Part shown: one piece after another, positions 1 through 64,000 of the stretch | How positions within the stretch are numbered: the stretch's first letter is position 1 | Layout of the letters: each line of letters begins with the position of its first letter | Origin: Psychromonas sp. CNPT3 | Lineage (GTDB): Bacteria > Pseudomonadota > Gammaproteobacteria > Enterobacterales > Psychromonadaceae | Assembly: GCF_000153405.2 (NCBI RefSeq) | Contig: NC_020802.1 | Span: 1,011,883-1,075,882, forward strand | Direction of reading: 5' to 3' | DNA: 64,000 nt | Program-made: the position numbers and the translations under genes | Notes under the pieces: model-generated | Seen by the model: the letters and a program-made list of their open reading frames with translations, nothing else | Database searches by the model: none | What the model was told of the DNA's origin: nothing

Positions 1-1
1 A

Positions 2-892
2 GTGAGTTATTTACCCATTGAAAACCAAGTCGCAGAAATGAATCGATTCTTATCGGGTGAATTAGATTTAACCAATGAAATACCGAATGAGCATTTTAAA
101 CGTCTACAAAAAAAGCATCCCGATGAATTGAGAGTGCAAGGTAATTTATGTACTTATTACTATAACTTCAATACACATAAAGCGCCTTTCGATGATATAC
201 GCGTGCGTAAAGCCATCTCCTATGCAATCGATCGTCATGTCGTTGCCAATATATTGTTAGGGCAAGGTCAAAAACCTGCTTATTTCTTAACACCTGAAAT
301 CGTCAGTGGTTTCTCTCCTGAATTACCTGCCTATGCGAAATTAACCCAAAAAGAGCGTAATCAAAAGGCCAAAGAACTCTTGGCAGCTGCTGGTTATAAT
401 AGCTCTAATCCGTTGAAGTTTAGCTTGTTATATAACACCAGTGAAAATCATAAAAAACTAGCGGTTGCCATTGGCTCTATGTGGAAAAAAACATTAGGTG
501 TGCAAGTGACGTTAGAGAACCAAGAATGGAAAACCTATCTTGAAAGTAAAAAACAAGGTGATTTCCAAGTGGCTCGTGCAGGTTGGTGTGGTGATTATAA
601 CGAGGCATCATCGTTTACTTCGTTAATGGAAGGAAAAAACACAACCGGTGGGATCCATTATAAGAGTAGTGCTTACGACAAGCTTATCAAAGAAGGGGTG
701 CAAGCAACGTCTGCAGCTGTTCGGATGAAATCGTATTATGCACAAGAGGCTTTATTAGCAAAAGACATGCCGATAGCGCCTATTTATCAATATGTTAAAG
801 CACGCTTGGTGAACCCTCATGTGGGTGGTTATGCGGGCAATAATGCAGAAGATAAACTTTATTCAAAAGATATGTACATTATCGCTGAGTAA
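2..892 (+). CDS. oppA: Oligopeptide-binding protein OppA, C-terminal part (cut by window edge)
   Basis: Periplasmic substrate-binding subunit of the oligopeptide ABC transporter (SBP_bac_5 family). About 296 residues are visible and the frame is open to the window edge, so the signal peptide and roughly the first 240 residues of a usual ~540-residue OppA are missing; the apparent GTG at base 2 is not the true start. OppA-like segments include the stretch around GTYYYNFNT-like 'CTYYYNFNTHKAPFDD', 'RVRKAISYAIDR' and 'DFQVARAGWCGDYNEASSF'. It lies upstream of oppBCDF on the same strand, separated by a hairpin region, as in enterobacterial opp operons where oppA is expressed above the other genes. 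Identification is firm; only the 5' end is unknown. Confidence 0.93.
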   Translation: MSYLPIENQVAEMNRFLSGELDLTNEIPNEHFKRLQKKHPDELRVQGNLCTYYYNFNTHKAPFDDIRVRKAISYAIDRHVVANILLGQGQKPAYFLTPEIVSGFSPELPAYAKLTQKERNQKAKELLAAAGYNSSNPLKFSLLYNTSENHKKLAVAIGSMWKKTLGVQVTLENQEWKTYLESKKQGDFQVARAGWCGDYNEASSFTSLMEGKNTTGGIHYKSSAYDKLIKEGVQATSAAVRMKSYYAQEALLAKDMPIAPIYQYVKARLVNPHVGGYAGNNAEDKLYSKDMYIIAE

Positions 893-901
893 GCTAGCTT
901 G

Positions 902-946
902 AGAGGCTTCGGCCTCTTTTTATTTTTATTTAGCCCTTAGGGGCTA
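902..946 (+). terminator. Intrinsic terminator/attenuator after oppA, with second hairpin
   Basis: A 6-bp stem AGAGGC/GCCTCT closes a TTCG tetraloop (902-917) and is followed by a T-rich tract. A second hairpin, TAGCCC/GGGCTA with loop TTAG (931-946), follows directly. The position between oppA and oppB suggests partial termination that lets oppA be made in excess over the membrane and ATPase subunits; that role is inferred from known opp operons. Confidence 0.75.
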
Positions 947-956
947 TTAATGCCAA

Positions 957-1085
957 AGGAACTAAAAAAGTGATCCGTCTTGCCTGTGAAATTATCCCTA
1001 CCTGCGTTGTGAGTTTTGAAGTGAGAGTCACTATCTCCTGCAACTCACGCTTTGCTAATGTTAATTTCTCCTGCGCAACTCATGA
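957..1085 (+). repeat. Dispersed intergenic repeat, copy 1
   Basis: A stretch of about 129 bp in the oppA-oppB gap matches, in inverted orientation, the sequence at 25421-25536. Shared blocks include GAAATTATCCC, TTGTGAGTTTTG and AATTTCTCCTGCGCAA. The first ~65 bases are roughly 85% alike by eye, the middle differs in length, and the last ~25 are nearly the same. No ORF runs through both copies, so it looks like a non-coding repeat family. Confidence 0.7.
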
Positions 1086-1123
1086 TCACCCCATTAATTC
1101 CATTGGTATAAAGAGAGTGGATC

Positions 1124-2044
1124 ATGCTTAAATTCATATTCAAACGGATCCTTGAGGCAATACCAACGATGTTGATATTGATCACTGTGTCTTTCTTTTT
1201 AATGCGTTTTGCTCCGGGTAGTCCTTTTTCGAGTGAACGTACCTTACCGCCTAAAGTCATGCAAAATATCAATGAAAAATATGGATTAGATAAGCCTGTT
1301 TTCGAACAATACACAACCTATTTAGTGAATGTGTTACAAGGTGATTTAGGGCCTTCTTTTAAATATAAAGATTTTACCGTTAATGAACTCGTGGCCGATG
1401 CATTACCTGTTTCTGCTAAAATTGGTGCTTTTGCTTTTATCTTTGCGACCTTTTTTGGGGTGGCAATTGGCACATTGGCTGCGCTACGGCACAATACGTG
1501 GCTTGATTATGGGGTAATGTCGACTGCCATGCTTGGCATTGTGATGCCCTCGTTTGTACTCGCGCCCGTACTTATCTATATATTTTCTATCAATTTAGGC
1601 TGGTTCCCCGCGGGAGGCTGGCTTGATGGCTCACTTAAATACATGGTCTTACCCGTATTGGGCATGTCGATGATGTACGTGGCAACTTTTGCGCGTATTA
1701 CGCGTGGCAGTATGATTGAAGTGCTTAATAGTAATTTTATCCGCACCGCTCGCTCTAAAGGTCTCAGTTATTCCTATATCGTGATACACCATGCTTTGAA
1801 ACCGGCATTGTTGCCTGTCGTTTCATATATGGGGCCTGCATTTGTCGGTATTATCACCGGATCGGTCGTGATTGAAACGATATTTGGTCTGCCAGGTATT
1901 GGTAAATTATTTGTTAATGCCGCCTTTAATCGTGATTACTCATTGGTGATGGGGATCACTATCTTGATAGGTTTCCTCTTTATTATTTTTAATGCCATTG
2001 TTGATATATTGTTGGCATATGTTGATCCAAAAATTCGCTATTAA
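1124..2044 (+). CDS. oppB: Oligopeptide ABC transporter permease OppB
   Basis: Inner-membrane permease subunit that forms the translocation path with OppC. The 306-residue length is that of the family. Several hydrophobic segments are visible (about residues 9-30, 100-120, 131-155, 174-190, 235-260, 280-300), and the cytoplasmic EAA-type coupling loop lies at about 207-228 (IRTARSKGLSYSYIVIHHAL), the contact site for the ATPases. It begins after the intergenic repeat and is followed 12 bp later by oppC, in the standard opp order. The ATG is preceded by an AGAG-like ribosome site. Substrates are probably short peptides; specificity cannot be read from the sequence. Confidence 0.93.
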   Translation: MLKFIFKRILEAIPTMLILITVSFFLMRFAPGSPFSSERTLPPKVMQNINEKYGLDKPVFEQYTTYLVNVLQGDLGPSFKYKDFTVNELVADALPVSAKIGAFAFIFATFFGVAIGTLAALRHNTWLDYGVMSTAMLGIVMPSFVLAPVLIYIFSINLGWFPAGGWLDGSLKYMVLPVLGMSMMYVATFARITRGSMIEVLNSNFIRTARSKGLSYSYIVIHHALKPALLPVVSYMGPAFVGIITGSVVIETIFGLPGIGKLFVNAAFNRDYSLVMGITILIGFLFIIFNAIVDILLAYVDPKIRY

Positions 2045-2056
2045 GAGAGGGGTCTT

Positions 2057-2959
2057 ATGTTTTTTAAAAGAAAAAATTCACAAATATTAAATACAATGGC
2101 AGATAACTTAGAAATCGAAGGGCGCAGTTTATGGCAAGATGCGCGTATTCGTTTTATGCGCAATAAAGCTGCGATGATAAGTTTAGTGCTTTTAGTGATG
2201 ATCACGCTGTCGGTAATTTTTGTGCCGATGTTATCTGAATTTGCTTTTGATGATACGGATTGGTACGCCTTACATGAAGCGCCTTCTTGGACGCATTTAT
2301 TTGGAACGGACAGTTTAGGTCGAGATCTTTTTGTGCGCACCTTTATTGGTGGGCGAATTTCATTAATGGTGGGGGTGTTAGGCGCGCTAGTTGCAGTCAT
2401 TATTGGTACGGTTTATGGCGCCGCTTCTGGATTTTTAGGCGGTAAAGTCGATCGCGCTATGATGCGCTTTTTAGAAATATTATATTCTATTCCCTTTATG
2501 TTCTTAGTGATCGTTTTGGTGACTTTTTTTGGTCGTAATATTATTTTGATTTTTGTCGCTATTGGGGCGATTGCTTGGCTTGATATGGCGCGTATTGTGC
2601 GCGGACAAACATTGAGTTTACGATCTAAAGAGTTCATAGAAGCTGCGCACGTTTCAGGGGTAAGTAAATGGAATATTATTCGTCGTCATATTATTCCTAA
2701 CGTACTTGGTATTGTGGCGGTTTATTCAACCCTATTAGTCCCGAGTATGATTTTAACGGAATCCTTTTTAAGTTTCTTAGGACTCGGCGTGCAAGAGCCA
2801 ATGACCAGTTGGGGGGCATTATTACAAGAAGGCTCACAAACGATGGAAATTGCTATTTGGCAGTTGGCTTTTCCCGCTTTTTTCATGGTGATCACACTCT
2901 TTTGCTTTAACTATATTGGCGATGGTTTACGTGATGCGTTAGATCCAAAAGATAGATAA
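2057..2959 (+). CDS. oppC: Oligopeptide ABC transporter permease OppC
   Basis: Second permease subunit, 300 residues. It has the longer N-terminal cytoplasmic stretch typical of OppC, a first membrane helix at about 38-58, the FGTDSLGRDLF motif that marks DppC/OppC proteins, and an EAA loop around SKEFIEAAHVSGVSKWNII. Members of this family pair with OppB and sit on the OppD/OppF ATPases. Spacing is tight (12 bp from oppB, 10 bp to oppD) and a GAGAGGGG ribosome site precedes the ATG, so the four downstream genes are almost certainly co-transcribed and translationally coupled. Nothing looks damaged. Confidence 0.94.
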   Translation: MFFKRKNSQILNTMADNLEIEGRSLWQDARIRFMRNKAAMISLVLLVMITLSVIFVPMLSEFAFDDTDWYALHEAPSWTHLFGTDSLGRDLFVRTFIGGRISLMVGVLGALVAVIIGTVYGAASGFLGGKVDRAMMRFLEILYSIPFMFLVIVLVTFFGRNIILIFVAIGAIAWLDMARIVRGQTLSLRSKEFIEAAHVSGVSKWNIIRRHIIPNVLGIVAVYSTLLVPSMILTESFLSFLGLGVQEPMTSWGALLQEGSQTMEIAIWQLAFPAFFMVITLFCFNYIGDGLRDALDPKDR

Positions 2960-2969
2960 GGAAACGATA

Positions 2970-3938
2970 ATGAGTTTATTAGAAGTGCAAGATCTGCGCG
3001 TTGAGTTTGAAACTCAAGATGGCACGGTAACTGCCGTGAATGATTTAAACTTTACATTAGAGGCGGGTGAAACGCTGGGCATTGTTGGTGAATCAGGCTC
3101 TGGAAAATCGCAAACCGTTTTCGCCTTAATGGGACTACTTGCTAAAAATGGGATCATTTCCGGTAGCGCAAAGTTTGAAGGTAAAGAAATTTTAAACTTA
3201 CCGGAAAAAGAATTAAATAAAGTACGTGCTGAGCAAATCGCGATGATATTCCAAGATCCGATGACATCGCTTAATCCTTATATGAAAGTGAGCGCACAAA
3301 TGATGGAAGTGCTTATCTTACATAAAGGAATGAATAAAAAAGAAGCGTTTGAAGAATCCGTTAAAATGCTCGAAGCGGTAAAAATACCGGAAGCGAGAAT
3401 ACGTATAGATATGTATCCGCATGAGTTTTCAGGCGGAATGCGCCAACGCGTTATGATCGCCATGGCATTATTATGTCGCCCGAAATTATTGATTGCCGAT
3501 GAGCCGACCACGGCACTTGACGTTACTATCCAAGCGCAAATAATGGATTTATTAAATGAATTAAAACACCAATTTAATACGGCTATTATCATGATCACGC
3601 ATGACTTAGGGGTTGTTGCTGGGAGCTGCGATAAAGTGCTGGTGATGTATGCTGGGCGCACTATGGAATACGGCAGTGTCGAGGATATCTTTTATGATCC
3701 CGCGCACCCTTATTCTGAAGGATTACTCAGAGCTATCCCTCGCTTTGATGTTGAAGAAGATATTTTACCTACCATACCGGGCGATCCTCCTAATTTATTA
3801 AATTTACCGACGGGCTGTCCGTACCAAGATCGTTGCCATCGTGTGATGCAGAGATGTACGCAAGAATCACCTGCATTAATTAATTTTATGCAAGGGCGCT
3901 CAAGGGCTTGTTTTTCTGATAAGGGATCATGGACATGA
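2970..3938 (+). CDS. oppD: Oligopeptide transporter ATP-binding protein OppD
   Basis: One of the two ATPases that power peptide uptake. Visible motifs: Walker A GESGSGKSQ near residues 40-48, Q-loop FQDPMTSLNP, ABC signature FSGGMRQRV, Walker B LLIADEPTTALD and the switch His in ITHDLGVV. The C-terminal oligopeptide/dipeptide extension carries the conserved cysteine cluster (CPYQDRC, then further Cys) characteristic of DppD/OppD-type proteins. Length 322 is slightly short of the E. coli protein but within the family. An AAGGAAA ribosome site precedes the ATG. The stop overlaps the preferred oppF start in an ATGA arrangement. Confidence 0.95.
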   Translation: MSLLEVQDLRVEFETQDGTVTAVNDLNFTLEAGETLGIVGESGSGKSQTVFALMGLLAKNGIISGSAKFEGKEILNLPEKELNKVRAEQIAMIFQDPMTSLNPYMKVSAQMMEVLILHKGMNKKEAFEESVKMLEAVKIPEARIRIDMYPHEFSGGMRQRVMIAMALLCRPKLLIADEPTTALDVTIQAQIMDLLNELKHQFNTAIIMITHDLGVVAGSCDKVLVMYAGRTMEYGSVEDIFYDPAHPYSEGLLRAIPRFDVEEDILPTIPGDPPNLLNLPTGCPYQDRCHRVMQRCTQESPALINFMQGRSRACFSDKGSWT

Positions 3939-4924
3939 GTACAGATAAAAAATTAATACTGGAAGTAACCGACCTAAAAGTACATTTTAGTATTCCCTCT
4001 AAGTCGATGTTGCCTTGGGCTAAACCGTCCATGTTAAAAGCGGTCGATGGTGTCAGCTTTAAACTCTATGAAGGTGAGACATTAGGGGTGGTCGGTGAGT
4101 CTGGTTGCGGTAAATCAACCTTAGCGCGCGCGATTATTGGTCTTGTAGAGACGACGCAAGGCAGTGTTGTTTGGATGGGAGAGGATCTGCTTAAGCTGAA
4201 AAGTGAAGCGATGCGTTTAAAGCGTAAAGAGATCCAAATGATTTTTCAAGATCCTTTAGCCTCTTTAAATCCACGCATGAGTGTGGGCGATATTATTGGT
4301 GAGCCTTTACGTACCTTTCACCCTGAACTCAGTAAAGTTGAAGTACAAGAGCAGGTGAAAGAGATGATGAATAAAGTGGGATTATTGGCTAATGTCATTA
4401 ATCGTTACCCTCATGAGTTCTCTGGTGGGCAATGTCAGCGTATCGGGATTGCACGCGCACTGATATTAAAACCTAAGATGATCATTTGTGATGAGCCCGT
4501 GTCTGCTTTGGATGTATCTATCCAAGCACAAGTGGTTAACTTACTAAAGCAGTTACAAAAAGATTTGGGTTTAAGTCTTATTTTTATTGCGCATGATTTA
4601 GCGGTAGTTAAACATATTTCAGATCGCGTTTTAGTCATGTATTTAGGCAATGAAGTGGAATTTTCTGAATGCAAAAGCCTTTTTGCCGAGCCTCGTCATC
4701 CTTATACTAAAGCCTTAATGTCGGCGGTGCCTATTCCGGATCCGAAACTTGAGCGCAATAAAAAAATTGAGATGCTAGAAGGGGAGTTACCTTCACCGAT
4801 TAATCCACCTTCGGGTTGTGTTTTTCGTACACGTTGCCCGATTGCGGTTGCGCGCTGCGCACAGGAGAAACCGCTCTTTAAGGGGAAAGAAAGTCACAGT
4901 GTGGCGTGTTTACTTGCCCCATAA
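3935..4924 (+). CDS. oppF: Oligopeptide transporter ATP-binding protein OppF
   Basis: Partner ATPase of OppD. Motifs: Walker A GESGCGKST, Q-loop FQDPLASLNP, signature FSGGQCQRIGIARAL, Walker B MIICDEPVSALD, switch His in IAHDLAVV, and a C-terminal Cys motif around CVFRTRCPIAVARC. Two in-frame ATGs exist, at 3929 and 3935. I chose 3935 because the AAGGG at 3921-3925 then has a 9-nt spacing (only 3 nt for the other) and the start forms a 4-nt ATGA overlap with the oppD stop. It is the last gene of the operon, followed by a strong terminator. Confidence 0.94.
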   Translation: MSTDKKLILEVTDLKVHFSIPSKSMLPWAKPSMLKAVDGVSFKLYEGETLGVVGESGCGKSTLARAIIGLVETTQGSVVWMGEDLLKLKSEAMRLKRKEIQMIFQDPLASLNPRMSVGDIIGEPLRTFHPELSKVEVQEQVKEMMNKVGLLANVINRYPHEFSGGQCQRIGIARALILKPKMIICDEPVSALDVSIQAQVVNLLKQLQKDLGLSLIFIAHDLAVVKHISDRVLVMYLGNEVEFSECKSLFAEPRHPYTKALMSAVPIPDPKLERNKKIEMLEGELPSPINPPSGCVFRTRCPIAVARCAQEKPLFKGKESHSVACLLAP

Positions 4925-4928
4925 ATAA

Positions 4929-4965
4929 GTGTAAAAAAGGATGCGTTAAGCATCCTTTTTTACAC
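4929..4965. terminator. Bidirectional intrinsic terminator
   Basis: A perfect 16-bp inverted repeat, GTGTAAAAAAGGATGC at 4929-4944 and its complement at 4950-4965, with loop GTTAA. A-tract and T-tract lie in the stem, so it can stop transcription in both directions. It separates oppF from the convergent gene at 4995-5525. Confidence 0.9.
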
Positions 4966-4994
4966 AGTGTTTACGCTGAGGGCTCAATCTGTAT

Positions 4995-5525
4995 TTAGAA
5001 ACGTGCGTTAACAATAGGGAATACAGGGAAATCTTTACTCACAAAAGTACCCGATGCATCGTAATTAATTAATCCAATTTGTATGCCTTTATTAATATGC
5101 TCGGTGGCATTAACGAAACCAAGTTGTAGTCCATTTAATGTGCCTGCATAATTAAACCCACCAAATTGTAAACCTTTAAAATTGTTTTTAGTGTAATTAA
5201 CAAGGCCCATTACGGCGCCTTTACCAGTATTATCGTGCCAGTTAATGAAGCTAAATGAGGCACCGGTAAAATTATTTTTAACGCGTTGTGCGCCAAAAAA
5301 ATCAATACTTAAACCGGTAAAATCGTTAATTTCAGATAATCCAAAGAGGCTGATATCAAGTCCTTTTACAGTCTCCGTTTTCCCATAGAGTAACGATACG
5401 CGAGCGCCTTCAACATTACCAGCAGGTAAGTTTAAGTCTGGCATGGAAAGTTGAACGGGCTGAGCTGCTATGGCTGGAAAAGACAATAAAGCACAAGCTG
5501 CGAACACAGGTAATATTTTTTTCAT
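4995..5525 (-). CDS. Exported repeat protein, VC2662-like family
   Basis: A 176-residue exported protein of unknown function. Residues 1-24 are a clear signal peptide (MKKILPVFAACALLSFPAIAA). The mature part is built of short degenerate repeats with a G-x-x-x-G-x-x-N flavour, for example FTGASFSFINW, KGLQFGGFNYAG, NGLQLGFVNATEH and KGIQIGLINYDASG, as in a family of vibrio exported proteins known as VC2662 and in related surface-protein repeats; beta-rich outer-membrane structure is plausible. A start at the upstream in-frame TTG (5537) is possible, but the ATG at 5525 has a GGAG ribosome site at the right distance. It stands alone, convergent with opp. Confidence 0.72.
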   Translation of the reverse strand: MKKILPVFAACALLSFPAIAAQPVQLSMPDLNLPAGNVEGARVSLLYGKTETVKGLDISLFGLSEINDFTGLSIDFFGAQRVKNNFTGASFSFINWHDNTGKGAVMGLVNYTKNNFKGLQFGGFNYAGTLNGLQLGFVNATEHINKGIQIGLINYDASGTFVSKDFPVFPIVNARF

Positions 5526-5899
5526 GGTGATCTCCAAAAAAATAACAACAGAAGTCGACTATTATAAAAAAATAAAAAAACAAAATCAAAATATAACTTT
5601 GACTTTGTGAACTATAAGTCAAATGCAGAGCGTTTTGTTATTCCTTTTTTATTTTTCTTTTGTTTTTTGTTTTCGCCTATATTCAATATATCATCGGCAA
5701 AATAAATACTCATAGAGTGTATTTTGGAACCCTTGGTAAAGGATTCGTTATTGGTTGATTTAAGCGTATGTGATGTTGTTTTCTGTGCTTTGTTGTAACG
5801 TATAACAATAAGAGAGTTCTTCTATGCACATGCATCAAATTGTGTAAAAATGCTTTTATATGATTTTTTAAGTTTTAAGTATTAGGTAATAGGTAATAG
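5526..5899. other. Intergenic region between divergent genes
   Basis: A 374-bp AT-rich gap that must hold the divergent promoters of the VC2662-like gene and gmhA. I see no convincing operator, RNA gene or further ORF here. Confidence 0.5.
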
Positions 5900-6478
5900 A
5901 TGATGGATATTCATATTATTAAAAGTGAGTTATTAGAAGCCGAAAAAGTATTACAGGCCTTTTTAGCTTCGGATGAAAATCTACACAACATTGAAAAAGC
6001 GGCCACATTATTAGCGGATGCGTTTAAAGCGGAAGGTAAAGTGCTTGCGTGTGGTAATGGTGGATCTCATTGTGATGCAATGCATTTTTCGGAAGAGTTA
6101 ACGGGGCGTTATCGTGAGCATCGTCCGTCTTATCCTGCGATTGCGATTTCAGATGCAAGTCATATGTCTTGTGTGGGTAATGATTATGGTTTTGAATATA
6201 TTTTTTCGCGTTATTTAGAGGGTGTTGGTCGTAAAGGTGATGTATTATTTTGCCTATCAACCAGTGGTAATTCGGCCAATATATTAAACGCGATAGAGGT
6301 TGCTAAAAATAAAGGTATTAAGATAATCGCCTTAACAGGCAAAGACGGCGGTAAAATGGCGGGCCTTGCTGATGTGGAAATTAGAGTGCCTCATTTTGGT
6401 TTTGCCGATAGAATTCAAGAGATACATATTAAAATAATTCATATTTTAATATTGCTAATCGAAAAGAAAATGGCGTAG
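5900..6478 (+). CDS. gmhA: Sedoheptulose-7-phosphate isomerase GmhA
   Basis: Cytoplasmic isomerase that converts sedoheptulose 7-phosphate to D-glycero-D-manno-heptose 7-phosphate, the first step of ADP-heptose synthesis for the lipopolysaccharide core. The 192-residue length equals E. coli GmhA. The SIS fold is marked by [21 protein letters not shown] (about 51-71), STSGNSANI and a C-terminal [14 protein letters not shown] block that is very close to the enterobacterial protein. ATGs at 5900 and 5903 are both possible starts. yafJ follows after 7 bp and is probably co-transcribed, as in E. coli. Confidence 0.95.
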
Positions 6479-6485
6479 TTTTAAT

Positions 6486-7253
6486 ATGTGTGAATTATTG
6501 GGAATGAGTGCCAACGTACCGACTGATATCTGCTTTAGCTTTAGTGGATTACTTAAGCGTGGCGGAGAAACTGGCCCGCATAAAGATGGCTGGGGGATCA
6601 CCTTTTACGAAGGTAAAGGTTGTCGTAGCTTTAAAGATCCACAGCCGAGCAGTCGCTCACGTATCGCCCAATTGGTAAAAAATTATCCCATAAAAAGTAA
6701 AGTGGTGATAAGTCATATCCGCCAAGCAAATAGAGGAGGCGTTAGTTTAGAAAATACGCATCCTTTTACGCGGCAGTTATGGGGGCAAAATTGGACCTAT
6801 GCACATAATGGGCAACTTACGGATCATGAGAAGTTACCCTTAGGAAGAACGCTTCCTATCGGGGAAACGGACAGTGAGTATGCTTTTTGTTGGATCATTG
6901 AACAATTATATCAAACATATAATGAAGCCCCAAAAGATATGCTGTTGGTGTTTAAAGAAATTGCCTCTTATGCACATAAATTACGGCAGCTGGGTGTGTT
7001 TAATATGTTATTGACCAATGGTGAGTATATGATGTGTTACTGCACCAATAATTTACATTGGATCACCCGTTGCGCTCCGTTTGGGCAAGCGCAACTGATT
7101 GATGCTGATATGGTCGTTGATTTCCAAAAAGAAACCACCCATAAAGATGTGGTGACGTTAATCGCAACGCGTCCACTCACCTCGAACGAACAGTGGAATA
7201 AAATGCACTCGGGTGAATTTTGCGTCTTTCACTTAGGCAAGCGCATTTTATAA
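6486..7253 (+). CDS. yafJ: Class II glutamine amidotransferase, YafJ family
   Basis: A putative glutamine amidotransferase of 255 residues, the same length as E. coli YafJ. The N-terminal nucleophile Cys follows the initiator Met (MCELLGMSANVPTD), and the class II glutaminase motifs SHIRQANRGGVSLENTHPF and YAHNGQL are present. No synthase domain follows, so the partner or acceptor of the ammonia is unknown, as for the family in general. It lies 7 bp after gmhA, an association also found in enterobacteria. There is no visible terminator before the convergent cueR gene 32 bp away. Confidence 0.88.
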   Translation: MCELLGMSANVPTDICFSFSGLLKRGGETGPHKDGWGITFYEGKGCRSFKDPQPSSRSRIAQLVKNYPIKSKVVISHIRQANRGGVSLENTHPFTRQLWGQNWTYAHNGQLTDHEKLPLGRTLPIGETDSEYAFCWIIEQLYQTYNEAPKDMLLVFKEIASYAHKLRQLGVFNMLLTNGEYMMCYCTNNLHWITRCAPFGQAQLIDADMVVDFQKETTHKDVVTLIATRPLTSNEQWNKMHSGEFCVFHLGKRIL

Positions 7254-7285
7254 GAAAGAAAATATTAGCTTGCCTCAGGTTTTGT

Positions 7286-7675
7286 CTACTTCGCAAACGC
7301 ATCAATAATAGGGCAGGTGGCATTCGCATTGCCCTGACATTGCTGAGTTAGTTTTTTTAGACTCACTAATAAAAGCTGTTGTTGCTCGATACGTGCTTCT
7401 AATTCTTCTATTTTCTGCAAAGCAATTTTTTTAACATCACTACTACTGCGATTTTTATTCTCCGAAAGAGCCAATAAGGCTCTGCTCTCTTGTAATGTAA
7501 ACCCCGCTTCTTTGGTACTTTTAATAAAATGTAATTGTTGTAATAAGCTATTGGTGTAATAACGATAACCATTGCTACTTCTCGGTACATTTTGTAAAAG
7601 GCCAATTTGTTCATAGTGGCGGATTGATTTAATTGATAACCCTGTTTTTTGAGCGCTCTGACTAATGGATAACAT
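7286..7675 (-). CDS. cueR: Cu(I)-responsive MerR-family regulator CueR
   Basis: Copper-sensing activator of the MerR family, 129 residues. It has the N-terminal winged-helix segment (about 1-70; SIRHYEQIGLL and a NGYRYY element), a dimerisation helix, and the C-terminal metal loop CQGNANATCPII, whose two cysteines lie at the spacing seen in CueR. The start codon overlaps the copA stop by one base (TAATG), so it is translated from the copA transcript and probably autoregulated through the operator upstream of copA. Silver and gold ions are the usual alternative ligands of this family. Confidence 0.9.
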   Translation of the reverse strand: MLSISQSAQKTGLSIKSIRHYEQIGLLQNVPRSSNGYRYYTNSLLQQLHFIKSTKEAGFTLQESRALLALSENKNRSSSDVKKIALQKIEELEARIEQQQLLLVSLKKLTQQCQGNANATCPIIDAFAK

Positions 7676-10071
7676 TATGTTAATTCCTTAATTTTCATCT
7701 TGTTTAAGAGTAATGAATTACTTAAGACCGTAATACTTGATAATGCCATGGCGGCGCCTGCAAGCGCGGGGCTTAAGTAACCAAAAGCGGCTGCTGGGAT
7801 CGCAAGGCTATTAAAAATAAACGCCCAAAATAAATTTTGGTTTATTTTTATCCAAGTGGCTTTTGAGATATCTATTGCCACGGCAACTAAACGAGGATCG
7901 TTACGCATCAGCGTTATCGATGCGGTTTCTTTGGCAGCATCGCTCCCTGTCCCCATCGCAATACTAATATCGGCTTGTGCTAACGCGGGGGCATCGTTAA
8001 CACCATCACCGAGCATCGCAACAACATTGCCACGCTGTAATTCGATCAGTTTTTCTAATTTTTGTTGTGGGGATAACTCTGAAAAGGCTGCGTTTATCTG
8101 TAATTCTTTGGCAATAGCCTGTACGACACTCTGTTTATCACCACTGAGCAATACAGTATTAAGCTGACGCTTTTGTAATGCTCGGATCGCCTCTATGCTG
8201 GTTTTTCGTAAGGCATCATTAATACAAATATAACCTAAAAACTGTTCATTAACCGCTAGATAAACCACACTATCGAGATCGTTTATGGCTAATTTTTGTG
8301 GGATTTCGACATTAAAACGGTGCATCATTTTTAAATTTCCCGCAATAAAAGGACTGTCTTTAGGATCGATTAGTTGTGCATATAAACCCTCTCCATGTAC
8401 CGCTTTTATATTTTTTACAAGAGAGGCTTCAATCTGGTTTTTTTGAGCGTATTGTTTGATGGCATGGGCAATAGGGTGTTGGCTACCTTGTTGTAATGCG
8501 AGCAATTGACTGAGCATGGCGTTTGGCGCTGCATTTTCACTGTGCACTTTAGTGATAGTGCCTTCACCTTGGGTTAAGGTGCCTGTTTTATCAAAGACAA
8601 TGGTGCTGATTTTATGGGCTTGTTGCAGTGTTTTTATGTCCTTAATTAAAATGCCGTTACGGGCAGCAAGGCCTGTCCCAACTAATACAGCCGTCGGTGT
8701 TGCAAGGCCTAAGGCGCACGGGCAGGCAATCACTAAAACGGCAATACTACTGAGTAAAGCTTGTTCAAAGTCACCACTGATAAAGTACCAAGCACAGAAA
8801 GTAACGATTGAGATAAGCAGAACAACGGGAACAAAAATAGCACTGATTTTATCGACAACTTGTAAAATGGGCGCTTTGCTCATTTGCGCTTGTTCAACTA
8901 AAGCAATAATACGATTTAAACGTGTGCCTTCACCTACATTTAATGTTTTGATAAGTAGCACGCCATCGGCGTTTAAACTACCTGCAATAACGTGTTTATT
9001 TTTATCTTTAAAAAGAGGCTTACTTTCACCCGTGAGTAAAGACTCATCAAGGTAGCTTTGCCCTTCGATAACAATACCATCAACGGGGACTTTCTCCGCA
9101 ATACGGATCTGCACAATATCACCAATTTGGACATCATCAATATCGACATCTACAAATTTTTTACCTTTTTTTACAGATGCGGTGTCAGGGCGCAATGCCA
9201 TTAAGGCGGTGATGGCATTGCTGGTATTTTTTTTAGCATGGCTTTCTAAGTATTTCCCTAAGGTGACTAATGTGATCACTAGGCTGCTTGATTCAAAATA
9301 TAACGCATGTTCAATGCCACTCAGCAGTAAGTATAAACTGTAAAAGTAAGCCGCACTGGTGCCGAGACAGATCAATACATCCATATTAGCGGCGCCATTT
9401 TTAAGACTGTGATATGCCCCTTTATAAAAGCGTGCGCCAATAAAAAATTGTGTGATAGTTGCTAAAAAAACAGCAAGCCAGGGAGATAATAAAAGATCTG
9501 TTTTATTGAGAGACATTAGCAGCATATTGATCATAAAAGGTGCACTTAATAGGAGTGCAAAAATAAGGTAATATTGTTTTTTGGTGTTTTCTGCTTTCTG
9601 TTTCTTTAATTTTAGGGCTTGTTGTTGTTTATTATTTTGCTTTAGCAGCCGAGTGAGGACATAACCACATTGTTGGCTTAAAGTGCTAATTTGTGCCTTT
9701 TGAATAGAGCCCTGTATGCATTGTAATTGTATTTTTTGGCTTGCAAAGTTACTGCGCACATTAAAAGTAAAGGGATGTTTATTAAATGCTTTTTCTGTTC
9801 GAGCGGAGCAGCTACTGCAGTTCCAACCACTGACCTCAAAGGTGAGGGTTTCGGTGTCTGTTTGATAGCCTTTTTTCTCCAGTAAACAGAGGATGTCGTT
9901 GAGCGTTGCTTGGTCTTTTTGATCGGGCTTAAAATTAATTTGGGCTCGCTCTAAGGCAAAATTTACCTCACAAGTAATACCGCTCAATGCGTTTAAAGCG
10001 GTTTCTAAATGCGTTGCACATGCTGCACAGTTCATGCCGTATACAGGTAGTTTTAAGAGCTCAGAATGCAT
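7675..10071 (-). CDS. copA: Cu(+)-exporting P1B-type ATPase CopA
   Basis: Inner-membrane pump that exports cytosolic Cu(I). The 798-residue chain shows two N-terminal heavy-metal-binding domains (GMNCAAC at 12-18; second CxxC at 85-88), membrane helices from about residue 170, the transmembrane CPC motif in IACPCALGLATPTA (about 450), the phosphorylation site DKTGTLTQGEG (about 495), the HP motif in QHPIAHAI and the hinge GDGVNDAPAL (about 689). That set is diagnostic of Cu+ P1B-1 pumps. The second metal domain reads GWNCSSC rather than GMxCxxC. It forms an operon with cueR, behind a MerR-type promoter at 10103-10133. Confidence 0.95.
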   Translation of the reverse strand: MHSELLKLPVYGMNCAACATHLETALNALSGITCEVNFALERAQINFKPDQKDQATLNDILCLLEKKGYQTDTETLTFEVSGWNCSSCSARTEKAFNKHPFTFNVRSNFASQKIQLQCIQGSIQKAQISTLSQQCGYVLTRLLKQNNKQQQALKLKKQKAENTKKQYYLIFALLLSAPFMINMLLMSLNKTDLLLSPWLAVFLATITQFFIGARFYKGAYHSLKNGAANMDVLICLGTSAAYFYSLYLLLSGIEHALYFESSSLVITLVTLGKYLESHAKKNTSNAITALMALRPDTASVKKGKKFVDVDIDDVQIGDIVQIRIAEKVPVDGIVIEGQSYLDESLLTGESKPLFKDKNKHVIAGSLNADGVLLIKTLNVGEGTRLNRIIALVEQAQMSKAPILQVVDKISAIFVPVVLLISIVTFCAWYFISGDFEQALLSSIAVLVIACPCALGLATPTAVLVGTGLAARNGILIKDIKTLQQAHKISTIVFDKTGTLTQGEGTITKVHSENAAPNAMLSQLLALQQGSQHPIAHAIKQYAQKNQIEASLVKNIKAVHGEGLYAQLIDPKDSPFIAGNLKMMHRFNVEIPQKLAINDLDSVVYLAVNEQFLGYICINDALRKTSIEAIRALQKRQLNTVLLSGDKQSVVQAIAKELQINAAFSELSPQQKLEKLIELQRGNVVAMLGDGVNDAPALAQADISIAMGTGSDAAKETASITLMRNDPRLVAVAIDISKATWIKINQNLFWAFIFNSLAIPAAAFGYLSPALAGAAMALSSITVLSNSLLLNKMKIKELT

Positions 10072-10102
10072 TTTAATTTCTCCATTAATGGACAGTTTTA
10101 AA

Positions 10103-10133
10103 AGTATAACCCTTACCCATAGGTTAAGGTCAA
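10103..10133 (-). promoter_or_regulatory. CueR-type promoter/operator of copA-cueR
   Basis: On the minus strand, -35 TTGACC (10133-10128) and -10 TATACT (10108-10103) are separated by 19 bp, the over-long spacer typical of MerR-family targets. The spacer holds a dyad centred on TAT, ACCTTAACC-TAT-GGGTAAGGG, as in copper-regulated copA promoters. The promoter points into copA. The gap from 10141 to 10320 shows nothing else that I can support. Confidence 0.88.
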
Positions 10134-10320
10134 TGCCGAGATATAAAATTAATGCTTATTCCCTTTTTATGAGTTGCGCGCACCCGGACTCTTTTGTATC
10201 CCACCCCAAAAGGTAAGCCAAAGGGTACTCTTTGCTCTTGCACCTCTGTTGCTATTATATTTATTATCGGTCTTTGGTATCTCTGCGCTCGTTTGATCAA
10301 GGTTTACAATAGGGGATGAC

Positions 10321-10340
10321 TACTGTATATATAATCAGTT
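10321..10340 (+). promoter_or_regulatory. LexA (SOS) box upstream of dinB
   Basis: The 20-bp site reads TACTGTATATATAATCAGTT: CTG and CAG half-sites 10 bp apart with an AT alternation between them, one change from the core CTGT-N8-ACAG. A possible -10 (TATAAT, 10330-10335) lies inside it, so LexA binding would block RNA polymerase. It is 36 bp upstream of the dinB start. Confidence 0.85.
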
Positions 10341-10375
10341 TGATGTGGTAGAGATGAACACGGGGGATTGATCAA

Positions 10376-11461
10376 TTGGCGGAATTAGAGCAACAACGGA
10401 AAATTATTCATATTGATATGGATTGCTTTTATGCTGCGGTTGAAATGCGCGATCATCCACAATATAGAGATATCGCGCTGGCAATTGGAGGGCGAGTGGA
10501 TAGGCGTAGTGTCTTATCAACCTGTAATTATTTGGCGCGTCAGTTTGGTGTGCATTCCGCGATGCCGAGTTTTAAAGCAAAGCAGTTGTGTCCAGATCTA
10601 GTGATCATTGCCGGGCGAATGGATGTTTATACGCAAGTATCGAAACAAATCAGAGAAATATTTTATCGTTATACAGATATAGTCGAACCTTTATCATTAG
10701 ATGAAGCCTTTTTAGATGTGAGTGATTGTAAATTGTTTAAAGGCTCAGCTACCTATATAGCAATGGATATCCGCAGGGCTATTTTTGACGAATTACAGTT
10801 AACTGCATCAGCCGGCGTTGCGCCGGTGAAGTTTCTGGCAAAAATAGCATCAGATGAAAATAAACCCAATGGGTTATGCGTTATCACGCCACAACAAGTC
10901 CCTGAGTTTGTTAAAACCTTAGCCTTAAAAAAAATACCAGGGGTAGGGCGAGTCGCGCAACAAAAACTCGCACAGAGAGGCTTATTTAGCTGCGCGGATG
11001 TACAAAATTATCCACCACAAGAGTTACTTTTAGAGTTTGGAAAGCTAGGCCAAAACTTATTAAATTATTGCCACGGTATCGATGCTCGTACCGTTATCTC
11101 TAATCGGCAAAGAAAATCATTAGCAGTAGAGCATACCTTTCGTTACGATATTGGGCCGAAGGCCGCGCGCAATGAGAAATTACCGCTTTTTTATAAAGAG
11201 CTAAACCTGCGATTAGAGGCTATTTTAAAAGAGCATATTATAACCAAAGTGGGCGTTAAAGTTAAGTTTATGGACTTTACGACTAAAAATATTGAGCGTA
11301 AAGCTTCACATATTTCATTATCATTATTAGAAGATATACTCGATTATTTATTGTCTCAAAGCATGGAGAAGCCCATCCGTTTATTGGGTATTTCTGTGGC
11401 CATTGAAAAACGTAATAAAGCCGAAAATCAAGCGCAACAATTAAGTTTACTGGGAGTCTAA
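10376..11461 (+). CDS. dinB: DNA polymerase IV (DinB)
   Basis: Y-family translesion DNA polymerase, 361 residues. The catalytic acidic motifs are present: IDMDCFYAAVEMRD near the N terminus and SLDEAFLDVSD at about 103-113. The helix-hairpin-helix part (KKIPGVGRVAQQKL) and the little-finger domain follow. The protein ends QLSLLGV, a form of the beta-clamp binding motif. No ATG lies in front of the conserved region; I take the TTG at 10376 with a GGGGGA ribosome site 8 nt upstream, which adds a few residues compared with E. coli DinB. A LexA box upstream implies SOS induction. The SDR gene starts one base after the stop. Confidence 0.93.
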   Translation: MAELEQQRKIIHIDMDCFYAAVEMRDHPQYRDIALAIGGRVDRRSVLSTCNYLARQFGVHSAMPSFKAKQLCPDLVIIAGRMDVYTQVSKQIREIFYRYTDIVEPLSLDEAFLDVSDCKLFKGSATYIAMDIRRAIFDELQLTASAGVAPVKFLAKIASDENKPNGLCVITPQQVPEFVKTLALKKIPGVGRVAQQKLAQRGLFSCADVQNYPPQELLLEFGKLGQNLLNYCHGIDARTVISNRQRKSLAVEHTFRYDIGPKAARNEKLPLFYKELNLRLEAILKEHIITKVGVKVKFMDFTTKNIERKASHISLSLLEDILDYLLSQSMEKPIRLLGISVAIEKRNKAENQAQQLSLLGV

Positions 11462-11462
11462 A

Positions 11463-12227
11463 ATGGGAAAAGTCGTGGTGATCACGGGAGCAAGCTCTGG
11501 GCTCGGTGAAGAGTTTGCATATCAATTGGCGGAGCAGGGCGCATCATTATTATTAATTGCACGGCGCAGCTCAAAATTGCAGTCAATCGCACAACAAATA
11601 ATGACGAAATATGCACATGTTAAAGTATATGTCTTAGTGTTAGATTTAAGTGTTGATGATGCATCTGAGCACGTTTTAAATTATATAGAAACGCACCAAT
11701 TATCCTTACAAGGACTGATTAATAATGCAGGATTTGGCGCGCGAGGTTATTTTGAAAGTTTAGAGTTAACGCTTCAACAGCAGATGTTACAGGTCAATAT
11801 TCATATTTTAATGAGCCTGACGCATTGCTTGATAGCGCAACTAAAGAGCCAAGAAAATGCTTTTATTATTAATGTTGCATCAACAGCCGCCTTCCAAGCC
11901 GGTCCCAATTTGGCGGTGTATTACGCCAGTAAGGCGTTTGTTTTATCTTTTTCACAGGCACTTTATGAAGAGTTAAAAGGCGATATCAAAATCAGCGCCC
12001 TATGCCCGGGTGCGACGCGCACTGAATTTGCAGATATTGCGGGAATGTCGGATCTATTGCTTTTTAAATTGCGAGTGATGAAAAAAGAGGATGTGGTGCG
12101 TTACGCGCTTAAATACCGACACAAAGCTATCGTTATTCCCGGATTAATGAACAAAATTGGGGCGAGTCTCGCCCAAATATTACCGGCATCTTGGGTACGT
12201 AAAATCGCTTTTCAAATACAAAAATGA
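11463..12227 (+). CDS. Short-chain dehydrogenase/reductase
   Basis: NAD(P)-dependent oxidoreductase of the classical SDR family, 254 residues. The cofactor motif TGASSGLG is at about 9-16, NNAGFG at about 90-95, the catalytic Ser in NVASTAAF and the YxxxK pair in YYASKAFV. An R-R pair after beta-2 (IARRSSKL) suggests NADPH preference. Substrate is unknown; the overall look is that of DltE/YqjQ-like SDRs. It follows dinB by one base and probably shares its transcript, so it may be weakly SOS-induced. It ends in a terminator shared with convergent marC. Confidence 0.85.
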   Translation: MGKVVVITGASSGLGEEFAYQLAEQGASLLLIARRSSKLQSIAQQIMTKYAHVKVYVLVLDLSVDDASEHVLNYIETHQLSLQGLINNAGFGARGYFESLELTLQQQMLQVNIHILMSLTHCLIAQLKSQENAFIINVASTAAFQAGPNLAVYYASKAFVLSFSQALYEELKGDIKISALCPGATRTEFADIAGMSDLLLFKLRVMKKEDVVRYALKYRHKAIVIPGLMNKIGASLAQILPASWVRKIAFQIQK

Positions 12228-12251
12228 GGTGATGATTAGTCACCTTTTTTT
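12227..12251. terminator. Intrinsic terminator between SDR gene and marC
   Basis: Stem AGGTGA/TCACCT (12227-12232 and 12240-12245) with a 7-nt loop, followed by a run of T. It overlaps the SDR stop codon and the end of the convergent marC gene. Confidence 0.75.
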
Positions 12252-12849
12252 ATCCTGCAATTAAATTTTTAATACCATCATAAATAAATTGGATAGCAAG
12301 GGCCGCTAATATCACGCCAAAGAATCGTTTTAATATCTCATCACCGGTGCGCCCAATTATTTTTTTCAAATAGGTAGAAAATAACATGAGTACTAAGGTT
12401 AGGCCAAGTACGGTGGATATCGCTAATCCTACGGCAATACTCGCTTGCATTTCGGTGCTGTGTGAAAACAGTAATAATGACAGCGTTAAGGTACCTGGGC
12501 CTGCTAAAAGGGGAATGGTCATTGGAAACACTGAAATATCTTCTAATGTGCCACTATTGGTCGTTTTGGTGTTTTGAGTGATCATTTGAAAAGAGGTATA
12601 AAAGAGTAAACAGCCCCCTGCAATACGCAATGAATTAATATTAATACTTAAATGTGAGAAAAGCGCTTCACCATAATTACCAAAAAGGATCAAAATGGTG
12701 GCGCTCATAAGGACGGCTTTCACCGCCATAAAATTACGAACACGTGGCTCATGCATGGTGCTTAAAGAATTAAATATTAGTGAACTTCCGATAGGATCAA
12801 TAATAATAAATAGTGCTGTTAATGCATGTAAATAAACCGTCATGTCCAT
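12250..12849 (-). CDS. MarC family integral membrane protein
   Basis: Predicted inner-membrane protein of the MarC (UPF0056) family, about 199 residues with six hydrophobic helices; the family's function is not established. Typical features are an N-terminal helix with DPIG (FIIIDPIGSSLIF) and the central stretch FPMTIPLLAGPGTL. A longer reading frame reaches 12891 but would overlap the yjiH coding end. The ATG at 12849 has a GAG ribosome site 8 nt away, and a second ATG lies at 12843. It lies just downstream of yjiH on the same strand. Confidence 0.82.
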   Translation of the reverse strand: MDMTVYLHALTALFIIIDPIGSSLIFNSLSTMHEPRVRNFMAVKAVLMSATILILFGNYGEALFSHLSININSLRIAGGCLLFYTSFQMITQNTKTTNSGTLEDISVFPMTIPLLAGPGTLTLSLLLFSHSTEMQASIAVGLAISTVLGLTLVLMLFSTYLKKIIGRTGDEILKRFFGVILAALAIQFIYDGIKNLIAG

Positions 12850-12862
12850 AAATATACTCGTA

Positions 12863-14209
12863 TTAAAAAATAAGGTGCGCCACACCCGCAATAACAGGTA
12901 GGGTGACTAAAGTGCGTAGTATAAACACAATAAAGAGCTCTGCAATATTAATCGGAATTTTACTGCCTAATAAAAGAGCGCCAACTTCACTCATATAGAT
13001 AAGCTGAGTGACTGACATCGCAGCAATAATAAAACGCGTCATATCAGAGCTAATGGAGGAGGCTAAAATCGAGGGAATAAACATATCAGCAAAGCCCACT
13101 ACAATTGTTTTTGAGGCGAGTTCAGCTTCTGGAATATGTAACAATTCTAAAAAGGGAATAAAAGGGTAACCTAAATAATCAAAAAGAGGCGTGTATTCTG
13201 CGAGCATCAGCGCGACAGTGCCCACCCCCATCACCACAGGTAAAACACCAAAAATCATATCAACAGCATTTTTTAGGCCATCTTTAAGTGTTTCTTTTAC
13301 ACCGTTAGCGTGCTGCGCTTTATTGAGTGCTTGTTCGAGTCCCCAAGAAAAAACAGAGTGGCCTTTAGGGGTCATTTCACTGTCTTTACATGGCTTAGAG
13401 CCATCAATGTAAATATCTTTTTTCCAACATAACGGTGGCAATTTAGGCACAATAATAGCGGCCACAATACCGGCTAAACAAACGGCAAAGTAGAAAGGTA
13501 CAAAAAGGTGCTCTAAACCAACTTGTGCAATGACCACGAGTGAAAACGTAATTGAAACCGCTGAGAACGTTGTACCAATAACGGCTGCTTCTCGTTGCGT
13601 ATAAAATTTTGCTTCGTATTGTTTATTGGTTAATAAAATACCCACGCTACCATCACCGAGCCAAGAGGCTAAACAGTCAATCGCACTGCGTCCGGGTAGG
13701 TTAAACACGGGGCGCATGACTTTTGTGAGTAATGTTCCAAATAATTCTAATAAACCAAAATTGAGTAACAAGGGCAAAAGCATTCCTGCAAAAAAGAACA
13801 CACAAAAAAGAACCGGCAGTAAGTCATTTAATACAAGTCCGCCAGTACCCGAAGAGTAAATAGCCTCAGGTCCCACAGTATATAAACTCAGAAGAACAAA
13901 AATCGCACCGAGAATGCGGATAAAAAACCAAACGGGGGTGATTTTAAAAAGGGCGGAGAAAAAAGGGCTTTTTTCAATGCAGTCAATTTTAAAAAATCGA
14001 CATGCAGTGGTCACCAGAGCGCTCGAAACAATGACGCACATGATAATATAAACTAAAGAATCTGCTAATAGGGATTGTAATGCTTTGGAGATGATGGCGA
14101 TGGGAATGGTGAGTGAGCCTTGAAAGTGTATCGGCGTCATAAATAGCAATAAACCAAGTAGTGACGGTAGAAGGAATGTGAGGCATGTTTTTATATCGTA
14201 TTTTTTCAT
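12863..14209 (-). CDS. yjiH: YjiH-family membrane protein (nucleoside-recognition/gate domain)
   Basis: A 448-residue polytopic inner-membrane protein with around ten hydrophobic segments and a Gate-type nucleoside-recognition domain (for example LASWLGDGSVGILLTNKQY and FGVLPVVMGVGTVALMLAEYTPLF). It resembles the YjiH family. In E. coli yjiH pairs with yjiG, but no yjiG-like gene lies next to it here; marC follows instead, 13 bp after the stop. The transported compound is not known. The ATG at 14209 is followed by a Lys-rich start and a strong first helix. No regulatory site is apparent in the 227-bp gap upstream. Confidence 0.78.
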   Translation of the reverse strand: MKKYDIKTCLTFLLPSLLGLLLFMTPIHFQGSLTIPIAIISKALQSLLADSLVYIIMCVIVSSALVTTACRFFKIDCIEKSPFFSALFKITPVWFFIRILGAIFVLLSLYTVGPEAIYSSGTGGLVLNDLLPVLFCVFFFAGMLLPLLLNFGLLELFGTLLTKVMRPVFNLPGRSAIDCLASWLGDGSVGILLTNKQYEAKFYTQREAAVIGTTFSAVSITFSLVVIAQVGLEHLFVPFYFAVCLAGIVAAIIVPKLPPLCWKKDIYIDGSKPCKDSEMTPKGHSVFSWGLEQALNKAQHANGVKETLKDGLKNAVDMIFGVLPVVMGVGTVALMLAEYTPLFDYLGYPFIPFLELLHIPEAELASKTIVVGFADMFIPSILASSISSDMTRFIIAAMSVTQLIYMSEVGALLLGSKIPINIAELFIVFILRTLVTLPVIAGVAHLIF

Positions 14210-14436
14210 ATTAAGCTCGTTAATAACCTTAATTATCTCTTTTTTTTCAGTGAATGTCGTTTACAATTAGGCGCTAAGAATACTTGTTTTTAAGTGCCAA
14301 GTAAACGTCAAATGCATGCTCAGTGCACATTCTCTGCATAAATATGCACTTTTTGAATGAGTTCGTATTTTTGACTGTTTTACATAGGTCTTAAATTTGC
14401 ACTATGCTAAAGAAGATAAGTTAGGAGCCAATAACG

Positions 14437-15456
14437 ATGAATAACGATTTATTAGTTCAATCTGCTTCATATTTGAAAAAAGCAGTACCCTTAATGATGA
14501 AATATAAAGTACCAACGACCCCGCTTAACTATTCGTTATGGTATACCTATGTATCTGACGAGTTCCCTGAGCTCAATAGTCAATTGGATAAATTGCTTTT
14601 AGATCATGAAATATGCCCACCCGTGCAGGCCGAGTCCTTATATCGCGAATTTGTGGCGAGTGAAATAGAATCAGACACTTGGAACATACGTCAAAGTGTT
14701 GAAAAAATGTTGATACAATTAGATCAATCATTAAAAGATACGCGTGTAGACACCTCTAAGTTTCAAAAAACATTTGCGAAAAATTTTGAAGAAATGGGGC
14801 GTATTGAAGATGAGGGTTGGTCTGTTGATGAAGTGGTTGTGTTGATGAAAAAATTGATGGTAGATTCACAAGAGATGCATCGATCGACACAATTTTTTAG
14901 CCATAGTTTAAGCTCTGCTCAAGACGAAATCGGCTCATTAAAAAAAGCATTAGAAAAAAGTCAACGCCAAGCATTATACGATTCATTAACCGGGTTGTTA
15001 AATCGGTATGCCTTTGATACGGAACTTTCGACTTTTTTAAGTACAAAAGCCGATGGATTATGTCTTATTTTAGCGGATATTGATCATTTCAAAAAGTTTA
15101 ACGATCAATGGGGGCACTTGTTGGGTGACCAAGTACTTAAAGCGGTAGGCCGAAAATTTAATGAAAGTATGCGTGATGGTACGACGGCGTATCGATTTGG
15201 GGGTGAGGAGTTTGTTATTTTATTGCCGAAAACAAATCTACGTTTGGCGCGCCACTTTGCGGAATCATTACGCCGATTGATAGAAAAATTGAACTTAAAA
15301 GATAAACGCAGTGGGCAAATGATCGATAACATCTCGGCGTCTTTTGGCGTGGTTGAATTTCAAAAAGGTGAGTCATTAACCTCATTTATCGCGCGTGCGG
15401 ATACTTTTCTTTATGAAGCAAAACGTTTAGGGCGTAATCGTGTTCTTCCGATGTAG
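14437..15456 (+). CDS. Diguanylate cyclase (GGDEF) with N-terminal helical sensor region
   Basis: Cytosolic enzyme predicted to make c-di-GMP from two GTP. The 339-residue chain has an N-terminal helical domain (about 1-170) with no membrane helix or recognisable sensor fold, a coiled-coil linker, and a C-terminal GGDEF domain starting near DSLTGLLNRYAFD. The active-site loop is RFGGEEFVIL (about 253-262), so it should be active. The inhibitory I-site is absent: the four residues five positions before GGEEF are RDGT instead of RxxD. It stands alone, with an AGGAG ribosome site. It could feed the LapD-type receptor encoded at 51 kb, but nothing here ties the two directly. Confidence 0.9.
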   Translation: MNNDLLVQSASYLKKAVPLMMKYKVPTTPLNYSLWYTYVSDEFPELNSQLDKLLLDHEICPPVQAESLYREFVASEIESDTWNIRQSVEKMLIQLDQSLKDTRVDTSKFQKTFAKNFEEMGRIEDEGWSVDEVVVLMKKLMVDSQEMHRSTQFFSHSLSSAQDEIGSLKKALEKSQRQALYDSLTGLLNRYAFDTELSTFLSTKADGLCLILADIDHFKKFNDQWGHLLGDQVLKAVGRKFNESMRDGTTAYRFGGEEFVILLPKTNLRLARHFAESLRRLIEKLNLKDKRSGQMIDNISASFGVVEFQKGESLTSFIARADTFLYEAKRLGRNRVLPM

Positions 15457-15461
15457 AGGTA

Positions 15462-15540
15462 TACTCATGATACTTCAAGACGAAAAGTCAACAAGCAAGC
15501 TAGATTGGACTTGTTTTTTGGGACGCTAGCTTGAAGGGAA
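15462..15540 (+). repeat. Inverted-repeat intergenic element (CTTCAAG...CTTGAAG)
   Basis: An imperfect palindrome in the gap after the GGDEF gene. The outer arms are CTTCAAG and CTTGAAG, the inner arms CAAGCTAG (15496-15503) and CTAGCTTG (15526-15533). The left flank reads CTCATGATACTTCAAG, similar to CTCATGGGTACATCTTCAAG at the end of the element at 33412-33500. It may belong to a dispersed repeat family. Confidence 0.45.
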
Positions 15541-15598
15541 TGGATGCTTGTTAATGAGCTATCTTCGCCAGTGCTAATAAAGCATAAAGGTCTAAGTA

Positions 15599-16213
15599 AT
15601 GATAAATAAGATCACGTTAAACGATAAGTTGATAGCGCCGAGTAAAATAGTGTGTATCGGGCGTAATTATTATGCGCATATTGAAGAGTTAAAAAATGAA
15701 GTGCCAGAAGAAATGGTGATCTTTTTAAAACCAAATTCAGCGATCAGTGAGCATCTATCTTGTGCTGGAAATGAAGAGATACATTACGAAGCGGAGCTGG
15801 CTTTTTTGATCCAAGGCGGGAAAATACATGCGCTTGGTTTTGGTCTGGATTTAACGAAGCGTCACTTACAAAACAGACTCAAAGAAAAAGGTTTACCGTG
15901 GGAGCGCGCAAAAGCCTTTGATGGTTCTGCTGTTTTTAGTCACTTTATCGAATTTAATGGCGACATTAATAAATTATCTTTAGTATTGAGCATAAATCAG
16001 CGCCAAGTGCAGCAAGGCTGCGTCGCATCGATGATTTATAAACCCGCACAGATTTTAAAGGAAGTGGGGCTGTTTATGTCGATGTGTGATGGCGACATCC
16101 TCATGAGCGGAACACCAAAAGGGGTGGGTAAGATAAATTCCGGCGATTATTTTGAAGCTACTGTTTTTGCAGGTGAAAAGTGTATTATTGATGCAAAGTG
16201 GCAGGTCCCTTAA
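15599..16213 (+). CDS. Fumarylacetoacetate hydrolase (FAH) family protein
   Basis: Cytosolic metal-dependent hydrolase/decarboxylase of the FAH superfamily, 204 residues, single-domain like YcgM/FAHD1. Family landmarks are CIGRNYYAH near the N terminus, IFLKPNSAI, the metal-binding acidic pair in HYEAELAFLIQGG, FGLDLTKRHLQ, KAFDGSA and the C-terminal DGDILMSGTPKGVG. FAHD1-type enzymes act on acylpyruvates or oxaloacetate; which applies here cannot be told. It is monocistronic, ending just upstream of the pheST leader region. Confidence 0.87.
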   Translation: MINKITLNDKLIAPSKIVCIGRNYYAHIEELKNEVPEEMVIFLKPNSAISEHLSCAGNEEIHYEAELAFLIQGGKIHALGFGLDLTKRHLQNRLKEKGLPWERAKAFDGSAVFSHFIEFNGDINKLSLVLSINQRQVQQGCVASMIYKPAQILKEVGLFMSMCDGDILMSGTPKGVGKINSGDYFEATVFAGEKCIIDAKWQVP

Positions 16214-16249
16214 GTGCTTTTTAGCATAAGATATTTATCCTAAATTAAA

Positions 16250-16273
16250 ATGTTTTTTCTCTTTTTTATGTAA
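16250..16273 (+). CDS. Phenylalanine-rich leader peptide (PheM-like)
   Basis: A 7-codon ORF, ATG TTT TTT CTC TTT TTT ATG followed by TAA, gives MFFLFFM with four Phe codons. It sits about 180 bp upstream of pheS and directly in front of a terminator hairpin. That is the arrangement of the E. coli pheM leader, whose translation senses charged tRNA-Phe. The ribosome site is weak and AT-rich, so the call rests on codon content and the adjoining attenuator structures rather than homology. Confidence 0.75.
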   Translation: MFFLFFM

Positions 16274-16274
16274 A

Positions 16275-16329
16275 TGTTGCAAAAAAATAGCAAGCATTTT
16301 CTTTGCTATTTTTCGTCCAAACTGCAACA
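16275..16329 (+). promoter_or_regulatory. pheST transcription attenuator
   Basis: Terminator: AAAAATAGCAA (16283-16293) pairs perfectly with TTGCTATTTTT (16303-16313) and ends in Ts. Alternative pairing: TGTTGC (16275-16280), right after the leader stop codon, is complementary to GCAACA (16324-16329). A ribosome stalled at the Phe codons could shift the balance between the two folds and allow read-through into pheS. The switching model is inferred from the E. coli operon. Confidence 0.7.
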
Positions 16330-16396
16330 GTACTAGCCTTATCCCTCTGATTTAAGTAATATCTTGCATATTCTTTTTTTGTAACCAATTTAATAA

Positions 16397-17413
<1,017 letters not shown>

Positions 17414-17425
17414 GGGTTAAAAATA

Positions 17426-19813
17426 ATGAAATTTAGTGAAGCTTGGTTACGCGAGTGGGTTAACCCAGAAATTAGCTCTGCAGAATTACAACATCAAATA
17501 ACAATGGCAGGCTTAGAAGTTGACGGAGTCGAAGACGTTGCGGGTCAATTTAGTGATGTTTATGTTGGCGAAGTGGTCGAATGTGGACCCCATCCAGATG
17601 CGGACAAATTACAACTGACTAAAATTGACATCGGTGCAGAAGCATTAGTAGATATTGTTTGTGGCGCAAAGAATTGCCGTTTAGGCCTTAAAGTCGCTGT
17701 TGCTATTGTTGGCGCTATTTTACCCGGTGATTTTGAAATTAAAGCTGCCACATTACGTGGGCAGCCATCAAATGGCATGCTGTGTAGTGAAGCTGAGCTG
17801 GGTATGGCGGATAGTGCCGAAGGTATTATTGAATTATCTGTCGATGCACCGATTGGTCAAAGTGTCCGTGCTTACTTAAATTTAGATGACGTCACCATTG
17901 ACGTTGACTTAACAGCAAACCGTGCCGATTGTTTGGGTATTGCCGGACTTGCGAGAGAGGTTGGTGTACTTAATAGTATTTCTGTTAGCGCGCCAAGATG
18001 GGCAGATGTTGCGGTGACACTAAGTGATAAAATGAGTGTTAACCTACAAGCAAAAGAAGCATGCCCGCGTTATCTTGCGCGTGTGATCAAAGGCATTAAT
18101 GCAAGCGTTGCGACGCCATTGTGGATGGTTGAAAAATTACGCCGCTGTGGTGTGCGTAGTGTGGACGCTGTGGTTGATATTACTCAGTTCGTTTTATTAG
18201 AGCTAGGTCAACCGATGCACGCTTTCGATTTAGAAAAAATCGATACCGGTATTGAAGTGCGTTTAGCAAGACAAGATGAAAAATTAACCTTGTTAGATGG
18301 TAAAGAAGTCATTTTGAATCGTGATACGTTAGTGATTGCAGATCAATCTAAAGTATTGGCAATGGCCGGTATTTTTGGTGGCAAAGACTCTGGTGTACAA
18401 CTAAGTAGCACTGATATCTTATTAGAAAGTGCCTTTTTTGCTCCCCTTTCTATCGCAGGTCGTGCACGCAGTTATGGGTTACATACGGATGCGTCACATC
18501 GTTATGAACGTGGTGTAGATCCTGTTCTACAATATACTGCCATGCAACGTGCAACGCAGCTATTGGTTGATATTTGTGGTGGTGAAGTAGGACCTATCAA
18601 AGAAGCGTTAAGCAGTGAGGATCTCCCTGTTCAATCGAAAATAACGTTACGCCGCAGTAAATTAGATAGTTTAATTGGGCATGTTATTGACACTGAGCGC
18701 GTTACCGATATTCTTTCTCGTTTAGGCTGTGATGTGCATTACAAGGATGATGCTTGGAATGTGGTTGCACCTACTTATCGTTTTGATATGAAAATTGAAG
18801 AAGATTTGATTGAAGAGGTGGCACGTGTTTATGGTTATGACAATATTCCGAATATAGCACCACAAGCTGCATTAGTGATGCCTGCGCATAATGAAGCGCG
18901 TTTAGCATTATCAAATATTCGTAACGTATTAGTCGGACGTGAATTTAACGAAGCTATCACCTATAGCTTTGTGGATCCAGAAAAACAGCTTATTTTACAT
19001 CCTGATGCAGACGCCTTGATTTTACCAAACCCAATATCAAAAGATATGTCAGCAATGCGTGTGAGTTTATGGACGGGTTTATTAGAAAGTGTGTCTAAAA
19101 ATCAAAAGCGTCAGCAATCACGAGTGCGTCTTTTTGAAACGGGTTTACGTTTCATTAAAGATGAAGAGGCCGAAAATGGTATTGCTCAGCAAGAGATGTT
19201 ATCCGCTGTGATCATTGGTAATGTCAATGAGCAACATTGGGACATTACAGAGCGTAGCGTTGATTTCTTTGATTTAAAAGCAGACTTAGAAGCACTATTA
19301 GCACTTTGTAGTGATGACGCTAGTTTTGAGTTTATCGCAGAGAAGCACAGCGCATTACATCCGGGTCAATCAGCCGGTATTTACCGTAATGGTAAAAACA
19401 TTGGTTATATTGGTGCATTGCATCCAAACCATGTTAAGGCATTTTCAATCAAAGGCACTGCGATTATCTTTGAAATCGAATTAGACGCGATAAGCCTACG
19501 TAAATTGCCTGTAGCAGGTAGCCTATCTAAGTTTCCAGCTAACAATCGCGACCTCGCTTTTGTCGTTGATGAAAAATTAAATGCGGGTAAGGTCTTAAAA
19601 TTCATAGAAAAAATTGGCGGAATACATTTAGTAGGCCTAAACTTATTTGACGTATACCAAGGACAAGGCGTTGCGGAAGGCAAGAAAAGTTTAGCTATCG
19701 GTTTGGTTTTACAAGATACTACTCGTACTTTAGAAGAAGCTGAAATTGCTGATCTTGTGTATAATATTGTTGACGCAGTTTCTTTAGAATTTAATGCATC
19801 TTTGAGAGATTAA
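17426..19813 (+). CDS. pheT: Phenylalanyl-tRNA synthetase beta subunit
   Basis: Beta subunit of phenylalanyl-tRNA synthetase, 795 residues, the usual size. In order: N-terminal domain ([13 protein letters not shown]), an OB-fold tRNA-binding domain (about 40-150, [15 protein letters not shown] and CGAKNCRLG), B3/B4 editing domain that hydrolyses mis-charged Tyr-tRNA-Phe, B5 domain, a catalytic-like core, and a C-terminal anticodon-binding domain ([15 protein letters not shown] onward). It follows pheS by 12 bp and precedes ihfA by 5 bp, the conserved gammaproteobacterial order. No damage is seen. Confidence 0.96.
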
Positions 19814-19818
19814 ATAAT

Positions 19819-20127
19819 ATGGCACTGACTAAAGCAGAAATATCAATTCACCTATCTGACACAATTGGTTTAAGTAAACGTGAAGCAAAGGAATTTGTGG
19901 AGTCGTTTTTTGAAGAGATAAAAGCAACACTTGAAAGTGGTGAAGCGGTTAAAATATCCGGTTTTGGTGGTTTTGAACTGAAAGATAAGGGCGAACGCCC
20001 AGGTCGAAACCCTAAAACAGGAGAAGATATTCCGATTGCAGCACGTAGAGTGGTTACTTTTAGAGCGGGCCAAAAGTTAAAGGAGTTAGTTGAAACTAAC
20101 TTACCTAAGACTGATGAAAAACTTTAG
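19819..20127 (+). CDS. ihfA: Integration host factor alpha subunit
   Basis: Nucleoid-associated DNA-bending protein, alpha subunit of the IHF heterodimer, 102 residues. It starts MALTKAEIS as in E. coli, and the DNA-intercalating beta-arm [29 protein letters not shown] is conserved in short recognisable parts around residues 60-87. It is the third gene of the pheST-ihfA operon and ends in a strong terminator. IHF is needed for sigma-54 promoters and site-specific recombination, both of which are represented in this window, but that link is general. Confidence 0.96.
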
Positions 20128-20138
20128 TCTTTGGTATT

Positions 20139-20168
20139 AAAAAAAGTCGCTTAGCGACTTTTTTTTTG
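20139..20168 (+). terminator. Intrinsic terminator of pheST-ihfA
   Basis: Stem AAAAAAAGTCGC (20139-20150) and GCGACTTTTTTT (20154-20165) with a 3-nt loop, running into a longer T tract. It is a textbook Rho-independent terminator just after the ihfA stop. Confidence 0.92.
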
Positions 20169-20202
20169 CTTTTTTTTTAGCTGGAATAACACAGAAATAA
20201 TC

Positions 20203-20928
20203 ATGGATATTAAGGGTATGAAAAATTATAAAAAGATCGTTGTATTAACCGGTGCAGGTATTTCTGCTGAATCTGGTGTGCGCACTTTTCGCGCGCAGGA
20301 TGGCCTTTGGGAAGATCACCGCGTTGAGGACGTGGCAACATTAGAGGGCTACCTCAAAAACCCTCAATTTGTGCTTAATTTTTATAATAATATTCGTCAG
20401 AAATATTGTTTGGAGAATATTAAGGCCAATACTGCGCATCAAGCCCTTGCAAAATTAGAACAAGAGTTCTCTGGCGATTTTTTATTGATCACTCAAAACA
20501 TCGATAATCTGCATGAACAAGCCGGGTCTAAGAATATTATCCATATGCATGGTGAACTACTCAAAGCGCGTTGCACGCACTGTATGCAGGTGTTTGATTG
20601 GGATAAAGAGATGCATGTGCATGATATTTGTCAGAATTGCCAGACTAAAGGCTCTATGCGCCCAAATATTGTTTGGTTTGGCGAGATCCCTTTCGAAATG
20701 GATACTATTTACGATGCTTTGTTTGAGGCAGATCTGTTTATTGCAATAGGGACATCGGGTCATGTGTATCCGGCAGCCGGATTTGCAGAAGAAGCAAAGC
20801 AAGCAGGGGCCTACTCGATAGAGCTAAATGTTACAGCAAGTCAGCAGCAGAGTAATTTTGATAAAATTATACTCGAAAAGGCAAGTATTTCTGTTCCTTT
20901 GCTAGTTGATGCCATCGTTGCGAAATAA
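20203..20928 (+). CDS. cobB: NAD-dependent protein deacylase CobB (sirtuin)
   Basis: Sirtuin that removes acyl groups from lysines using NAD+. The 241-residue chain has [14 protein letters not shown] and the DGLW element typical of Cob[13 protein letters not shown] with the catalytic His in HMHGEL, a zinc site of two CxxC pairs (CTHC and CQNC), and [12 protein letters not shown]. The Tyr and Arg that read succinyl/malonyl groups in class III sirtuins would fall in 'NFYNNIRQ', so desuccinylation is possible. Start is uncertain: ATG at 20203 or 20218; neither has an ideal ribosome site. Monocistronic. Confidence 0.92.
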
Positions 20929-20999
20929 ACTTGAAAAGCTAAGGGAACCCCCTACAATAGTGCGCTCTATTATGTATCAATTAGGATCATTAATTTCTT

Positions 21000-21827
21000 A
21001 TGAAGAAAAAATATTTTATCCTTGGTGGTGATATTAAAAAATCATTAACACAGGGCTATGAGCTTGATTTAAAACCGTTATTTAAAGATGCGTTTGTGAT
21101 CACTCGTAAAAATTATCTGCCTATGTTTATTGCTTGCCTGTTTACTTTTATTATTATCGGCACCGCTTATGTGTTGCTATATAAATACTCAGAGAGCGAA
21201 GACAGTAGTTTGATGATCATTAATTATGTCATTACCTTATTGATTGCACCGCCACTTGTGACAGGCTTGCAAATGATGGGCGTTAATCACTCTATCGGCT
21301 TGAGAAGTAAAATGACCGATGTCTTTAATTTCTTTAATTTGCTCTTTAAGCTGTCTTTGGCAACGATGATCATTAGTGTATTAAGTAATGGTGTGAGTCT
21401 TGTGCTCGGGAATGTGATGGGATCATTAGGCCTACAATTTTCTATTGTGGTACTGCTTTATTTGAATATGGCATTCAGCTTGGTTTATCCGCTCATCGCG
21501 GAAAAGAAAATGTCGCCACAAGTCGCCTTAAAAATATCCTTTAAGTTGGTGCATAAAAATCTACGTCAATTTACCTTTATGTTTGTTATTTTGGGGGTTT
21601 TGTTCTTTATTGCACTTCTGCCATCAGGATTGGGTTTATTGTTTTATATTCCATTTTATTTTAATTTAATGGGTCTTGTGTATCGCAAAACGTGTGGTGT
21701 CGGGGTGGTTGCTGTCGATGAATCTGATAATGATGAATCTGATGATGATGAAAATAAGGATGACGGAGTGGATATTGAGCCCCGTAAAACGCCCGATAAT
21801 ACACAAAACATCGATTTTGAAGCCTAG
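21000..21827 (+). CDS. Polytopic membrane protein with acidic C-terminal tail
   Basis: A 275-residue inner-membrane protein that I cannot assign to a characterised function. It has a ~40-residue cytoplasmic N terminus, then about six hydrophobic helices (near 40-62, 74-92, 115-137, 145-165, 195-215 and 217-232). The last ~50 residues are hydrophilic and strongly acidic (DESDNDESDDDENKDDGVD). The general layout resembles the YciC/BPSS1780-type membrane proteins found next to small exported proteins in marine gammaproteobacteria. The next gene, for an exported DUF2987-like protein, begins 15 bp later and is probably co-transcribed. Confidence 0.7.
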   Translation: MKKKYFILGGDIKKSLTQGYELDLKPLFKDAFVITRKNYLPMFIACLFTFIIIGTAYVLLYKYSESEDSSLMIINYVITLLIAPPLVTGLQMMGVNHSIGLRSKMTDVFNFFNLLFKLSLATMIISVLSNGVSLVLGNVMGSLGLQFSIVVLLYLNMAFSLVYPLIAEKKMSPQVALKISFKLVHKNLRQFTFMFVILGVLFFIALLPSGLGLLFYIPFYFNLMGLVYRKTCGVGVVAVDESDNDESDDDENKDDGVDIEPRKTPDNTQNIDFEA

Positions 21828-21842
21828 TTAAGGAGTTCCCTG

Positions 21843-22487
21843 ATGCGCGCATTGGTTATATTAGTCATGATTTTTAGTGTAAGTAATGCGTTTGCTGCGC
21901 CACTAAAGCTCAATTACTCGTTATTTTTTGGCTATATGAAAACGACGTTTAAGTTAGATCATAAGTTTGTTAGTACTGTTTTTTATTTACGCGATGTTGA
22001 GCACGCTACGAATTGTCAAATTCAAAAGGCGGAAATGGTGGTCGATAATAAACACAAAGCGATTGGCTTTACGCAAGATGGGCAATTAATGCCTTTCTTT
22101 TCAGATCAATGGCGTAAAGATGGCGCCATGATAGAAGTCACGCTTAAAGAAGCACAACAATGCGCCTTAGTCGTACAAACGATGGCAAAAACCGAGGCGC
22201 TTCAGGACTTAGACTACGCGCGCTTAAAAGATATCCGCTCGCAGCTTGAAAGTACTTATAAAAAGAATGCGGGCATGATTGGGAAATATTTTGTACCTGA
22301 ATTTTTAGGGGTGCGTTTACAATTAGGCTCAGTGTTAAGCGCATCAGAGCGACAACGCTTAAGCGCGCAGATGCAACTTGCTGAAGATGGTGCATTATTG
22401 ATGAGTAATGCCTCTATTGAGATCGTCGACGCTACAACACCGATAAACCTCAATATTGTTGGCATCTTGCCGTGGATAGCGCATTAA
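21843..22487 (+). CDS. Exported protein, DUF2987-like
   Basis: A 214-residue protein with a signal peptide (MRALVILVMIFSVSNAFAA) and no further membrane helix, so probably periplasmic. The mature part begins LKLNYSLFFGYMKTTFK and matches what I know of the DUF2987 family of vibrios and shewanellas: an early YS-F-x-x-K segment and a Cys-containing DVEHATNCQIQKAEMV block; function is unknown. Its stop codon overlaps the next start in a TAATG junction, which points to translational coupling with the kinase gene. Confidence 0.65.
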   Translation: MRALVILVMIFSVSNAFAAPLKLNYSLFFGYMKTTFKLDHKFVSTVFYLRDVEHATNCQIQKAEMVVDNKHKAIGFTQDGQLMPFFSDQWRKDGAMIEVTLKEAQQCALVVQTMAKTEALQDLDYARLKDIRSQLESTYKKNAGMIGKYFVPEFLGVRLQLGSVLSASERQRLSAQMQLAEDGALLMSNASIEIVDATTPINLNIVGILPWIAH

Positions 22488-23290
22488 TGTTGTTAAGCCC
22501 CGATGAAAGAAAGTGGCTCTCTGAGCTGTGCCACCTTAAAATCATCAGCGTGCAAAAAGTAGCACATGCGATTACTAATCGGGTTTTTGTGCTTCATTGC
22601 ATTGATAATAAAAAATTTATATTTAAGCGTTTAAATGTACAAGCCCGCACGGCTACGCAAAGGGCGTGTGAGTATCAATTGCAACAACTGCTAAGTAAGC
22701 TGAATTTAACACCCAAAGTGATCGCCATAAAAGGATCATATAAATTACAAGCGTTTATTGCGGGAGAGACGCCCAAAGAGGTCAATACAGACTCTTTAAC
22801 CCTATTGGCAACCCAACTCTCTATTATTCATCAAATACCTACGAAAATCGCGCCACTTCAATGTTTAGCCTCAGAATTAAAAGACTTAAAAAAGCATTCA
22901 GATCGGTATGTTGATGAAAAAGAGCATGCTTTTTATAGGCAACTGGCCACTGATTTAGACCACAGTTCAGCAAAAGATACATTATGCCATGGCGACCTTT
23001 CACTTTTAAATATAGTAAAAACAGCATCAGGAGAGGTGCAAATATTAGATTGGGAATATGCTGTCTTGGCGTGTAGTGCCTATGATCTTGCTTCGTGTTG
23101 TTGTATTAATCAGCTAAACGAGGCAGATGAAAATTATCTGCTTGATCATTATTATGATTTATATGCAGAGCATTTAGTGATCGACAAAGAAAAATTAAAG
23201 AAAGAGTATGTACAATATTTATCTCTTTTTCGTTATATTAATAAATTATGGACAGACCATTTTGACAAAGGAAGTAACAGTGAGATTTAA
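22487..23290 (+). CDS. Aminoglycoside/choline-kinase-fold phosphotransferase (ThiK-like)
   Basis: Predicted small-molecule kinase of about 267 residues with the APH/choline-kinase fold. The catalytic loop CHGDLSLLNIV carries the HxDxxxxN motif and ILDWEYA supplies the metal-binding Asp. A hydrophobic N lobe contains the ATP-binding Lys in FIFKRLN. Size and motif spacing resemble thiamine kinase ThiK (YcfN) or choline kinases; the substrate is undetermined. An in-frame GTG at 22472 is possible, but ATG at 22487 forms a TAATG overlap with the preceding gene. The 3' end overlaps the gph start by 11 bp. Confidence 0.72.
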   Translation: MLLSPDERKWLSELCHLKIISVQKVAHAITNRVFVLHCIDNKKFIFKRLNVQARTATQRACEYQLQQLLSKLNLTPKVIAIKGSYKLQAFIAGETPKEVNTDSLTLLATQLSIIHQIPTKIAPLQCLASELKDLKKHSDRYVDEKEHAFYRQLATDLDHSSAKDTLCHGDLSLLNIVKTASGEVQILDWEYAVLACSAYDLASCCCINQLNEADENYLLDHYYDLYAEHLVIDKEKLKKEYVQYLSLFRYINKLWTDHFDKGSNSEI

Positions 23291-23984
23291 TGATAAAAAA
23301 CTGATCATGTTTGATCTAGACGGCACGTTAATCGACAGTGCCCCGGATTTAGCCCTTGCGATAAATCACATGTTAGTCGCATTAAAGCGTGATATTTTTA
23401 GCCAAGATATTATTCGGTCGTGGGTGGGCAATGGCGCTCAAATATTGGTTAAACGTGCTTTATTAGGGAAAATGGATCACTCTGAAGATTTAGATAGTGC
23501 GCTATTAGAGGAAGCGGTTTCTATTTTCCTCGATTTTTATAAAAATAATTTATGTGTTGAAACCGTGACTTATCCTCATGTTCGTGCGACATTAAAAATA
23601 CTTAAGGCACAAGGTTATCGTTTAGCGATTGTTACGAATAAACCTTTTGCTTTTATCGAGCCTATTTTAAAAGGCTTACAGCTAGAAGGTATTTTTGAAC
23701 TTTGTGTGGGTGGCGATACATTAAGTGTGCGCAAACCTGATCCGCAACATTTATTATATGTTTGTGAAAAACTCGGCGTAAGTTACCAGCAGTGCGTCAT
23801 GGTTGGCGATTCGCGTAACGACATATTAGCGGCTAATGCAGCTAATATGCAAAGTATTGGTTTAACGTATGGTTATAATTATGGCGAAGACATTTCGCTG
23901 CATAAACCCGATGCGGTTTGCAGTGATTTTGCAGATATGATTGCCATGTTAGCTGAAAAAAATGAATATGAATTGATCGATTAA
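23280..23984 (+). CDS. gph: Phosphoglycolate phosphatase (HAD family)
   Basis: HAD-superfamily phosphatase, about 234 residues, that removes 2-phosphoglycolate arising from DNA repair. Motifs: MFDLDGTLIDSAPDLA (nucleophile Asp and DxDxT), VTNKPF (motif II), Lys in RKPDPQHLL, and VGDSRNDILAANAA (motif IV). The reading frame is open further upstream, but the GTG at 23280 has a good AAGGAAG ribosome site and starts right before the conserved region. It overlaps the kinase gene. The FAD oxidoreductase follows after 13 bp, so four genes form one likely operon. Confidence 0.85.
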   Translation: MRFNDKKLIMFDLDGTLIDSAPDLALAINHMLVALKRDIFSQDIIRSWVGNGAQILVKRALLGKMDHSEDLDSALLEEAVSIFLDFYKNNLCVETVTYPHVRATLKILKAQGYRLAIVTNKPFAFIEPILKGLQLEGIFELCVGGDTLSVRKPDPQHLLYVCEKLGVSYQQCVMVGDSRNDILAANAANMQSIGLTYGYNYGEDISLHKPDAVCSDFADMIAMLAEKNEYELID

Positions 23985-23997
23985 TCGAGAATATAAC

Positions 23998-25416
23998 GTG
24001 AAGATAGCAATTATTGGTGGTGGTATTGCGGGTGCATCGATTGCACTTTATTTGAGTCAGAGAGGCTTGAATAATATTACATTATTTGAAAAAGGCGAAA
24101 GCCTTGTTAATGGTCCACCCATTTGTCATTTGCATGCTGGGGGCAACCTGTATCGAGAAATCGATCAACAACAGTGTTTGACCCTATTAAAGCAGTCGAT
24201 CGATTTATTACGATTTTATCCTCACGCGATAGATTACCGCCCCACGGTGATAGCGTTGCCTAAAACTGATCCAGGCTCTCCTGAGCAGTTAACAGAACGC
24301 TTGCTTGTACTGCGCTCTGAATATGCAAAACTGATAGAGCAAGATCCTAAAAATAAAGTGTTAGGTGAGAGCAAAGACTATTTTTGTTTTTATTCACTCG
24401 CTCAAATTATGCAGTTACGACAAAGAGATAATGTTGTGCATCCCAAAACGAATAATGAATGGATGATCCCCGTCGCTAAACACTTAGATTTGGATAAATT
24501 ACAGTTTCCATTGTTATTAGTACAAGAATACGGTTTAAACTTATTCCGTTTAGCAGCCAGTGTGACCCTTTCTCTTGAGAAAATGCAACAGTGCCAATTA
24601 TTATTTAAGCATCAAGTTAAAAACATTCAAAAATTGCCAGCAGGCTGGTCAATCCATTACCAAAGTGCATCAGGTGGCAGTTCGGATACCTTTGATTATT
24701 TGATCAATGCAGCCGGTTTTCGCAGTGGCGAAATAGATGATTTAATTAACGTTAAACGTCAACGCTTGGTCGAGTTCAAAGCCGCCTATGTTACAAAATG
24801 GGAGAATTGTGATGCAACGTGGCCAGAAATTATTTTTGTGGGTGAGCGTGGTACGCCACAAGGTATGGCGCAATTTACGCCATACGCCCAAGGTTATTTT
24901 CAATTACATGGCATGACAGAAGATATTACACTCTTTAAAGATGGCCTGGTAAAAAGCAGTCCTTTGAGCGCTCAGCCAAAATTACCGGCTCATTTTATTA
25001 AAAAAATAGAGCGTGATTGGGATGATGCATTAGTGCGTCAGCGTAGTCAGCGTGCGATTGCGCATATTAGCCAATATATCCCCGAGTTTAGTAACGCAAC
25101 ACTCGGTAGTAAACCTTTATTTGGTGCCCAACAAATACCAGGTGAGGATGCCTCCTTACGCGCCAGTGACACCTCTTTTGTTGGCGCAAATTATGCGCGT
25201 TGTGAAGTGGTTAAAGCGTCTTCTGTGTTAACGGCAGCTAAAGTGATATTTGGGCATATACAGACGTTAAACAGTCCGCAATACTTAATGCAAACATCAA
25301 CTCAAGACGACATTTATCTCTCAGCTCAAGATGTCACTCAATTGGCCCAAAAATTAGCGCACGCAAGAGGGTATCCGGCTGCGCTTGCACAAGTTAATAG
25401 CAATGAAATTAATTAG
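23998..25416 (+). CDS. FAD-dependent oxidoreductase (DAO family)
   Basis: A 472-residue flavoenzyme of the DAO/glycine-oxidase type. The N-terminal dinucleotide fold is clear (AIIGGGIAGASIALYLSQRG, then an acidic ribose-binding Glu in LFEKGE). Further on are DYLINAAGFRSGEIDD and a C-terminal segment with SFVGANYARCEVVKASSVLTAA. The substrate is not identifiable, though it is similar in plan to DadA and the oxidase half of MnmC. The start is GTG with a GAGA site upstream. It ends the DUF2987-kinase-gph cluster. A dispersed repeat begins 5 bp after its stop codon. Confidence 0.75.
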   Translation: MKIAIIGGGIAGASIALYLSQRGLNNITLFEKGESLVNGPPICHLHAGGNLYREIDQQQCLTLLKQSIDLLRFYPHAIDYRPTVIALPKTDPGSPEQLTERLLVLRSEYAKLIEQDPKNKVLGESKDYFCFYSLAQIMQLRQRDNVVHPKTNNEWMIPVAKHLDLDKLQFPLLLVQEYGLNLFRLAASVTLSLEKMQQCQLLFKHQVKNIQKLPAGWSIHYQSASGGSSDTFDYLINAAGFRSGEIDDLINVKRQRLVEFKAAYVTKWENCDATWPEIIFVGERGTPQGMAQFTPYAQGYFQLHGMTEDITLFKDGLVKSSPLSAQPKLPAHFIKKIERDWDDALVRQRSQRAIAHISQYIPEFSNATLGSKPLFGAQQIPGEDASLRASDTSFVGANYARCEVVKASSVLTAAKVIFGHIQTLNSPQYLMQTSTQDDIYLSAQDVTQLAQKLAHARGYPAALAQVNSNEIN

Positions 25417-25420
25417 CTCT

Positions 25421-25536
25421 CATGCATTGCGCAGGAGAAATTAGCACTATCAGGGCGCGAGTTGTTCTTACTGCAAAACTCACAACACAGGTCGGGATAA
25501 TTTCAACCAGCAAGACAGATCACATTTTTAGTTTCT
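25421..25536 (-). repeat. Dispersed intergenic repeat, copy 2
   Basis: Read on the minus strand, this segment matches 957-1085: AAACTAAAAA, GTGATC, GTCTTGC, GAAATTATCCC, TTGTGAGTTTTG and AATTTCTCCTGCGCAA occur in the same order. The middle is about 15 bases shorter than in copy 1. It fills most of the gap between the oxidoreductase and the convergent dGTPase gene. Confidence 0.7.
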
Positions 25537-25596
25537 TTGCTCGGATCACCTGCTCAACTGAGATAAGCCTCAGGCCCCGCACGGAATCATTCAGCA

Positions 25597-26958
25597 TCAG
25601 CTCATCATTAATGGACTGGGGTGACTGCTAAATAAACTGGCATGTAAGCCGAGTGCATGACTATCTGTTAAGCTTGAAATATGATCGGCAATCACCCGTT
25701 TTTCTCTTGCAGCATCGCCATCTTGCGCTAGCCAGTTTGTTTTGGTTGGCTCAGGAAGAAAGCGTAAAGCACCGGCATGAAATGCTTGAAATAACTCCAT
25801 TACTATCTGTTGGCCTCGATATTCTACGATTTGTAAATCTGGTTTTTTGATCACATAATTCAAAACAAAGTGCTTTAATATTTCGAGAACATTAAACATA
25901 ATGGGTTTCAAATAGGCATTGTATGCAAGTAAGGGCTCGGTAAAAGAGGCTTTTACTGGGCGGATCTCACAAGATGTGATCAATGCATTAACTAAAGCGC
26001 CAATGGCATCTTTACGTTCGTACTGGGCAGATGAAAAAAGATCTTTACTGAGTTTTTTCAGGTTTAGATATCTATCGATGTCGTGAATTGTTTGTAACTG
26101 AGCAATCACGTGATCGTGCCACAAGGATTGGTCAATGATACCCATCGCAATCGCATCTTCTAAATCATGTACGCCATACGCGATATCATCTGCAATTTCC
26201 ATAATAGAGCAATCAAGCGACTTATAGAGTGATTTTTTATGCTTTTTGATGTCATCTTGCGGGCGTAATGTTTGAAAAAGTGCTTTATCGTTAGGCGATA
26301 AGGGACTTAAGGTTGCGTTTAATAAGAGACTATCATGATTGTAAATACCCTTAGCAGGGAGCCATTGCTCACTTTTTAGTTCGCGAAAGCTAAGGGACGT
26401 CGAATTTGGATACGGCGCACTTAACGTGTCTAAAAAAATAGGATATTTTAAAATGCCGAGTAGGCTACGCCGCGTTAAGTTCATACCATTATATTGCGTA
26501 TAAGGTTCAAGTTGCGTTAAGATCCTAAACGTTTGCGCATTACCTTCAAACCCACCTGCATCTGCCATCATATAATTTAGCGCAGTCTCGCCACCATGGC
26601 CAAAAGGTGGATGGCCGATATCGTGACTTAAGCAGATAGTTTCCATGAGATCGTGACTGGGCAGTAAAGGCATAAATTCATTTTGTAAAACAGATAAATG
26701 CGCCACTATCCCAGAGCCTATTTGTGCTACTTCAAGGGAATGCGTTAAACGAGTACGATAAAAATCACTGCGTCCATTGTTGTGAATTTGCGTTTTAGAT
26801 TGTAAACGCCTAAATGCAGCCGAATGTAATACGCGCGCTTTATCTCTTTGGTAAGGATCTCGTTGATCCATGCGGCGCTCTTTATTAGGCTCGCCCGCGA
26901 GACGTTGTTGCCAAACAGGGTTAATTTCTTGAAAGGGAGGTTGCGCTTGTATGGACAT
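25597..26958 (-). CDS. dgt: dGTP triphosphohydrolase-like protein
   Basis: HD-superfamily dNTP triphosphohydrolase, 453 residues, of the class usually named dGTPase-like protein rather than the longer enterobacterial Dgt. Metal-binding HD motifs are visible in TRLTHSLEVAQ, CLSHDIGHPPFGHGGE and IADDIAYGVHDLEDAI. The N terminus has the conserved RDPYQRDKARVLHSAAFRRLQSK segment in short blocks. These enzymes hydrolyse dNTPs to nucleoside and triphosphate; some limit phage replication, but nothing here suggests a defence island. It is monocistronic and convergent with the upstream cluster. Confidence 0.88.
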   Translation of the reverse strand: MSIQAQPPFQEINPVWQQRLAGEPNKERRMDQRDPYQRDKARVLHSAAFRRLQSKTQIHNNGRSDFYRTRLTHSLEVAQIGSGIVAHLSVLQNEFMPLLPSHDLMETICLSHDIGHPPFGHGGETALNYMMADAGGFEGNAQTFRILTQLEPYTQYNGMNLTRRSLLGILKYPIFLDTLSAPYPNSTSLSFRELKSEQWLPAKGIYNHDSLLLNATLSPLSPNDKALFQTLRPQDDIKKHKKSLYKSLDCSIMEIADDIAYGVHDLEDAIAMGIIDQSLWHDHVIAQLQTIHDIDRYLNLKKLSKDLFSSAQYERKDAIGALVNALITSCEIRPVKASFTEPLLAYNAYLKPIMFNVLEILKHFVLNYVIKKPDLQIVEYRGQQIVMELFQAFHAGALRFLPEPTKTNWLAQDGDAAREKRVIADHISSLTDSHALGLHASLFSSHPSPLMMS

Positions 26959-27735
26959 AATTACCTACAATATCATTAACAAATAATATTGATGGTACTG
27001 CAATTTTGTATAAATTTCCTGTCGCTTTATTGAATTTAGGTTTTGTTATGTGCAGGTCAGCACATTTTGACTACCGATATAGAGCGGTGATACTTCAATA
27101 TGCAAAATAAAAACGTCGTATGTGGACAAAGTGTTAGCGTATAGGTGAATAGATAACAGGTTAAAGGGACGCTTTACAATCACGGAGGTGTTTACTTTAT
27201 CACTTACCCTTTTGTATCAGTCGCTAAGGGCTATTTAATGTTATTTTGTCGAGTATTGTCTTGCTGTTCGAGCGCGTGCGGGAGAAAACATAGGAGATAA
27301 AATAGAAATAAAGAAAAAGGAAAACCAATAGCCCGAAAAACTTGTGGGCACATTCAGACTATTGGCGCTCAAATAGGATGAGCAAAACTAGTGTATATCT
27401 GGCATACAGTGCGATATTAACACTGGGAAAATGAGATATAGTATATCTTGTAGCTTGTGCGTTTTATTATAGACAGCTAATTATTTTATGACGTGAGGTG
27501 TTCGTGATTTTGATATAAAAAAGAAAGATTAGGCAAAGATTATTCTGAAAAGAGACTTTGATCGATGCGCCTGTAAAAAGTAAACCAGTGCTTTAAGTGA
27601 TACATAAATGGCACCTTAAATAATTTATTCCTGCATTCCTCTTTTTGGCACTATGCAACAGCGCTAAGAGTGGGTAAAATGTGCACTCTAAATAAAGTTG
27701 CTTTGTGAAAACTCACCCTCTGATAGGAGATGCAC
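26959..27735 (+). other. Long intergenic region upstream of glyA
   Basis: About 777 bp between divergent dgt and glyA with no credible ORF. It must contain both promoters and perhaps regulatory sites for glyA. I looked for a glycine riboswitch, since GGGAGA and CCGAAAAA blocks occur at about 27285 and 27335, but the conserved CUCUCAGGC-type 3' block is missing. No PurR box was found. Confidence 0.5.
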
Positions 27736-29004
27736 ATGTTTAACCGTGATATGAATATTGCTGATTATGATCCAGAATTATGGAAATCAATGACCGATGA
27801 AGTTGAGCGTCAAGAAGAGCACATCGAGTTGATTGCCTCAGAAAATTATACAAGCCCTCGTGTAATGCAAGCACAAGGTAGTCAATTGACTAATAAATAT
27901 GCAGAAGGTTACCCTGGCAAACGCTATTATGGGGGATGTGAGTTCGTAGATGTCGCTGAGTCATTAGCCATTGAACGTGCTAAATCACTTTTTGGTGCTG
28001 ATTATGCAAATGTTCAACCACATGCAGGCTCTCAAGCAAACAGTGCTGTTTATGCCGCATTATGTAATGTTGGCGATACTATATTAGGCATGAGTTTGGC
28101 CGATGGTGGACATTTAACACATGGCTCTTCCGTTAGTTTTTCAGGAAAAGTCTACAATGCAATACAATATGGTATTGATCCTGAGACAGGTATCTTAGAT
28201 TATGCACAAGTAGAGCGTTTAGCGCTTGAACATAAACCTAAAATGATTGTGGCTGGATTTTCAGCTTATTCAGGTATTGTTGATTGGGCAAAGTTTCGTG
28301 AAATCGCCGACAAAGTAGGTGCTTACCTGTTTGTTGATATGGCACATGTTGCAGGTTTAGTGGCAACGGGTTTATACCCTAATCCAATCCCTTTTGCAGA
28401 TGTCGTGACAACCACAACGCATAAAACATTAGGCGGCCCTCGTGGTGGTTTAATTTTGGCTAAAGCCAATGCAGAAATTGAGAAAAAATTAAACTCAGCT
28501 GTTTTCCCAGGTGGTCAAGGTGGCCCTCTTATGCATATTATCGCAGCTAAAGCGGTATCATTTAAAGAATGTGCTGAGCCTGAGTTTAAAGTTTACCAAC
28601 AACAAGTATTAGATAATGCGCAAGCGATGGTAAAAGAGTTCCAACAACGCGGTTATAAAATTGTATCTAATGGCACGCAAAATCACCTGTTTTTGGTGGA
28701 TTTGATTGCGCAGGATGTGACGGGTAAAGAAGCCGATGCAGCCCTTGGAAAAGCACACATTACGGTAAATAAAAACTCAGTACCTAACGATCCACGCTCT
28801 CCTTTTGTGACATCTGGTTTACGTATTGGGACGCCGGCTTTAACGCGTCGTGGCGCAACGGTTGCTGATGCAAGTGAATTAGCAAATTGGATGTGTGATA
28901 TTTTGGATGCATTAAAAGATGCACCAAAACTTGAAAAAGTGATCGCTGAAGTCAAAGTAAAAGTGGCAACTTTTTGTAAAGCAAACCCTGTTTACCAAAA
29001 ATAG
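27736..29004 (+). CDS. glyA: Serine hydroxymethyltransferase
   Basis: PLP enzyme that interconverts serine and glycine and loads one-carbon units onto tetrahydrofolate. About 422 residues. Landmarks: [36 protein letters not shown], and the PLP lysine in [16 protein letters not shown]. Two ATGs lie at 27730 and 27736; the AGGAG at 27725-27729 abuts the first and has a 6-nt spacing to the second, so I use 27736. It has a long upstream region and its own terminator, although nrdR and the rib genes follow on the same strand. Confidence 0.96.
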
Positions 29005-29067
29005 GCGGAGCTTTATACCTGCATAATAAAGGATATTTATGTTGGTGCCATATAAAGAATGATAATG

Positions 29068-29096
29068 AAAAAACTGCACACTGTGTGGTTTTTTTA
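29068..29096 (+). terminator. Intrinsic terminator after glyA
   Basis: Stem of AAAAAAC plus CACA pairing with TGTG plus GTTTTTT, with a 2-nt bulge and a 3-nt loop, running into a T tract. It lies about 65 bp after the glyA stop and 30 bp before the nrdR start. Confidence 0.75.
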
Positions 29097-29126
29097 TTTA
29101 TATTTGTAAGAGCAAGGAATGAAACT

Positions 29127-29576
29127 ATGTATTGTCCTTTTTGTAGTGCGCAAGATACGAAAGTAATTGATTCTCGTCTGGTTGCCGCAGGAGCCCAAGT
29201 ACGTCGACGTCGCGCGTGTAACGAATGTAATGAACGTTTTACCACGTTTGAAACAGCAGAATTAGTATTACCTCATCTGATCAAATCGGATGGTCGCCGA
29301 GAACCTTTTAATGAAGGTAAGTTGCTGGTGGGTATTCACCGCGCATTAGAAAAAAGACCAGTGAGTATGGAAGATATCGAGGTGAGTTTAAATCAATTAA
29401 AATCGACATTACGTGCGACGGGCGAGCGAGAAGTGACCTCAAAAATGGTCGGCGAATTAGTCATGGATTTACTTAAAGGTCTGGATAAAATAGCCTATAT
29501 TCGTTTTGCATCGGTATATCGTTCTTTTGAAGATGTAAAAGAGTTTGGTGAAGAAATCGCCAAATTGGAAAAATAA
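29127..29576 (+). CDS. nrdR: Transcriptional repressor NrdR
   Basis: Global repressor of ribonucleotide reductase genes, 149 residues, the same as E. coli NrdR. It has an N-terminal zinc ribbon (CPFC at 3-6 and CNEC at 31-34) followed by [17 protein letters not shown] and an ATP-cone that senses ATP/dATP (about 49-139). The frame is open from 29085, but the ATG at 29127 matches the family start and has an AAGGA ribosome site. It lies upstream of ribD as in most gammaproteobacteria. No NrdR box pair is recognisable nearby. Confidence 0.95.
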
Positions 29577-29586
29577 AATAGCGTCA

Positions 29587-29625
29587 AAGATATTAAAAAG
29601 CACTTTATGTGCTTATAAATATCTT
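29587..29625 (+). other. Two-part hairpin between nrdR and ribD
   Basis: AAGATATT (29587-29594) pairs with AATATCTT (29618-29625) and AAGCAC (29598-29603) with GTGCTT (29609-29614), separated by a symmetric 3x3 internal loop, with a 5-nt apical loop. There is no T tract, so it is more likely an RNA-processing or stability element than a terminator. Confidence 0.55.
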
Positions 29626-29663
29626 AAGTCTCTTTCCCGATAACTCATATTATTAAGGCATAA

Positions 29664-30809
29664 ATGACGACAGTCTGTTTTTCAGAGCAAGATAAAGAGT
29701 ATATGTCTCGCGCCCTTGAATTAGCAAAAAAAGGACGTTTCACTAGCGCGCCAAATCCGAATGTGGGCTGCGTTATTGTGTTAGACGATATCGTTGTAGG
29801 CACCGGCTTTCATTTTAAGGCGGGCCAAGGGCATGCGGAAGTATACGCATTGGCGATGGCTGGCAGCAAAGCGCAGAGCAGCACATGCTATGTGACACTC
29901 GAGCCATGTTCGCATTTTGGGCGAACACCGCCTTGTGCGCTAGCCTTAATCAAGGCGGGCGTAAAACGCGTGTGTGTGGCGATGCGCGACCCTAATCCTC
30001 AAGTTGCAGGACAAGGCATTAAACTTTTACAAGATGCTGGCATAGAGGTGAGCGTTGGCCTGTTAGAGCCACAAGCTAAGCAGTTAAATTTAGGCTTTAT
30101 TAATAGAATGTTACATAAACGAGCCCGTGTCACGCTTAAGCTAGGTGCAAGTTTAGATGGTAAAACAGCCCTTAAAAATGGAAAAAGTCAATGGATCACC
30201 GGATCGCAATCTCGTTGTGATGTGCAACATTTTCGCGCTCAGCAAAGTGCCATATTAAGCTCCGCATCGACCGTATTAGCCGATGATCCCAGTTTAAACG
30301 TTCGTTTTGAAGAACTTCAACAGTCAATGTACTTTAAAGGTGAGATCAGCGCAGAGCAACTGCGTCAACCTTTACGCATTATTTTAGACAGCCGAAATAA
30401 ATTAACCGGTCAAGAAAAGATATTTTCATTACCGGGAGATATCATTTTGGTGGCATTACAACTGCGCCATGATTTATCAGATTTTAAAGGGGTTGCACAA
30501 GTGCAATCGGTCGTCTGCCCGGCAGATGAAGCTGGAAATATTGATTTACGCTCACTACTTAAATTACTAAACCGCTATGAGCTCAATGATATCTGGTTAG
30601 AAGTGGGGGCTACGCTTGCCGGCGCCTTTTTTAAAGCGCAGTTGGTTGATCAATTCATTTTGTATCAAGCGCCTAAATTAATGGGTGCACAAGCGCGAAG
30701 TTTAGTTAATTTAGATGATTTTTCAACGATGGATGACGTGCTACAATTAACGCTCCAAGAGGTTACCGTGATCGGTAATGATATTCGCATTATTAGCAAT
30801 CGAGATTAA
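29664..30809 (+). CDS. ribD: Bifunctional riboflavin biosynthesis deaminase/reductase RibD
   Basis: Performs two steps of riboflavin synthesis: deamination of the diaminopyrimidine intermediate and reduction of its ribose side chain. 381 residues. The N-terminal deaminase has the zinc motif GHAEVYAL (His and catalytic Glu) and LEPCSHFGRTPPC. The C-terminal reductase (from about residue 155) has TLKLGASLDGKTAL and SQWITGSQSR, and a NADPH-binding fold. The riboflavin synthase gene starts one base after the stop, so the two are coupled. Confidence 0.94.
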   Translation: MTTVCFSEQDKEYMSRALELAKKGRFTSAPNPNVGCVIVLDDIVVGTGFHFKAGQGHAEVYALAMAGSKAQSSTCYVTLEPCSHFGRTPPCALALIKAGVKRVCVAMRDPNPQVAGQGIKLLQDAGIEVSVGLLEPQAKQLNLGFINRMLHKRARVTLKLGASLDGKTALKNGKSQWITGSQSRCDVQHFRAQQSAILSSASTVLADDPSLNVRFEELQQSMYFKGEISAEQLRQPLRIILDSRNKLTGQEKIFSLPGDIILVALQLRHDLSDFKGVAQVQSVVCPADEAGNIDLRSLLKLLNRYELNDIWLEVGATLAGAFFKAQLVDQFILYQAPKLMGAQARSLVNLDDFSTMDDVLQLTLQEVTVIGNDIRIISNRD

Positions 30810-30810
30810 T

Positions 30811-31470
30811 ATGTTTACAGGTATTATTGAAGCAGTGGGAACTATCTCTGCCATTAAGCATCATGCACATGATATGACAATCAGTGTTGATAGTGGAACG
30901 TTAGATTTAAGCGATGTTAAGTTAGGGGATAGTATTGCGCATAATGGGGTCTGTCTCACCATTACGGCCTTACATAAAAATGGCTATGATGTGGATATTT
31001 CGAATGAAACGATCTCACGCAGTGGTTTTGCCTCCATCAAAATAGGTTTTAAAGTCAATTTAGAGAAAGCGATGCAAATGAGTTCGCGTTTTGGCGGGCA
31101 TATTGTAAGTGGCCATGTAGATGGTGTTGGTGAAATAACATCGATGACAAGAGTGGGTAGTGCGATTGAATATTGGATAAAAGCACCATTAGATCTCGCA
31201 AAATATATCGCAGAAAAAGGTTCAATTACCATTGACGGTATTAGTCTAACAACGAATGCGATTGATAATAGCGCTTTTAAACTAACCATCATACCGCATA
31301 CTATTGCGCAAACTACGATGCAAGATTATCAGGTAGGCACGTTGGTTAATTTAGAAGTCGATGTGATTGCTCGTTATTTAGAGCGCTTGATCAGTAGCAA
31401 CCAAAACGTTGAAACTGAAAAAGAATCTACAATGGACTTACTGGCTCGTAGTGGATTTTTTACGGGATAA
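30811..31470 (+). CDS. ribE: Riboflavin synthase alpha subunit
   Basis: Dismutates two 6,7-dimethyl-8-ribityllumazine molecules to riboflavin. The 219-residue protein begins MFTGIIEAVG, the hallmark N terminus, and contains two lumazine-binding halves, the first with GDSIAHNGVCLT and the second with KGSITIDGISLT. The frame is open further upstream inside ribD, but the ATG at 30811 is the family start. It is also called ribC in E. coli nomenclature. In many relatives ribBA follows next; here a 210-bp gap leads directly to ribH. Confidence 0.94.
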   Translation: MFTGIIEAVGTISAIKHHAHDMTISVDSGTLDLSDVKLGDSIAHNGVCLTITALHKNGYDVDISNETISRSGFASIKIGFKVNLEKAMQMSSRFGGHIVSGHVDGVGEITSMTRVGSAIEYWIKAPLDLAKYIAEKGSITIDGISLTTNAIDNSAFKLTIIPHTIAQTTMQDYQVGTLVNLEVDVIARYLERLISSNQNVETEKESTMDLLARSGFFTG

Positions 31471-31680
31471 ACAAAGATATTTATTTGTAGAATCGCTTTT
31501 TTATGTAAAATAATGGCATATTATATAACGTGGTTAAATGGGCATTATCAAAGGCTGTAAAATGTTTTTTTGGTTTTTTAGCTTTTACGCCTAAAGTGAT
31601 TGATTAGATCATGCATATTTGCCGTTTATAGATAAAAAAAATGTGTTAGAATGCACAAAATATTGTAATAAGGGTCGAAA

Positions 31681-32148
31681 ATGAAAATAATTGAAGGTGG
31701 CTTAGCTGCACCAGATGCGAAAATCGCAATTGTGATCTCTCGTTTTAACAGCTTTATTAATGAGCAGTTATTAGCAGGGGCAATCGATACCCTTAAGCGT
31801 ACCGGTCAAGTACAAGATGATAATATTACAGTAGTGCGTTTACCCGGGGCTGTTGAATTACCGCTGGTGGCTAAACGTGTTGCAGCATCAAAAAAATATG
31901 ATGCGATTATAGCATTAGGCACCGTTATTCGTGGTGGTACGCCACACTTTGAATTTGTGGCTAATGAATGTAATAAAGGTCTTGCACAAGTATCTCTTGA
32001 GTTTGATATTCCAGTTGCTTTCGGTGTGTTAACAACCGATTCAATTGATCAAGCGATTGAGCGTGCAGGAACAAAAATGGGCAATAAAGGCAGTGAAGCT
32101 GCATTAAGTGCTTTAGAAATGATTAATGTAATAGCGGAATTAGGATAA
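31681..32148 (+). CDS. ribH: 6,7-dimethyl-8-ribityllumazine synthase
   Basis: Lumazine synthase, which condenses the RibD product with dihydroxybutanone phosphate; it usually forms icosahedral shells. 155 residues. Key segments are [42 protein letters not shown] with the catalytic His, and [15 protein letters not shown]. An AAGGGTCG ribosome site precedes the ATG. Its last base is shared with the nusB start (TAATG). The 210-bp AT-rich stretch upstream may hold a separate promoter, but I see no FMN riboswitch in it. Confidence 0.95.
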
Positions 32149-32573
32149 TGAAAATGAAACCGGCAGAGCGTCGTCGCGCACGTCAATTTGCAGTGCAAGC
32201 TGTGTACCAATGGCAAATCACCAAAGGGCCAGTGGGTCAAATAATAGAGCAATTTTCTGTTGATCAAGATTTTTCAAAAACAGATGTGCCTTATTTTAAG
32301 GAATTACTTGCAGGTGTTGTGAGTCGAATTGAAACAATAGATGAAAAATTATCGCCTTATCTATCACGTAAGATTGGTGATGTTGATATGGTTGATATTG
32401 CCATTTTACGTTTAGCAATGTTCGAACTCAGTTACCGTACTGATGTACCCCATAAAGTAGTTCTAAATGAAGCCATTGAACTGGCGAAGGATTTTGCTAC
32501 TGACGAATCTTATAAATTTGTTAATGGTGTATTGGATAAAGCATTGCGTAGTTTAAAATTACGCGGTGAATAA
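32148..32573 (+). CDS. nusB: Transcription antitermination factor NusB
   Basis: RNA-binding protein that with NusE/S10 binds boxA in rRNA leaders. 141 residues, all helical. The basic N terminus KPAERRRARQFAVQAVYQWQ and the C-terminal FVNGVLDKALRSLK match the family. The start overlaps the ribH stop by one base; an alternative ATG lies two codons later and aligns better with E. coli NusB. The ribH-nusB order is conserved in gammaproteobacteria. A terminator follows. Confidence 0.95.
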   Translation: MKMKPAERRRARQFAVQAVYQWQITKGPVGQIIEQFSVDQDFSKTDVPYFKELLAGVVSRIETIDEKLSPYLSRKIGDVDMVDIAILRLAMFELSYRTDVPHKVVLNEAIELAKDFATDESYKFVNGVLDKALRSLKLRGE

Positions 32574-32606
32574 TAAGCCTAATTATCGTTAGGTATAAAA
32601 CGAATT

Positions 32607-32640
32607 AAAATCCAGTTGTCATCGACACTGGATTTTTTGT
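32607..32640 (+). terminator. Intrinsic terminator after nusB
   Basis: AAAATCCAGT (32607-32616) pairs with ACTGGATTTT (32627-32636), with a 10-nt loop and trailing Ts. Confidence 0.85.
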
Positions 32641-32682
32641 CGTTTAGGCGTAGTGATCGTATTTTTTTAGAGAGGAAGAACA

Positions 32683-33399
32683 ATGAATAAGAGTTTAATG
32701 ACCAATATTATAGCAGCGGTTATTTTAATCGTAGGGTTATGTTTAACGGAAACGGAATTTTCGAATATATTGATCATGGTGGGGTTATTTGCACTTTCGG
32801 GCGCACTTACAAACTGGTTAGCGGTGTTTATGCTTTTTGAAAAAATACCTTTTTTATATGGATCTGGCGTGGTGCCGGCGCATTTTAAAGAATTTAAAGC
32901 GGGTATACGCACATTAATGATGGATCAATTTTTTACACGTCAAAATGTAGAGCGTTTTTTAAGTACGGGATCGTTGTCAATGACACACCTTGATTTGGCA
33001 CCGGTGATCGAAAAAGTAGACTTGAATCCGACTTATGATGGCCTGGTGACGGTGATCATGGAATCCTCTTTTGGTGGCATGCTTGGTATGTTTGGTGGTG
33101 AAGAAGCATTAGTGCCTCTTCGTGAACCCTTTATAAAACATATGCGTAGTTCTATCATTGATTTAACCCAAGATGATAAATTTATGGAACTCGTTAAATC
33201 TGAAATTAAACAACCCGATATGATGCAAGATATTTTAATGCAAATTGAGCAGATCATAGAGCAACGTTTAAACGAGTTAACGCCACAACTAGTAAAAGAG
33301 ATCATCCAAACCATGATCCGCGCGCACTTAGGTTGGTTAGTTGTTTGGGGCGGGATCTTTGGTGGCTTAATTGGTTTATTAAGCGCATTTGTAATTTGA
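32683..33399 (+). CDS. DUF445 family membrane protein
   Basis: A 238-residue inner-membrane protein of the DUF445 family, whose function is unknown. Two N-terminal hydrophobic segments (about 8-25 and 28-48) include the characteristic GALTNWLAVFMLFEK element, followed by FLYGSGVVPAHFKEFK. A long, mostly helical cytoplasmic or periplasmic middle follows, and a C-terminal helix (GWLVVWGGIFGGLIGLLSAFVI region). An AGAGAGGAAG ribosome site precedes the ATG. It is a single gene between the nusB terminator and convergent msrA. Confidence 0.8.
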   Translation: MNKSLMTNIIAAVILIVGLCLTETEFSNILIMVGLFALSGALTNWLAVFMLFEKIPFLYGSGVVPAHFKEFKAGIRTLMMDQFFTRQNVERFLSTGSLSMTHLDLAPVIEKVDLNPTYDGLVTVIMESSFGGMLGMFGGEEALVPLREPFIKHMRSSIIDLTQDDKFMELVKSEIKQPDMMQDILMQIEQIIEQRLNELTPQLVKEIIQTMIRAHLGWLVVWGGIFGGLIGLLSAFVI

Positions 33400-33411
33400 A
33401 TAAGAATGTCG

Positions 33412-33498
33412 ATATCCATGTGACTTCAGATGTTAGAAGCTAAGCCTAATTTGGCTTGCTGATTTGTCATGACGTCTCATGGGTACATCTTCAAGTCA
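33412..33498 (+). repeat. Palindromic intergenic element between DUF445 gene and msrA
   Basis: Left arm CCATGTGACTTCAGATG and right arm CATGGGTACATCTTCAAGTC form an imperfect inverted repeat; an inner hairpin AGCC-TAATTT-GGCT lies between them. The right arm covers the msrA stop codon. Its end resembles the CTCATG..TACTTCAAG end of the element at 15462-15540, which suggests one repeat family. Confidence 0.45.
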
Positions 33499-34030
33499 GT
33501 TTTAATTGCGCTTTAAAACGTTCTTTAAAGCGATTAAATTTAGGCGCAATAACCGCAGTACAATAAAGTTGCTCTGGGTTACGTAAAAAATACCCTTGGT
33601 GATGATCTTCTGCCAAGTAAAAATCTAAAAAGGCTGTAACTTCAGTGACAATCGGCGCATCAAAAACCTTGTCTGTTTGCAATTGTAAAATAAATGCATT
33701 GGCTATTTTTTGTTGTTCTAAATCATGAAAAAAGATAGCTGAGCGATATTGGCTACCAATATCGGCTCCTTGTCTATTTAGTTGCGATGCATCATGCAGA
33801 CTAAAAAAAATGAGTAGCAGCTCAGTGTAACTAATTTTTGTACTATCATAAGTAACTTGTACGGCTTCTGCATGGCCGGTTTTTCCGGTACATATTTGTT
33901 CATATGTTGGCTCTATTATGTCGCCTCCCGTATAACCTGATCTTGCTTCTATCACGCCATTTAAGTGATTAAATGATGCTTCAATGCACCAAAAGCATCC
34001 TCCCGCAAACGTCGCTTTTAAAATACTCAT
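33491..34030 (-). CDS. msrA: Peptide-methionine (S)-S-oxide reductase MsrA
   Basis: Repairs oxidised methionine in proteins. The 179-residue protein starts MSILKATFAGGCFWCIEASF with the catalytic GCFWC motif at about 11-15. Further family blocks are RSGYTGGDIIEPTYEQICTGKTGHAEAVQV and the EDHHQGYFLRNPEQLYC region, whose final Cys could act as a resolving residue. No MsrB domain is fused. It is monocistronic and divergent from the adhesin gene. The stop codon lies inside the palindromic repeat. Confidence 0.93.
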   Translation of the reverse strand: MSILKATFAGGCFWCIEASFNHLNGVIEARSGYTGGDIIEPTYEQICTGKTGHAEAVQVTYDSTKISYTELLLIFFSLHDASQLNRQGADIGSQYRSAIFFHDLEQQKIANAFILQLQTDKVFDAPIVTEVTAFLDFYLAEDHHQGYFLRNPEQLYCTAVIAPKFNRFKERFKAQLKLT

Positions 34031-34400
34031 ATTTTAGCCTCTTAATTGATGTGAAAATGTAATGGATTTAGGGTAATAATAAGTGTTACAAAAAATGTTA
34101 ATATCATGTTATAACGTTATGGTAGCATTTGTTATATATGCTTATATATGTGAATAAAACGAAATCCCTAGGATTTACAATATACGAGTATGCACTATAC
34201 TCAATAGTTTAAAGTAAAGTGGATGTAAGTTAATAAGCGATTTATACTGACTTATAAGAACCTTTCCGAGTATTATATTATATTAAAGATAGGTATTATC
34301 TTTAAAGCTCCCCAACCTGTTGATTTCAGTGGTTAATGTTAAAAAACATCTTTGTTTGTTACATTAGTAGATACGCAAATAAAAGCAAAAGGAAGACATC
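34031..34400 (+). other. Intergenic region upstream of the giant adhesin gene
   Basis: A 370-bp AT-rich gap. A weak promoter candidate is CTGACT (34247-34252) and TATTAT (34271-34276) with an 18-bp spacer. A small hairpin AAAGAT/ATCTTT follows at about 34287-34305. I found no c-di-GMP riboswitch. The adhesin has an AAGGAAG ribosome site 6 nt before its ATG. Confidence 0.4.
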
Positions 34401-37400
34401 ATGGCTAAAAACACAACTAACACTAATGATAATAAAGAAAATTTAGCATCAGAGGAGAAGTTGAGCATCAATGAAGCAACGCTTAACGAGCAAGATCCTA
34501 TGTTAGATGTTAATGCGCAATTAATTGATGAAATTGAGGCGATCCAAGATCTTATTGAAAAAGATGATGCTTTAATTGATGATGTTGAAACGGCTGCTGG
34601 TGATGAGGGGGCGGGCGGTCATTCTGAGCCGATCACTTTTTTGCGTGATGCAAACGAAACATTAGCGTCTTCAGAATTTCAAACTGAGGGTTTCTTAACG
34701 CAGACCAACACCCCAATATTTGATGAGAATAGAGAAGGCTTTCAAGCGTTAGTTGGGCCTCAGTTAAGCGTTGAAAATGGCTCAATGGATGAAGATGCGG
34801 GTAGTTTAACCCTTTCTTACAGTGCGACAGATCTTGATGGATTTATCGTATCAACGGTCGCGAGTGTACCGGCTGAGCAAGGCACGGTAGTCGTTAATAC
34901 TGATGGGACTTATACCTTTACGCCGAGTAAAGATTTTAATGGTGATGCAATTATCACCATAACGACAACAGATAATGATGGCGCGACGGCGACGACTACC
35001 TCAACAGTAACGGTTAACCCTGTTAATGATGATAGCGTCGTGGTTAATGATATTGCGAGTGTGGATGAGGATGGCTCTGTTGCGATAGATGTACTTGCCA
35101 ATGATACTGATATTGATGGTAATGATGCGACGGTTGATACCTTTACCCAAGGTGCGAATGGCACGGTTGCATTAAACAGCGATGGCACCTTAGAATACAC
35201 CCCAAACCCTGATTTTAATGGCACCGATAGTTTTACCTACACCAATACAGAGGGCAATACCGCGACGGTCAACGTAACAGTAAACCCTGTTAATGATGAG
35301 ACTGTGATCGTAGATGACAGTGCGAGCGTGGATGAAGATGGCTCTGTTGCGATAGATGTACTTGCCAATGATACTGATATTGATGGCAATAATGCGACGG
35401 TTGATACCTTTACGCAAGGTGCCAATGGGTCGGTTACATTAAATAGTGATGGCACCTTAGAATACAAACCTAATGCTGATTTTAATGGCACCGATAGTTT
35501 TACCTACACCAATACAGAGGGCAATACCGCGACGGTCAACGTAACAGTAAACCCTGTTAATGATGAGACTGTGATCGTAGATGACAGTGTGAGCGTGGAT
35601 GAAGATGGCACTGTTGCGATAGATGTACTTGCCAATGATACTGATATTGATGGCAATAATGCGACGGTTGATACCTTTACGCAAGGTGCGAATGGGTCGG
35701 TTACATTAAATAGTGATGGCACCTTAGAATACAAACCTAATGCTGATTTTAATGGCACCGATAGTTTTACCTACACCAATACAGAAGGCAATACCGCGAC
35801 GGTTAACGTAACAGTAAACCCTGTTAATGATGACACTGTGATCGTAGATGATAGTGCGAGCGTGGATGAAGATGGCACGGTTGCGATTGATGTACTTGCC
35901 AATGATACTGATATTGATGGCAATAATGCGACGGTGGATACCTTTACGCAAGGTGCTAATGGGTCGGTTACATTAAACGCGGACGGTACGTTGCAATATA
36001 CACCAGCTGCAAATTATCATGGTCCTGATAGTTTTACGTACACGAATACAGAAGGAAATACTGCGACCGTTAATATTACGGTTAATGATATTAATGACGC
36101 CCCTGAAATTGAATCTAAAGACGGTGAAATAGTTCACAAACAAGGACCTGTTACTGTTACTTTTACGGCGACGGATATTGATGGCACGATCGTAAGTACC
36201 GTTGCCACTGTTGATCCAAGCGAAGGTACTGTTGTCGTTAATAGTAATGGAACTTATACCTTTACACCGGCAGAAGATTTTAATGGTGATGCGACTATTA
36301 CCTTAACGACGACAGATGATGACGGTGCAACGGCAACGACTACCTCAACGGTAACCGTTATTCCCGTGAATTCTCCGCCCGTATTATCTGCTAATGACGG
36401 CACCATGGACGAAGATGATGGCAGTATTAGCATATCTTTTACTGCTTATGATGTTGATGGCACGATCATCTCGACGGTTGTGAGCGTTGATCCTGCGCAA
36501 GGTACGGTTGTTCTAGGTAATGATGGTACTTCCTATATATTTACCCCTGCGGAAAACTTTAATGGCGATGCGACCATTACAATTAGCAGTACGGATGATG
36601 ATGGTGATACGTCAACGACAACGTCAACAGTAACAGTTAACCCTGTTAATGATGATAGCGTAGTGGTTAATGATATTGCGAGTGTTAACGAAGATGGCAG
36701 TGTGTCGATTGATGTACTGGCCAATGATACCGATATAGATGGCAATAATGCGACGATTGATGTATTTACCCAAGGTGTGAATGGCACGGTTGCATTAAAC
36801 AGCGACGGCACCTTAGAATATACGCCGAATGCTGATTTTAATGGCACCGATAGTTTTACCTACACCAATTCAGAAGGCAATACTGCGACGGTCAATGTAA
36901 CGGTTAACCCTGTTAATGATGATAGCGTAGTGGTTAATGATATCGCGAGTGTGGACGAAGATGGCAGTGTGTCTATTAATGTACTGGCCAATGATACCGA
37001 TATTGATGGTAATGATGCGACCCTTGATACCTTTACGCAAGGCGCGCATGGGTCGGTAGCACTAAACGCGGATGGCACCTTAGAATATACGCCAAATGCT
37101 GATTTTAATGGCACCGATAGTTTTACCTACACCAATTCAGAAGGCAATACTGCGACGGTCAATGTAACGGTTAACCCTGTTAATGATGATAGCGTCATTG
37201 TCAATGATATTGCGAGTGTGGATGAAGATGGCAGTGTGTCGATTGATGTACTGGCCAATGATACTGATATTGATGGTAATGATGCGACGCTTGATACTTA
37301 TACTCAAGGCGCAAATGGATCGGTAAAGTTAAACAGCGATGGCACGCTGCAATATACGCCAAACCCTGATTTTAATGGCACCGATAGTTTTACCTACACC

Positions 37401-40400
37401 AATACAGAAGGTAATACTGCGACGGTCAACGTAACGGTTAACCCTGTTAATGATGATAGCGTAGTGGTTAATGATATTGCGAGTGTTAACGAAGATGGCA
37501 GTGTGTCGATTGATGTACTGGCCAATGATACCGATATAGATGGCAATAATGCGACGATTGATGTATTTACCCAAGGTGTGAATGGCACGGTTGCATTAAA
37601 CAGCGACGGCACCTTAGAATATACGCCGAATGCTGATTTTAATGGCACCGATAGTTTTACCTACACCAATTCAGAAGGCAATACTGCGACGGTCAATGTA
37701 ACGGTTAACCCTGTTAATGATGATAGCGTAGTGGTTAATGATATCGCGAGTGTGGACGAAGATGGCAGTGTGTCTATTAATGTACTGGCCAATGATACCG
37801 ATATTGATGGTAATGATGCGACCCTTGATACCTTTACGCAAGGCGCGCATGGGTCGGTAGCACTAAACGCGGATGGCACCTTAGAATATACGCCAAATGC
37901 TGATTTTAATGGCACCGATAGTTTTACCTACACCAATTCAGAAGGCAATACTGCGACGGTTAACGTAACAGTAAACCCAGTTAATGATGACACTGTGATC
38001 GTAGATGATAGTGCAAGCGTAGATGAAGATGGCACGGTTGCGATTGATGTACTGGCAAATGATACCGATATAGATGGTAATGATGCGACGCTTGATACCT
38101 TTACTCAAGGTGCGAATGGTATTGTTACATTAAATACTGACGGTACGTTGCAATATACGCCTAATGAAAATTATCATGGTCCTGATAGCTTCACCTACAC
38201 CAATTCAGAAGGCAAGACAGCAACCGTTAATATTACGGTTAATGATATTAATGATGGACCTCAAATTGAATCTACAGACGGTGAAATAGGTCACAAACAA
38301 GGTACTATCACGGTCACTTTTACGGCGACGGATATTGATGGCACGATAGAAAGCACCGTTGCCAGCGTTGATCCAAGTGAAGGGACCGTTGTAGTTAATA
38401 ATGACGGAACTTATACCTTTACACCTGCAGAAGATTTTAATGGTGATGCGACTATTACCTTAACGACAACTGATGATGATGGTGCAACGGCAACGACTAC
38501 CTCAACAGTAACCGTTATTCCTGTGAACTCTCCTCCCGTTTTATCTGTCGATGACGGCACAATGGATGAAGATGACGGTAGTATTAGTGTCTCTTTTAAT
38601 GTTTATGACGTAGATGGCACGATCACATCGACAGTTGTGAGCGTTGATCCTGCACAAGGAACGGTTGTTCTGAGTAGTGATGGCACTTCGTATGTATTTA
38701 CGCCTGCGGAAAACTTTAATGGTGATGCGACCATCACTATCAGCAGTACAGACGACGATGGTGATATGACAACGAAGACGTCAACAGTAACAGTAAATCC
38801 TGTTAATGATGATAGCGTAGTAGTTAATGATATTGCGAGTGTGGACGAAGATGGCAGTATTTCTATTAATGTACTGGCCAATGACACCGATATAGATGGT
38901 AATGATGCGACGGTTGATACCTTTACGCAAGGTGCGAATGGGTCGGTAGCATTAAACGCTGATGGCACATTAGAATATACGCCTAATGCTGATTTTAATG
39001 GCACCGATAGTTTTACTTACACCAATTCAGAAGGCAATACCGCGACGGTCAACGTAACAGTAAACCCTGTTAATGATGAGACTGCTATCGAAAATGATAG
39101 TGCGATTGTGGATGAAGATGGCACCGTTAGTATTAATGTACTGGCCAATGACATCGATATTGATGGTAATGATGCGACGATCGCCAGCTATACACAAGGT
39201 GCTAATGGCAGCGTCGCGATCAATGCAGACGGTACGCTAGAATATACCCCTTATGTGAATTTCCATGGTGAAGACAGTTTCACTTACACTAATTCAGAAG
39301 GTAAAACAGCGACAGTTAATGTGACGGTTAATGATATTAACGATGTTCCTGAAATCATGATAAATAACGGCACGGTTGCGGAGGACACGCCTGAAGGGGT
39401 TGAAGTTCCATATAACATCCGAGATATTGACGGTACTATCACGTCAATAACAGCAAGTGTTGACCCATCAGAAGGGTCCGTTGTTATCAATGAAACGGAG
39501 GGAACCTATACATTTATTCCTGCAGAAAACTTTAATGGCGAAGCAACTATTACGGTAAGCATTACCGATGATGATGGTGCAATCACAAGTATTGAATCAA
39601 CGGTAACCGTCACACCTGTCAATGACGCTACCGTCATTGCAGATGATAATGCTAGCGTGGATGAAGATGGCAGTGTGTCTATTGATGTATTTGCTAATGA
39701 CGTGGATATTGATGGTAATAATGCAACGCTTGCCAGTTATACACAACCTGAACACGGTATCGTTTCGGTGAATTCTAATGGCACGTTCGAATATACCCCT
39801 AATCTCAATTACCATGGTGAAGACAGTTTCACCTACACCAATTCAGAAGGCAATACCGCGACGGTCAACGTAACGGTTGATCCTGTTAATGATGAGACGG
39901 TTATCGCAGATGATACTGCGATTGTGGATGAAGATGGCACCGTTAGTATTAATGTACTGGCCAATGACACCGATATTGATGGTAATGATGCAACGATAGT
40001 TCGCTACACACAAGGTGCTAATGGCAGCGTCGCGGTCAATGCAGACGGTACGCTAGAATATACCCCTTATGTGAATTTCCATGGTGAAGACAGTTTCACT
40101 TACACTAATTCAGAAGGCAAAACAGCGACTGTGACTGTGACTGTTAATGATATTAACGATGTCCCAGAAATATTGATAAATAATGGCACAGTTGCGGAGG
40201 ACACGCCTGAAGGGGTTGAAGTTGCATATAACATCCGAGATATTGACGGTACTATCACGTCAATAACGGCAAGTGTTGACCCTTCAGAAGGGTCCGTTGT
40301 TATTAATGAAACGGAGGGAACCTATACCTTTATTCCTGCAGAAAACTTTAATGGTGAAGCAACTATTACGGTAAGTATTACCGATGATGATGGTGCAACA

Positions 40401-43400
40401 ACAGAGATAGAATCAACAGTGACAGTTACCCCTGTTAATGATGCACCTGACGCAATAGATGATACACAAACTACTTATGATACAAGCATAAGCTTAGATC
40501 AAGCGCCCGAATATGGGGTTGTTGAAGTTGAAATCGAGGGAAATTGGGTTGCGATGCAACTGGGCGAAAAATACCCAGAAGATACGAATGTCCGTTTTGT
40601 TCCTGATACAGAGGCCATTGAGAGTATAACCAAAGATATTGGTGTAGGCTCTTTCGATCATGTTTTAGATAGTGATTTTAGTCAATGGGGAACACCGGTA
40701 CCGGGCGATGCAAGTAAAATAATTTTTGATGCCGGTAATGGTGTATTTATCACAACGTCTATATCTGAAGGTTCACTCGTTGCTTATAATAGTGAAGGTA
40801 CTCATGTTGGTTTAGGAATTGGTAATGCATCTGCAAATGGGATCAATGGTAATGAAACATTACTGATTGAAATACAGGGCGAGTATGTCAATGAAGTAAG
40901 CTTAACATTAGGAGGCTTAGGCACTTGGTTTGATGAATCAAGTGATAATGCGACAGAAGTTGTTATTACTGCTTATTTTGCAGATGGTAGCTCAGAGCAA
41001 CAATCAGGATACAGGCAGAGTGGTGAACATAGCGATGTCTATGTATTTAATTCAGATAAACCTATCGTCTCTTTTGAGTTATCAACGCAAGGCGGAAACG
41101 GCTCATATGTAGTGCAAAATATGACATTATCTTCTACTTTAACGGATGAAATACATATCTCGACGGGTAATGCGGATGGTAGTACGAGTCAAAGTGTTAT
41201 TGAATTAGATTTAAATAATAATGAATCATCGGTGAATGTCTCTTTAAATGATCAGATAAAAGATGCAATTACTGATCCCAATAAAGGTGACATTGTCGTC
41301 AATGAAGATGAGAATATTACTATCGATGTCCTCGAAAATGATACCGATGTGGATGGTGATAAACTTACTATCACGCATATTCAAGGACAAGAAGTGTCCG
41401 AAGATGGCCAATCGGTAGAGATTATTAAAGAGGGTCAAATAGTAGGTACTGCAAAATTAGTTGATGGAAAAATTCAATTTTTCCCTGCACAATATTTAAG
41501 TTTAGGTGAAGAGGAAACGGTTGCTATTGAGTACACTATTTCTGACGGACAATTATCAGATTCTGCTAAGGTTATCATCCAGGTAACCGGAGAAAATGAT
41601 GCAACGCTACTAAACGTACAAGAAGCACATGGTAATGAAGATAACGAAATACCTTTAAATATTAATGTTGAGACAATCGATAGTAGCAGTCGTGTAACAA
41701 GTATTAATATTGGGGATATCCCCGTGGGTGCGGTGTTATTAAGCGCGGGCGTTATCATTAATATTACAGATGGCAATGCGACGCTAAGTCCCGAGCAATT
41801 AACCGATCTTAAAATCATACCGCCAAAAAATAGCGATCAAGATTTTGATTTGAGTATTACGTCAACGAGCATTAATGCTCAAAATGAAGAAACGACTCAA
41901 CAAGTGCAACTACATGTTGAAGTACAGGCCGTTGTAGATGCTCCAAACCTAGAAACAAGCATCAGTGATGCACATATCTCGTTACTTAACGGCAGTGATT
42001 TAAACTCAGAAACGTTTGATTATCAAACCTATACAGAGGCCCTTGCAAGCGCTGATAATGTATTTATAGCAGCCCAAGAAAATGATGCTATTTATGGAAG
42101 CTCTGAATTTGACACTGTTATTTTTAGTGGTAATGCCAGTGATTACACTATTAATGCAAATGATTTTGCTACAAACAATGGCCATCTTAATATTGTTGAT
42201 CATTTAGGTAATGACTCATCCGGTTCGGGTGATAATTTATACAATATTGATCGATTAGTATTTGCTGATGGTGTTTATCTGGTGCAAGCCGATGGATCGT
42301 TTATTGCGGAAGGCATTTCGGTTGTAGAGTATGACGTTGATATTAATGCGTCTTTAAATGATCTTGACGGCAGCGAATCGATGATCATCGAGATCCATGA
42401 CGTACCAGACGCAGCCATCGTTATTGGAGCGACAAAATCAGAAGAGGGTGTTTGGGTAATTAAAATAGACGAAGGTCAGTCTGATTTTGATGGCGTTGTA
42501 AGCATCCGTTTACCTGAAGATCAAAATAATATGTTCACGCTTGATATAAAAGTCACCGCGACCGAGCAAAATGACAATGAAAATGGACAAAATACAACTA
42601 GCACCACACAGAGTGTTACGGGTACACCAATTATAGTCGAGGAAACGGTTAATTTAGTTATTTCTGAGCCTGAAATAGCGGAAACAAATTTAATTTTAGT
42701 ACTAGATATTTCAGGAAGTATGAATGGGTCTATAGAGGGAAGTGACCAAAACAGATTAGATTTTGCAAAAACTGCATTAAGTAATTTATTAGAAATACAA
42801 AATACGTTGGGCGTTGTTAATGTAAATTTAGTGGCCTTTGAAAATAATATCTTTAGCTCACATTGGGTCACTTTAGATGGTGGACCAGAAGGCTTAGCGT
42901 CAATATTGCAGTATATTGAGAACTTAAATGCGGATGCCTATGGTGGCACAAACTACCAAGATGCATTAAAAACGGTAATGTCTGAATTTGAACAAGGTGT
43001 CGCTAGTGGCGATATTGATGTTAGTAAAGATACGAATATTGTCTTTTTAAGTGATGGTAAGCCTGGACAGTCAATTATCAATAATCCAGTTGAACAAGAA
43101 TGGAATGATTTTACGTCGAATTACAACATAGACAGTATTAATACGGTTGGGATACAAATATCGGCGGGTGATCAAGTTTTAGTGATAGATGAGTTATCAG
43201 TGATATCACCAGAAAATGCACCCGTGTTACTTGATGATCCTGCAAAACTATCTGACTTATTAGAAGTACTACTGACGCCTTCTGTCGATGGCGATTTTAT
43301 CTCTTCAATTAATGATTCATTAAATGTGGAAATCAGTTCCGTTATTATTGGTGATAAAACCTATAGTTTTGATGGAACGCGAATTTATGAAGGTGGTAAT

Positions 43401-44453
43401 GTATTTAGTGAGGGTCACAGTGCTACATTGAGCACCGCTAATGGCACTTTAGTTATTAACTTTGATAATGGTAATTATAGTTTTACAGCGAATAATGTAA
43501 GCACCGATCAGCATGAAAAAATATTGATTAATTTTGTAGATACGAATCAAAATAGCGCACAAACGACGTTAAATATTGAAGTGAAAAGTTCAATATATAA
43601 TGTTTCTCATACTTTTGAGAGTGAGTTGGATGGTAATTTTTCTGTTGAGATCGCTGATGGTGATTACAAAAATAGTAACATTACGGCAACTGATGATAGC
43701 GATCATAAAATAGAAGCATTCGAAGGCGATGATACATTACACGGTAAAGGCGGTAATGATCAATTAGATGGTGGTGCAGGTAATGACATTATATATGGCG
43801 GAGCTGGCGACGACCTATTAATTGGCGACTCTGAGCGATATGGTTTTGTTGCCGGCGATGACTTCCTTTCCGGGGGAGAGGGCAATGATCAATTAATTGC
43901 TGGTGATGGTAATGATACATTAGAGGGCGGTGTCGGTAATGATTTATTACAAGGTGGCCGTGGTGATGATGTTTTAGCGGGCGATGCGGGTGCGGATATT
44001 TTAATCGGTGGTAATGGTGCTGACGTACTTACTGGCGGTCAAGGAAATGACCTACTGATTGGTGGTACTGGAATCGATACCTTTGTTTGGAATGATGGAG
44101 ACAGTGGAACCGATCTTATCCAAGACTTTAATGTAGCAGAAGGGGATAAACTCGACCTTAGTGAATTGCTCCATGTTGAAGCCGGTCATAATATCGACGA
44201 TTATTTAAACTTTACTTTTGATGGTCATAATACCAGTATTGAGATTTTCAGTAATGGCAATGCAGAGCACGATGGCGCAAGTGCAGATCAAATGATCATT
44301 CTTGAGAACGTCGATCTTGTGCAGGGGCAAAGTGATGTCATCATTGTGAATAACTTACTCAACGCAGAGGCGGGCAGTGCTTTAATACTATCCGATAATA
44401 TTGCATTAGATCCGACGGGAATGATCCTTGATATCACCGAGGAACAGATATAA
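34401..44453 (+). CDS. Giant RTX adhesin with LapG-type cleavage site (LapA/BpfA-like)
   Basis: A 3350-residue secreted surface adhesin. Parts in order: a short acidic helical N terminus (1-63); TAAG at 64-67, the type of site cut by LapG proteases, followed by the usual Gly-rich linker; about 21 tandem cadherin/Ig-like repeats (about 115-2013) with acidic, probably Ca2+-binding loops such as NDTDIDGND; a lectin-like beta domain (about 2015-2255); further beta domains; a von Willebrand A domain (about 2760-2955; MIDAS DISGS, then GGTNY and SDG); RTX nonapeptides (about 3110-3225, GGxGxDxLx); and a type I secretion signal of the VCA0849 type at the C terminus. The beta-rich retention module that usually precedes the cleavage site is not recognisable. 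An in-frame TAA lies 18 nt upstream of the ATG, so no longer start exists. Export would use the operon at 44704. Confidence 0.93.
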   Translation: MAKNTTNTNDNKENLASEEKLSINEATLNEQDPMLDVNAQLIDEIEAIQDLIEKDDALIDDVETAAGDEGAGGHSEPITFLRDANETLASSEFQTEGFLTQTNTPIFDENREGFQALVGPQLSVENGSMDEDAGSLTLSYSATDLDGFIVSTVASVPAEQGTVVVNTDGTYTFTPSKDFNGDAIITITTTDNDGATATTTSTVTVNPVNDDSVVVNDIASVDEDGSVAIDVLANDTDIDGNDATVDTFTQGANGTVALNSDGTLEYTPNPDFNGTDSFTYTNTEGNTATVNVTVNPVNDETVIVDDSASVDEDGSVAIDVLANDTDIDGNNATVDTFTQGANGSVTLNSDGTLEYKPNADFNGTDSFTYTNTEGNTATVNVTVNPVNDETVIVDDSVSVDEDGTVAIDVLANDTDIDGNNATVDTFTQGANGSVTLNSDGTLEYKPNADFNGTDSFTYTNTEGNTATVNVTVNPVNDDTVIVDDSASVDEDGTVAIDVLANDTDIDGNNATVDTFTQGANGSVTLNADGTLQYTPAANYHGPDSFTYTNTEGNTATVNITVNDINDAPEIESKDGEIVHKQGPVTVTFTATDIDGTIVSTVATVDPSEGTVVVNSNGTYTFTPAEDFNGDATITLTTTDDDGATATTTSTVTVIPVNSPPVLSANDGTMDEDDGSISISFTAYDVDGTIISTVVSVDPAQGTVVLGNDGTSYIFTPAENFNGDATITISSTDDDGDTSTTTSTVTVNPVNDDSVVVNDIASVNEDGSVSIDVLANDTDIDGNNATIDVFTQGVNGTVALNSDGTLEYTPNADFNGTDSFTYTNSEGNTATVNVTVNPVNDDSVVVNDIASVDEDGSVSINVLANDTDIDGNDATLDTFTQGAHGSVALNADGTLEYTPNADFNGTDSFTYTNSEGNTATVNVTVNPVNDDSVIVNDIASVDEDGSVSIDVLANDTDIDGNDATLDTYTQGANGSVKLNSDGTLQYTPNPDFNGTDSFTYTNTEGNTATVNVTVNPVNDDSVVVNDIASVNEDGSVSIDVLANDTDIDGNNATIDVFTQGVNGTVALNSDGTLEYTPNADFNGTDSFTYTNSEGNTATVNVTVNPVNDDSVVVNDIASVDEDGSVSINVLANDTDIDGNDATLDTFTQGAHGSVALNADGTLEYTPNADFNGTDSFTYTNSEGNTATVNVTVNPVNDDTVIVDDSASVDEDGTVAIDVLANDTDIDGNDATLDTFTQGANGIVTLNTDGTLQYTPNENYHGPDSFTYTNSEGKTATVNITVNDINDGPQIESTDGEIGHKQGTITVTFTATDIDGTIESTVASVDPSEGTVVVNNDGTYTFTPAEDFNGDATITLTTTDDDGATATTTSTVTVIPVNSPPVLSVDDGTMDEDDGSISVSFNVYDVDGTITSTVVSVDPAQGTVVLSSDGTSYVFTPAENFNGDATITISSTDDDGDMTTKTSTVTVNPVNDDSVVVNDIASVDEDGSISINVLANDTDIDGNDATVDTFTQGANGSVALNADGTLEYTPNADFNGTDSFTYTNSEGNTATVNVTVNPVNDETAIENDSAIVDEDGTVSINVLANDIDIDGNDATIASYTQGANGSVAINADGTLEYTPYVNFHGEDSFTYTNSEGKTATVNVTVNDINDVPEIMINNGTVAEDTPEGVEVPYNIRDIDGTITSITASVDPSEGSVVINETEGTYTFIPAENFNGEATITVSITDDDGAITSIESTVTVTPVNDATVIADDNASVDEDGSVSIDVFANDVDIDGNNATLASYTQPEHGIVSVNSNGTFEYTPNLNYHGEDSFTYTNSEGNTATVNVTVDPVNDETVIADDTAIVDEDGTVSINVLANDTDIDGNDATIVRYTQGANGSVAVNADGTLEYTPYVNFHGEDSFTYTNSEGKTATVTVTVNDINDVPEILINNGTVAEDTPEGVEVAYNIRDIDGTITSITASVDPSEGSVVINETEGTYTFIPAENFNGEATITVSITDDDGATTEIESTVTVTPVNDAPDAIDDTQTTYDTSISLDQAPEYGVVEVEIEGNWVAMQLGEKYPEDTNVRFVPDTEAIESITKDIGVGSFDHVLDSDFSQWGTPVPGDASKIIFDAGNGVFITTSISEGSLVAYNSEGTHVGLGIGNASANGINGNETLLIEIQGEYVNEVSLTLGGLGTWFDESSDNATEVVITAYFADGSSEQQSGYRQSGEHSDVYVFNSDKPIVSFELSTQGGNGSYVVQNMTLSSTLTDEIHISTGNADGSTSQSVIELDLNNNESSVNVSLNDQIKDAITDPNKGDIVVNEDENITIDVLENDTDVDGDKLTITHIQGQEVSEDGQSVEIIKEGQIVGTAKLVDGKIQFFPAQYLSLGEEETVAIEYTISDGQLSDSAKVIIQVTGENDATLLNVQEAHGNEDNEIPLNINVETIDSSSRVTSINIGDIPVGAVLLSAGVIINITDGNATLSPEQLTDLKIIPPKNSDQDFDLSITSTSINAQNEETTQQVQLHVEVQAVVDAPNLETSISDAHISLLNGSDLNSETFDYQTYTEALASADNVFIAAQENDAIYGSSEFDTVIFSGNASDYTINANDFATNNGHLNIVDHLGNDSSGSGDNLYNIDRLVFADGVYLVQADGSFIAEGISVVEYDVDINASLNDLDGSESMIIEIHDVPDAAIVIGATKSEEGVWVIKIDEGQSDFDGVVSIRLPEDQNNMFTLDIKVTATEQNDNENGQNTTSTTQSVTGTPIIVEETVNLVISEPEIAETNLILVLDISGSMNGSIEGSDQNRLDFAKTALSNLLEIQNTLGVVNVNLVAFENNIFSSHWVTLDGGPEGLASILQYIENLNADAYGGTNYQDALKTVMSEFEQGVASGDIDVSKDTNIVFLSDGKPGQSIINNPVEQEWNDFTSNYNIDSINTVGIQISAGDQVLVIDELSVISPENAPVLLDDPAKLSDLLEVLLTPSVDGDFISSINDSLNVEISSVIIGDKTYSFDGTRIYEGGNVFSEGHSATLSTANGTLVINFDNGNYSFTANNVSTDQHEKILINFVDTNQNSAQTTLNIEVKSSIYNVSHTFESELDGNFSVEIADGDYKNSNITATDDSDHKIEAFEGDDTLHGKGGNDQLDGGAGNDIIYGGAGDDLLIGDSERYGFVAGDDFLSGGEGNDQLIAGDGNDTLEGGVGNDLLQGGRGDDVLAGDAGADILIGGNGADVLTGGQGNDLLIGGTGIDTFVWNDGDSGTDLIQDFNVAEGDKLDLSELLHVEAGHNIDDYLNFTFDGHNTSIEIFSNGNAEHDGASADQMIILENVDLVQGQSDVIIVNNLLNAEAGSALILSDNIALDPTGMILDITEEQI
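36636..37159 (+). repeat. Perfect 524-bp direct repeat inside adhesin gene, copy 1
   Basis: By direct comparison this segment recurs without a visible mismatch at 37437-37960, an offset of 801 bp, which is three 267-bp (89-residue) repeat units. The flanking bases differ (36635 A against 37436 G; 37160 C against 37961 T). Confidence 0.85.
37437..37960 (+). repeat. Perfect 524-bp direct repeat inside adhesin gene, copy 2
   Basis: Second copy of the 36636-37159 segment. Near-identity at the DNA level, including third codon positions, stands out against the neighbouring units, which share protein but differ in codons, so the duplication or gene conversion is recent. Confidence 0.85.
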
Positions 44454-44491
44454 GAGGTACTCTAAAAAACGCATATTATAAAAATATAATG

Positions 44492-44523
44492 AAAAAGTCT
44501 CTTTAATCACAGAGACTTTTTCT
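44492..44523 (+). terminator. Intrinsic terminator after adhesin gene
   Basis: AAAAAGTCTCT (44492-44502) pairs with AGAGACTTTTT (44511-44521), with an 8-nt loop. It separates the adhesin transcript from the secretion operon, so the two can be expressed at different levels. The remaining gap to 44703 is AT-rich with no other feature I can support. Confidence 0.9.
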
Positions 44524-44703
44524 ATGTCTATGATAAAATATATTTTTTTTGTATATGTAACAGGTTGTATATCTAAATTTCATAAAAAAATAATAAATTA
44601 AAGAGTCAAAAGACAAGATATCTCTATTTTATCTTTATAATAGTTAACTACTATCAGTAGCTCACATAATATTTTGTAACAGTCGACTTCTTCGGGAAAG
44701 TAA

Positions 44704-46860
44704 ATGAATAAACAATGGGCCATCCAATCGTCAGAAAACCTCAATCAAGATCCCTTGCTTGATTGTTTAGTCTTATTAAGTGAACATTTTGGTGCCCCTT
44801 GCTCTGCAGAGGCGTTATCTGCTGGATTACCACTAACGGGCAGTGTTCTCTCTCCTGAGTTATTACCACAAGCCGCCATGCGCGCTGGACTGAGTGCAAA
44901 ACTGACGCGTAAAAGTTTAAATAATATCCCTGCTATGTTATTGCCTTGTATTATTTTATTAAAAGATCAAAAAGCGTGTGTATTACAAGAATTAGATATA
45001 AAAAATAACAAAGCGATCCTTTCATTACCAGAAACAGGGGGTGAAGAACGTGTCAGTATAGAAGACTTAGAATCAACATATGTAGGTTATTTATTCCTCA
45101 TAAAGCAAAAATATCATGGCGATCGAACGTTTGATGTGCATATTAATGCGACAGAAAAACATTGGTTGTGGGATCATATCAAAGCCTCTTCTTCTATTTA
45201 TCGAGATGTGATCATCGCGTCTATTTTAATTAATATTTTTGCGTTAGTATCGCCTCTTTTTGTGATGAATATTTACGATAAAGTGGTCCCTAACATGGCA
45301 TTTGAAAGCCTGTGGGTGCTTGCTATCGGAGGTACTATTGCTTATATATTCGATCTTATATTAAAGCAATTACGTAGCTATTTAATTGATATGGCAGGTA
45401 AAAAAATAGATATTCAAGTCTCTTCTAAATTGTTTGCAAAAGTGATTGGTATTCCTTTGGATAAACAAGCCCCCAGTGTTGGTGGTATGGCAAGACAACT
45501 GGGCGAATTTGATAGTGTGCGTGAGTTTTTATCCTCTGCGACATTAACCGCATTAGTGGATCTACCTTTTTCGTTGTTTTTTATCTTTATTATTTATTTA
45601 GTCGCGGGAGATTTAGCGGTTTTCCCTGTTCTTGCTACCTTTATGATTTTAGGTTATGCCCTATACGTACAACCTAAACTGCGTATCGCCATTGAAGAAT
45701 GTAATAAATTTTCAGGCCTACGCCATGGGCATTTAATTGAAAGCTTATCATCACTTGAATCGATTAAAGCTAACGGTGCAGAAGGTATTATTCAAAATTC
45801 ATGGCAACAGATGTTAGGCCATACTGCCAATTGGCAATTAAAGACAAAAACGATCACTAACTCGGTTGCCAATGTTTCTGGATTTCTTGTGCAATTTACG
45901 GTAATAGCGGTCATCGTTTTAGGGGTTTACCGCGTATCTGAAGGCTTGATCTCGATGGGTGGTATTATTGCTGCTGTTATGCTTTCTAGTCGCGCCGTAG
46001 GGCCGATGGCAAAAGTGGCATCATTAATGACGCGTTATAATCAAACGTTAAGCTCATTACGCCAACTCGACGGTATTATGGATCAAGAGGGCGAATTTGA
46101 AAATAAAGGGCATTTATCGAGTGTAAAAAAACTCTCCGGGCACATTGTTTTTGAACATGTTAGTTTTCAGTATCCGAATATTGAAAAATCTGCGATTTAT
46201 CCATTATCGATAAAAGTAGAGCCGGGTGAACGCATTGCTATATTAGGGCGTAATGGCTCAGGGAAAACCACCCTCGCCAAACTGTTGTTGGGTTTATACC
46301 ATCCAACGCAAGGCAGCATTCGCTATGATGGTTTGCATCAAGGGCAGTTACACCCAAGCGATTTACGCCGTAACTTTGGTTATTTACCACAAGACATCGT
46401 GTTATTTCATGGTTCAATCAAAGATAATATTTTGTTTGGGACGAAACAAGTTACAGAATATCAATTGATAAGAGCGGTACAACTTTCTGGTGTCAGTATG
46501 TTTACTGATTTAGAATCAGAAGGATTAGATCAACAAGTGGGAGAAGGTGGTAAATCACTTTCTCGCGGTCAACGTCAAGCGGTTGCTTTAGCGCGTGCGA
46601 TTTTAAACGATCCGCAAATATTGTTATTAGATGAGCCAACCGCAAGTTTAGATGCGCGTGCAGAAAAACAATTTATGTCATCGATGGCAAAAACAGCAAA
46701 ACATAGAACGCTCTTTTTAATTACCCATAAAATGCATTTATTGCAGTTAGTGGATCGTATTATTATTTTAGAAAGAGGTCATATTGTGGCAGATGGTCCT
46801 AAAGACGTTATTTTAGAAAAATTAAAAAATGGGGCAATTAAGATGGATGCCAAAAAATGA
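44704..46860 (+). CDS. lapB: Type I secretion ABC transporter (LapB-like)
   Basis: Inner-membrane ATPase/permease of the adhesin exporter, 718 residues. The N-terminal ~140 residues are a C39-peptidase-like domain lacking a recognisable catalytic Cys-Gly context (DPLLDCLVLLSEHFG), which in this class docks the substrate rather than cutting it. A six-helix membrane domain follows (about 170-450), then the nucleotide-binding domain with Walker A GRNGSGKTT, the signature LSRGQRQAVALARA (Arg for the usual Gly) and Walker B ILLLDEPTAS. Its stop overlaps the next start (ATGA). It is the first gene of the export/control operon. Confidence 0.92.
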   Translation: MNKQWAIQSSENLNQDPLLDCLVLLSEHFGAPCSAEALSAGLPLTGSVLSPELLPQAAMRAGLSAKLTRKSLNNIPAMLLPCIILLKDQKACVLQELDIKNNKAILSLPETGGEERVSIEDLESTYVGYLFLIKQKYHGDRTFDVHINATEKHWLWDHIKASSSIYRDVIIASILINIFALVSPLFVMNIYDKVVPNMAFESLWVLAIGGTIAYIFDLILKQLRSYLIDMAGKKIDIQVSSKLFAKVIGIPLDKQAPSVGGMARQLGEFDSVREFLSSATLTALVDLPFSLFFIFIIYLVAGDLAVFPVLATFMILGYALYVQPKLRIAIEECNKFSGLRHGHLIESLSSLESIKANGAEGIIQNSWQQMLGHTANWQLKTKTITNSVANVSGFLVQFTVIAVIVLGVYRVSEGLISMGGIIAAVMLSSRAVGPMAKVASLMTRYNQTLSSLRQLDGIMDQEGEFENKGHLSSVKKLSGHIVFEHVSFQYPNIEKSAIYPLSIKVEPGERIAILGRNGSGKTTLAKLLLGLYHPTQGSIRYDGLHQGQLHPSDLRRNFGYLPQDIVLFHGSIKDNILFGTKQVTEYQLIRAVQLSGVSMFTDLESEGLDQQVGEGGKSLSRGQRQAVALARAILNDPQILLLDEPTASLDARAEKQFMSSMAKTAKHRTLFLITHKMHLLQLVDRIIILERGHIVADGPKDVILEKLKNGAIKMDAKK

Positions 46861-48230
46861 AGATAAATAAAGATGACTTAGAAATGGTCGATGATGTTTA
46901 CGGTGCGATTTTAACACAAGCGCCGAGTGTGCATCGTTATACCATTTGGTCGCTAGCCGCCTTGTTTGTGTGTTTCTTTATCTGGGCTTATTTCGCTAAA
47001 TTAGATAGGATCACGCGCGGTGAAGGAAAAGTTATCCCTTCCTCTCACATTCAAGTGATCCAAAGTTTAGATGGTGGGATATTACAAGAGCTTTATGTAA
47101 AAGAAGGTATGCGAGTGATCAAAGGGCAATCGTTAGCGCGTATTGATGATACGCGTTTTCGATCAGATCTTGCCCAACAAGACAGAGAAGTGGATGCTTT
47201 ACGCGCTAATATTATTCGCTTACGCAGTGAATTAAGCAGTATTTTAGTCGCGGATGTAAAAAAATGGCAGTTACAAATAAAAATTGATAAACGTATTTTA
47301 ATTTTTCCGGTTGATTTGACGAAAAAATCACCTACATTAATAGAGCGCCAACAACAAGAATATAATGGACGTATTAATACACTCATTAATCAAATTGCGA
47401 TTCAAGCGCAACAAATAAAACAACGTGGGCAAGAAGTTAAAGAGTTAACTTCAAAAATATACACACTACAGACCAGTTTAAAATATGCCAATAGAGAGCT
47501 AAAATTAACACGGCCATTGGCTAAAAAAAATATAGTACCATTAGTTGAACTCTTAAAATTAGAGCGCAATGCAAATGATATTGGAGGAGAGCTAAGAGCA
47601 TTAAGGATCTCCAAGCCAAAACTTCAGGCTGCCTTTGAAGAAGCGATATTAAAACGCCGTGAAGCTGCGCTTAAATATCGTAGCGAAGCGCGCGCGAAAC
47701 TGAACGAATTACAATCTATTTTTTCACAGATAACTGAAGCGCAAATAGGTGTTAAAGATAAAGTCACTAAAGCGTTGATAACTTCACCCGTGATAGGAAC
47801 CATTAAAACAATACATATTAGAACCTTAGGTGGCGTTGTTAAACCGGGTGATGTATTGCTAGAAATTGTTCCAACAGAAGATAAATTATTAATTGAAGCT
47901 AAAATATTACCGAAAGACATTGCATTTATTCATCTTGGCCTGCGCGCTCGAGTAAAAGTTACGGCTTATGACTTTACGCGCTATGGCGGTTTAGATGGGG
48001 TTGTGGAGCACATAAGTGCAGATACAACACAAGATAAAGACGGTAATAGCTTTTATATTATTCGAGTGCGTACCCAAGATTCAGCGATAATCGGTAAAAA
48101 GGGTGAAAATATGCCGATCATCCCAGGAATGTTGACCACCGTCGATGTCATTATAAGTAAAAGAAGCGTTTTAGATTACATTTTAAACCCTATTTTACGT
48201 GCTAGAGAAGTTGCGTTACGAGAATATTAA
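46857..48230 (+). CDS. lapC: Type I secretion membrane-fusion protein (HlyD family, LapC-like)
   Basis: Periplasmic adaptor that joins the ABC transporter to the outer-membrane channel, 457 residues. It has a short cytoplasmic N terminus, one membrane helix (about 26-44, YTIWSLAALFVCFFIWAYF), a lipoyl/barrel half (VIQSLDGGILQELYVKEG), a long periplasmic coiled coil (about 115-280), and the second half with SPVIGTIKTIHIRTLGGVVKPGD and a C-terminal beta-barrel. It begins within the last codons of the ABC gene (ATGA overlap) and leaves a 74-bp gap to the TolC-like gene. Confidence 0.92.
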   Translation: MKINKDDLEMVDDVYGAILTQAPSVHRYTIWSLAALFVCFFIWAYFAKLDRITRGEGKVIPSSHIQVIQSLDGGILQELYVKEGMRVIKGQSLARIDDTRFRSDLAQQDREVDALRANIIRLRSELSSILVADVKKWQLQIKIDKRILIFPVDLTKKSPTLIERQQQEYNGRINTLINQIAIQAQQIKQRGQEVKELTSKIYTLQTSLKYANRELKLTRPLAKKNIVPLVELLKLERNANDIGGELRALRISKPKLQAAFEEAILKRREAALKYRSEARAKLNELQSIFSQITEAQIGVKDKVTKALITSPVIGTIKTIHIRTLGGVVKPGDVLLEIVPTEDKLLIEAKILPKDIAFIHLGLRARVKVTAYDFTRYGGLDGVVEHISADTTQDKDGNSFYIIRVRTQDSAIIGKKGENMPIIPGMLTTVDVIISKRSVLDYILNPILRAREVALREY

Positions 48231-48304
48231 AGACAAAGCAAAGGCTGTTAGCCAAACTTTAAATTTAAAATACAAATTACTAAAATAAAAATAAGGAAGT
48301 CCAC

Positions 48305-49693
48305 ATGAAAGCTTTTACACTAAAAGTTGGTAAGTATCATGCTCTGAGTCTGGTGCTATCAGCTGCATTATTACCTTGCAGTGTTTATAGCCAATCACTT
48401 GAACAAGCGGTGGCATATACGCTAGACACCAACCCCGAATTACGCGTTGCTTATACTCGGTTTAAAGTGAATGAGAAAAAGGTGGAGCAAGCCGAAGCCG
48501 GATATTTACCGACTATTGATTTAACGGGGGGGATTGGTTATGAATATACCGACAGTCCAGGTACTCGTCGTGACGGTAACGATAATACGGAAGAGCTTAT
48601 GCGCCGCGAGCTGGGCATTAGTTTAAAGCAAAATATATTTAGTGGTTTCCATACTCAAAGTGAAGTTGAACGTACAAGTTATGCAACCAGTGCTGAGCAA
48701 TGGCGTTTGCACAGTAAGGCTGAAGATCTGGCTTTACAAGTGAGTAAAGTTTATGTGGATCTTATTAAAGATAATGCCTTAGTTGCGCTATCTGAAAAAT
48801 ACTTAGTCTCACATGAAGAAATTCATGAAATGATAAAGTTACGTACAGAGTCAGGCTTTAGTAGTTCCGCTGACTTGTCGCAGATCAATGGGCGTCTTGC
48901 AAAAGCGCATTCTATTGTTATTGCGGCTAAGAATAATGCACTTGACAGTAAAACAAGCTTTTATCGTTTAATAGGTCAAAAGCCAGAGAATTTAGTTATT
49001 CCTATGCCGGATGCCTCTAAACTACCGAAAACGCAAGCACAAGGCTTGCAGTTAGCGCTTGATAACCATCCGACTATCCGTGCGGCTGGCAATGATATTC
49101 ATTCAGCTAAAGCGCAATATGAGTCTTCAAAATCATCTTATTACCCGAATGTCTCATTAGAATTAAATGCAAACTTTAATGATGATTTAGACGGTGAAGA
49201 TGGCACTGGAGCGAGAGATGTTGGCGGTGAGAATAATGAATTCCAAGCGATGTTACGCTTCTCTTATAATCTATACTCTGGTGGAAAAGATAAAGCTTAT
49301 TCTAAAGAAACAGCTTATAAAAAGAGTGAAGCATACGAACTTAACCGCAATGTGCAACGTCAAGTCAAAGAAGGTTTCATTCTTTCTTGGGATGCCTTTG
49401 AGCAGTTAAACTTGCAAAAGAAATACATCAAAATGCATGTTATTTCTGCGAAAGATACACAATCTGATTACGCTGAGCAATTTAAAATTGGGCAACGTAG
49501 CTTACTGGATTTATTAGATACACAAAATGAGCTTTATCAATCACGTCGTGACTTTTTAGAAGCTGAATTCTCAGAAATAACCGCGCAATACCGCATACTG
49601 AATGCAATGGGGTTATTGGTTGATACCTTAAAAGTAACTCGCCCTAAATCATGGCAAGGTGAAGAGCAATTCGCGGGAGGAGTTGAATTATGA
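48305..49693 (+). CDS. lapE: TolC-family outer-membrane channel (LapE/AggA-like)
   Basis: Outer-membrane exit duct for type I secretion, 462 residues. A signal peptide is visible (to about residue 29, LSAALLPCSVYSQS). The mature protein has the two-fold OEP repeat: SLEQAVAYTLDTNPELR at the start of the first half and GLQLALDNHPTIRAAGNDI at the start of the second. Long helical stretches alternate with beta strands, and the FKIGQRSLLDLLDTQNELYQSR block is typical. An AAGGAAG ribosome site precedes the ATG. The OmpA-like gene starts within its last codons. Confidence 0.92.
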   Translation: MKAFTLKVGKYHALSLVLSAALLPCSVYSQSLEQAVAYTLDTNPELRVAYTRFKVNEKKVEQAEAGYLPTIDLTGGIGYEYTDSPGTRRDGNDNTEELMRRELGISLKQNIFSGFHTQSEVERTSYATSAEQWRLHSKAEDLALQVSKVYVDLIKDNALVALSEKYLVSHEEIHEMIKLRTESGFSSSADLSQINGRLAKAHSIVIAAKNNALDSKTSFYRLIGQKPENLVIPMPDASKLPKTQAQGLQLALDNHPTIRAAGNDIHSAKAQYESSKSSYYPNVSLELNANFNDDLDGEDGTGARDVGGENNEFQAMLRFSYNLYSGGKDKAYSKETAYKKSEAYELNRNVQRQVKEGFILSWDAFEQLNLQKKYIKMHVISAKDTQSDYAEQFKIGQRSLLDLLDTQNELYQSRRDFLEAEFSEITAQYRILNAMGLLVDTLKVTRPKSWQGEEQFAGGVEL

Positions 49694-50295
49694 AACTATT
49701 TTTAATAATGCTATTAACCTTTTTTGTATCGGCCTGTTCATTACAAGCGATTGATATGGCAAAAGAGCCAACTGAGCAAAAGTTTGATTTAAGCGATGAA
49801 GAAGCGGATGGCGTGATCTTAGCAAGAGATAACTGCCCTGGCTCTGTGCTGGGTGCCGATATCAATAATAATGGTTGTGGACTTACAACCGCCGTTAAAG
49901 TGCGCGCTCAGTTAATGATCAACTTTGAAACAGACTCGTATGTTGTTAGCAGTAATTATCTTCCTAAGATTGAGCATTTATCTCAATTTATGCATGAATA
50001 CCCACAAACAACCGTGACCATAGAAGGGCATACAAGTCATCGTGGCACGGCGTCTTACAATAAAATATTATCGCAGCAACGTGCGGATATGATCAAGAAA
50101 ATATTGATTGAGGAATATCAGGTTGAAGCTTCGCGTATTACAGCAATTGGTTATGGCTTTGATCAATTATTACTGGAAGGCGATGATGAATATGTGCATG
50201 CGCGTAATCGCCGCATTGTGGCTGAAATTAGCAGTGAGAAGCATATTTCAGATATGAAATGGACAATTTATACGGTGGATCAAAGTATTGAATAA
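49690..50295 (+). CDS. OmpA-family peptidoglycan-binding lipoprotein
   Basis: A 201-residue lipoprotein with lipobox FVSAC (Cys16) and a C-terminal OmpA domain (about 70-185: INFETDSYVV, TIEGHTSHRGTASYN, LSQQRADMIKKIL and ARNRRIVAEI) that should bind peptidoglycan. A short linker, DNCPGSVLGADINNNGC, resembles the Asp-rich thrombospondin-type segment in such proteins. It sits inside the type I secretion operon and overlaps the TolC gene by 4 nt. A role in anchoring the secretion channel or adhesin to the wall is inferred from context; such OmpA genes accompany RTX adhesin exporters in marine bacteria. Confidence 0.88.
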   Translation: MKLFLIMLLTFFVSACSLQAIDMAKEPTEQKFDLSDEEADGVILARDNCPGSVLGADINNNGCGLTTAVKVRAQLMINFETDSYVVSSNYLPKIEHLSQFMHEYPQTTVTIEGHTSHRGTASYNKILSQQRADMIKKILIEEYQVEASRITAIGYGFDQLLLEGDDEYVHARNRRIVAEISSEKHISDMKWTIYTVDQSIE

Positions 50296-50306
50296 TTTCA
50301 TTCGTA

Positions 50307-51005
50307 ATGCAGACTAAATTATTCCGTAAATCATTGATAATCGGAGTTATATTGTGTTTACTCCCTTTTTCAATGTTATTGTTCTCTGCGCAGAGTTCAA
50401 CTTCTTTAGATGAAGTAAAAATAACGCGTGCGTTAAAACAAAATTACGGTGAGAGAGCAGCTAAACGAGGACGGGCTTGGTTTTCTGTGATGGCCCGCTC
50501 TAAGCATCTTGAAAATATAGAAAAATTAAAAAACATTAACCAATTTTTTAATTTATTATATTTTGTGGATGATATTAAACTGTGGGGAAAGAGCAATTAT
50601 TGGGCAACCCCCATTGAGTTCTTAGGTGTAAATGGTGGCGACTGTGAAGATTTTGCGATTGCGAAATATTTTAGTTTATTGGCTATCGGTATCCCCGATG
50701 AAAAGATGCGCATCACCATGGTAAAAGCGTTACGCTTAGATCAGTACCATATGGTGGTATCGTATTATGAAACACCGGGATCTATCCCTCTTATTCTTGA
50801 CAATTTAGATGGGCGTATCAAAAAAGCAAATTTACGTAAAGATTTGATCCCTATTTATAGTTTTAACGGTAAACAGCTTTGGCTAAATAAAGAGAAAGGA
50901 CGTGGGGTGTTAGTGGGGAAATCTCAACGCCTCAAACTCTGGAAAAATTTGAATCAACGAATGGGGCTTTCAAAAATGAGACAGCCTAAATTAAACTTGG
51001 AGTAA
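50307..51005 (+). CDS. lapG: LapG-type periplasmic cysteine protease (BTLCP)
   Basis: Bacterial transglutaminase-like cysteine protease that cuts LapA-type adhesins after an alanine in TAAG-like sites to release the cell. 232 residues, with an N-terminal membrane/signal helix (about 8-28). The catalytic triad is in place: Cys113 in GDCEDFAIAKY, His148 in QYHMVV and Asp165 in LILDNLDG. The acidic residues next to the Cys match the Ca2+ site of known LapG. It lies directly upstream of the LapD-type gene, and its likely substrate is the adhesin at 34401. Confidence 0.93.
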   Translation: MQTKLFRKSLIIGVILCLLPFSMLLFSAQSSTSLDEVKITRALKQNYGERAAKRGRAWFSVMARSKHLENIEKLKNINQFFNLLYFVDDIKLWGKSNYWATPIEFLGVNGGDCEDFAIAKYFSLLAIGIPDEKMRITMVKALRLDQYHMVVSYYETPGSIPLILDNLDGRIKKANLRKDLIPIYSFNGKQLWLNKEKGRGVLVGKSQRLKLWKNLNQRMGLSKMRQPKLNLE

Positions 51006-51012
51006 GAAAAAC

Positions 51013-52947
51013 ATGACCCTGTTTAAGCAGATAAATTCACTATTATTAGGATTATTTTTGGTAATAATGCTTAGTTTAGTGTTTTTTCAATTTACTGAAA
51101 CAAAATCGTTTATGAAAGATCAGATGGGATCTGATTTAGCTAATGTAAGTACGTCATTAAGTTTAATGTTAAAGCCACACCTTGAAACGGGTGATACTGT
51201 GATGGTTGAAACGTTAGTTAATGTGATATTTGAAGGTGGTTTTTATAAACGTGTTGAACTTACTTGGCTTGCCGATAATAAGAAGCAGGTGTGGGAAAAT
51301 GACGTTACCATTGAAGGGGTTCCACAATGGTTTATTAACTTAGATTTATTTGAAACGCAATATACAGAAACAACGATTAATTCGGGCTGGTTACAGCTTG
51401 CAACACTTAGAATCGACTCTAATCCGGGCATTGGTTATCAAGAGCTATGGCGTATTATGAGTGATACGTTAATTGTTTTAAGTATCTTATTTTTGATCTC
51501 TTTAGTGGTATTACAAATACGTTTAAAACGTATTTTAAAACCGTTACACGAAGTGGCGGTGCACGCGAAAGACATTGCGGAGCGAAAATTTCATCCAGAT
51601 ATGGCATTGCCATCTACGACGGAGCTTTCAGAGGTAGTGGGTGCTATAAATTCTATGTCCAGTCAGCTTAAATTGGTTTTTAATGCCTTAGATAATGAAG
51701 TAGATACTCTTAAAAAAGATAAATTATGCGATCCTGTTTCACAATTACCTAACCGTTTATATTTAACGGGTCAGTTAAATAGTTGGTTGGATACACCTGA
51801 CTTTGGTGGGTTGTTATTAGCGAATTTTGAATGGATCGAAGATATTCATAACCGCTTTGGTTTTCAAGTGCGCGATGAAACCATTCGTTTATTAGCAAAA
51901 AACTTACAAGCGACATTGCCACAATTAAATGAAACAGTGATTGCTCGGATCTCAAATACAGAATTTGCATTTTTGATCTTACAAGCAGATAAAGAGCAGA
52001 TCACGGTTTATTTACAAGCTCTGATCAGAGTTATCAATCAAGAAATATTAAATGCAGGCTGTGAAGCGAATAGTCGTTTCTCAATTGGTGTAGTGGAAAG
52101 ACAAGATCCCGTTAATCGCGTGGAGTTTTTATCTCAAGCCGATAATGCATTACAACATGCGATAAACAATAATAAAGTGAGCCATTGGTTCCATCTTGAT
52201 ATGCAACAAGATATGAGCCGCGAACAATGGCGCGCGTTATTAACGACCGCCATGAAAGACAAGGAATTTATATTCCAATGGCAACCAATACACCACACTC
52301 TAACGGGTGGGGTTATGCACCGTGAAATCTATTGTCGCCTAAAAATTAATAATAAAATTGAGCGTGCGGGGGTATTTATGCCTTATATTGCACGTTTAGG
52401 ATTAGGCTCTGAGCTTGATGAAAACTTATTAGAATGCATTGCATTAGATAAATTGTTAATGCGCCAAAAAGAGCCAATTGCTATCAATTTATCGCGAGAA
52501 AGTTTGGTCAGCTTAGAATTCCATCAATGGTTAAAACATTACTTAGCGCGATCAACTAATCCAGGTCAATTGCATTTTGAGCTACCAGAAGCTGGGATCA
52601 CGGCCAATATAAGCGTGTGTCGAGAGCTTTGTGATGTTATTACACAAGGTGGTGCACAATTTGGTATTGATAACTGTGGGAGACAGATGGGCTCGTTAAG
52701 TTACCTACAGCAGTTAAAACCTTATTATATAAAACTCGATCTTTCGTTATCGTGTTATGACTCTCAAGAGCAAGAGCATAATCAACAGAATTTTGAGTTA
52801 TGTCGTGCTTTAGTTAATATTGCGAGAGGTTTAAATATTAAGGTGATCTTAACCGGCATTGAAAATAACGATCATTTAGTGGCCATTAAGTCGTTACGTG
52901 CGGACGGATATCAAGGTTATATTAGCTCTCCTGTCGATGTTAGATAA
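51013..52947 (+). CDS. lapD: LapD-type c-di-GMP receptor (degenerate GGDEF-EAL)
   Basis: Inner-membrane receptor that, when its EAL domain holds c-di-GMP, sequesters LapG. 644 residues: first helix at about 5-25, periplasmic LapD/MoxY-like domain (about 26-150), second helix (about 152-172), HAMP (RILKPLHEVAVHAKDIA), GGDEF-like domain with SNTEF in place of GGDEF, and EAL-like domain with EIYCR in place of ExLxR and DNCG in place of the DD motif. Both enzymatic sites are therefore dead, as expected of LapD. It is the last gene of the operon and is followed by a terminator. Confidence 0.93.
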   Translation: MTLFKQINSLLLGLFLVIMLSLVFFQFTETKSFMKDQMGSDLANVSTSLSLMLKPHLETGDTVMVETLVNVIFEGGFYKRVELTWLADNKKQVWENDVTIEGVPQWFINLDLFETQYTETTINSGWLQLATLRIDSNPGIGYQELWRIMSDTLIVLSILFLISLVVLQIRLKRILKPLHEVAVHAKDIAERKFHPDMALPSTTELSEVVGAINSMSSQLKLVFNALDNEVDTLKKDKLCDPVSQLPNRLYLTGQLNSWLDTPDFGGLLLANFEWIEDIHNRFGFQVRDETIRLLAKNLQATLPQLNETVIARISNTEFAFLILQADKEQITVYLQALIRVINQEILNAGCEANSRFSIGVVERQDPVNRVEFLSQADNALQHAINNNKVSHWFHLDMQQDMSREQWRALLTTAMKDKEFIFQWQPIHHTLTGGVMHREIYCRLKINNKIERAGVFMPYIARLGLGSELDENLLECIALDKLLMRQKEPIAINLSRESLVSLEFHQWLKHYLARSTNPGQLHFELPEAGITANISVCRELCDVITQGGAQFGIDNCGRQMGSLSYLQQLKPYYIKLDLSLSCYDSQEQEHNQQNFELCRALVNIARGLNIKVILTGIENNDHLVAIKSLRADGYQGYISSPVDVR

Positions 52948-52983
52948 ACATATCGGGAAGCGATAAAGCGCTTATAAAATTTT

Positions 52984-53013
52984 AAAGTGATTGATATTCA
53001 ATCACTTTTTTTT
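52984..53013 (+). terminator. Intrinsic terminator of the secretion/control operon
   Basis: AAAGTGATTG (52984-52993) pairs with CAATCACTTT (52999-53008), with a 5-nt loop and a long T run. Confidence 0.9.
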
Positions 53014-53120
53014 TGGGCGTTGATTAATAGTTTCAATTTACTTTTTGGCGTATCACGACGCTAATCTCGTGTATTTAGTTTTAAAGACTGCGCGACAGAT
53101 GTGCTAAAAAGAAGATAGTG

Positions 53121-53300
53121 ATGCTGAGTAATACACGGCAAAAAGAGATAATAGAGAGTCTCGCTGTGAGTCTGATGGATTGTTTGTGTGTTTTTGCGGG
53201 GATCATGGCTGAAAAAGGGGCTGTTGAGTGGCAAAAATTGCCGATACTAAGGCGTTACCTGTATTTTACGCCTAAGCGTAAGATACAAGCATCAATTTAA
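53121..53300 (+). CDS. Small hypothetical protein
   Basis: A 59-codon ORF with an AGAAGA ribosome-like site before its ATG (a GTG lies one codon earlier). The product (MLSNTRQKEIIESLAVSLMDCL...) has a helical N half and a basic tail, YLYFTPKRKIQ. I do not recognise it. It lies alone between the lapD terminator and the convergent DUF2986 gene. It may be real or chance. Confidence 0.35.
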   Translation: MLSNTRQKEIIESLAVSLMDCLCVFAGIMAEKGAVEWQKLPILRRYLYFTPKRKIQASI

Positions 53301-53322
53301 GTCTTATCATCTCAATAGATCA

Positions 53323-53493
53323 TTATTGCGCGTCGATGATTGGTTGCGCATTCTCTGTTTCATTTTGTAGCGCTTCTATATTTGCACGCTCAGCTTTTGA
53401 AATGTATTTTTCTTTACTAAGGGGGCTTTTCTTCGCATTCATTTTTTTAATGCGAGATTTTAGTATTTTATTGAGTTTCTTTTTGCGGTTCAT
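53323..53493 (-). CDS. DUF2986-like small basic protein
   Basis: A 56-residue ORF. It starts MNRKKKLNKILKSRIKKMNAK and contains the element KEKYISKAERANIE, as I recall from the DUF2986 proteins of vibrios and shewanellas; function is unknown. The N half is very Lys/Arg-rich and the tail is acidic, ending PIIDAQ. An AGGA ribosome site sits 7 nt before the ATG. It is a separate short gene on the same strand as the flagellar group, about 78 bp beyond the end of the neighbouring minus-strand gene. Confidence 0.7.
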   Translation of the reverse strand: MNRKKKLNKILKSRIKKMNAKKSPLSKEKYISKAERANIEALQNETENAQPIIDAQ

Positions 53494-53571
53494 AATTTTT
53501 CCTAAAAACAGATAAGGCGCTATTGTAAATACGCTTGTTTAGAAAAACAAGCGTTACCCGATTTGATTTTA

Positions 53572-54285
53572 TTAACGTGCTTTCTCTAATTTATCTTTAT
53601 CCTTTAATAATGATGAATTATCAAGTATTTGCTGCATTTTATTACGCGGATCAAGGTTCATCACATCTTTAATTTTACTGTGTGTATCATTCACACTTTG
53701 TAATGCATCGGTCACACCTTTTAGCGCATTCATGCTGGGATCACTACTATTACTGGCAACAGTTTGTGTGTCACCACCTTTAGAGGGCGCGCCAAATAAC
53801 GAGGGTGTTGTTGACTTCTCATCGGCTTTAGCGGCTGTAAGCTCGGCTTCAGCAATTAAACGTTCTTCATCAGTAGGGGCCACATACGTTGCACTATCTT
53901 GGCCGGCAATGCCTGCCATCAGTGCCATAGATATCTCCCCCCCTAATGCGCTAAATTGTTTTTGCATGCTGTCTTTCATTGAGCTTTGAAGCATTTTCTG
54001 TGGGGATAAACCCGAATCTAATATATTAGCAGGTGAGAAATCAAAACCAATATCCATGCCCTTATCACTGGCAAGGCCTGCAAGGCTCAAAGTATCAGAC
54101 GCTTTATTATTAGGACGACTTGCCAGATCATTTGCTTGGTCTGTGTCCAATACATTATTGATAACGCCTTTTAGTTTATCTTTAAAGGAAGCGCTACTAT
54201 CCGCTGTTTCGGCAACAGGTGAAGACGCATTTTTTACGTTATTTAGTTGTTTGTGTACCATGTTAATTGCACTTAAAATAGCCAT
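53572..54285 (-). CDS. Unknown Ser/Asp-rich protein downstream of flgT
   Basis: A 237-residue soluble protein that I do not recognise. There is no signal peptide or membrane helix. The chain is helical and low in aromatic residues, with Ser/Asp/Lys-rich linkers, an MLQSSMKDSMQKQFSALGGEISMALMAGIAG segment in the middle and a Lys/Asp-rich end. I chose the ATG at 54285 (AAAGG ribosome site) over the longer frame, which would overlap flgT. It starts 10 bp after the flgT stop, so it is probably co-transcribed with flgH-flgT. A flagellar role is possible only by context. Confidence 0.6.
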   Translation of the reverse strand: MAILSAINMVHKQLNNVKNASSPVAETADSSASFKDKLKGVINNVLDTDQANDLASRPNNKASDTLSLAGLASDKGMDIGFDFSPANILDSGLSPQKMLQSSMKDSMQKQFSALGGEISMALMAGIAGQDSATYVAPTDEERLIAEAELTAAKADEKSTTPSLFGAPSKGGDTQTVASNSSDPSMNALKGVTDALQSVNDTHSKIKDVMNLDPRNKMQQILDNSSLLKDKDKLEKAR

Positions 54286-54295
54286 ATAATTACCT

Positions 54296-55492
54296 TTAAA
54301 AGTCGTCTTTAATGATGGGAGTGACAATGTCTCTAATTTGAACATTTGCCATGTCAGATACGTTTTTAGTGCTTAAAATCGCGCGATCTGATTGTACGGA
54401 TAGCACGCTTAGGGTGATATCTTCTCTTTTTAAGAGGGGCCCTTGTGATAGCCCATCTTGATGTAATACATATCGTTGTCTGATCAGTTGAAATTTATCA
54501 CCACGGCGCACGCCATTTTTAGCGCCAATATTGATAACAACCTTATTGTCATAGGTCGCGACAATAGAGGAGAGGGTCGCCTCGCAGTACAGCGCATCAT
54601 TCACATCTTGTACCACTTGTGTGTTGATATCATTAATACTTTGACCGTATTCAGAGGACCAAAAAAGATTGGTTTTAACATCAAATTGACGTGTAAACTG
54701 AAAATCCCAAGGCGAGACCACCGAATAACTGCGTCTGAATATTGTTTCTTTATTGATCGCATCAATGACATATATTTGTAATCGATAATTACGCATGCGC
54801 GTACTCGATGTTTCAATGCCTAATATTGAGGACGTTTCTTTATAAAAAGACATGTCTTCTATGCGTCCAAATAAAATATATTGCACATCGTATTGTGTCG
54901 CTAGATCACGTGATAAATTAAGCATTTTACTTTCGATATCATAATAACGCGTACTATTTGATGTCAAAGGGCGCGTCATTAAATAGCGTGTATCTATTTG
55001 ATAAGCTCTGTCATGAAAACGATTAAAGATACGTTCGGTTATCTCTTCATCGAGTGCATATAAACCGCCTAATTGCGCTTGCTGCCGATTTTCTAATTGA
55101 ATAGGGCCAACAAAAAGCGTTTTAGAATAGCCGTCCCTTTGGCAATTACTCAGTAAATAAATATCGGCTGAAACAGTCACTAGGATCTCTTTCTTTTTAA
55201 TGGTTTCTGCCAATAATCGCATATCATGTATTTCACCATTAGTGCGCACGGTGAGTTGCTGCGCTTCAAGCACGCCAGACTGTACGATTTGCAATGAGCG
55301 TACGCTTGCCCCTCCTTGGTACATTAAAGAGAGCAGGGCGTCTTGTATTGCGAGTTTGCGTGCTTGTTCAATGTTTCCTTTATAGATAGGCGCTTTGCCT
55401 TCACCCTCAAACCAGACGGCTTGTACTGAGCATGAAAATAGCATCAATATGCAGAGTGTTTTGATTGAATGCGATTTTATTGAGAGCAACAT
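54296..55492 (-). CDS. flgT: Flagellar assembly protein FlgT
   Basis: Periplasmic protein that in Vibrio builds the H-ring around the basal body of the sodium-driven polar motor. About 398 residues with a signal peptide (to about residue 25, LCILMLFSCSVQAVW). The opening segment WFEGEGKAPIYKGNIEQARKLAIQDAL and the C-terminal GAKNGVRRGDKFQLIRQ domain match FlgT. The frame extends 8 codons further, but the ATG at 55492 has an AAGGAG ribosome site. It follows flgH by 11 bp. Cys in SNCQRDG and YCEATL may form a disulfide. Confidence 0.85.
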   Translation of the reverse strand: MLLSIKSHSIKTLCILMLFSCSVQAVWFEGEGKAPIYKGNIEQARKLAIQDALLSLMYQGGASVRSLQIVQSGVLEAQQLTVRTNGEIHDMRLLAETIKKKEILVTVSADIYLLSNCQRDGYSKTLFVGPIQLENRQQAQLGGLYALDEEITERIFNRFHDRAYQIDTRYLMTRPLTSNSTRYYDIESKMLNLSRDLATQYDVQYILFGRIEDMSFYKETSSILGIETSSTRMRNYRLQIYVIDAINKETIFRRSYSVVSPWDFQFTRQFDVKTNLFWSSEYGQSINDINTQVVQDVNDALYCEATLSSIVATYDNKVVINIGAKNGVRRGDKFQLIRQRYVLHQDGLSQGPLLKREDITLSVLSVQSDRAILSTKNVSDMANVQIRDIVTPIIKDDF

Positions 55493-55503
55493 CGTCAAAC
55501 TCC

Positions 55504-56262
55504 TTAAATTGGCCATAAGCTACTGCTAAAGAAAGAAGACAACCAACCTTGTGTTTGTATATCTGCGTGATCGCCAGTGCCACTAAATTCAATGCGACTA
55601 TTTGCGACTTGATAAGATTCAACAGAATTTTTTTCAGTGATATCAGATGGGCGGACGATACCGGTAAAGCGAATGTATTCTTTGCCATTATTAATCACCA
55701 GCCATTTTTCGCCACGTACTTTTAAATTGCCGTTATTGAGGATCTCAACGATAGAGACAGTGATGCGAGCTGTTAGGCTGTGGCTTTGTGCGCTATCGGC
55801 TGCACCATCAAAATCTTGGCCTTGTTTCATGCCAAGTTCAACAACTTTACCATTGACTGTCATTGGCCCTCCAGGTACTTGAATGGGATCTAATTTGTAA
55901 TTGGTAGCGCTGGCAAGTGTGGAGGTGGCAGATTTTGTTGCTACCGCTTTTTCTTTTAATAAGACGGTGATGGAATCACCGAGTTGAAAAGTGGTTTCAT
56001 AATTATATAAATCATGTGCGGTTTCGCTGTTAAATAATGAGCCTGTGACAAGTATGGCTTCAGCATTACGGCTAGGATCAATGGGCGCATAATAGGGATC
56101 ATCGGCAGTGGGAGAGTGATCTTCCGTACTACTGGTCACTTGACGCTGTGATTTATCTTCTTTTTGTTGTACTTTTTTGCCAACGGCATTAATGGGATCC
56201 ATTAATGAAGTACAACCCCACATAAGAACGATGCTGATAGCAATAACAAGTTTTTTTATCAT
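55504..56262 (-). CDS. flgH: Flagellar L-ring protein FlgH
   Basis: Outer-membrane lipoprotein that forms the L-ring of the flagellar basal body. 252 residues with lipobox MWGC (Cys17). FlgH features are SLFNSETAHDLYNYETTFQLGDSITVLLKEKAVATKSA in short blocks, SLTARITVSIVEILNNGNLKVRGEKW, FTGIVRPSDIT, and the C terminus GWLSSFFSSSLWPI. It is unusual in not being inside a flgBCDEFGHI cluster here; the only flagellar neighbour is flgT. A sigma-54-like promoter lies about 80 bp upstream. Confidence 0.9.
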   Translation of the reverse strand: MIKKLVIAISIVLMWGCTSLMDPINAVGKKVQQKEDKSQRQVTSSTEDHSPTADDPYYAPIDPSRNAEAILVTGSLFNSETAHDLYNYETTFQLGDSITVLLKEKAVATKSATSTLASATNYKLDPIQVPGGPMTVNGKVVELGMKQGQDFDGAADSAQSHSLTARITVSIVEILNNGNLKVRGEKWLVINNGKEYIRFTGIVRPSDITEKNSVESYQVANSRIEFSGTGDHADIQTQGWLSSFFSSSLWPI

Positions 56263-56338
56263 TTTTTATTCCATTTTTTGTCACTATATTGGCGCAGACA
56301 AACCGTATTTTAGTATGCTCATTTGCGTATGAATATAA

Positions 56339-56355
56339 TGCAAATAACATGCCAA
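56339..56355 (-). promoter_or_regulatory. Sigma-54-type promoter of flgH-flgT
   Basis: On the minus strand the sequence reads TTGGCATGTTATTTGCA. The invariant GG (-24) and GC (-12) are 10 bp apart, and the block differs by one base from TGGCACG-N4-TTGC. The start site would fall near 56328, leaving a ~65-nt leader before flgH. Polar flagellar genes in vibrios are commonly driven by sigma-54 with FlrA/FlrC; activator sites were not resolved. Confidence 0.75.
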
Positions 56356-56530
56356 TATGGAACTTAAATAGGTGGCGTGCTAGGGTGCTGGGGGAAATGA
56401 GTAAAAAAACCGTGTTTTTTTAGGCCAGTTAGAATTTAAAATAAAAAGGGGCTAGGTCGTAAAAAACAGATGTTACAGGACGAAATCTTAACATTTAGCG
56501 TCAAAGCGCTGATAGCATAAGCGCAGAGTA

Positions 56531-56568
56531 AAGTGCACCCTAAAAACGGGCGTTTCTCAGGTGCACTT
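56531..56568. other. Inverted repeat downstream of gltX
   Basis: AAGTGCACC (56531-56539) and GGTGCACTT (56560-56568) form a 9-bp perfect inverted repeat with a 20-nt centre. No clear T tract. It is in the 366-bp gap between flgH and gltX, which otherwise holds the sigma-54 promoter and the gltX terminator. Confidence 0.5.
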
Positions 56569-56570
56569 AA

Positions 56571-56605
56571 AACTCACAAAAAATCGTGTCAGTATTTTGT
56601 GAGTT
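56571..56605 (-). terminator. Probable terminator of gltX
   Basis: AACTCACAAAA (56571-56581) and TTTTGTGAGTT (56595-56605) form a perfect 11-bp stem with a 13-nt loop, 24 bp after the gltX stop. The following U tract on the minus strand is short (TTTT within TTTTAAG). Confidence 0.65.
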
Positions 56606-56628
56606 TATTATTTAGCGTGGCTCAAATT

Positions 56629-58041
56629 TTATTGAGCAGCTTCTCTTGCTGCAATAAAGTCTAATGCACGTGAAATACGCACAAGACTGCGCTCTTTACC
56701 TATTAAGCGTAGCGTCACATCTAATGAAGGTGATTGACCTGCACCGGTGATCGCAACACGTAAAGGCATACCGACTTTACCCATACCAACTTCAAGTTCG
56801 TCTGCTGTTTTTTGGATCAAGTCGTGTAACGTCTCATCACACCAGTCGTTACAGTCTTGTAGTTTTTGTTGAACTAATTGTAAAGCGCCTTTAGCGACAG
56901 GGCGAAGGTGTTTTTTAGCCGCCGTTGCATCAAACTCTTTGTACTCTTCAAAAAAGTAACGGCTTGAACTTGCTAAATCAACTAATGTTTTAGCGCGCTC
57001 TGCGAGTGCAGTGACAACATCGCTAAGTGCAGGGCCATTCGTCATGTCAATGTTTTGTGTTTGCATATGCCATTGTAAGTGCTCAGCAACATAGGCAGGA
57101 TCAAGCGTTTTAATGTAATGCTGGTTCAGCCAAATTAACTTGTCATTGTTAAAAGCAGAAGGTGCTTTATTAACACGGTCTAAGGTAAATAGCTCAATCA
57201 TTTCAGCTTCAGAGAATATCTCTTGGTCGCCATGAGACCAACCTAAGCGTACTAAATAGTTTTTTAGGGCCTCAGGTAAGTAACCGTCATCACGGAACTG
57301 CATAACCGATACAGCGCCATGACGTTTAGAAAGTTTAGCGCCATCATCACCTAAAATCATTGCCACATGTGCATATTCAGGGATCGGTGCGCCTAAAGCT
57401 TTAAGGATATTAATTTGACGAGGGGTATTGTTAATATGATCTTCACCACGGACGACGTGTGTGATCTGCATATCCCAGTCATCAACAACCACACAGAAAT
57501 TATAAGTCGGTGTTGAATCAGTACGCTGAATAATTAAATCATCCAACTCTGTATTTGAAAACTCAATATGGTCGCGCACGTGATCATCAAATGCAACACT
57601 GCCTTCTTTTGGGTTTTTAAAACGAATAACAAAAGGAAGATCATTTTCTTGAGGCTCTAAATCACGGCATTTACCATCATAGCGAGGCGCTTCACCGGCA
57701 GCTTCTTGTTTTTCACGTAAATCATTGACACGCTCTTTAGAGCAGTAACATTTGTAGGCTTTCTTCTCATCTAAAAGTTTTTGGATCAAGTCTTTATAAC
57801 GGTCAAAACGTTTAGTTTGATAAAAAGGGCCTTCATCCCATGTTAAGCCCATCCAAGTCATGCCTTCTAAAATGGCATCAACGGCTTCTTGTGTAGAGCG
57901 TTCAATATCTGTGTCTTCAATACGAAGTACAAATTTACCACCTTTGCTTTTGGCATATAACCAAGAAAAAAGGGCAGTACGAGCACCACCTACGTGTAAA
58001 AATCCAGTTGGACTAGGGGCAAAACGAGTTTTAACGGTCAT
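56629..58041 (-). CDS. gltX: Glutamyl-tRNA synthetase
   Basis: Class I synthetase that charges tRNA-Glu, 470 residues. N-terminal [19 protein letters not shown] holds the HIGH-type signature (HVGG), KLSKRHG is the KMSKS loop, and the zinc-binding insertion has CYCSKERV plus a later Cys (YDGKC), as in E. coli GltX. The C-terminal helical anticodon-binding domain ends near [13 protein letters not shown]. It is monocistronic, diverging from the tRNA operon. The first ATG gives the conserved [12 protein letters not shown] start. Confidence 0.96.
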
Positions 58042-58222
58042 TCGAAAGTTCCTTTAATATACTGAGGAAGATAAAAAAACATATTTTAACTAATAGTTTT
58101 GTAATTACATTAATTATTTTACGTAAATTCATAACAAATAAAGAAAAGTAATAATATTTGAGCAGACATCGCTTACCCTTTGTACGGTTAAGCAATAAAT
58201 GCAATATTTATGATAAAAAGCC

Positions 58223-58250
58223 TTGACTGAAAAAGGGCTGTCCCTATAAT
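58223..58250 (+). promoter_or_regulatory. Strong sigma-70 promoter of the tRNA operon
   Basis: TTGACT (58223-58228) and TATAAT (58245-58250) are separated by 16 bp. A GC-containing stretch (ACGCC) follows the -10, resembling the discriminator of stringently controlled stable-RNA promoters. It points at the first tRNA-Val, about 45 bp downstream of the likely start. Confidence 0.88.
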
Positions 58251-58301
58251 ACGCCACACAAACGAGATATCGGTAACGTTATTAAGTTTAATTTTAAAGA
58301 T

Positions 58302-58377
58302 GGGCGATTAGCTCAGTTGGGAGAGCACCGCCCTTACAAGGCGGGGGTCAGTGGTTCAAGCCCACTATCGCCTACCA
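58302..58377 (+). tRNA. tRNA-Val(UAC), copy 1
   Basis: A 76-nt cloverleaf with encoded CCA. Acceptor GGGCGAT/ATCGCCT, anticodon loop CTTACAA with anticodon TAC, and T arm GGTTCAAGCC. It is first in a tandem set of five identical genes; the 48-nt spacer after each carries a conserved hairpin ACTTCT...AGAAGT that could guide processing. Confidence 0.97.
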
Positions 58378-58425
58378 TCTTTAACTTCTTTAGCGTAGAA
58401 GTAAAATAAGCTTAAATTTAAAGAT

Positions 58426-58501
58426 GGGCGATTAGCTCAGTTGGGAGAGCACCGCCCTTACAAGGCGGGGGTCAGTGGTTCAAGCCCACTATCGCCTACC
58501 A
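58426..58501 (+). tRNA. tRNA-Val(UAC), copy 2
   Basis: Same 76-nt sequence as copy 1, 124 bp downstream, with the same spacer hairpin. Confidence 0.97.
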
Positions 58502-58549
58502 TCTTTAACTTCTTTAGCGTAGAAGTAAAATAAGCTTAAATTTAAAGAT

Positions 58550-58625
58550 GGGCGATTAGCTCAGTTGGGAGAGCACCGCCCTTACAAGGCGGGGGTCAGT
58601 GGTTCAAGCCCACTATCGCCTACCA
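58550..58625 (+). tRNA. tRNA-Val(UAC), copy 3
   Basis: Same 76-nt sequence, again at a 124-bp period. Confidence 0.97.
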
Positions 58626-58673
58626 TCTTTGACTTCTTTAGCGTAGAAGTAAAACAAGCTTAAATTTAAAGAT

Positions 58674-58749
58674 GGGCGATTAGCTCAGTTGGGAGAGCAC
58701 CGCCCTTACAAGGCGGGGGTCAGTGGTTCAAGCCCACTATCGCCTACCA
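58674..58749 (+). tRNA. tRNA-Val(UAC), copy 4
   Basis: Same 76-nt sequence at a 124-bp period. The following spacer differs slightly (TTTTAACAT loop in the hairpin). Confidence 0.97.
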
Positions 58750-58798
58750 TCTTTGACTTCTTTTAACATAGAAGTAAAACAAGTTTAAATTTAAAGAT

Positions 58799-58874
58799 GG
58801 GCGATTAGCTCAGTTGGGAGAGCACCGCCCTTACAAGGCGGGGGTCAGTGGTTCAAGCCCACTATCGCCTACCA
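58799..58874 (+). tRNA. tRNA-Val(UAC), copy 5
   Basis: Same 76-nt sequence, 125 bp after copy 4. The spacer that follows is different and short (20 nt) and leads into the initiator tRNA. Confidence 0.97.
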
Positions 58875-58894
58875 TCTTTAAAAATAATTACGGA

Positions 58895-58971
<77 letters not shown>

Positions 58972-59090
58972 ATTCAAAGAAAGATAAAAATCAAAAATAT
59001 TATTAGAAAATAAAACCCCAAAAGCAAATTCCAAAACCGAAACCAAATCTAAACAAAGAAAACCAAATAAAAAAGATCCAAGAAACCTCA

Positions 59091-59153
59091 TCGGGCTCAG
59101 CTATTTATAAACCCTAGCGAAGGTCGTAGGTTCAAATCCTGCTCTCGCAACCA
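59091..59153 (+). pseudogene. tRNA-fMet 3'-half remnant 1
   Basis: From TCGGGCTCA to the CCA end this 63-bp segment matches the 3' half of the fMet tRNA, including an intact T arm and acceptor 3' strand, but a 13-nt insertion (GCTATTT... AAACCCTAGC) replaces the anticodon loop and the 5' half is missing. It cannot fold as a tRNA. Preceded by an A-rich spacer that is repeated in part before the next remnants. Confidence 0.85.
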
Positions 59154-59253
59154 ATTCAAAACAAAAAATATTATTAGAAAATCAAACCTTAAAAGAAAAC
59201 CCCAAAATAAAGAAAACCAAAGAAAAAAGATCTAAGAAACTCAAAAAACCTCA

Positions 59254-59316
59254 TCGGGCTCAGCTATTCATAAACCCTAGCGAAGGTCATAGGTTCAAAT
59301 CCTGCTCTCGCAACCA
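59254..59316 (+). pseudogene. tRNA-fMet 3'-half remnant 2
   Basis: Nearly the same 63-bp segment as remnant 1, with GTCATAGG for GTCGTAGG in the T-arm region. The spacer that follows copies the spacer after the real tRNA (AAAGAAAGATAAAAATC). Confidence 0.85.
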
Positions 59317-59457
59317 ATTCAAAGAAAGATAAAAATCAAAAATATTATTAGAAAATCAAACCCCAAAAGAAAATTCCAAAACCGAAACCAAATCTTAGAA
59401 AGTCAAAAACCAAATATAAACAAAGAAAACCAAAGAAAAAAGATCCAAGAAACCTCC

Positions 59458-59520
59458 TCGGGCTCCGCTATTCATAAACCATGGCGAAGGTCATAGGTTC
59501 AAATCCTGCTCTCGCAACCA
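59458..59520 (+). pseudogene. tRNA-fMet 3'-half remnant 3
   Basis: Third copy, slightly more diverged (GGGCTCCGC and AACCATGGCG), sharing the GTCATAGG change with remnant 2. It ends in CCA at 59520, 345 bp before the first cassette boundary. Confidence 0.83.
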
Positions 59521-59865
59521 ATTTTCAGAAAAACCAAAATCAACTCCTTACTAATTAATTGTGTTTATATGCAGGTGTAATTCGTTTTGTCGTTTTGAGC
59601 AAAGGATCTCGTCATAAAAGAGCACACCATGTAACACTTTCCCCATAAAGATTTTTTAACTCATTGTAAAAAAGTAGAAAAATTATTTTATTTTTATCTC
59701 TAGGGATCTCTATAAGTTAAAAGCTCAACTTTTACATGAAGTATTCTCACTTACACGCCACTAGAGCTATGTTAACTCACTGTTTATATTTGATTTTTGT
59801 GTTATAAAGTAAATTATTAATTAATTATTAGATGTGTATTAGTAAGAATGCAGTCTAATACACTG
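59521..59865 (+). other. AT-rich segment between tRNA remnants and first gene cassette
   Basis: No ORF of note, no integrase gene and no recognisable attI. Just before the first cassette is a 9-bp inverted repeat, GTGTATTAG (59834-59842) and CTAATACAC (59855-59863), followed at once by the core site GTTAGGC (59865-59871). It lacks a left AAC arm, so it is not a full attC. It may be an unusual insertion site or the scar of a lost attI. Confidence 0.5.
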
Positions 59866-59888
59866 TTAGGCTTCTCAGGATGTAGTGA

Positions 59889-60713
59889 ATGGAATGGATC
59901 ATAGAATTAATTTATAAAGTACCTAATGTTATGTGGAGCGCAATCACAGCTTCTTTTCTAACATTTTTAGGTGTGTTTTGGACAAATAGAGGCAATGAAA
60001 AACGCCAAACAGCATTACTTGATCACGAAAAACAAAAATATCAATCAGAACAAAGATTAGCTTTAAAAAAAGAAGTCTTTTTAGATGTTGCCAGATCGTT
60101 TGCAGATGTATTAGAAATAATACCTAATTTTATGAACTTAGATTTCACAAAAAAAAATATTGAAACAAAAATGGCAGACCATAGTGGTATTGTTGCTAAG
60201 TCCTATTTAGTAGCTAAAGAAAGTTCGGTTGTAACTATTTTGAATTATTCAGCAGAAACGGCTGAAGTTTTCATTAAATTAATGAAGGATCGAGCTGTAG
60301 TTTTAGATCATAAAAAAGCTATTGAAATTTACCAATCAATTATAGATTCTGCAAAAAATGAAAAAGATAGAATAATATCAATAATGAAAGAGTTAAATAT
60401 TCAAGGCGATAATAATCAAGCAACTTTTGATTATTTAAATAAAAGTTATGAAGCGCAAGAGGCTATTATTAAACGCAATATTGAAAGCTTAGATGAGCAG
60501 AAATTAATTTTAGAGCCTTTACATTTGGTATTTTCAAAAAAATGTATGAATGATCACAGTCGCCTATTGTCACTGTTACCCCCTATGATCATAGCTCTCC
60601 GAGGAGAGCTTGAAAATGATAATGCTCCTAAAGTATTTATAGATGCTTTAAATGAGAATATTCAAAGAATGAATGTCGTATTTGATAGTTTATTTGAGAG
60701 TAACGAAGCCTAA
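59889..60713 (+). CDS. Cassette 1: membrane-anchored coiled-coil protein of unknown function
   Basis: A 274-residue protein that I do not recognise. One N-terminal membrane helix (about 8-30, VPNMVWSAITASFLTFLGVF-like) is followed by a charged, helical, coiled-coil-rich domain (about 35-270) with many Lys/Glu; that plan suggests a single-pass inner-membrane protein with a cytoplasmic body. An AGGA site precedes the ATG. Its stop TAA lies inside the left attC core (GCCTAAC), a sign of tight cassette packing. The low-GC, Lys/Asn-rich composition differs somewhat from the core genes. Confidence 0.7.
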   Translation: MEWIIELIYKVPNVMWSAITASFLTFLGVFWTNRGNEKRQTALLDHEKQKYQSEQRLALKKEVFLDVARSFADVLEIIPNFMNLDFTKKNIETKMADHSGIVAKSYLVAKESSVVTILNYSAETAEVFIKLMKDRAVVLDHKKAIEIYQSIIDSAKNEKDRIISIMKELNIQGDNNQATFDYLNKSYEAQEAIIKRNIESLDEQKLILEPLHLVFSKKCMNDHSRLLSLLPPMIIALRGELENDNAPKVFIDALNENIQRMNVVFDSLFESNEA

Positions 60714-60815
60714 CAAGCGCATAAAATCAGATTCGCAACGTGATCACATTGGTTACAAAATAATAAGACGCAACTAATGTGCCATCATTGTTAACTGTTT
60801 ATGCGGGCGTTATAC
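60708..60815 (+). other. attC site 1
   Basis: Left core GCCTAAC (60708-60714), right core GTTATAC (60809-60815). Inner arms AAGCGCATAAA and TTTATGCGGGC are complementary with a bulge. The recombination point is between G60809 and T60810. Confidence 0.85.
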
Positions 60816-60830
60816 GTTTAGGGAGGTTTG

Positions 60831-61634
60831 ATGAACGGAATCTGCGCATTATGTAAAAAATCGGCAAAGCTTAAAGATAGTCACTTTATGCCTAAAGCTG
60901 TTTACCGATCAATTAGTAAAGGTTTTCCTGAGCATGGTCAAAATATTGTTTGGATCACAGGTTCCGATAAATCAGCTGCTTACACAGACAAACAAGCTAA
61001 AAAGCATTTACTATGTGAAAGTTGCGAATTGAAATTCTCTAAAAATGGAGAAGATAAAGTAATCCATTTTATGGCTCGTCCTAACGGCTTTAAACTAGCT
61101 ACAAAGATAAAGAAATTTAAAAAACGGTCTAATATAAAAGATGACACATGGTATTTCCCATCAAGTGACGAAATAGCCAAAAGTTTCATGTATTTTGCTA
61201 TCAGTATTGCTTGGCGATTATCCGCGACAGATTGGAGTGCTTTCGGAATTCCTGAAACAAAGAATTCAATTCGTGAAGAGAGTATGAGTGCCTTTTCAGA
61301 TTTTCTATTAGGAAATACAGATCTTCCTACAAATACTTACCTAGCTGTATATGTTGATAATCAAATAGTAGATACACCATCAATGGGCTTTCCAACTGTT
61401 AAAAACCATGAGGGCTACCAACATATAGTGTTCAACATTCCAGGCATAAAACTAAGCCTATTAGCAGGCAACAATCCAGGTGCGGGAATTCGAGAAGCAT
61501 TCTCTCCCACTAACGTTTATTTTGTTAGCAGTAGCTTAAAGACTCACCCCGATTATCATTTTATGGTTAACTTTATAAAAAATGAATCTGTTGCTAAAGG
61601 GCGTTTACTGAAAGAGCGTAGAAAAAACGTATAA
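60831..61634 (+). CDS. Cassette 2: HNH-like zinc-finger protein of unknown function
   Basis: A 267-residue protein. The N terminus has CALC (about 5-8) and SHFMPKAVYR, and LCESCELKFSKNGE follows at about 61-74. The CxxC ... SH ... P ... CxxCE layout is that of HNH-type zinc-ribbon proteins, some of which are nucleases; the remaining 190 residues are unassigned and there is no clear second catalytic motif. The ATG at 60831 has a GGGAGG ribosome site; an in-frame TTG lies one codon earlier. The stop TAA is inside the left core of attC 2 (GTATAAC). No membrane helix. Confidence 0.68.
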   Translation: MNGICALCKKSAKLKDSHFMPKAVYRSISKGFPEHGQNIVWITGSDKSAAYTDKQAKKHLLCESCELKFSKNGEDKVIHFMARPNGFKLATKIKKFKKRSNIKDDTWYFPSSDEIAKSFMYFAISIAWRLSATDWSAFGIPETKNSIREESMSAFSDFLLGNTDLPTNTYLAVYVDNQIVDTPSMGFPTVKNHEGYQHIVFNIPGIKLSLLAGNNPGAGIREAFSPTNVYFVSSSLKTHPDYHFMVNFIKNESVAKGRLLKERRKNV

Positions 61635-61728
61635 CAAGCTGTTTAACAAGGACAAAATACAGTTGGCTTTTGCTCCTTCGACGCTTATTCTAGCCAACTA
61701 TATTTAGCCTGTTAACAGGGCGTTATGA
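61629..61728 (+). other. attC site 2
   Basis: Left core GTATAAC (61629-61635), right core GTTATGA (61722-61728). Inner arms CTGTTTAACAAGG/CCTGTTAACAGGG and AGTTGGCT/AGCCAACT. The next gene starts inside the right core. Confidence 0.87.
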
Positions 61729-62441
61729 ATACCTTGGATTCTGCAATGAATGGTGCACCTTTGAAAGTTGAACATCCCAGAGATTTTTTCGCTAGAGCGG
61801 AAGTTTTAAGCGGGACTTATTTTGACATTACAGAAAAAGAATATTGCGAAAGCCTGAGAATAAGCAATATCAATATAGAAGGGTTAAGTGATGAAGATAA
61901 ATACCTTTTAAATGGTAAATCGACTGAATCAAAAATAAAAGCAATCGTATTTGCTGCAATGTGTGTTGAAGCTGCAATAAATGATTATGCAGGATCGCAG
62001 CTTGGAGATAAATACTATCAGCAACACTTAGTTAACTTAGATGTAGTTTCAAAATGGGTTGTTATTCCTCTGTTAATTTGTGGGAACTCTTTAGATAAAT
62101 CAGGACCAGCTTTTGCTAGCCTTAAGAAATTGATAAAAGCCCGCAATAATCTTATCCATAATAAATCATTTGAAATGGATGCATCTGATCCGATAGCGCT
62201 TGTACATAAATTAGATAAGCGAGAGTTAGAATTCGAAGATGATTTTACTAATTCACTTCGAACATTATATTTATTGAGTATGGAAATAAGTTATGTTGTA
62301 GGTAATTATCATAATCCAATTAGAATATTCAACGATAAAACAAATCCATTTCAAGAAGTACCAAGTTTAGCTAAACCTTTATTTACAGCTTGTCAGAAAA
62401 CTGTGAGTGAAATTCATAACAAGGCAATTAAACGGAACTAA
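61725..62441 (+). CDS. Cassette 3: HEPN-like protein of unknown function
   Basis: A 238-residue, mostly helical soluble protein. The segment KARNNLIHNKSFEMD (about 143-157) has the RNxxxH pattern typical of HEPN domains, and it follows helical stretches (IVFAAMCVEAAINDYAG, LKKLIKARNN) as in the HEPN/MAE_28990-type four-helix fold. HEPN proteins are often RNases in toxin-antitoxin or defence systems; no partner gene is beside it, so the function is open. The ATG is part of the attC core TTATGAAT and the AGGG ribosome site belongs to the upstream cassette's attC. The stop lies 20 bp inside attC 3. Confidence 0.68.
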   Translation: MNTLDSAMNGAPLKVEHPRDFFARAEVLSGTYFDITEKEYCESLRISNINIEGLSDEDKYLLNGKSTESKIKAIVFAAMCVEAAINDYAGSQLGDKYYQQHLVNLDVVSKWVVIPLLICGNSLDKSGPAFASLKKLIKARNNLIHNKSFEMDASDPIALVHKLDKRELEFEDDFTNSLRTLYLLSMEISYVVGNYHNPIRIFNDKTNPFQEVPSLAKPLFTACQKTVSEIHNKAIKRN

Positions 62442-62513
62442 AACAGTGGGTTAGGTTTCGCTTTGCTACACATTATAACCCACTATTTTAGTCCGCTTAT
62501 TGCGGCGTTATAT
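62414..62513 (+). other. attC site 3
   Basis: Left core TCATAAC (62414-62420), right core GTTATAT (62507-62513). Inner arms AGTGGGTTA and TAACCCACT form the central stem; AAACGG and CCGCTT flank it. It overlaps the 3' end of the cassette 3 gene. Confidence 0.86.
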
Positions 62514-62921
62514 TGTATGGTGCAGTTCGGATATTGTGTGTAGAAATAAGCATCCTTTGTCATTCATGATGTTCGAGTTCATCGAGGGATCTAAGCCGAA
62601 ATGAGCACATTTATGTTTATTGTATTTACGGCTTAATCGCGTATAAAAGTCGGCTTAAATTTGTATAGTAAAAGTGTACTTAAGCTGGGTATTACATTAT
62701 TTTAACTCGTTAATTTTCATCTGAAATAGAGGGTTTAAAAGGAGCAACGCAGCAATATACTCATAAGTTGTTTAATTATTTGTTTTGTTATCGTACTCGC
62801 AGGAGCCTATCTGCGGAGTTTAAAGCAAATAATTAAGTTGCTTTAGCTTGGTTAGTTTCTTTTCAATGCAATCAAGTAAAGTGTGTTTTTAAACGTAACT
62901 TGTTCAAAAACAAGTCATAAA
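62514..62921 (+). other. Cassette 4: gene-less segment with a long palindrome
   Basis: About 400 bp with no ORF I can support (only an 11-codon ORF at about 62601). Its main feature is an inverted repeat: TTAATTATTTG (62772-62782) with CAAATAATTAA (62826-62836), enclosing ACTCGCAG (62795-62802) and CTGCGGAGT (62811-62819). An RNA or a structured DNA element is possible. Confidence 0.55.
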
Positions 62922-63031
62922 AAATAACAAGTTGCTTAACTCGGACGCAAAACGCTTTGTCATCATTTTTGCAAAAGAACAAACCGCAAAAATAAAGCCA
63001 AACCTATGCGTCGGTTAGCAATGCGTTATAC
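62922..63031 (+). other. attC site 4
   Basis: Left core AAATAAC (62922-62928), right core GTTATAC (63025-63031). Inner arms GTTGCTTAACTCGGACGCA and TGCGTCGGTTAGCAATGC are complementary with small bulges. The left core differs by one base from the ATATAAC expected from the cassette's first bases. Confidence 0.78.
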
Positions 63032-63046
63032 TTCTAGGAGTTATTC

Positions 63047-63249
63047 GTGTCTAAAATTGAACATTTAAATATTACTATTCCAAATATAGATAAAGCGATT
63101 AAATTCATTAAAATCATCGCGCCTGATTTTAAAGTAAGAAAAAATGTGAAATCGTCGACTAGTTATCTATAGGTAATGATGCTTGTTATTTTGCTCTTCA
63201 AGAACCTCATTTAAATAGTGAACCTGAAAAACCACGCAAAACCTACGCG
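63047..63249 (+). pseudogene. Broken VOC (glyoxalase-fold) gene in truncated cassette 5
   Basis: From a GTG with an AGGAG ribosome site the frame reads MSKIEHLNITIPNIDKAIKF and so on, a VOC-type metalloenzyme N terminus, then stops at 63170-63172. The homologous reading continues in another frame from 63169 (IGNDACYFALQEPHLN, then EKPRKTYA), which points to a small deletion. The gene is then cut off and joined to the right half of an attC at about 63241. The C-terminal half of the domain is absent. Confidence 0.75.
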
Positions 63250-63270
63250 CCAGTTATTAAGGCGTTAAAT
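63241..63270 (+). other. Right half of an attC site
   Basis: ACGCGCCAGTTATTAAGGC followed by core GTTAAAT (63264-63270) looks like the 3' half of an attC. No matching left half (GTATAAC expected) occurs between 63031 and here, so a deletion has removed it together with the end of the VOC gene. Confidence 0.65.
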
Positions 63271-63362
63271 TTCATTCAGTGTTGTTGGTGTGAAACACGT
63301 TTGATAATTTTTTATTAAGTGATGTAAAGTAAGGAAAATTACATAAACTGAGGCTTTGCTCT

Positions 63363-63776
63363 ATGGCAGGAAAATCACCGAAAGGACCTGGTTATATCTA
63401 CATTTTTGTGAATGAGACTAATCCGAATGAAGTCAAGATTGGATTATCTATAAATCCTGTAGCTAGGCGGAAACAATTACACTCAACTGGTACTGCAAAA
63501 CCCATGTATATTCACTCCGTATGGGAAGTGCCAAATATGAAAGAAGCAGAAACAATTGCGCATGAAGTCATGAAAGGTCACCGCGTTAACCCAAAGCGTG
63601 AGTTTTTTCACTTAGTTCCAGAAGAAGCCGCATTAGACCTAGAAACTCCTCACCAGCATTTTGGTGGCCATGACCTTGCTGACGAATATATTTATACTAT
63701 TGCTGGGTTAATAGAAGATGCGTGGGAGTATTGTGATATTGACTATACACAAGTAAAAGGCAATACGTACTACTAA
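63363..63776 (+). CDS. Cassette 6: GIY-YIG/T5orf172-like protein
   Basis: A 137-residue protein. Residues 10-30 (GYIYIFVNETNPNEVKIGLS) match the start of the GIY-YIG fold in its T5orf172/MUG113 variant, with YIYIF in place of GIY and KIGLS in place of YIG; Arg in NPVARRKQL and Glu in KREFFHL are in the places of catalytic residues. Such proteins are often phage- or island-borne and may be DNA nucleases or DNA-binding modules. A GAGG site lies 8 nt before the ATG. It has its own attC downstream and begins about 100 bp inside the cassette. Confidence 0.75.
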   Translation: MAGKSPKGPGYIYIFVNETNPNEVKIGLSINPVARRKQLHSTGTAKPMYIHSVWEVPNMKEAETIAHEVMKGHRVNPKREFFHLVPEEAALDLETPHQHFGGHDLADEYIYTIAGLIEDAWEYCDIDYTQVKGNTYY

Positions 63777-63844
63777 ATAGGCGTTCACACCAACGCGGAT
63801 ATTAAATGTTCGCAATTTTGCCAGACAGTTCGCCTAAAACTGAA

Positions 63845-63936
63845 ATTTAACAAGTCATTTAAACGGAACAAAAACAGTTGGCCATCGCTCCGAGATTATA
63901 GCCAACCATTTTTCTCCGCTTAATGAGGCGTTGAGG
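63845..63936 (+). other. attC site 6
   Basis: Left core ATTTAAC (63845-63851), right core GTTGAGG (63930-63936). Inner arms CAGTTGGC and GCCAAC form the central stem, close in sequence to attC 2. Another cassette starts at 63931 and leaves the window. Confidence 0.85.
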
Positions 63937-64000
63937 CTGTAGAATTTATCCCCAAAGAGCGTTTCACGCTCTTTTTCCAATTAAGTCTAATTGTATATAA

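What the first reader, a model, noticed from the sequence alone, without database searches (positions are those of the whole stretch)
59866..64000. Gene-cassette array with attC sites but no integrase beside a tRNA cluster
Six consecutive cassettes can be delimited, and for four of them the first bases are exactly complementary to the left end of their own attC, which is very unlikely by chance. Genes read away from where attI and intI should be, yet between gltX and cassette 1 there are only tRNAs, tRNA remnants and a 345-bp AT-rich stretch. This fits a CALIN-type cluster (attC sites lacking an integrase) or an array split from its platform. The shared inner sequence of attC 2, 3 and 6 suggests they all come from one integrase.
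Basis: partly seen in the sequence, partly recalled or inferred. Interest (0 to 1): 0.75.

Follow-up and report, generated by a model that had tools for sequence, protein, structure and literature searches.

The report
Integron attachment sites scattered without integrase
The window holds a long row of captured genes that still has its docking site but has lost its integrase gene, and related marine bacteria carry many such docking sites around the chromosome, far more than they have integrases, with different captured genes in different species at several of them.

Summary
The cassettes are real. Eight of 11 testable cassettes in the array's first section have self-complementary ends, none in shuffles. 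The array runs past the window: 17 attC hits over 20 kb. No intI was found in this 3.05-Mb chromosome.

The "AT-rich stretch" ends in a module (crossover 59865) that in relative G001 lies beside intI.

That module is a dispersed repeat: 10 places here, 23 in relative G006. A second attI type recurs across Psychromonas; of 49 copies spanning the crossover, 42 lie over 1.5 kb from any intI found. Three genomes outside the genus have one copy each, beside intI. At four integrase-less attI loci shared between species, upstream flanks are 91-94% identical but the sequence past the crossover differs; at two, identity drops at the crossover itself.

Best reading: an integron with many attI platforms served in trans by one or two integrases; here the integrase is gone and the arrays are frozen. 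Nearest precedent: one attI-headed CALIN in a Shewanella prophage (PMC9892861). Trans action is inferred, not assayed.

The parts
56629..58041 (-). gltX, left chromosomal neighbour
   Evidence: ORF; found in 22 of 24 genus genomes; product name recalled from sequence
58302..58971 (+). five tRNA-Val(tac) and one tRNA-Met(cat)
   Evidence: ARAGORN, Rfam
59088..59521 (+). three 3' remnants of the tRNA-Met gene in ~117-bp repeats
   Evidence: direct repeats D2/D3, sequence
59624..59836 (+). leader upstream of attI; 59624-59715 weakly matches the intI-attI spacer of G001 (68% over 95 bp, E 0.087)
   Evidence: colinear copies upstream of other G000 modules
59837..59867 (+). attI module TATTAGT-N10-CTAATACACT|GTT, crossover G at 59865
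   Evidence: beside intI in G001:C34
59866..60809 (+). cassette 1, ORF 59889-60713 (274 aa, no Pfam or PADLOC hit)
60708..60815 (+). attC1, 86.1 bits
60810..61722 (+). cassette 2, ORF 60831-61634 (267 aa, no Pfam or PADLOC hit)
61629..61728 (+). attC2, 83.1 bits
61723..62507 (+). cassette 3, ORF 61725-62441 (238 aa, no Pfam or PADLOC hit)
62414..62513 (+). attC3, 84.7 bits
62508..63025 (+). cassette 4, no ORF of 50 aa or more; self-complementarity only 5 nt
62922..63031 (+). attC4, 87.2 bits
63026..63264 (+). cassette 5, remnant with truncated attC (63209-63270)
   Evidence: 18.3 bits
63265..63932 (+). cassette 6, T5orf172/MUG113-domain ORF 63363-63776
63845..63936 (+). attC6, 72.6 bits; its R'' box is cut by an IS after GTT
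63933..64000 (+). left end of an IS1182-type element (GAGGCTGTAG...), continuing past the window to L006:7779

Best explanation
The window holds the largest cassette array found in this chromosome of a sedentary Psychromonas integron that works, or worked, as one or two integrases serving many attI sites. An attI module of about 30 bp, inside a leader of roughly 180-300 bp, sits at many chromosomal places. IntI made elsewhere inserts and removes cassettes at each attI by attI x attC exchange. IntI then need not stay beside any one attI, so intI copies decay while attI modules persist. In this genome no intI is left. Ten attI places and their cassettes remain as frozen arrays, the one in the window being the longest. 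Shown: array, attC, attI module, no intI found, dispersal, conserved flanks with different sequence past the crossover at integrase-less attI loci of related species. Inferred: that IntI acts in trans, that the modules are functional attI, and the order of losses. Not known: how the modules spread.
For: No intI found in G000, while 22 of 23 other genus genomes have one at E <= 1e-60. attI module at 59837-59867; G001 has it beside intI. Reversed-pattern control 0 in 24 genomes. In G000, 9 of 12 attC outside the main array lie downstream of an attI module on the same strand, up to 12 kb away. Self-complementary cassette ends after 27 of 65 fetched modules (both types, intI-linked ones included) versus 4.5 in shuffles (max 11) at 8 nt, 17 versus 1.4 (max 6) at 9 nt, 6 versus 0.5 (max 3) at 10 nt. 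Type-A attI: of 49 hits that span the crossover, 42 are not within 1.5 kb of an intI, and 29 end at the same base, 4 nt into the crossover GTTA; in the near-closed G006 and G019 it is 7 of 9. Four orthologous intI-less loci: upstream flanks 91.0-94.4% identical over 1.7-2.3 kb. At two (G009/G019) the two 100-column blocks next to the crossover are 92-96% identical and the five beyond it 32-56%, with syntenic flanks on the far side. Single attI copies beside intI in G033, G057, G053 outside the genus.
Against: No recombination assay. The type-C attI of the window is paired with an intI only in G001, and that gene lacks an internal stretch, so its cognate integrase is not seen intact. Only 3 of 25 type-C modules tested in G006 keep the self-complementary cassette end, one of them without the AAC, so many type-C copies look fossil. 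Different cassettes at one locus could in part come from import of whole alleles. At the two clearest G009/G019 loci parts of the variable segment are shared, repeated blocks, and the R1 model found few attC there. At the other two pairs identity is also low just left of the module. Many genomes are drafts, so an intI could lie on another contig. Seven of the 49 type-A hits are shorter than 100 nt.
Confidence: 0.66

Rival explanations
1. Decayed platforms only: whole integrons (intI + attI + cassettes) were duplicated or acquired several times, each lost intI, and no trans action occurs at the orphan attI sites.
For: intI remnants on the divergent strand within 3 kb of 6 of 63 fetched modules, one being the intI of G001 itself; 22 of 25 type-C modules tested in G006 lack a recognisable cassette end.
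Against: 57 of 63 modules show no intI remnant at E <= 0.01; sequence past the crossover differs at orthologous intI-less loci whose upstream flanks are 91-94% identical.
Confidence: 0.23
2. attI modules are passengers spread by other mobile units (phages, repeat-bounded segments), and their number reflects that spread rather than any function.
For: A 32-kb viral contig carries the module behind an Rz-like spanin gene, followed by cassette-like units; the sequence upstream of the G021:C155 module resembles it by eye; a 2731-bp segment with a module is duplicated at 99.8% in G006, bounded by palindromes.
Against: Upstream neighbours of many type-C modules read by eye as ordinary chromosomal genes. 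This rival concerns how modules spread and is compatible with use in trans.
Confidence: 0.3
3. Cassettes entered random secondary sites (attG) and no attI is involved.
For: attG insertion is known for IntI (named in PMC12901181 and PMC12444791, passages).
Against: The sequence before the crossover is conserved over 80-400 bp between loci, and G006's own intI-linked attI region recurs at the intI-less places.
Confidence: 0.02
4. intI exists on a replicon missing from the assembly, so the arrays are active here.
For: Only one contig is held for this genome.
Against: Genome listed at 99.98% completeness with no intI; intI lies on the single contig of relatives G006 and G022.
Confidence: 0.06

Closest known systems
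[quoted passage not shown]
   Same: Array of attC sites with no intI; defined so in PMC12444791 and PMC9892861 (passages seen)
   Different: This one and its sisters keep a conserved attI at the head; attI is not part of the CALIN definition, and IntegronFinder 2.0 does not detect attI outside class 1 (PMC9024848, passage)
Shewanella prophage M16-3: complete integron plus a CALIN, each headed by the same attI (PMC9892861, section 3.3 read)
   Same: An intI-less array with its own attI; that attI ends CACTAATAAAATGTT, similar to CTAATACACTGTT here
   Different: One extra attI in one prophage; here 10 to 23 places per chromosome, in several species, with different sequence behind the same attI locus in different species
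Delta-attI gene cassettes of class 1 and 2 integrons (PMC12901181, abstract and passages)
   Same: Extra attI pieces arise and are recombined by IntI1
   Different: Those are mostly 14-18 nt, one type of 244 nt and one case of a complete attI1, at cassette 3' ends inside one array; here whole leaders head separate loci
Xanthomonas CALINs at seven loci away from the ilvD platform (PMC12444791, passages)
   Same: Dispersed integrase-less arrays and progressive loss of intI
   Different: The passages seen do not report attI at those CALINs
Sedentary chromosomal integron of Vibrio type
   Same: Array architecture and related attC sites (recalled)
   Different: One attI next to intI (recalled; 'typically one', PMC9024848, passage)

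Membership tests
[quoted passage not shown]
   17 attC hits in the main array, 11 of them used to build the model
CALIN | no integron integrase nearby | tested here: met
   none found in the whole chromosome
Complete integron | intact intI | tested here: not met
   no intI relic in window 57001-64000 (best E 0.28)
Complete integron | attI with conserved crossover at the array head | tested here: met
   59837-59867; same module beside intI in G001; by sequence only
Complete integron | attI recombines with attC under IntI | not testable with these tools
   needs an in vivo assay
Integron cassette | cassette start complementary to R' of its own attC | tested here: met
   8 of 11 cassettes at >= 8 nt (counting GTT), shuffles 0
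attG (random genomic) insertion | no conserved sequence upstream of the crossover beyond a short consensus | tested here: not met
   conserved 80-400 bp leaders
IS1182 family (element in attC6) | transposase above NCBIfam cut-off | tested here: inconclusive
   265.6 bits against cut-off 270; Pfam DDE_Tnp_1_6 and DUF772

The most novel reading that the evidence does not exclude
In Psychromonas the integron is not one platform but a distributed system. attI modules behave as dispersed repeats, each a cassette port, and one or two IntI proteins work on all of them in trans, so cassettes are stored and exchanged at many chromosomal positions. An IS1182-type element in the same genomes targets the GTT crossover of attC and perhaps attI. 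The arrays of this genome are what remains after the last integrase was lost.
Probability: 0.55. Interest if true: 0.82.

Novelty: new variant of a known kind. Interest (0 to 1): 0.7.

Why it matters
Textbook integrons have one attI beside intI. Dispersed attI ports would let a genome expose cassettes to many promoters and positions, would explain at least some integrase-less arrays as members of a working system, and would be missed by a tool that does not look for attI outside class 1 (PMC9024848). It makes a plain prediction: one intI knock-out should freeze every attI locus.

Tried and rejected
The RNAalifold consensus on the first attC alignment gave no pairs; I wrote the R and L helices by hand from the pairing rule and tested them. 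A simple fold-based attC scan gave a long list with many chance hits and was dropped for the model. I searched for an intI remnant between gltX and cassette 1 and found none. A conserved integron site at the gltX-tRNA-Val locus was considered: where the fetched stretch reached past the tRNAs (G022, G006, G019, G017, G005, G003, G018) the next genes differ between genomes or are not integron genes by eye, and G004 has no tRNA genes there and no array was recognised, so I make no claim of an ancestral locus. Plasmid records gave only short matches (10 of 21 records listed: a GIY-YIG gene and short pieces). A group II intron origin for repeat blocks in G009 was considered; Rfam found Intron_gpII only elsewhere in L181 and L182, so it is left open. 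Rows dropped: of 70 type-A hits, 21 do not span the crossover; with a looser rule (within 15 nt of it) 59 remain, 51 of them away from intI. Modules with 600 bp or less downstream, type-A rows without GTT at the predicted place, and rows with the same first 40 nt were left out; reverse readings of the palindromic module and matches with over 4 mismatches were left out. R1 was trained on 11 sites of the main array, so those hits are not independent. The controls outside the genus are few: 8 genomes were searched with one spacer and 3 with another; only G033, G057 and G053 had a match, the rest none.
Full report
WHAT IS THERE. The window is G000:C1:1011883-1075882 of a single-contig 3,052,410-base genome, 99.98% complete. 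Two related genomes could be named: G021 contigs of 83806 and 24542 bases and the G001 contig of 9773 bases match records of Psychromonas sp. MB-3u-54 and of the Psychromonas MAG GLG-1 by length. The genus is therefore Psychromonas. attC sites: a model built from 11 sites of the array scores the five complete window sites at 72.6-87.2 bits and a truncated fifth-cassette site at 18.3; the five were among the 11. Over the array's first section 8 of 11 cassettes begin with 8 or more bases (counting GTT) complementary to the R' end of their own attC, against 0 in 2000 shuffles. In the whole chromosome the model gives 29 hits at E <= 1: 17 in this array (1072590-1093171) and 12 elsewhere. The array is broken by two genes on the opposite strand that read as trpR and an aromatic amino-acid permease (L006 12418-13942; names by eye).

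NO INTEGRASE. Phage_integrase matches five places in the chromosome; the integron-integrase model TIGR02249 matches only two of them, below its cut-off, with open frames (307, 316 aa) that fit XerC/XerD (Xer names recalled). No remnant is seen in window 57001-64000 (best E 0.28). In contrast 22 of 23 other genomes of the genus have an intI match at E <= 1e-60; the exception, G004, is 79% complete.

attI IS PRESENT. The 345-bp AT-rich stretch is not featureless. Its last ~100 bp recur in the same chromosome, mostly in front of other attC sites. The core is TGTATTAGTAAGAATGCAGTCTAATACACT|GTTAGGC, an imperfect inverted repeat followed by the crossover. In G001 the same module lies at C34:8045-8075 on the opposite strand from an intI match at 6943-7671, in the canonical attI position. 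A further upstream part of the window leader (59624-59715) matches the same G001 spacer at 68%, weakly (E 0.087). The G001 intI itself is interrupted and groups with one intI each of G022, G007 and G018 (100/99 support; it is a long branch). A published Shewanella attI...GCACTAATAAAATGTT, has the same right-hand layout (PMC9892861 section 3.3).

attI IS DISPERSED. G000 has ten places: nine from the leader search and one more from the pattern search. The pattern (up to 3 mismatches) gives 24 matches at 23 places in G006, 10 in G021, 8 in G001, 6 in four other genomes, none in 16 of 24 genomes, and none anywhere with the pattern reversed. From the fetched regions 44 distinct type-C sites were kept. 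The scan of the genome-contig collection returned exact matches only in five stretches, all Psychromonas records; the window's own and very near genomes may be left out there. A second attI type, taken from the intI-attI spacer of G006, recurs in 19 of 24 genomes. Of its 70 listed hits 49, in 15 genomes, span the crossover; 42 of these lie farther than 1.5 kb from every intI, and 29 of the 49 end at the same base. Counting only hits of 100 nt or more it is 35 of 42. In the near-closed genomes G006 and G019 it is 7 of 9. Outside the genus, the spacers of G033 and G053 each match only beside their own intI, and G057 has one match, also beside intI. These are small controls: three genomes with a match, the other genomes searched with none.

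THEY ARE CASSETTE PORTS. After 27 of 65 modules (both types, intI-linked ones included) the first 8 bases past the crossover base recur as reverse complement upstream of a GTT, against 4.5 on average (maximum 11) when modules are shuffled; with 9 bases 17 against 1.4 (maximum 6); with 10 bases 6 against 0.5 (maximum 3). In G000 this holds for 4 of 7 modules, in G006 type C for only 3 of 25.

THE SEQUENCE PAST THE CROSSOVER DIFFERS BETWEEN SPECIES AT INTEGRASE-LESS attI. Four orthologous pairs were found among the fetched type-A loci without intI: G009/G020 (2242 bp upstream, 91.0%), G009/G019 (1746 bp, 93.7%), G009/G019 (2338 bp, 94.4%) and G009/G019 (2322 bp, 91.0%). In the last two, the two 100-column blocks next to the crossover are 92-96% identical, and the five blocks beyond it 32-56%, the level of unrelated sequence. 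In the first two pairs blocks just left of the module are also divergent (down to 0.61 and 0.20), so they are weaker cases. For the third and fourth loci the far flank is again syntenic: 8965 bp at 93.2% and 6898 bp at 97.7%. Between the flanks lie segments of different length and content that share some repeat blocks, at 71-99% identity. For the third locus a third species, G003, has flanks at about 80% on both sides with another content. The R1 model finds few attC in these segments, so the cassette identity there rests mainly on the switch at the crossover.

HOW IT MOST LIKELY WORKS. IntI from one or two genes acts on all attI modules in trans. intI is needed once, attI in cis, so orphan attI sites persist. 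Of 63 fetched modules 6 have an intI trace on the divergent strand within 3 kb, one of them G001's own intI. How the modules spread is open. Three hints: a viral contig with the module behind an Rz-like spanin gene and two cassette-like units, the first with 11 complementary end bases counting GTT, read by eye; a similar sequence upstream of the G021:C155 module, by eye; and a 2731-bp segment with a module duplicated at 99.8% in G006 between palindromes. In the present genome the integrase is lost and the arrays are presumably frozen.

A SECOND FINDING IN THE ARRAY. attC6 is cut after GTT at 63932 by an IS with an IS1182-like transposase (265.6 bits, cut-off 270; Pfam). In 24 genomes searched, 148 matches to its end sequence were found in 21. 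Just outside the end lies GTT in 41 (30 as GGCGTT) and AAC, read as the other end of the element, in 91 (84 as TAAC); 16 are other. Among 12 fetched loci nine are of the GTT type, and in 7 of these nine an attC hit ends at the IS boundary, the window's own attC6 (a training site of the model) included. The IS thus appears to use the integron crossover triplet as target, with a 3-bp duplication. attC-targeting IS are known in the IS1111 group (recalled; the term IS1111-attC occurs in papers listed). The search for IS1182 with attC listed 4 papers whose titles do not deal with this (listing only).

LITERATURE. The searches listed no paper whose title or abstract start deals with dispersed attI or with Psychromonas integrons; most papers were seen as listings only, and the one paper listed (PMC10127599, off-target IntI activity) was not opened. 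Read: PMC9892861 section 3.3 whole, plus passages; abstract and passages of PMC12901181; passages of PMC12444791 and PMC9024848. The library lacks most subscription papers, so absence from print is not proven.

The type-A count was made strict (49 and 42 in place of 59 and 51), the G006 count corrected from 24 matches to 23 places, and confidence in the best explanation lowered from 0.68 to 0.66 for that reason.

Noticed in passing
window 63933 to L006:7779; G000:C1:1966867 and 2019981: IS1182-type element inserted after GTT of attC; 132 of 148 end matches in the genus are flanked by GTT or AAC, so it seems to target integron crossover sites with GTT duplication.
   Followed up: partly
L147 (viral contig IMGVR_UViG_3300000132_000028), 1141-1172: attI module directly behind an Rz-like spanin gene, followed by a cassette-like unit with complementary ends and a second ORF resembling a restriction-type nuclease by eye; no intI recognised among the ORFs of the 2.8 kb held.
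   Followed up: partly
L006 12418-13942: trpR-like and aromatic amino-acid permease-like genes on the opposite strand inside the cassette array (names by eye).
   Followed up: no
L006 18081-18892 and region positions 23278-24092 (genome 1087963 and 1093160): Two adjacent small genes (115 or 116 aa, and 126 aa) occur twice within the array, a duplicated block (first 70 residues compared by eye).
   Followed up: no
window 59088-59521: Three tRNA-Met 3' remnants in ~117-bp repeats between the tRNA cluster and the attI leader.
   Followed up: no
L181 (G009:C29), reverse strand, 1096-4120: Repeat block of ~415 bp ending in another attI-like sequence occurs four times, spaced 861-887 bp; the first two copies are followed by the same small gene; possibly attI-bearing cassettes in tandem.
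   Followed up: partly
L126 1830-2348, L181, L182: TwoAYGGAY RNA (RF01731, function unknown to me) hits inside or near the variable segments behind dispersed attI.
   Followed up: no
G006:C1 about 517900 and 3130300 (L107, L110): 2731-bp segment with an attI-like module lacking GTT, duplicated at 99.8% and bounded by REP-like palindromes.
   Followed up: partly
L006 8848-9708 and window 63363-63776: Cassette proteins match candidate defence families PDC-S31 (DUF2971) and PDC-S57 (T5orf172).
   Followed up: no
window 34401-44453: 3350-aa repeat protein followed by a type I secretion-like operon (44704-50295), by sequence appearance only.
   Followed up: no
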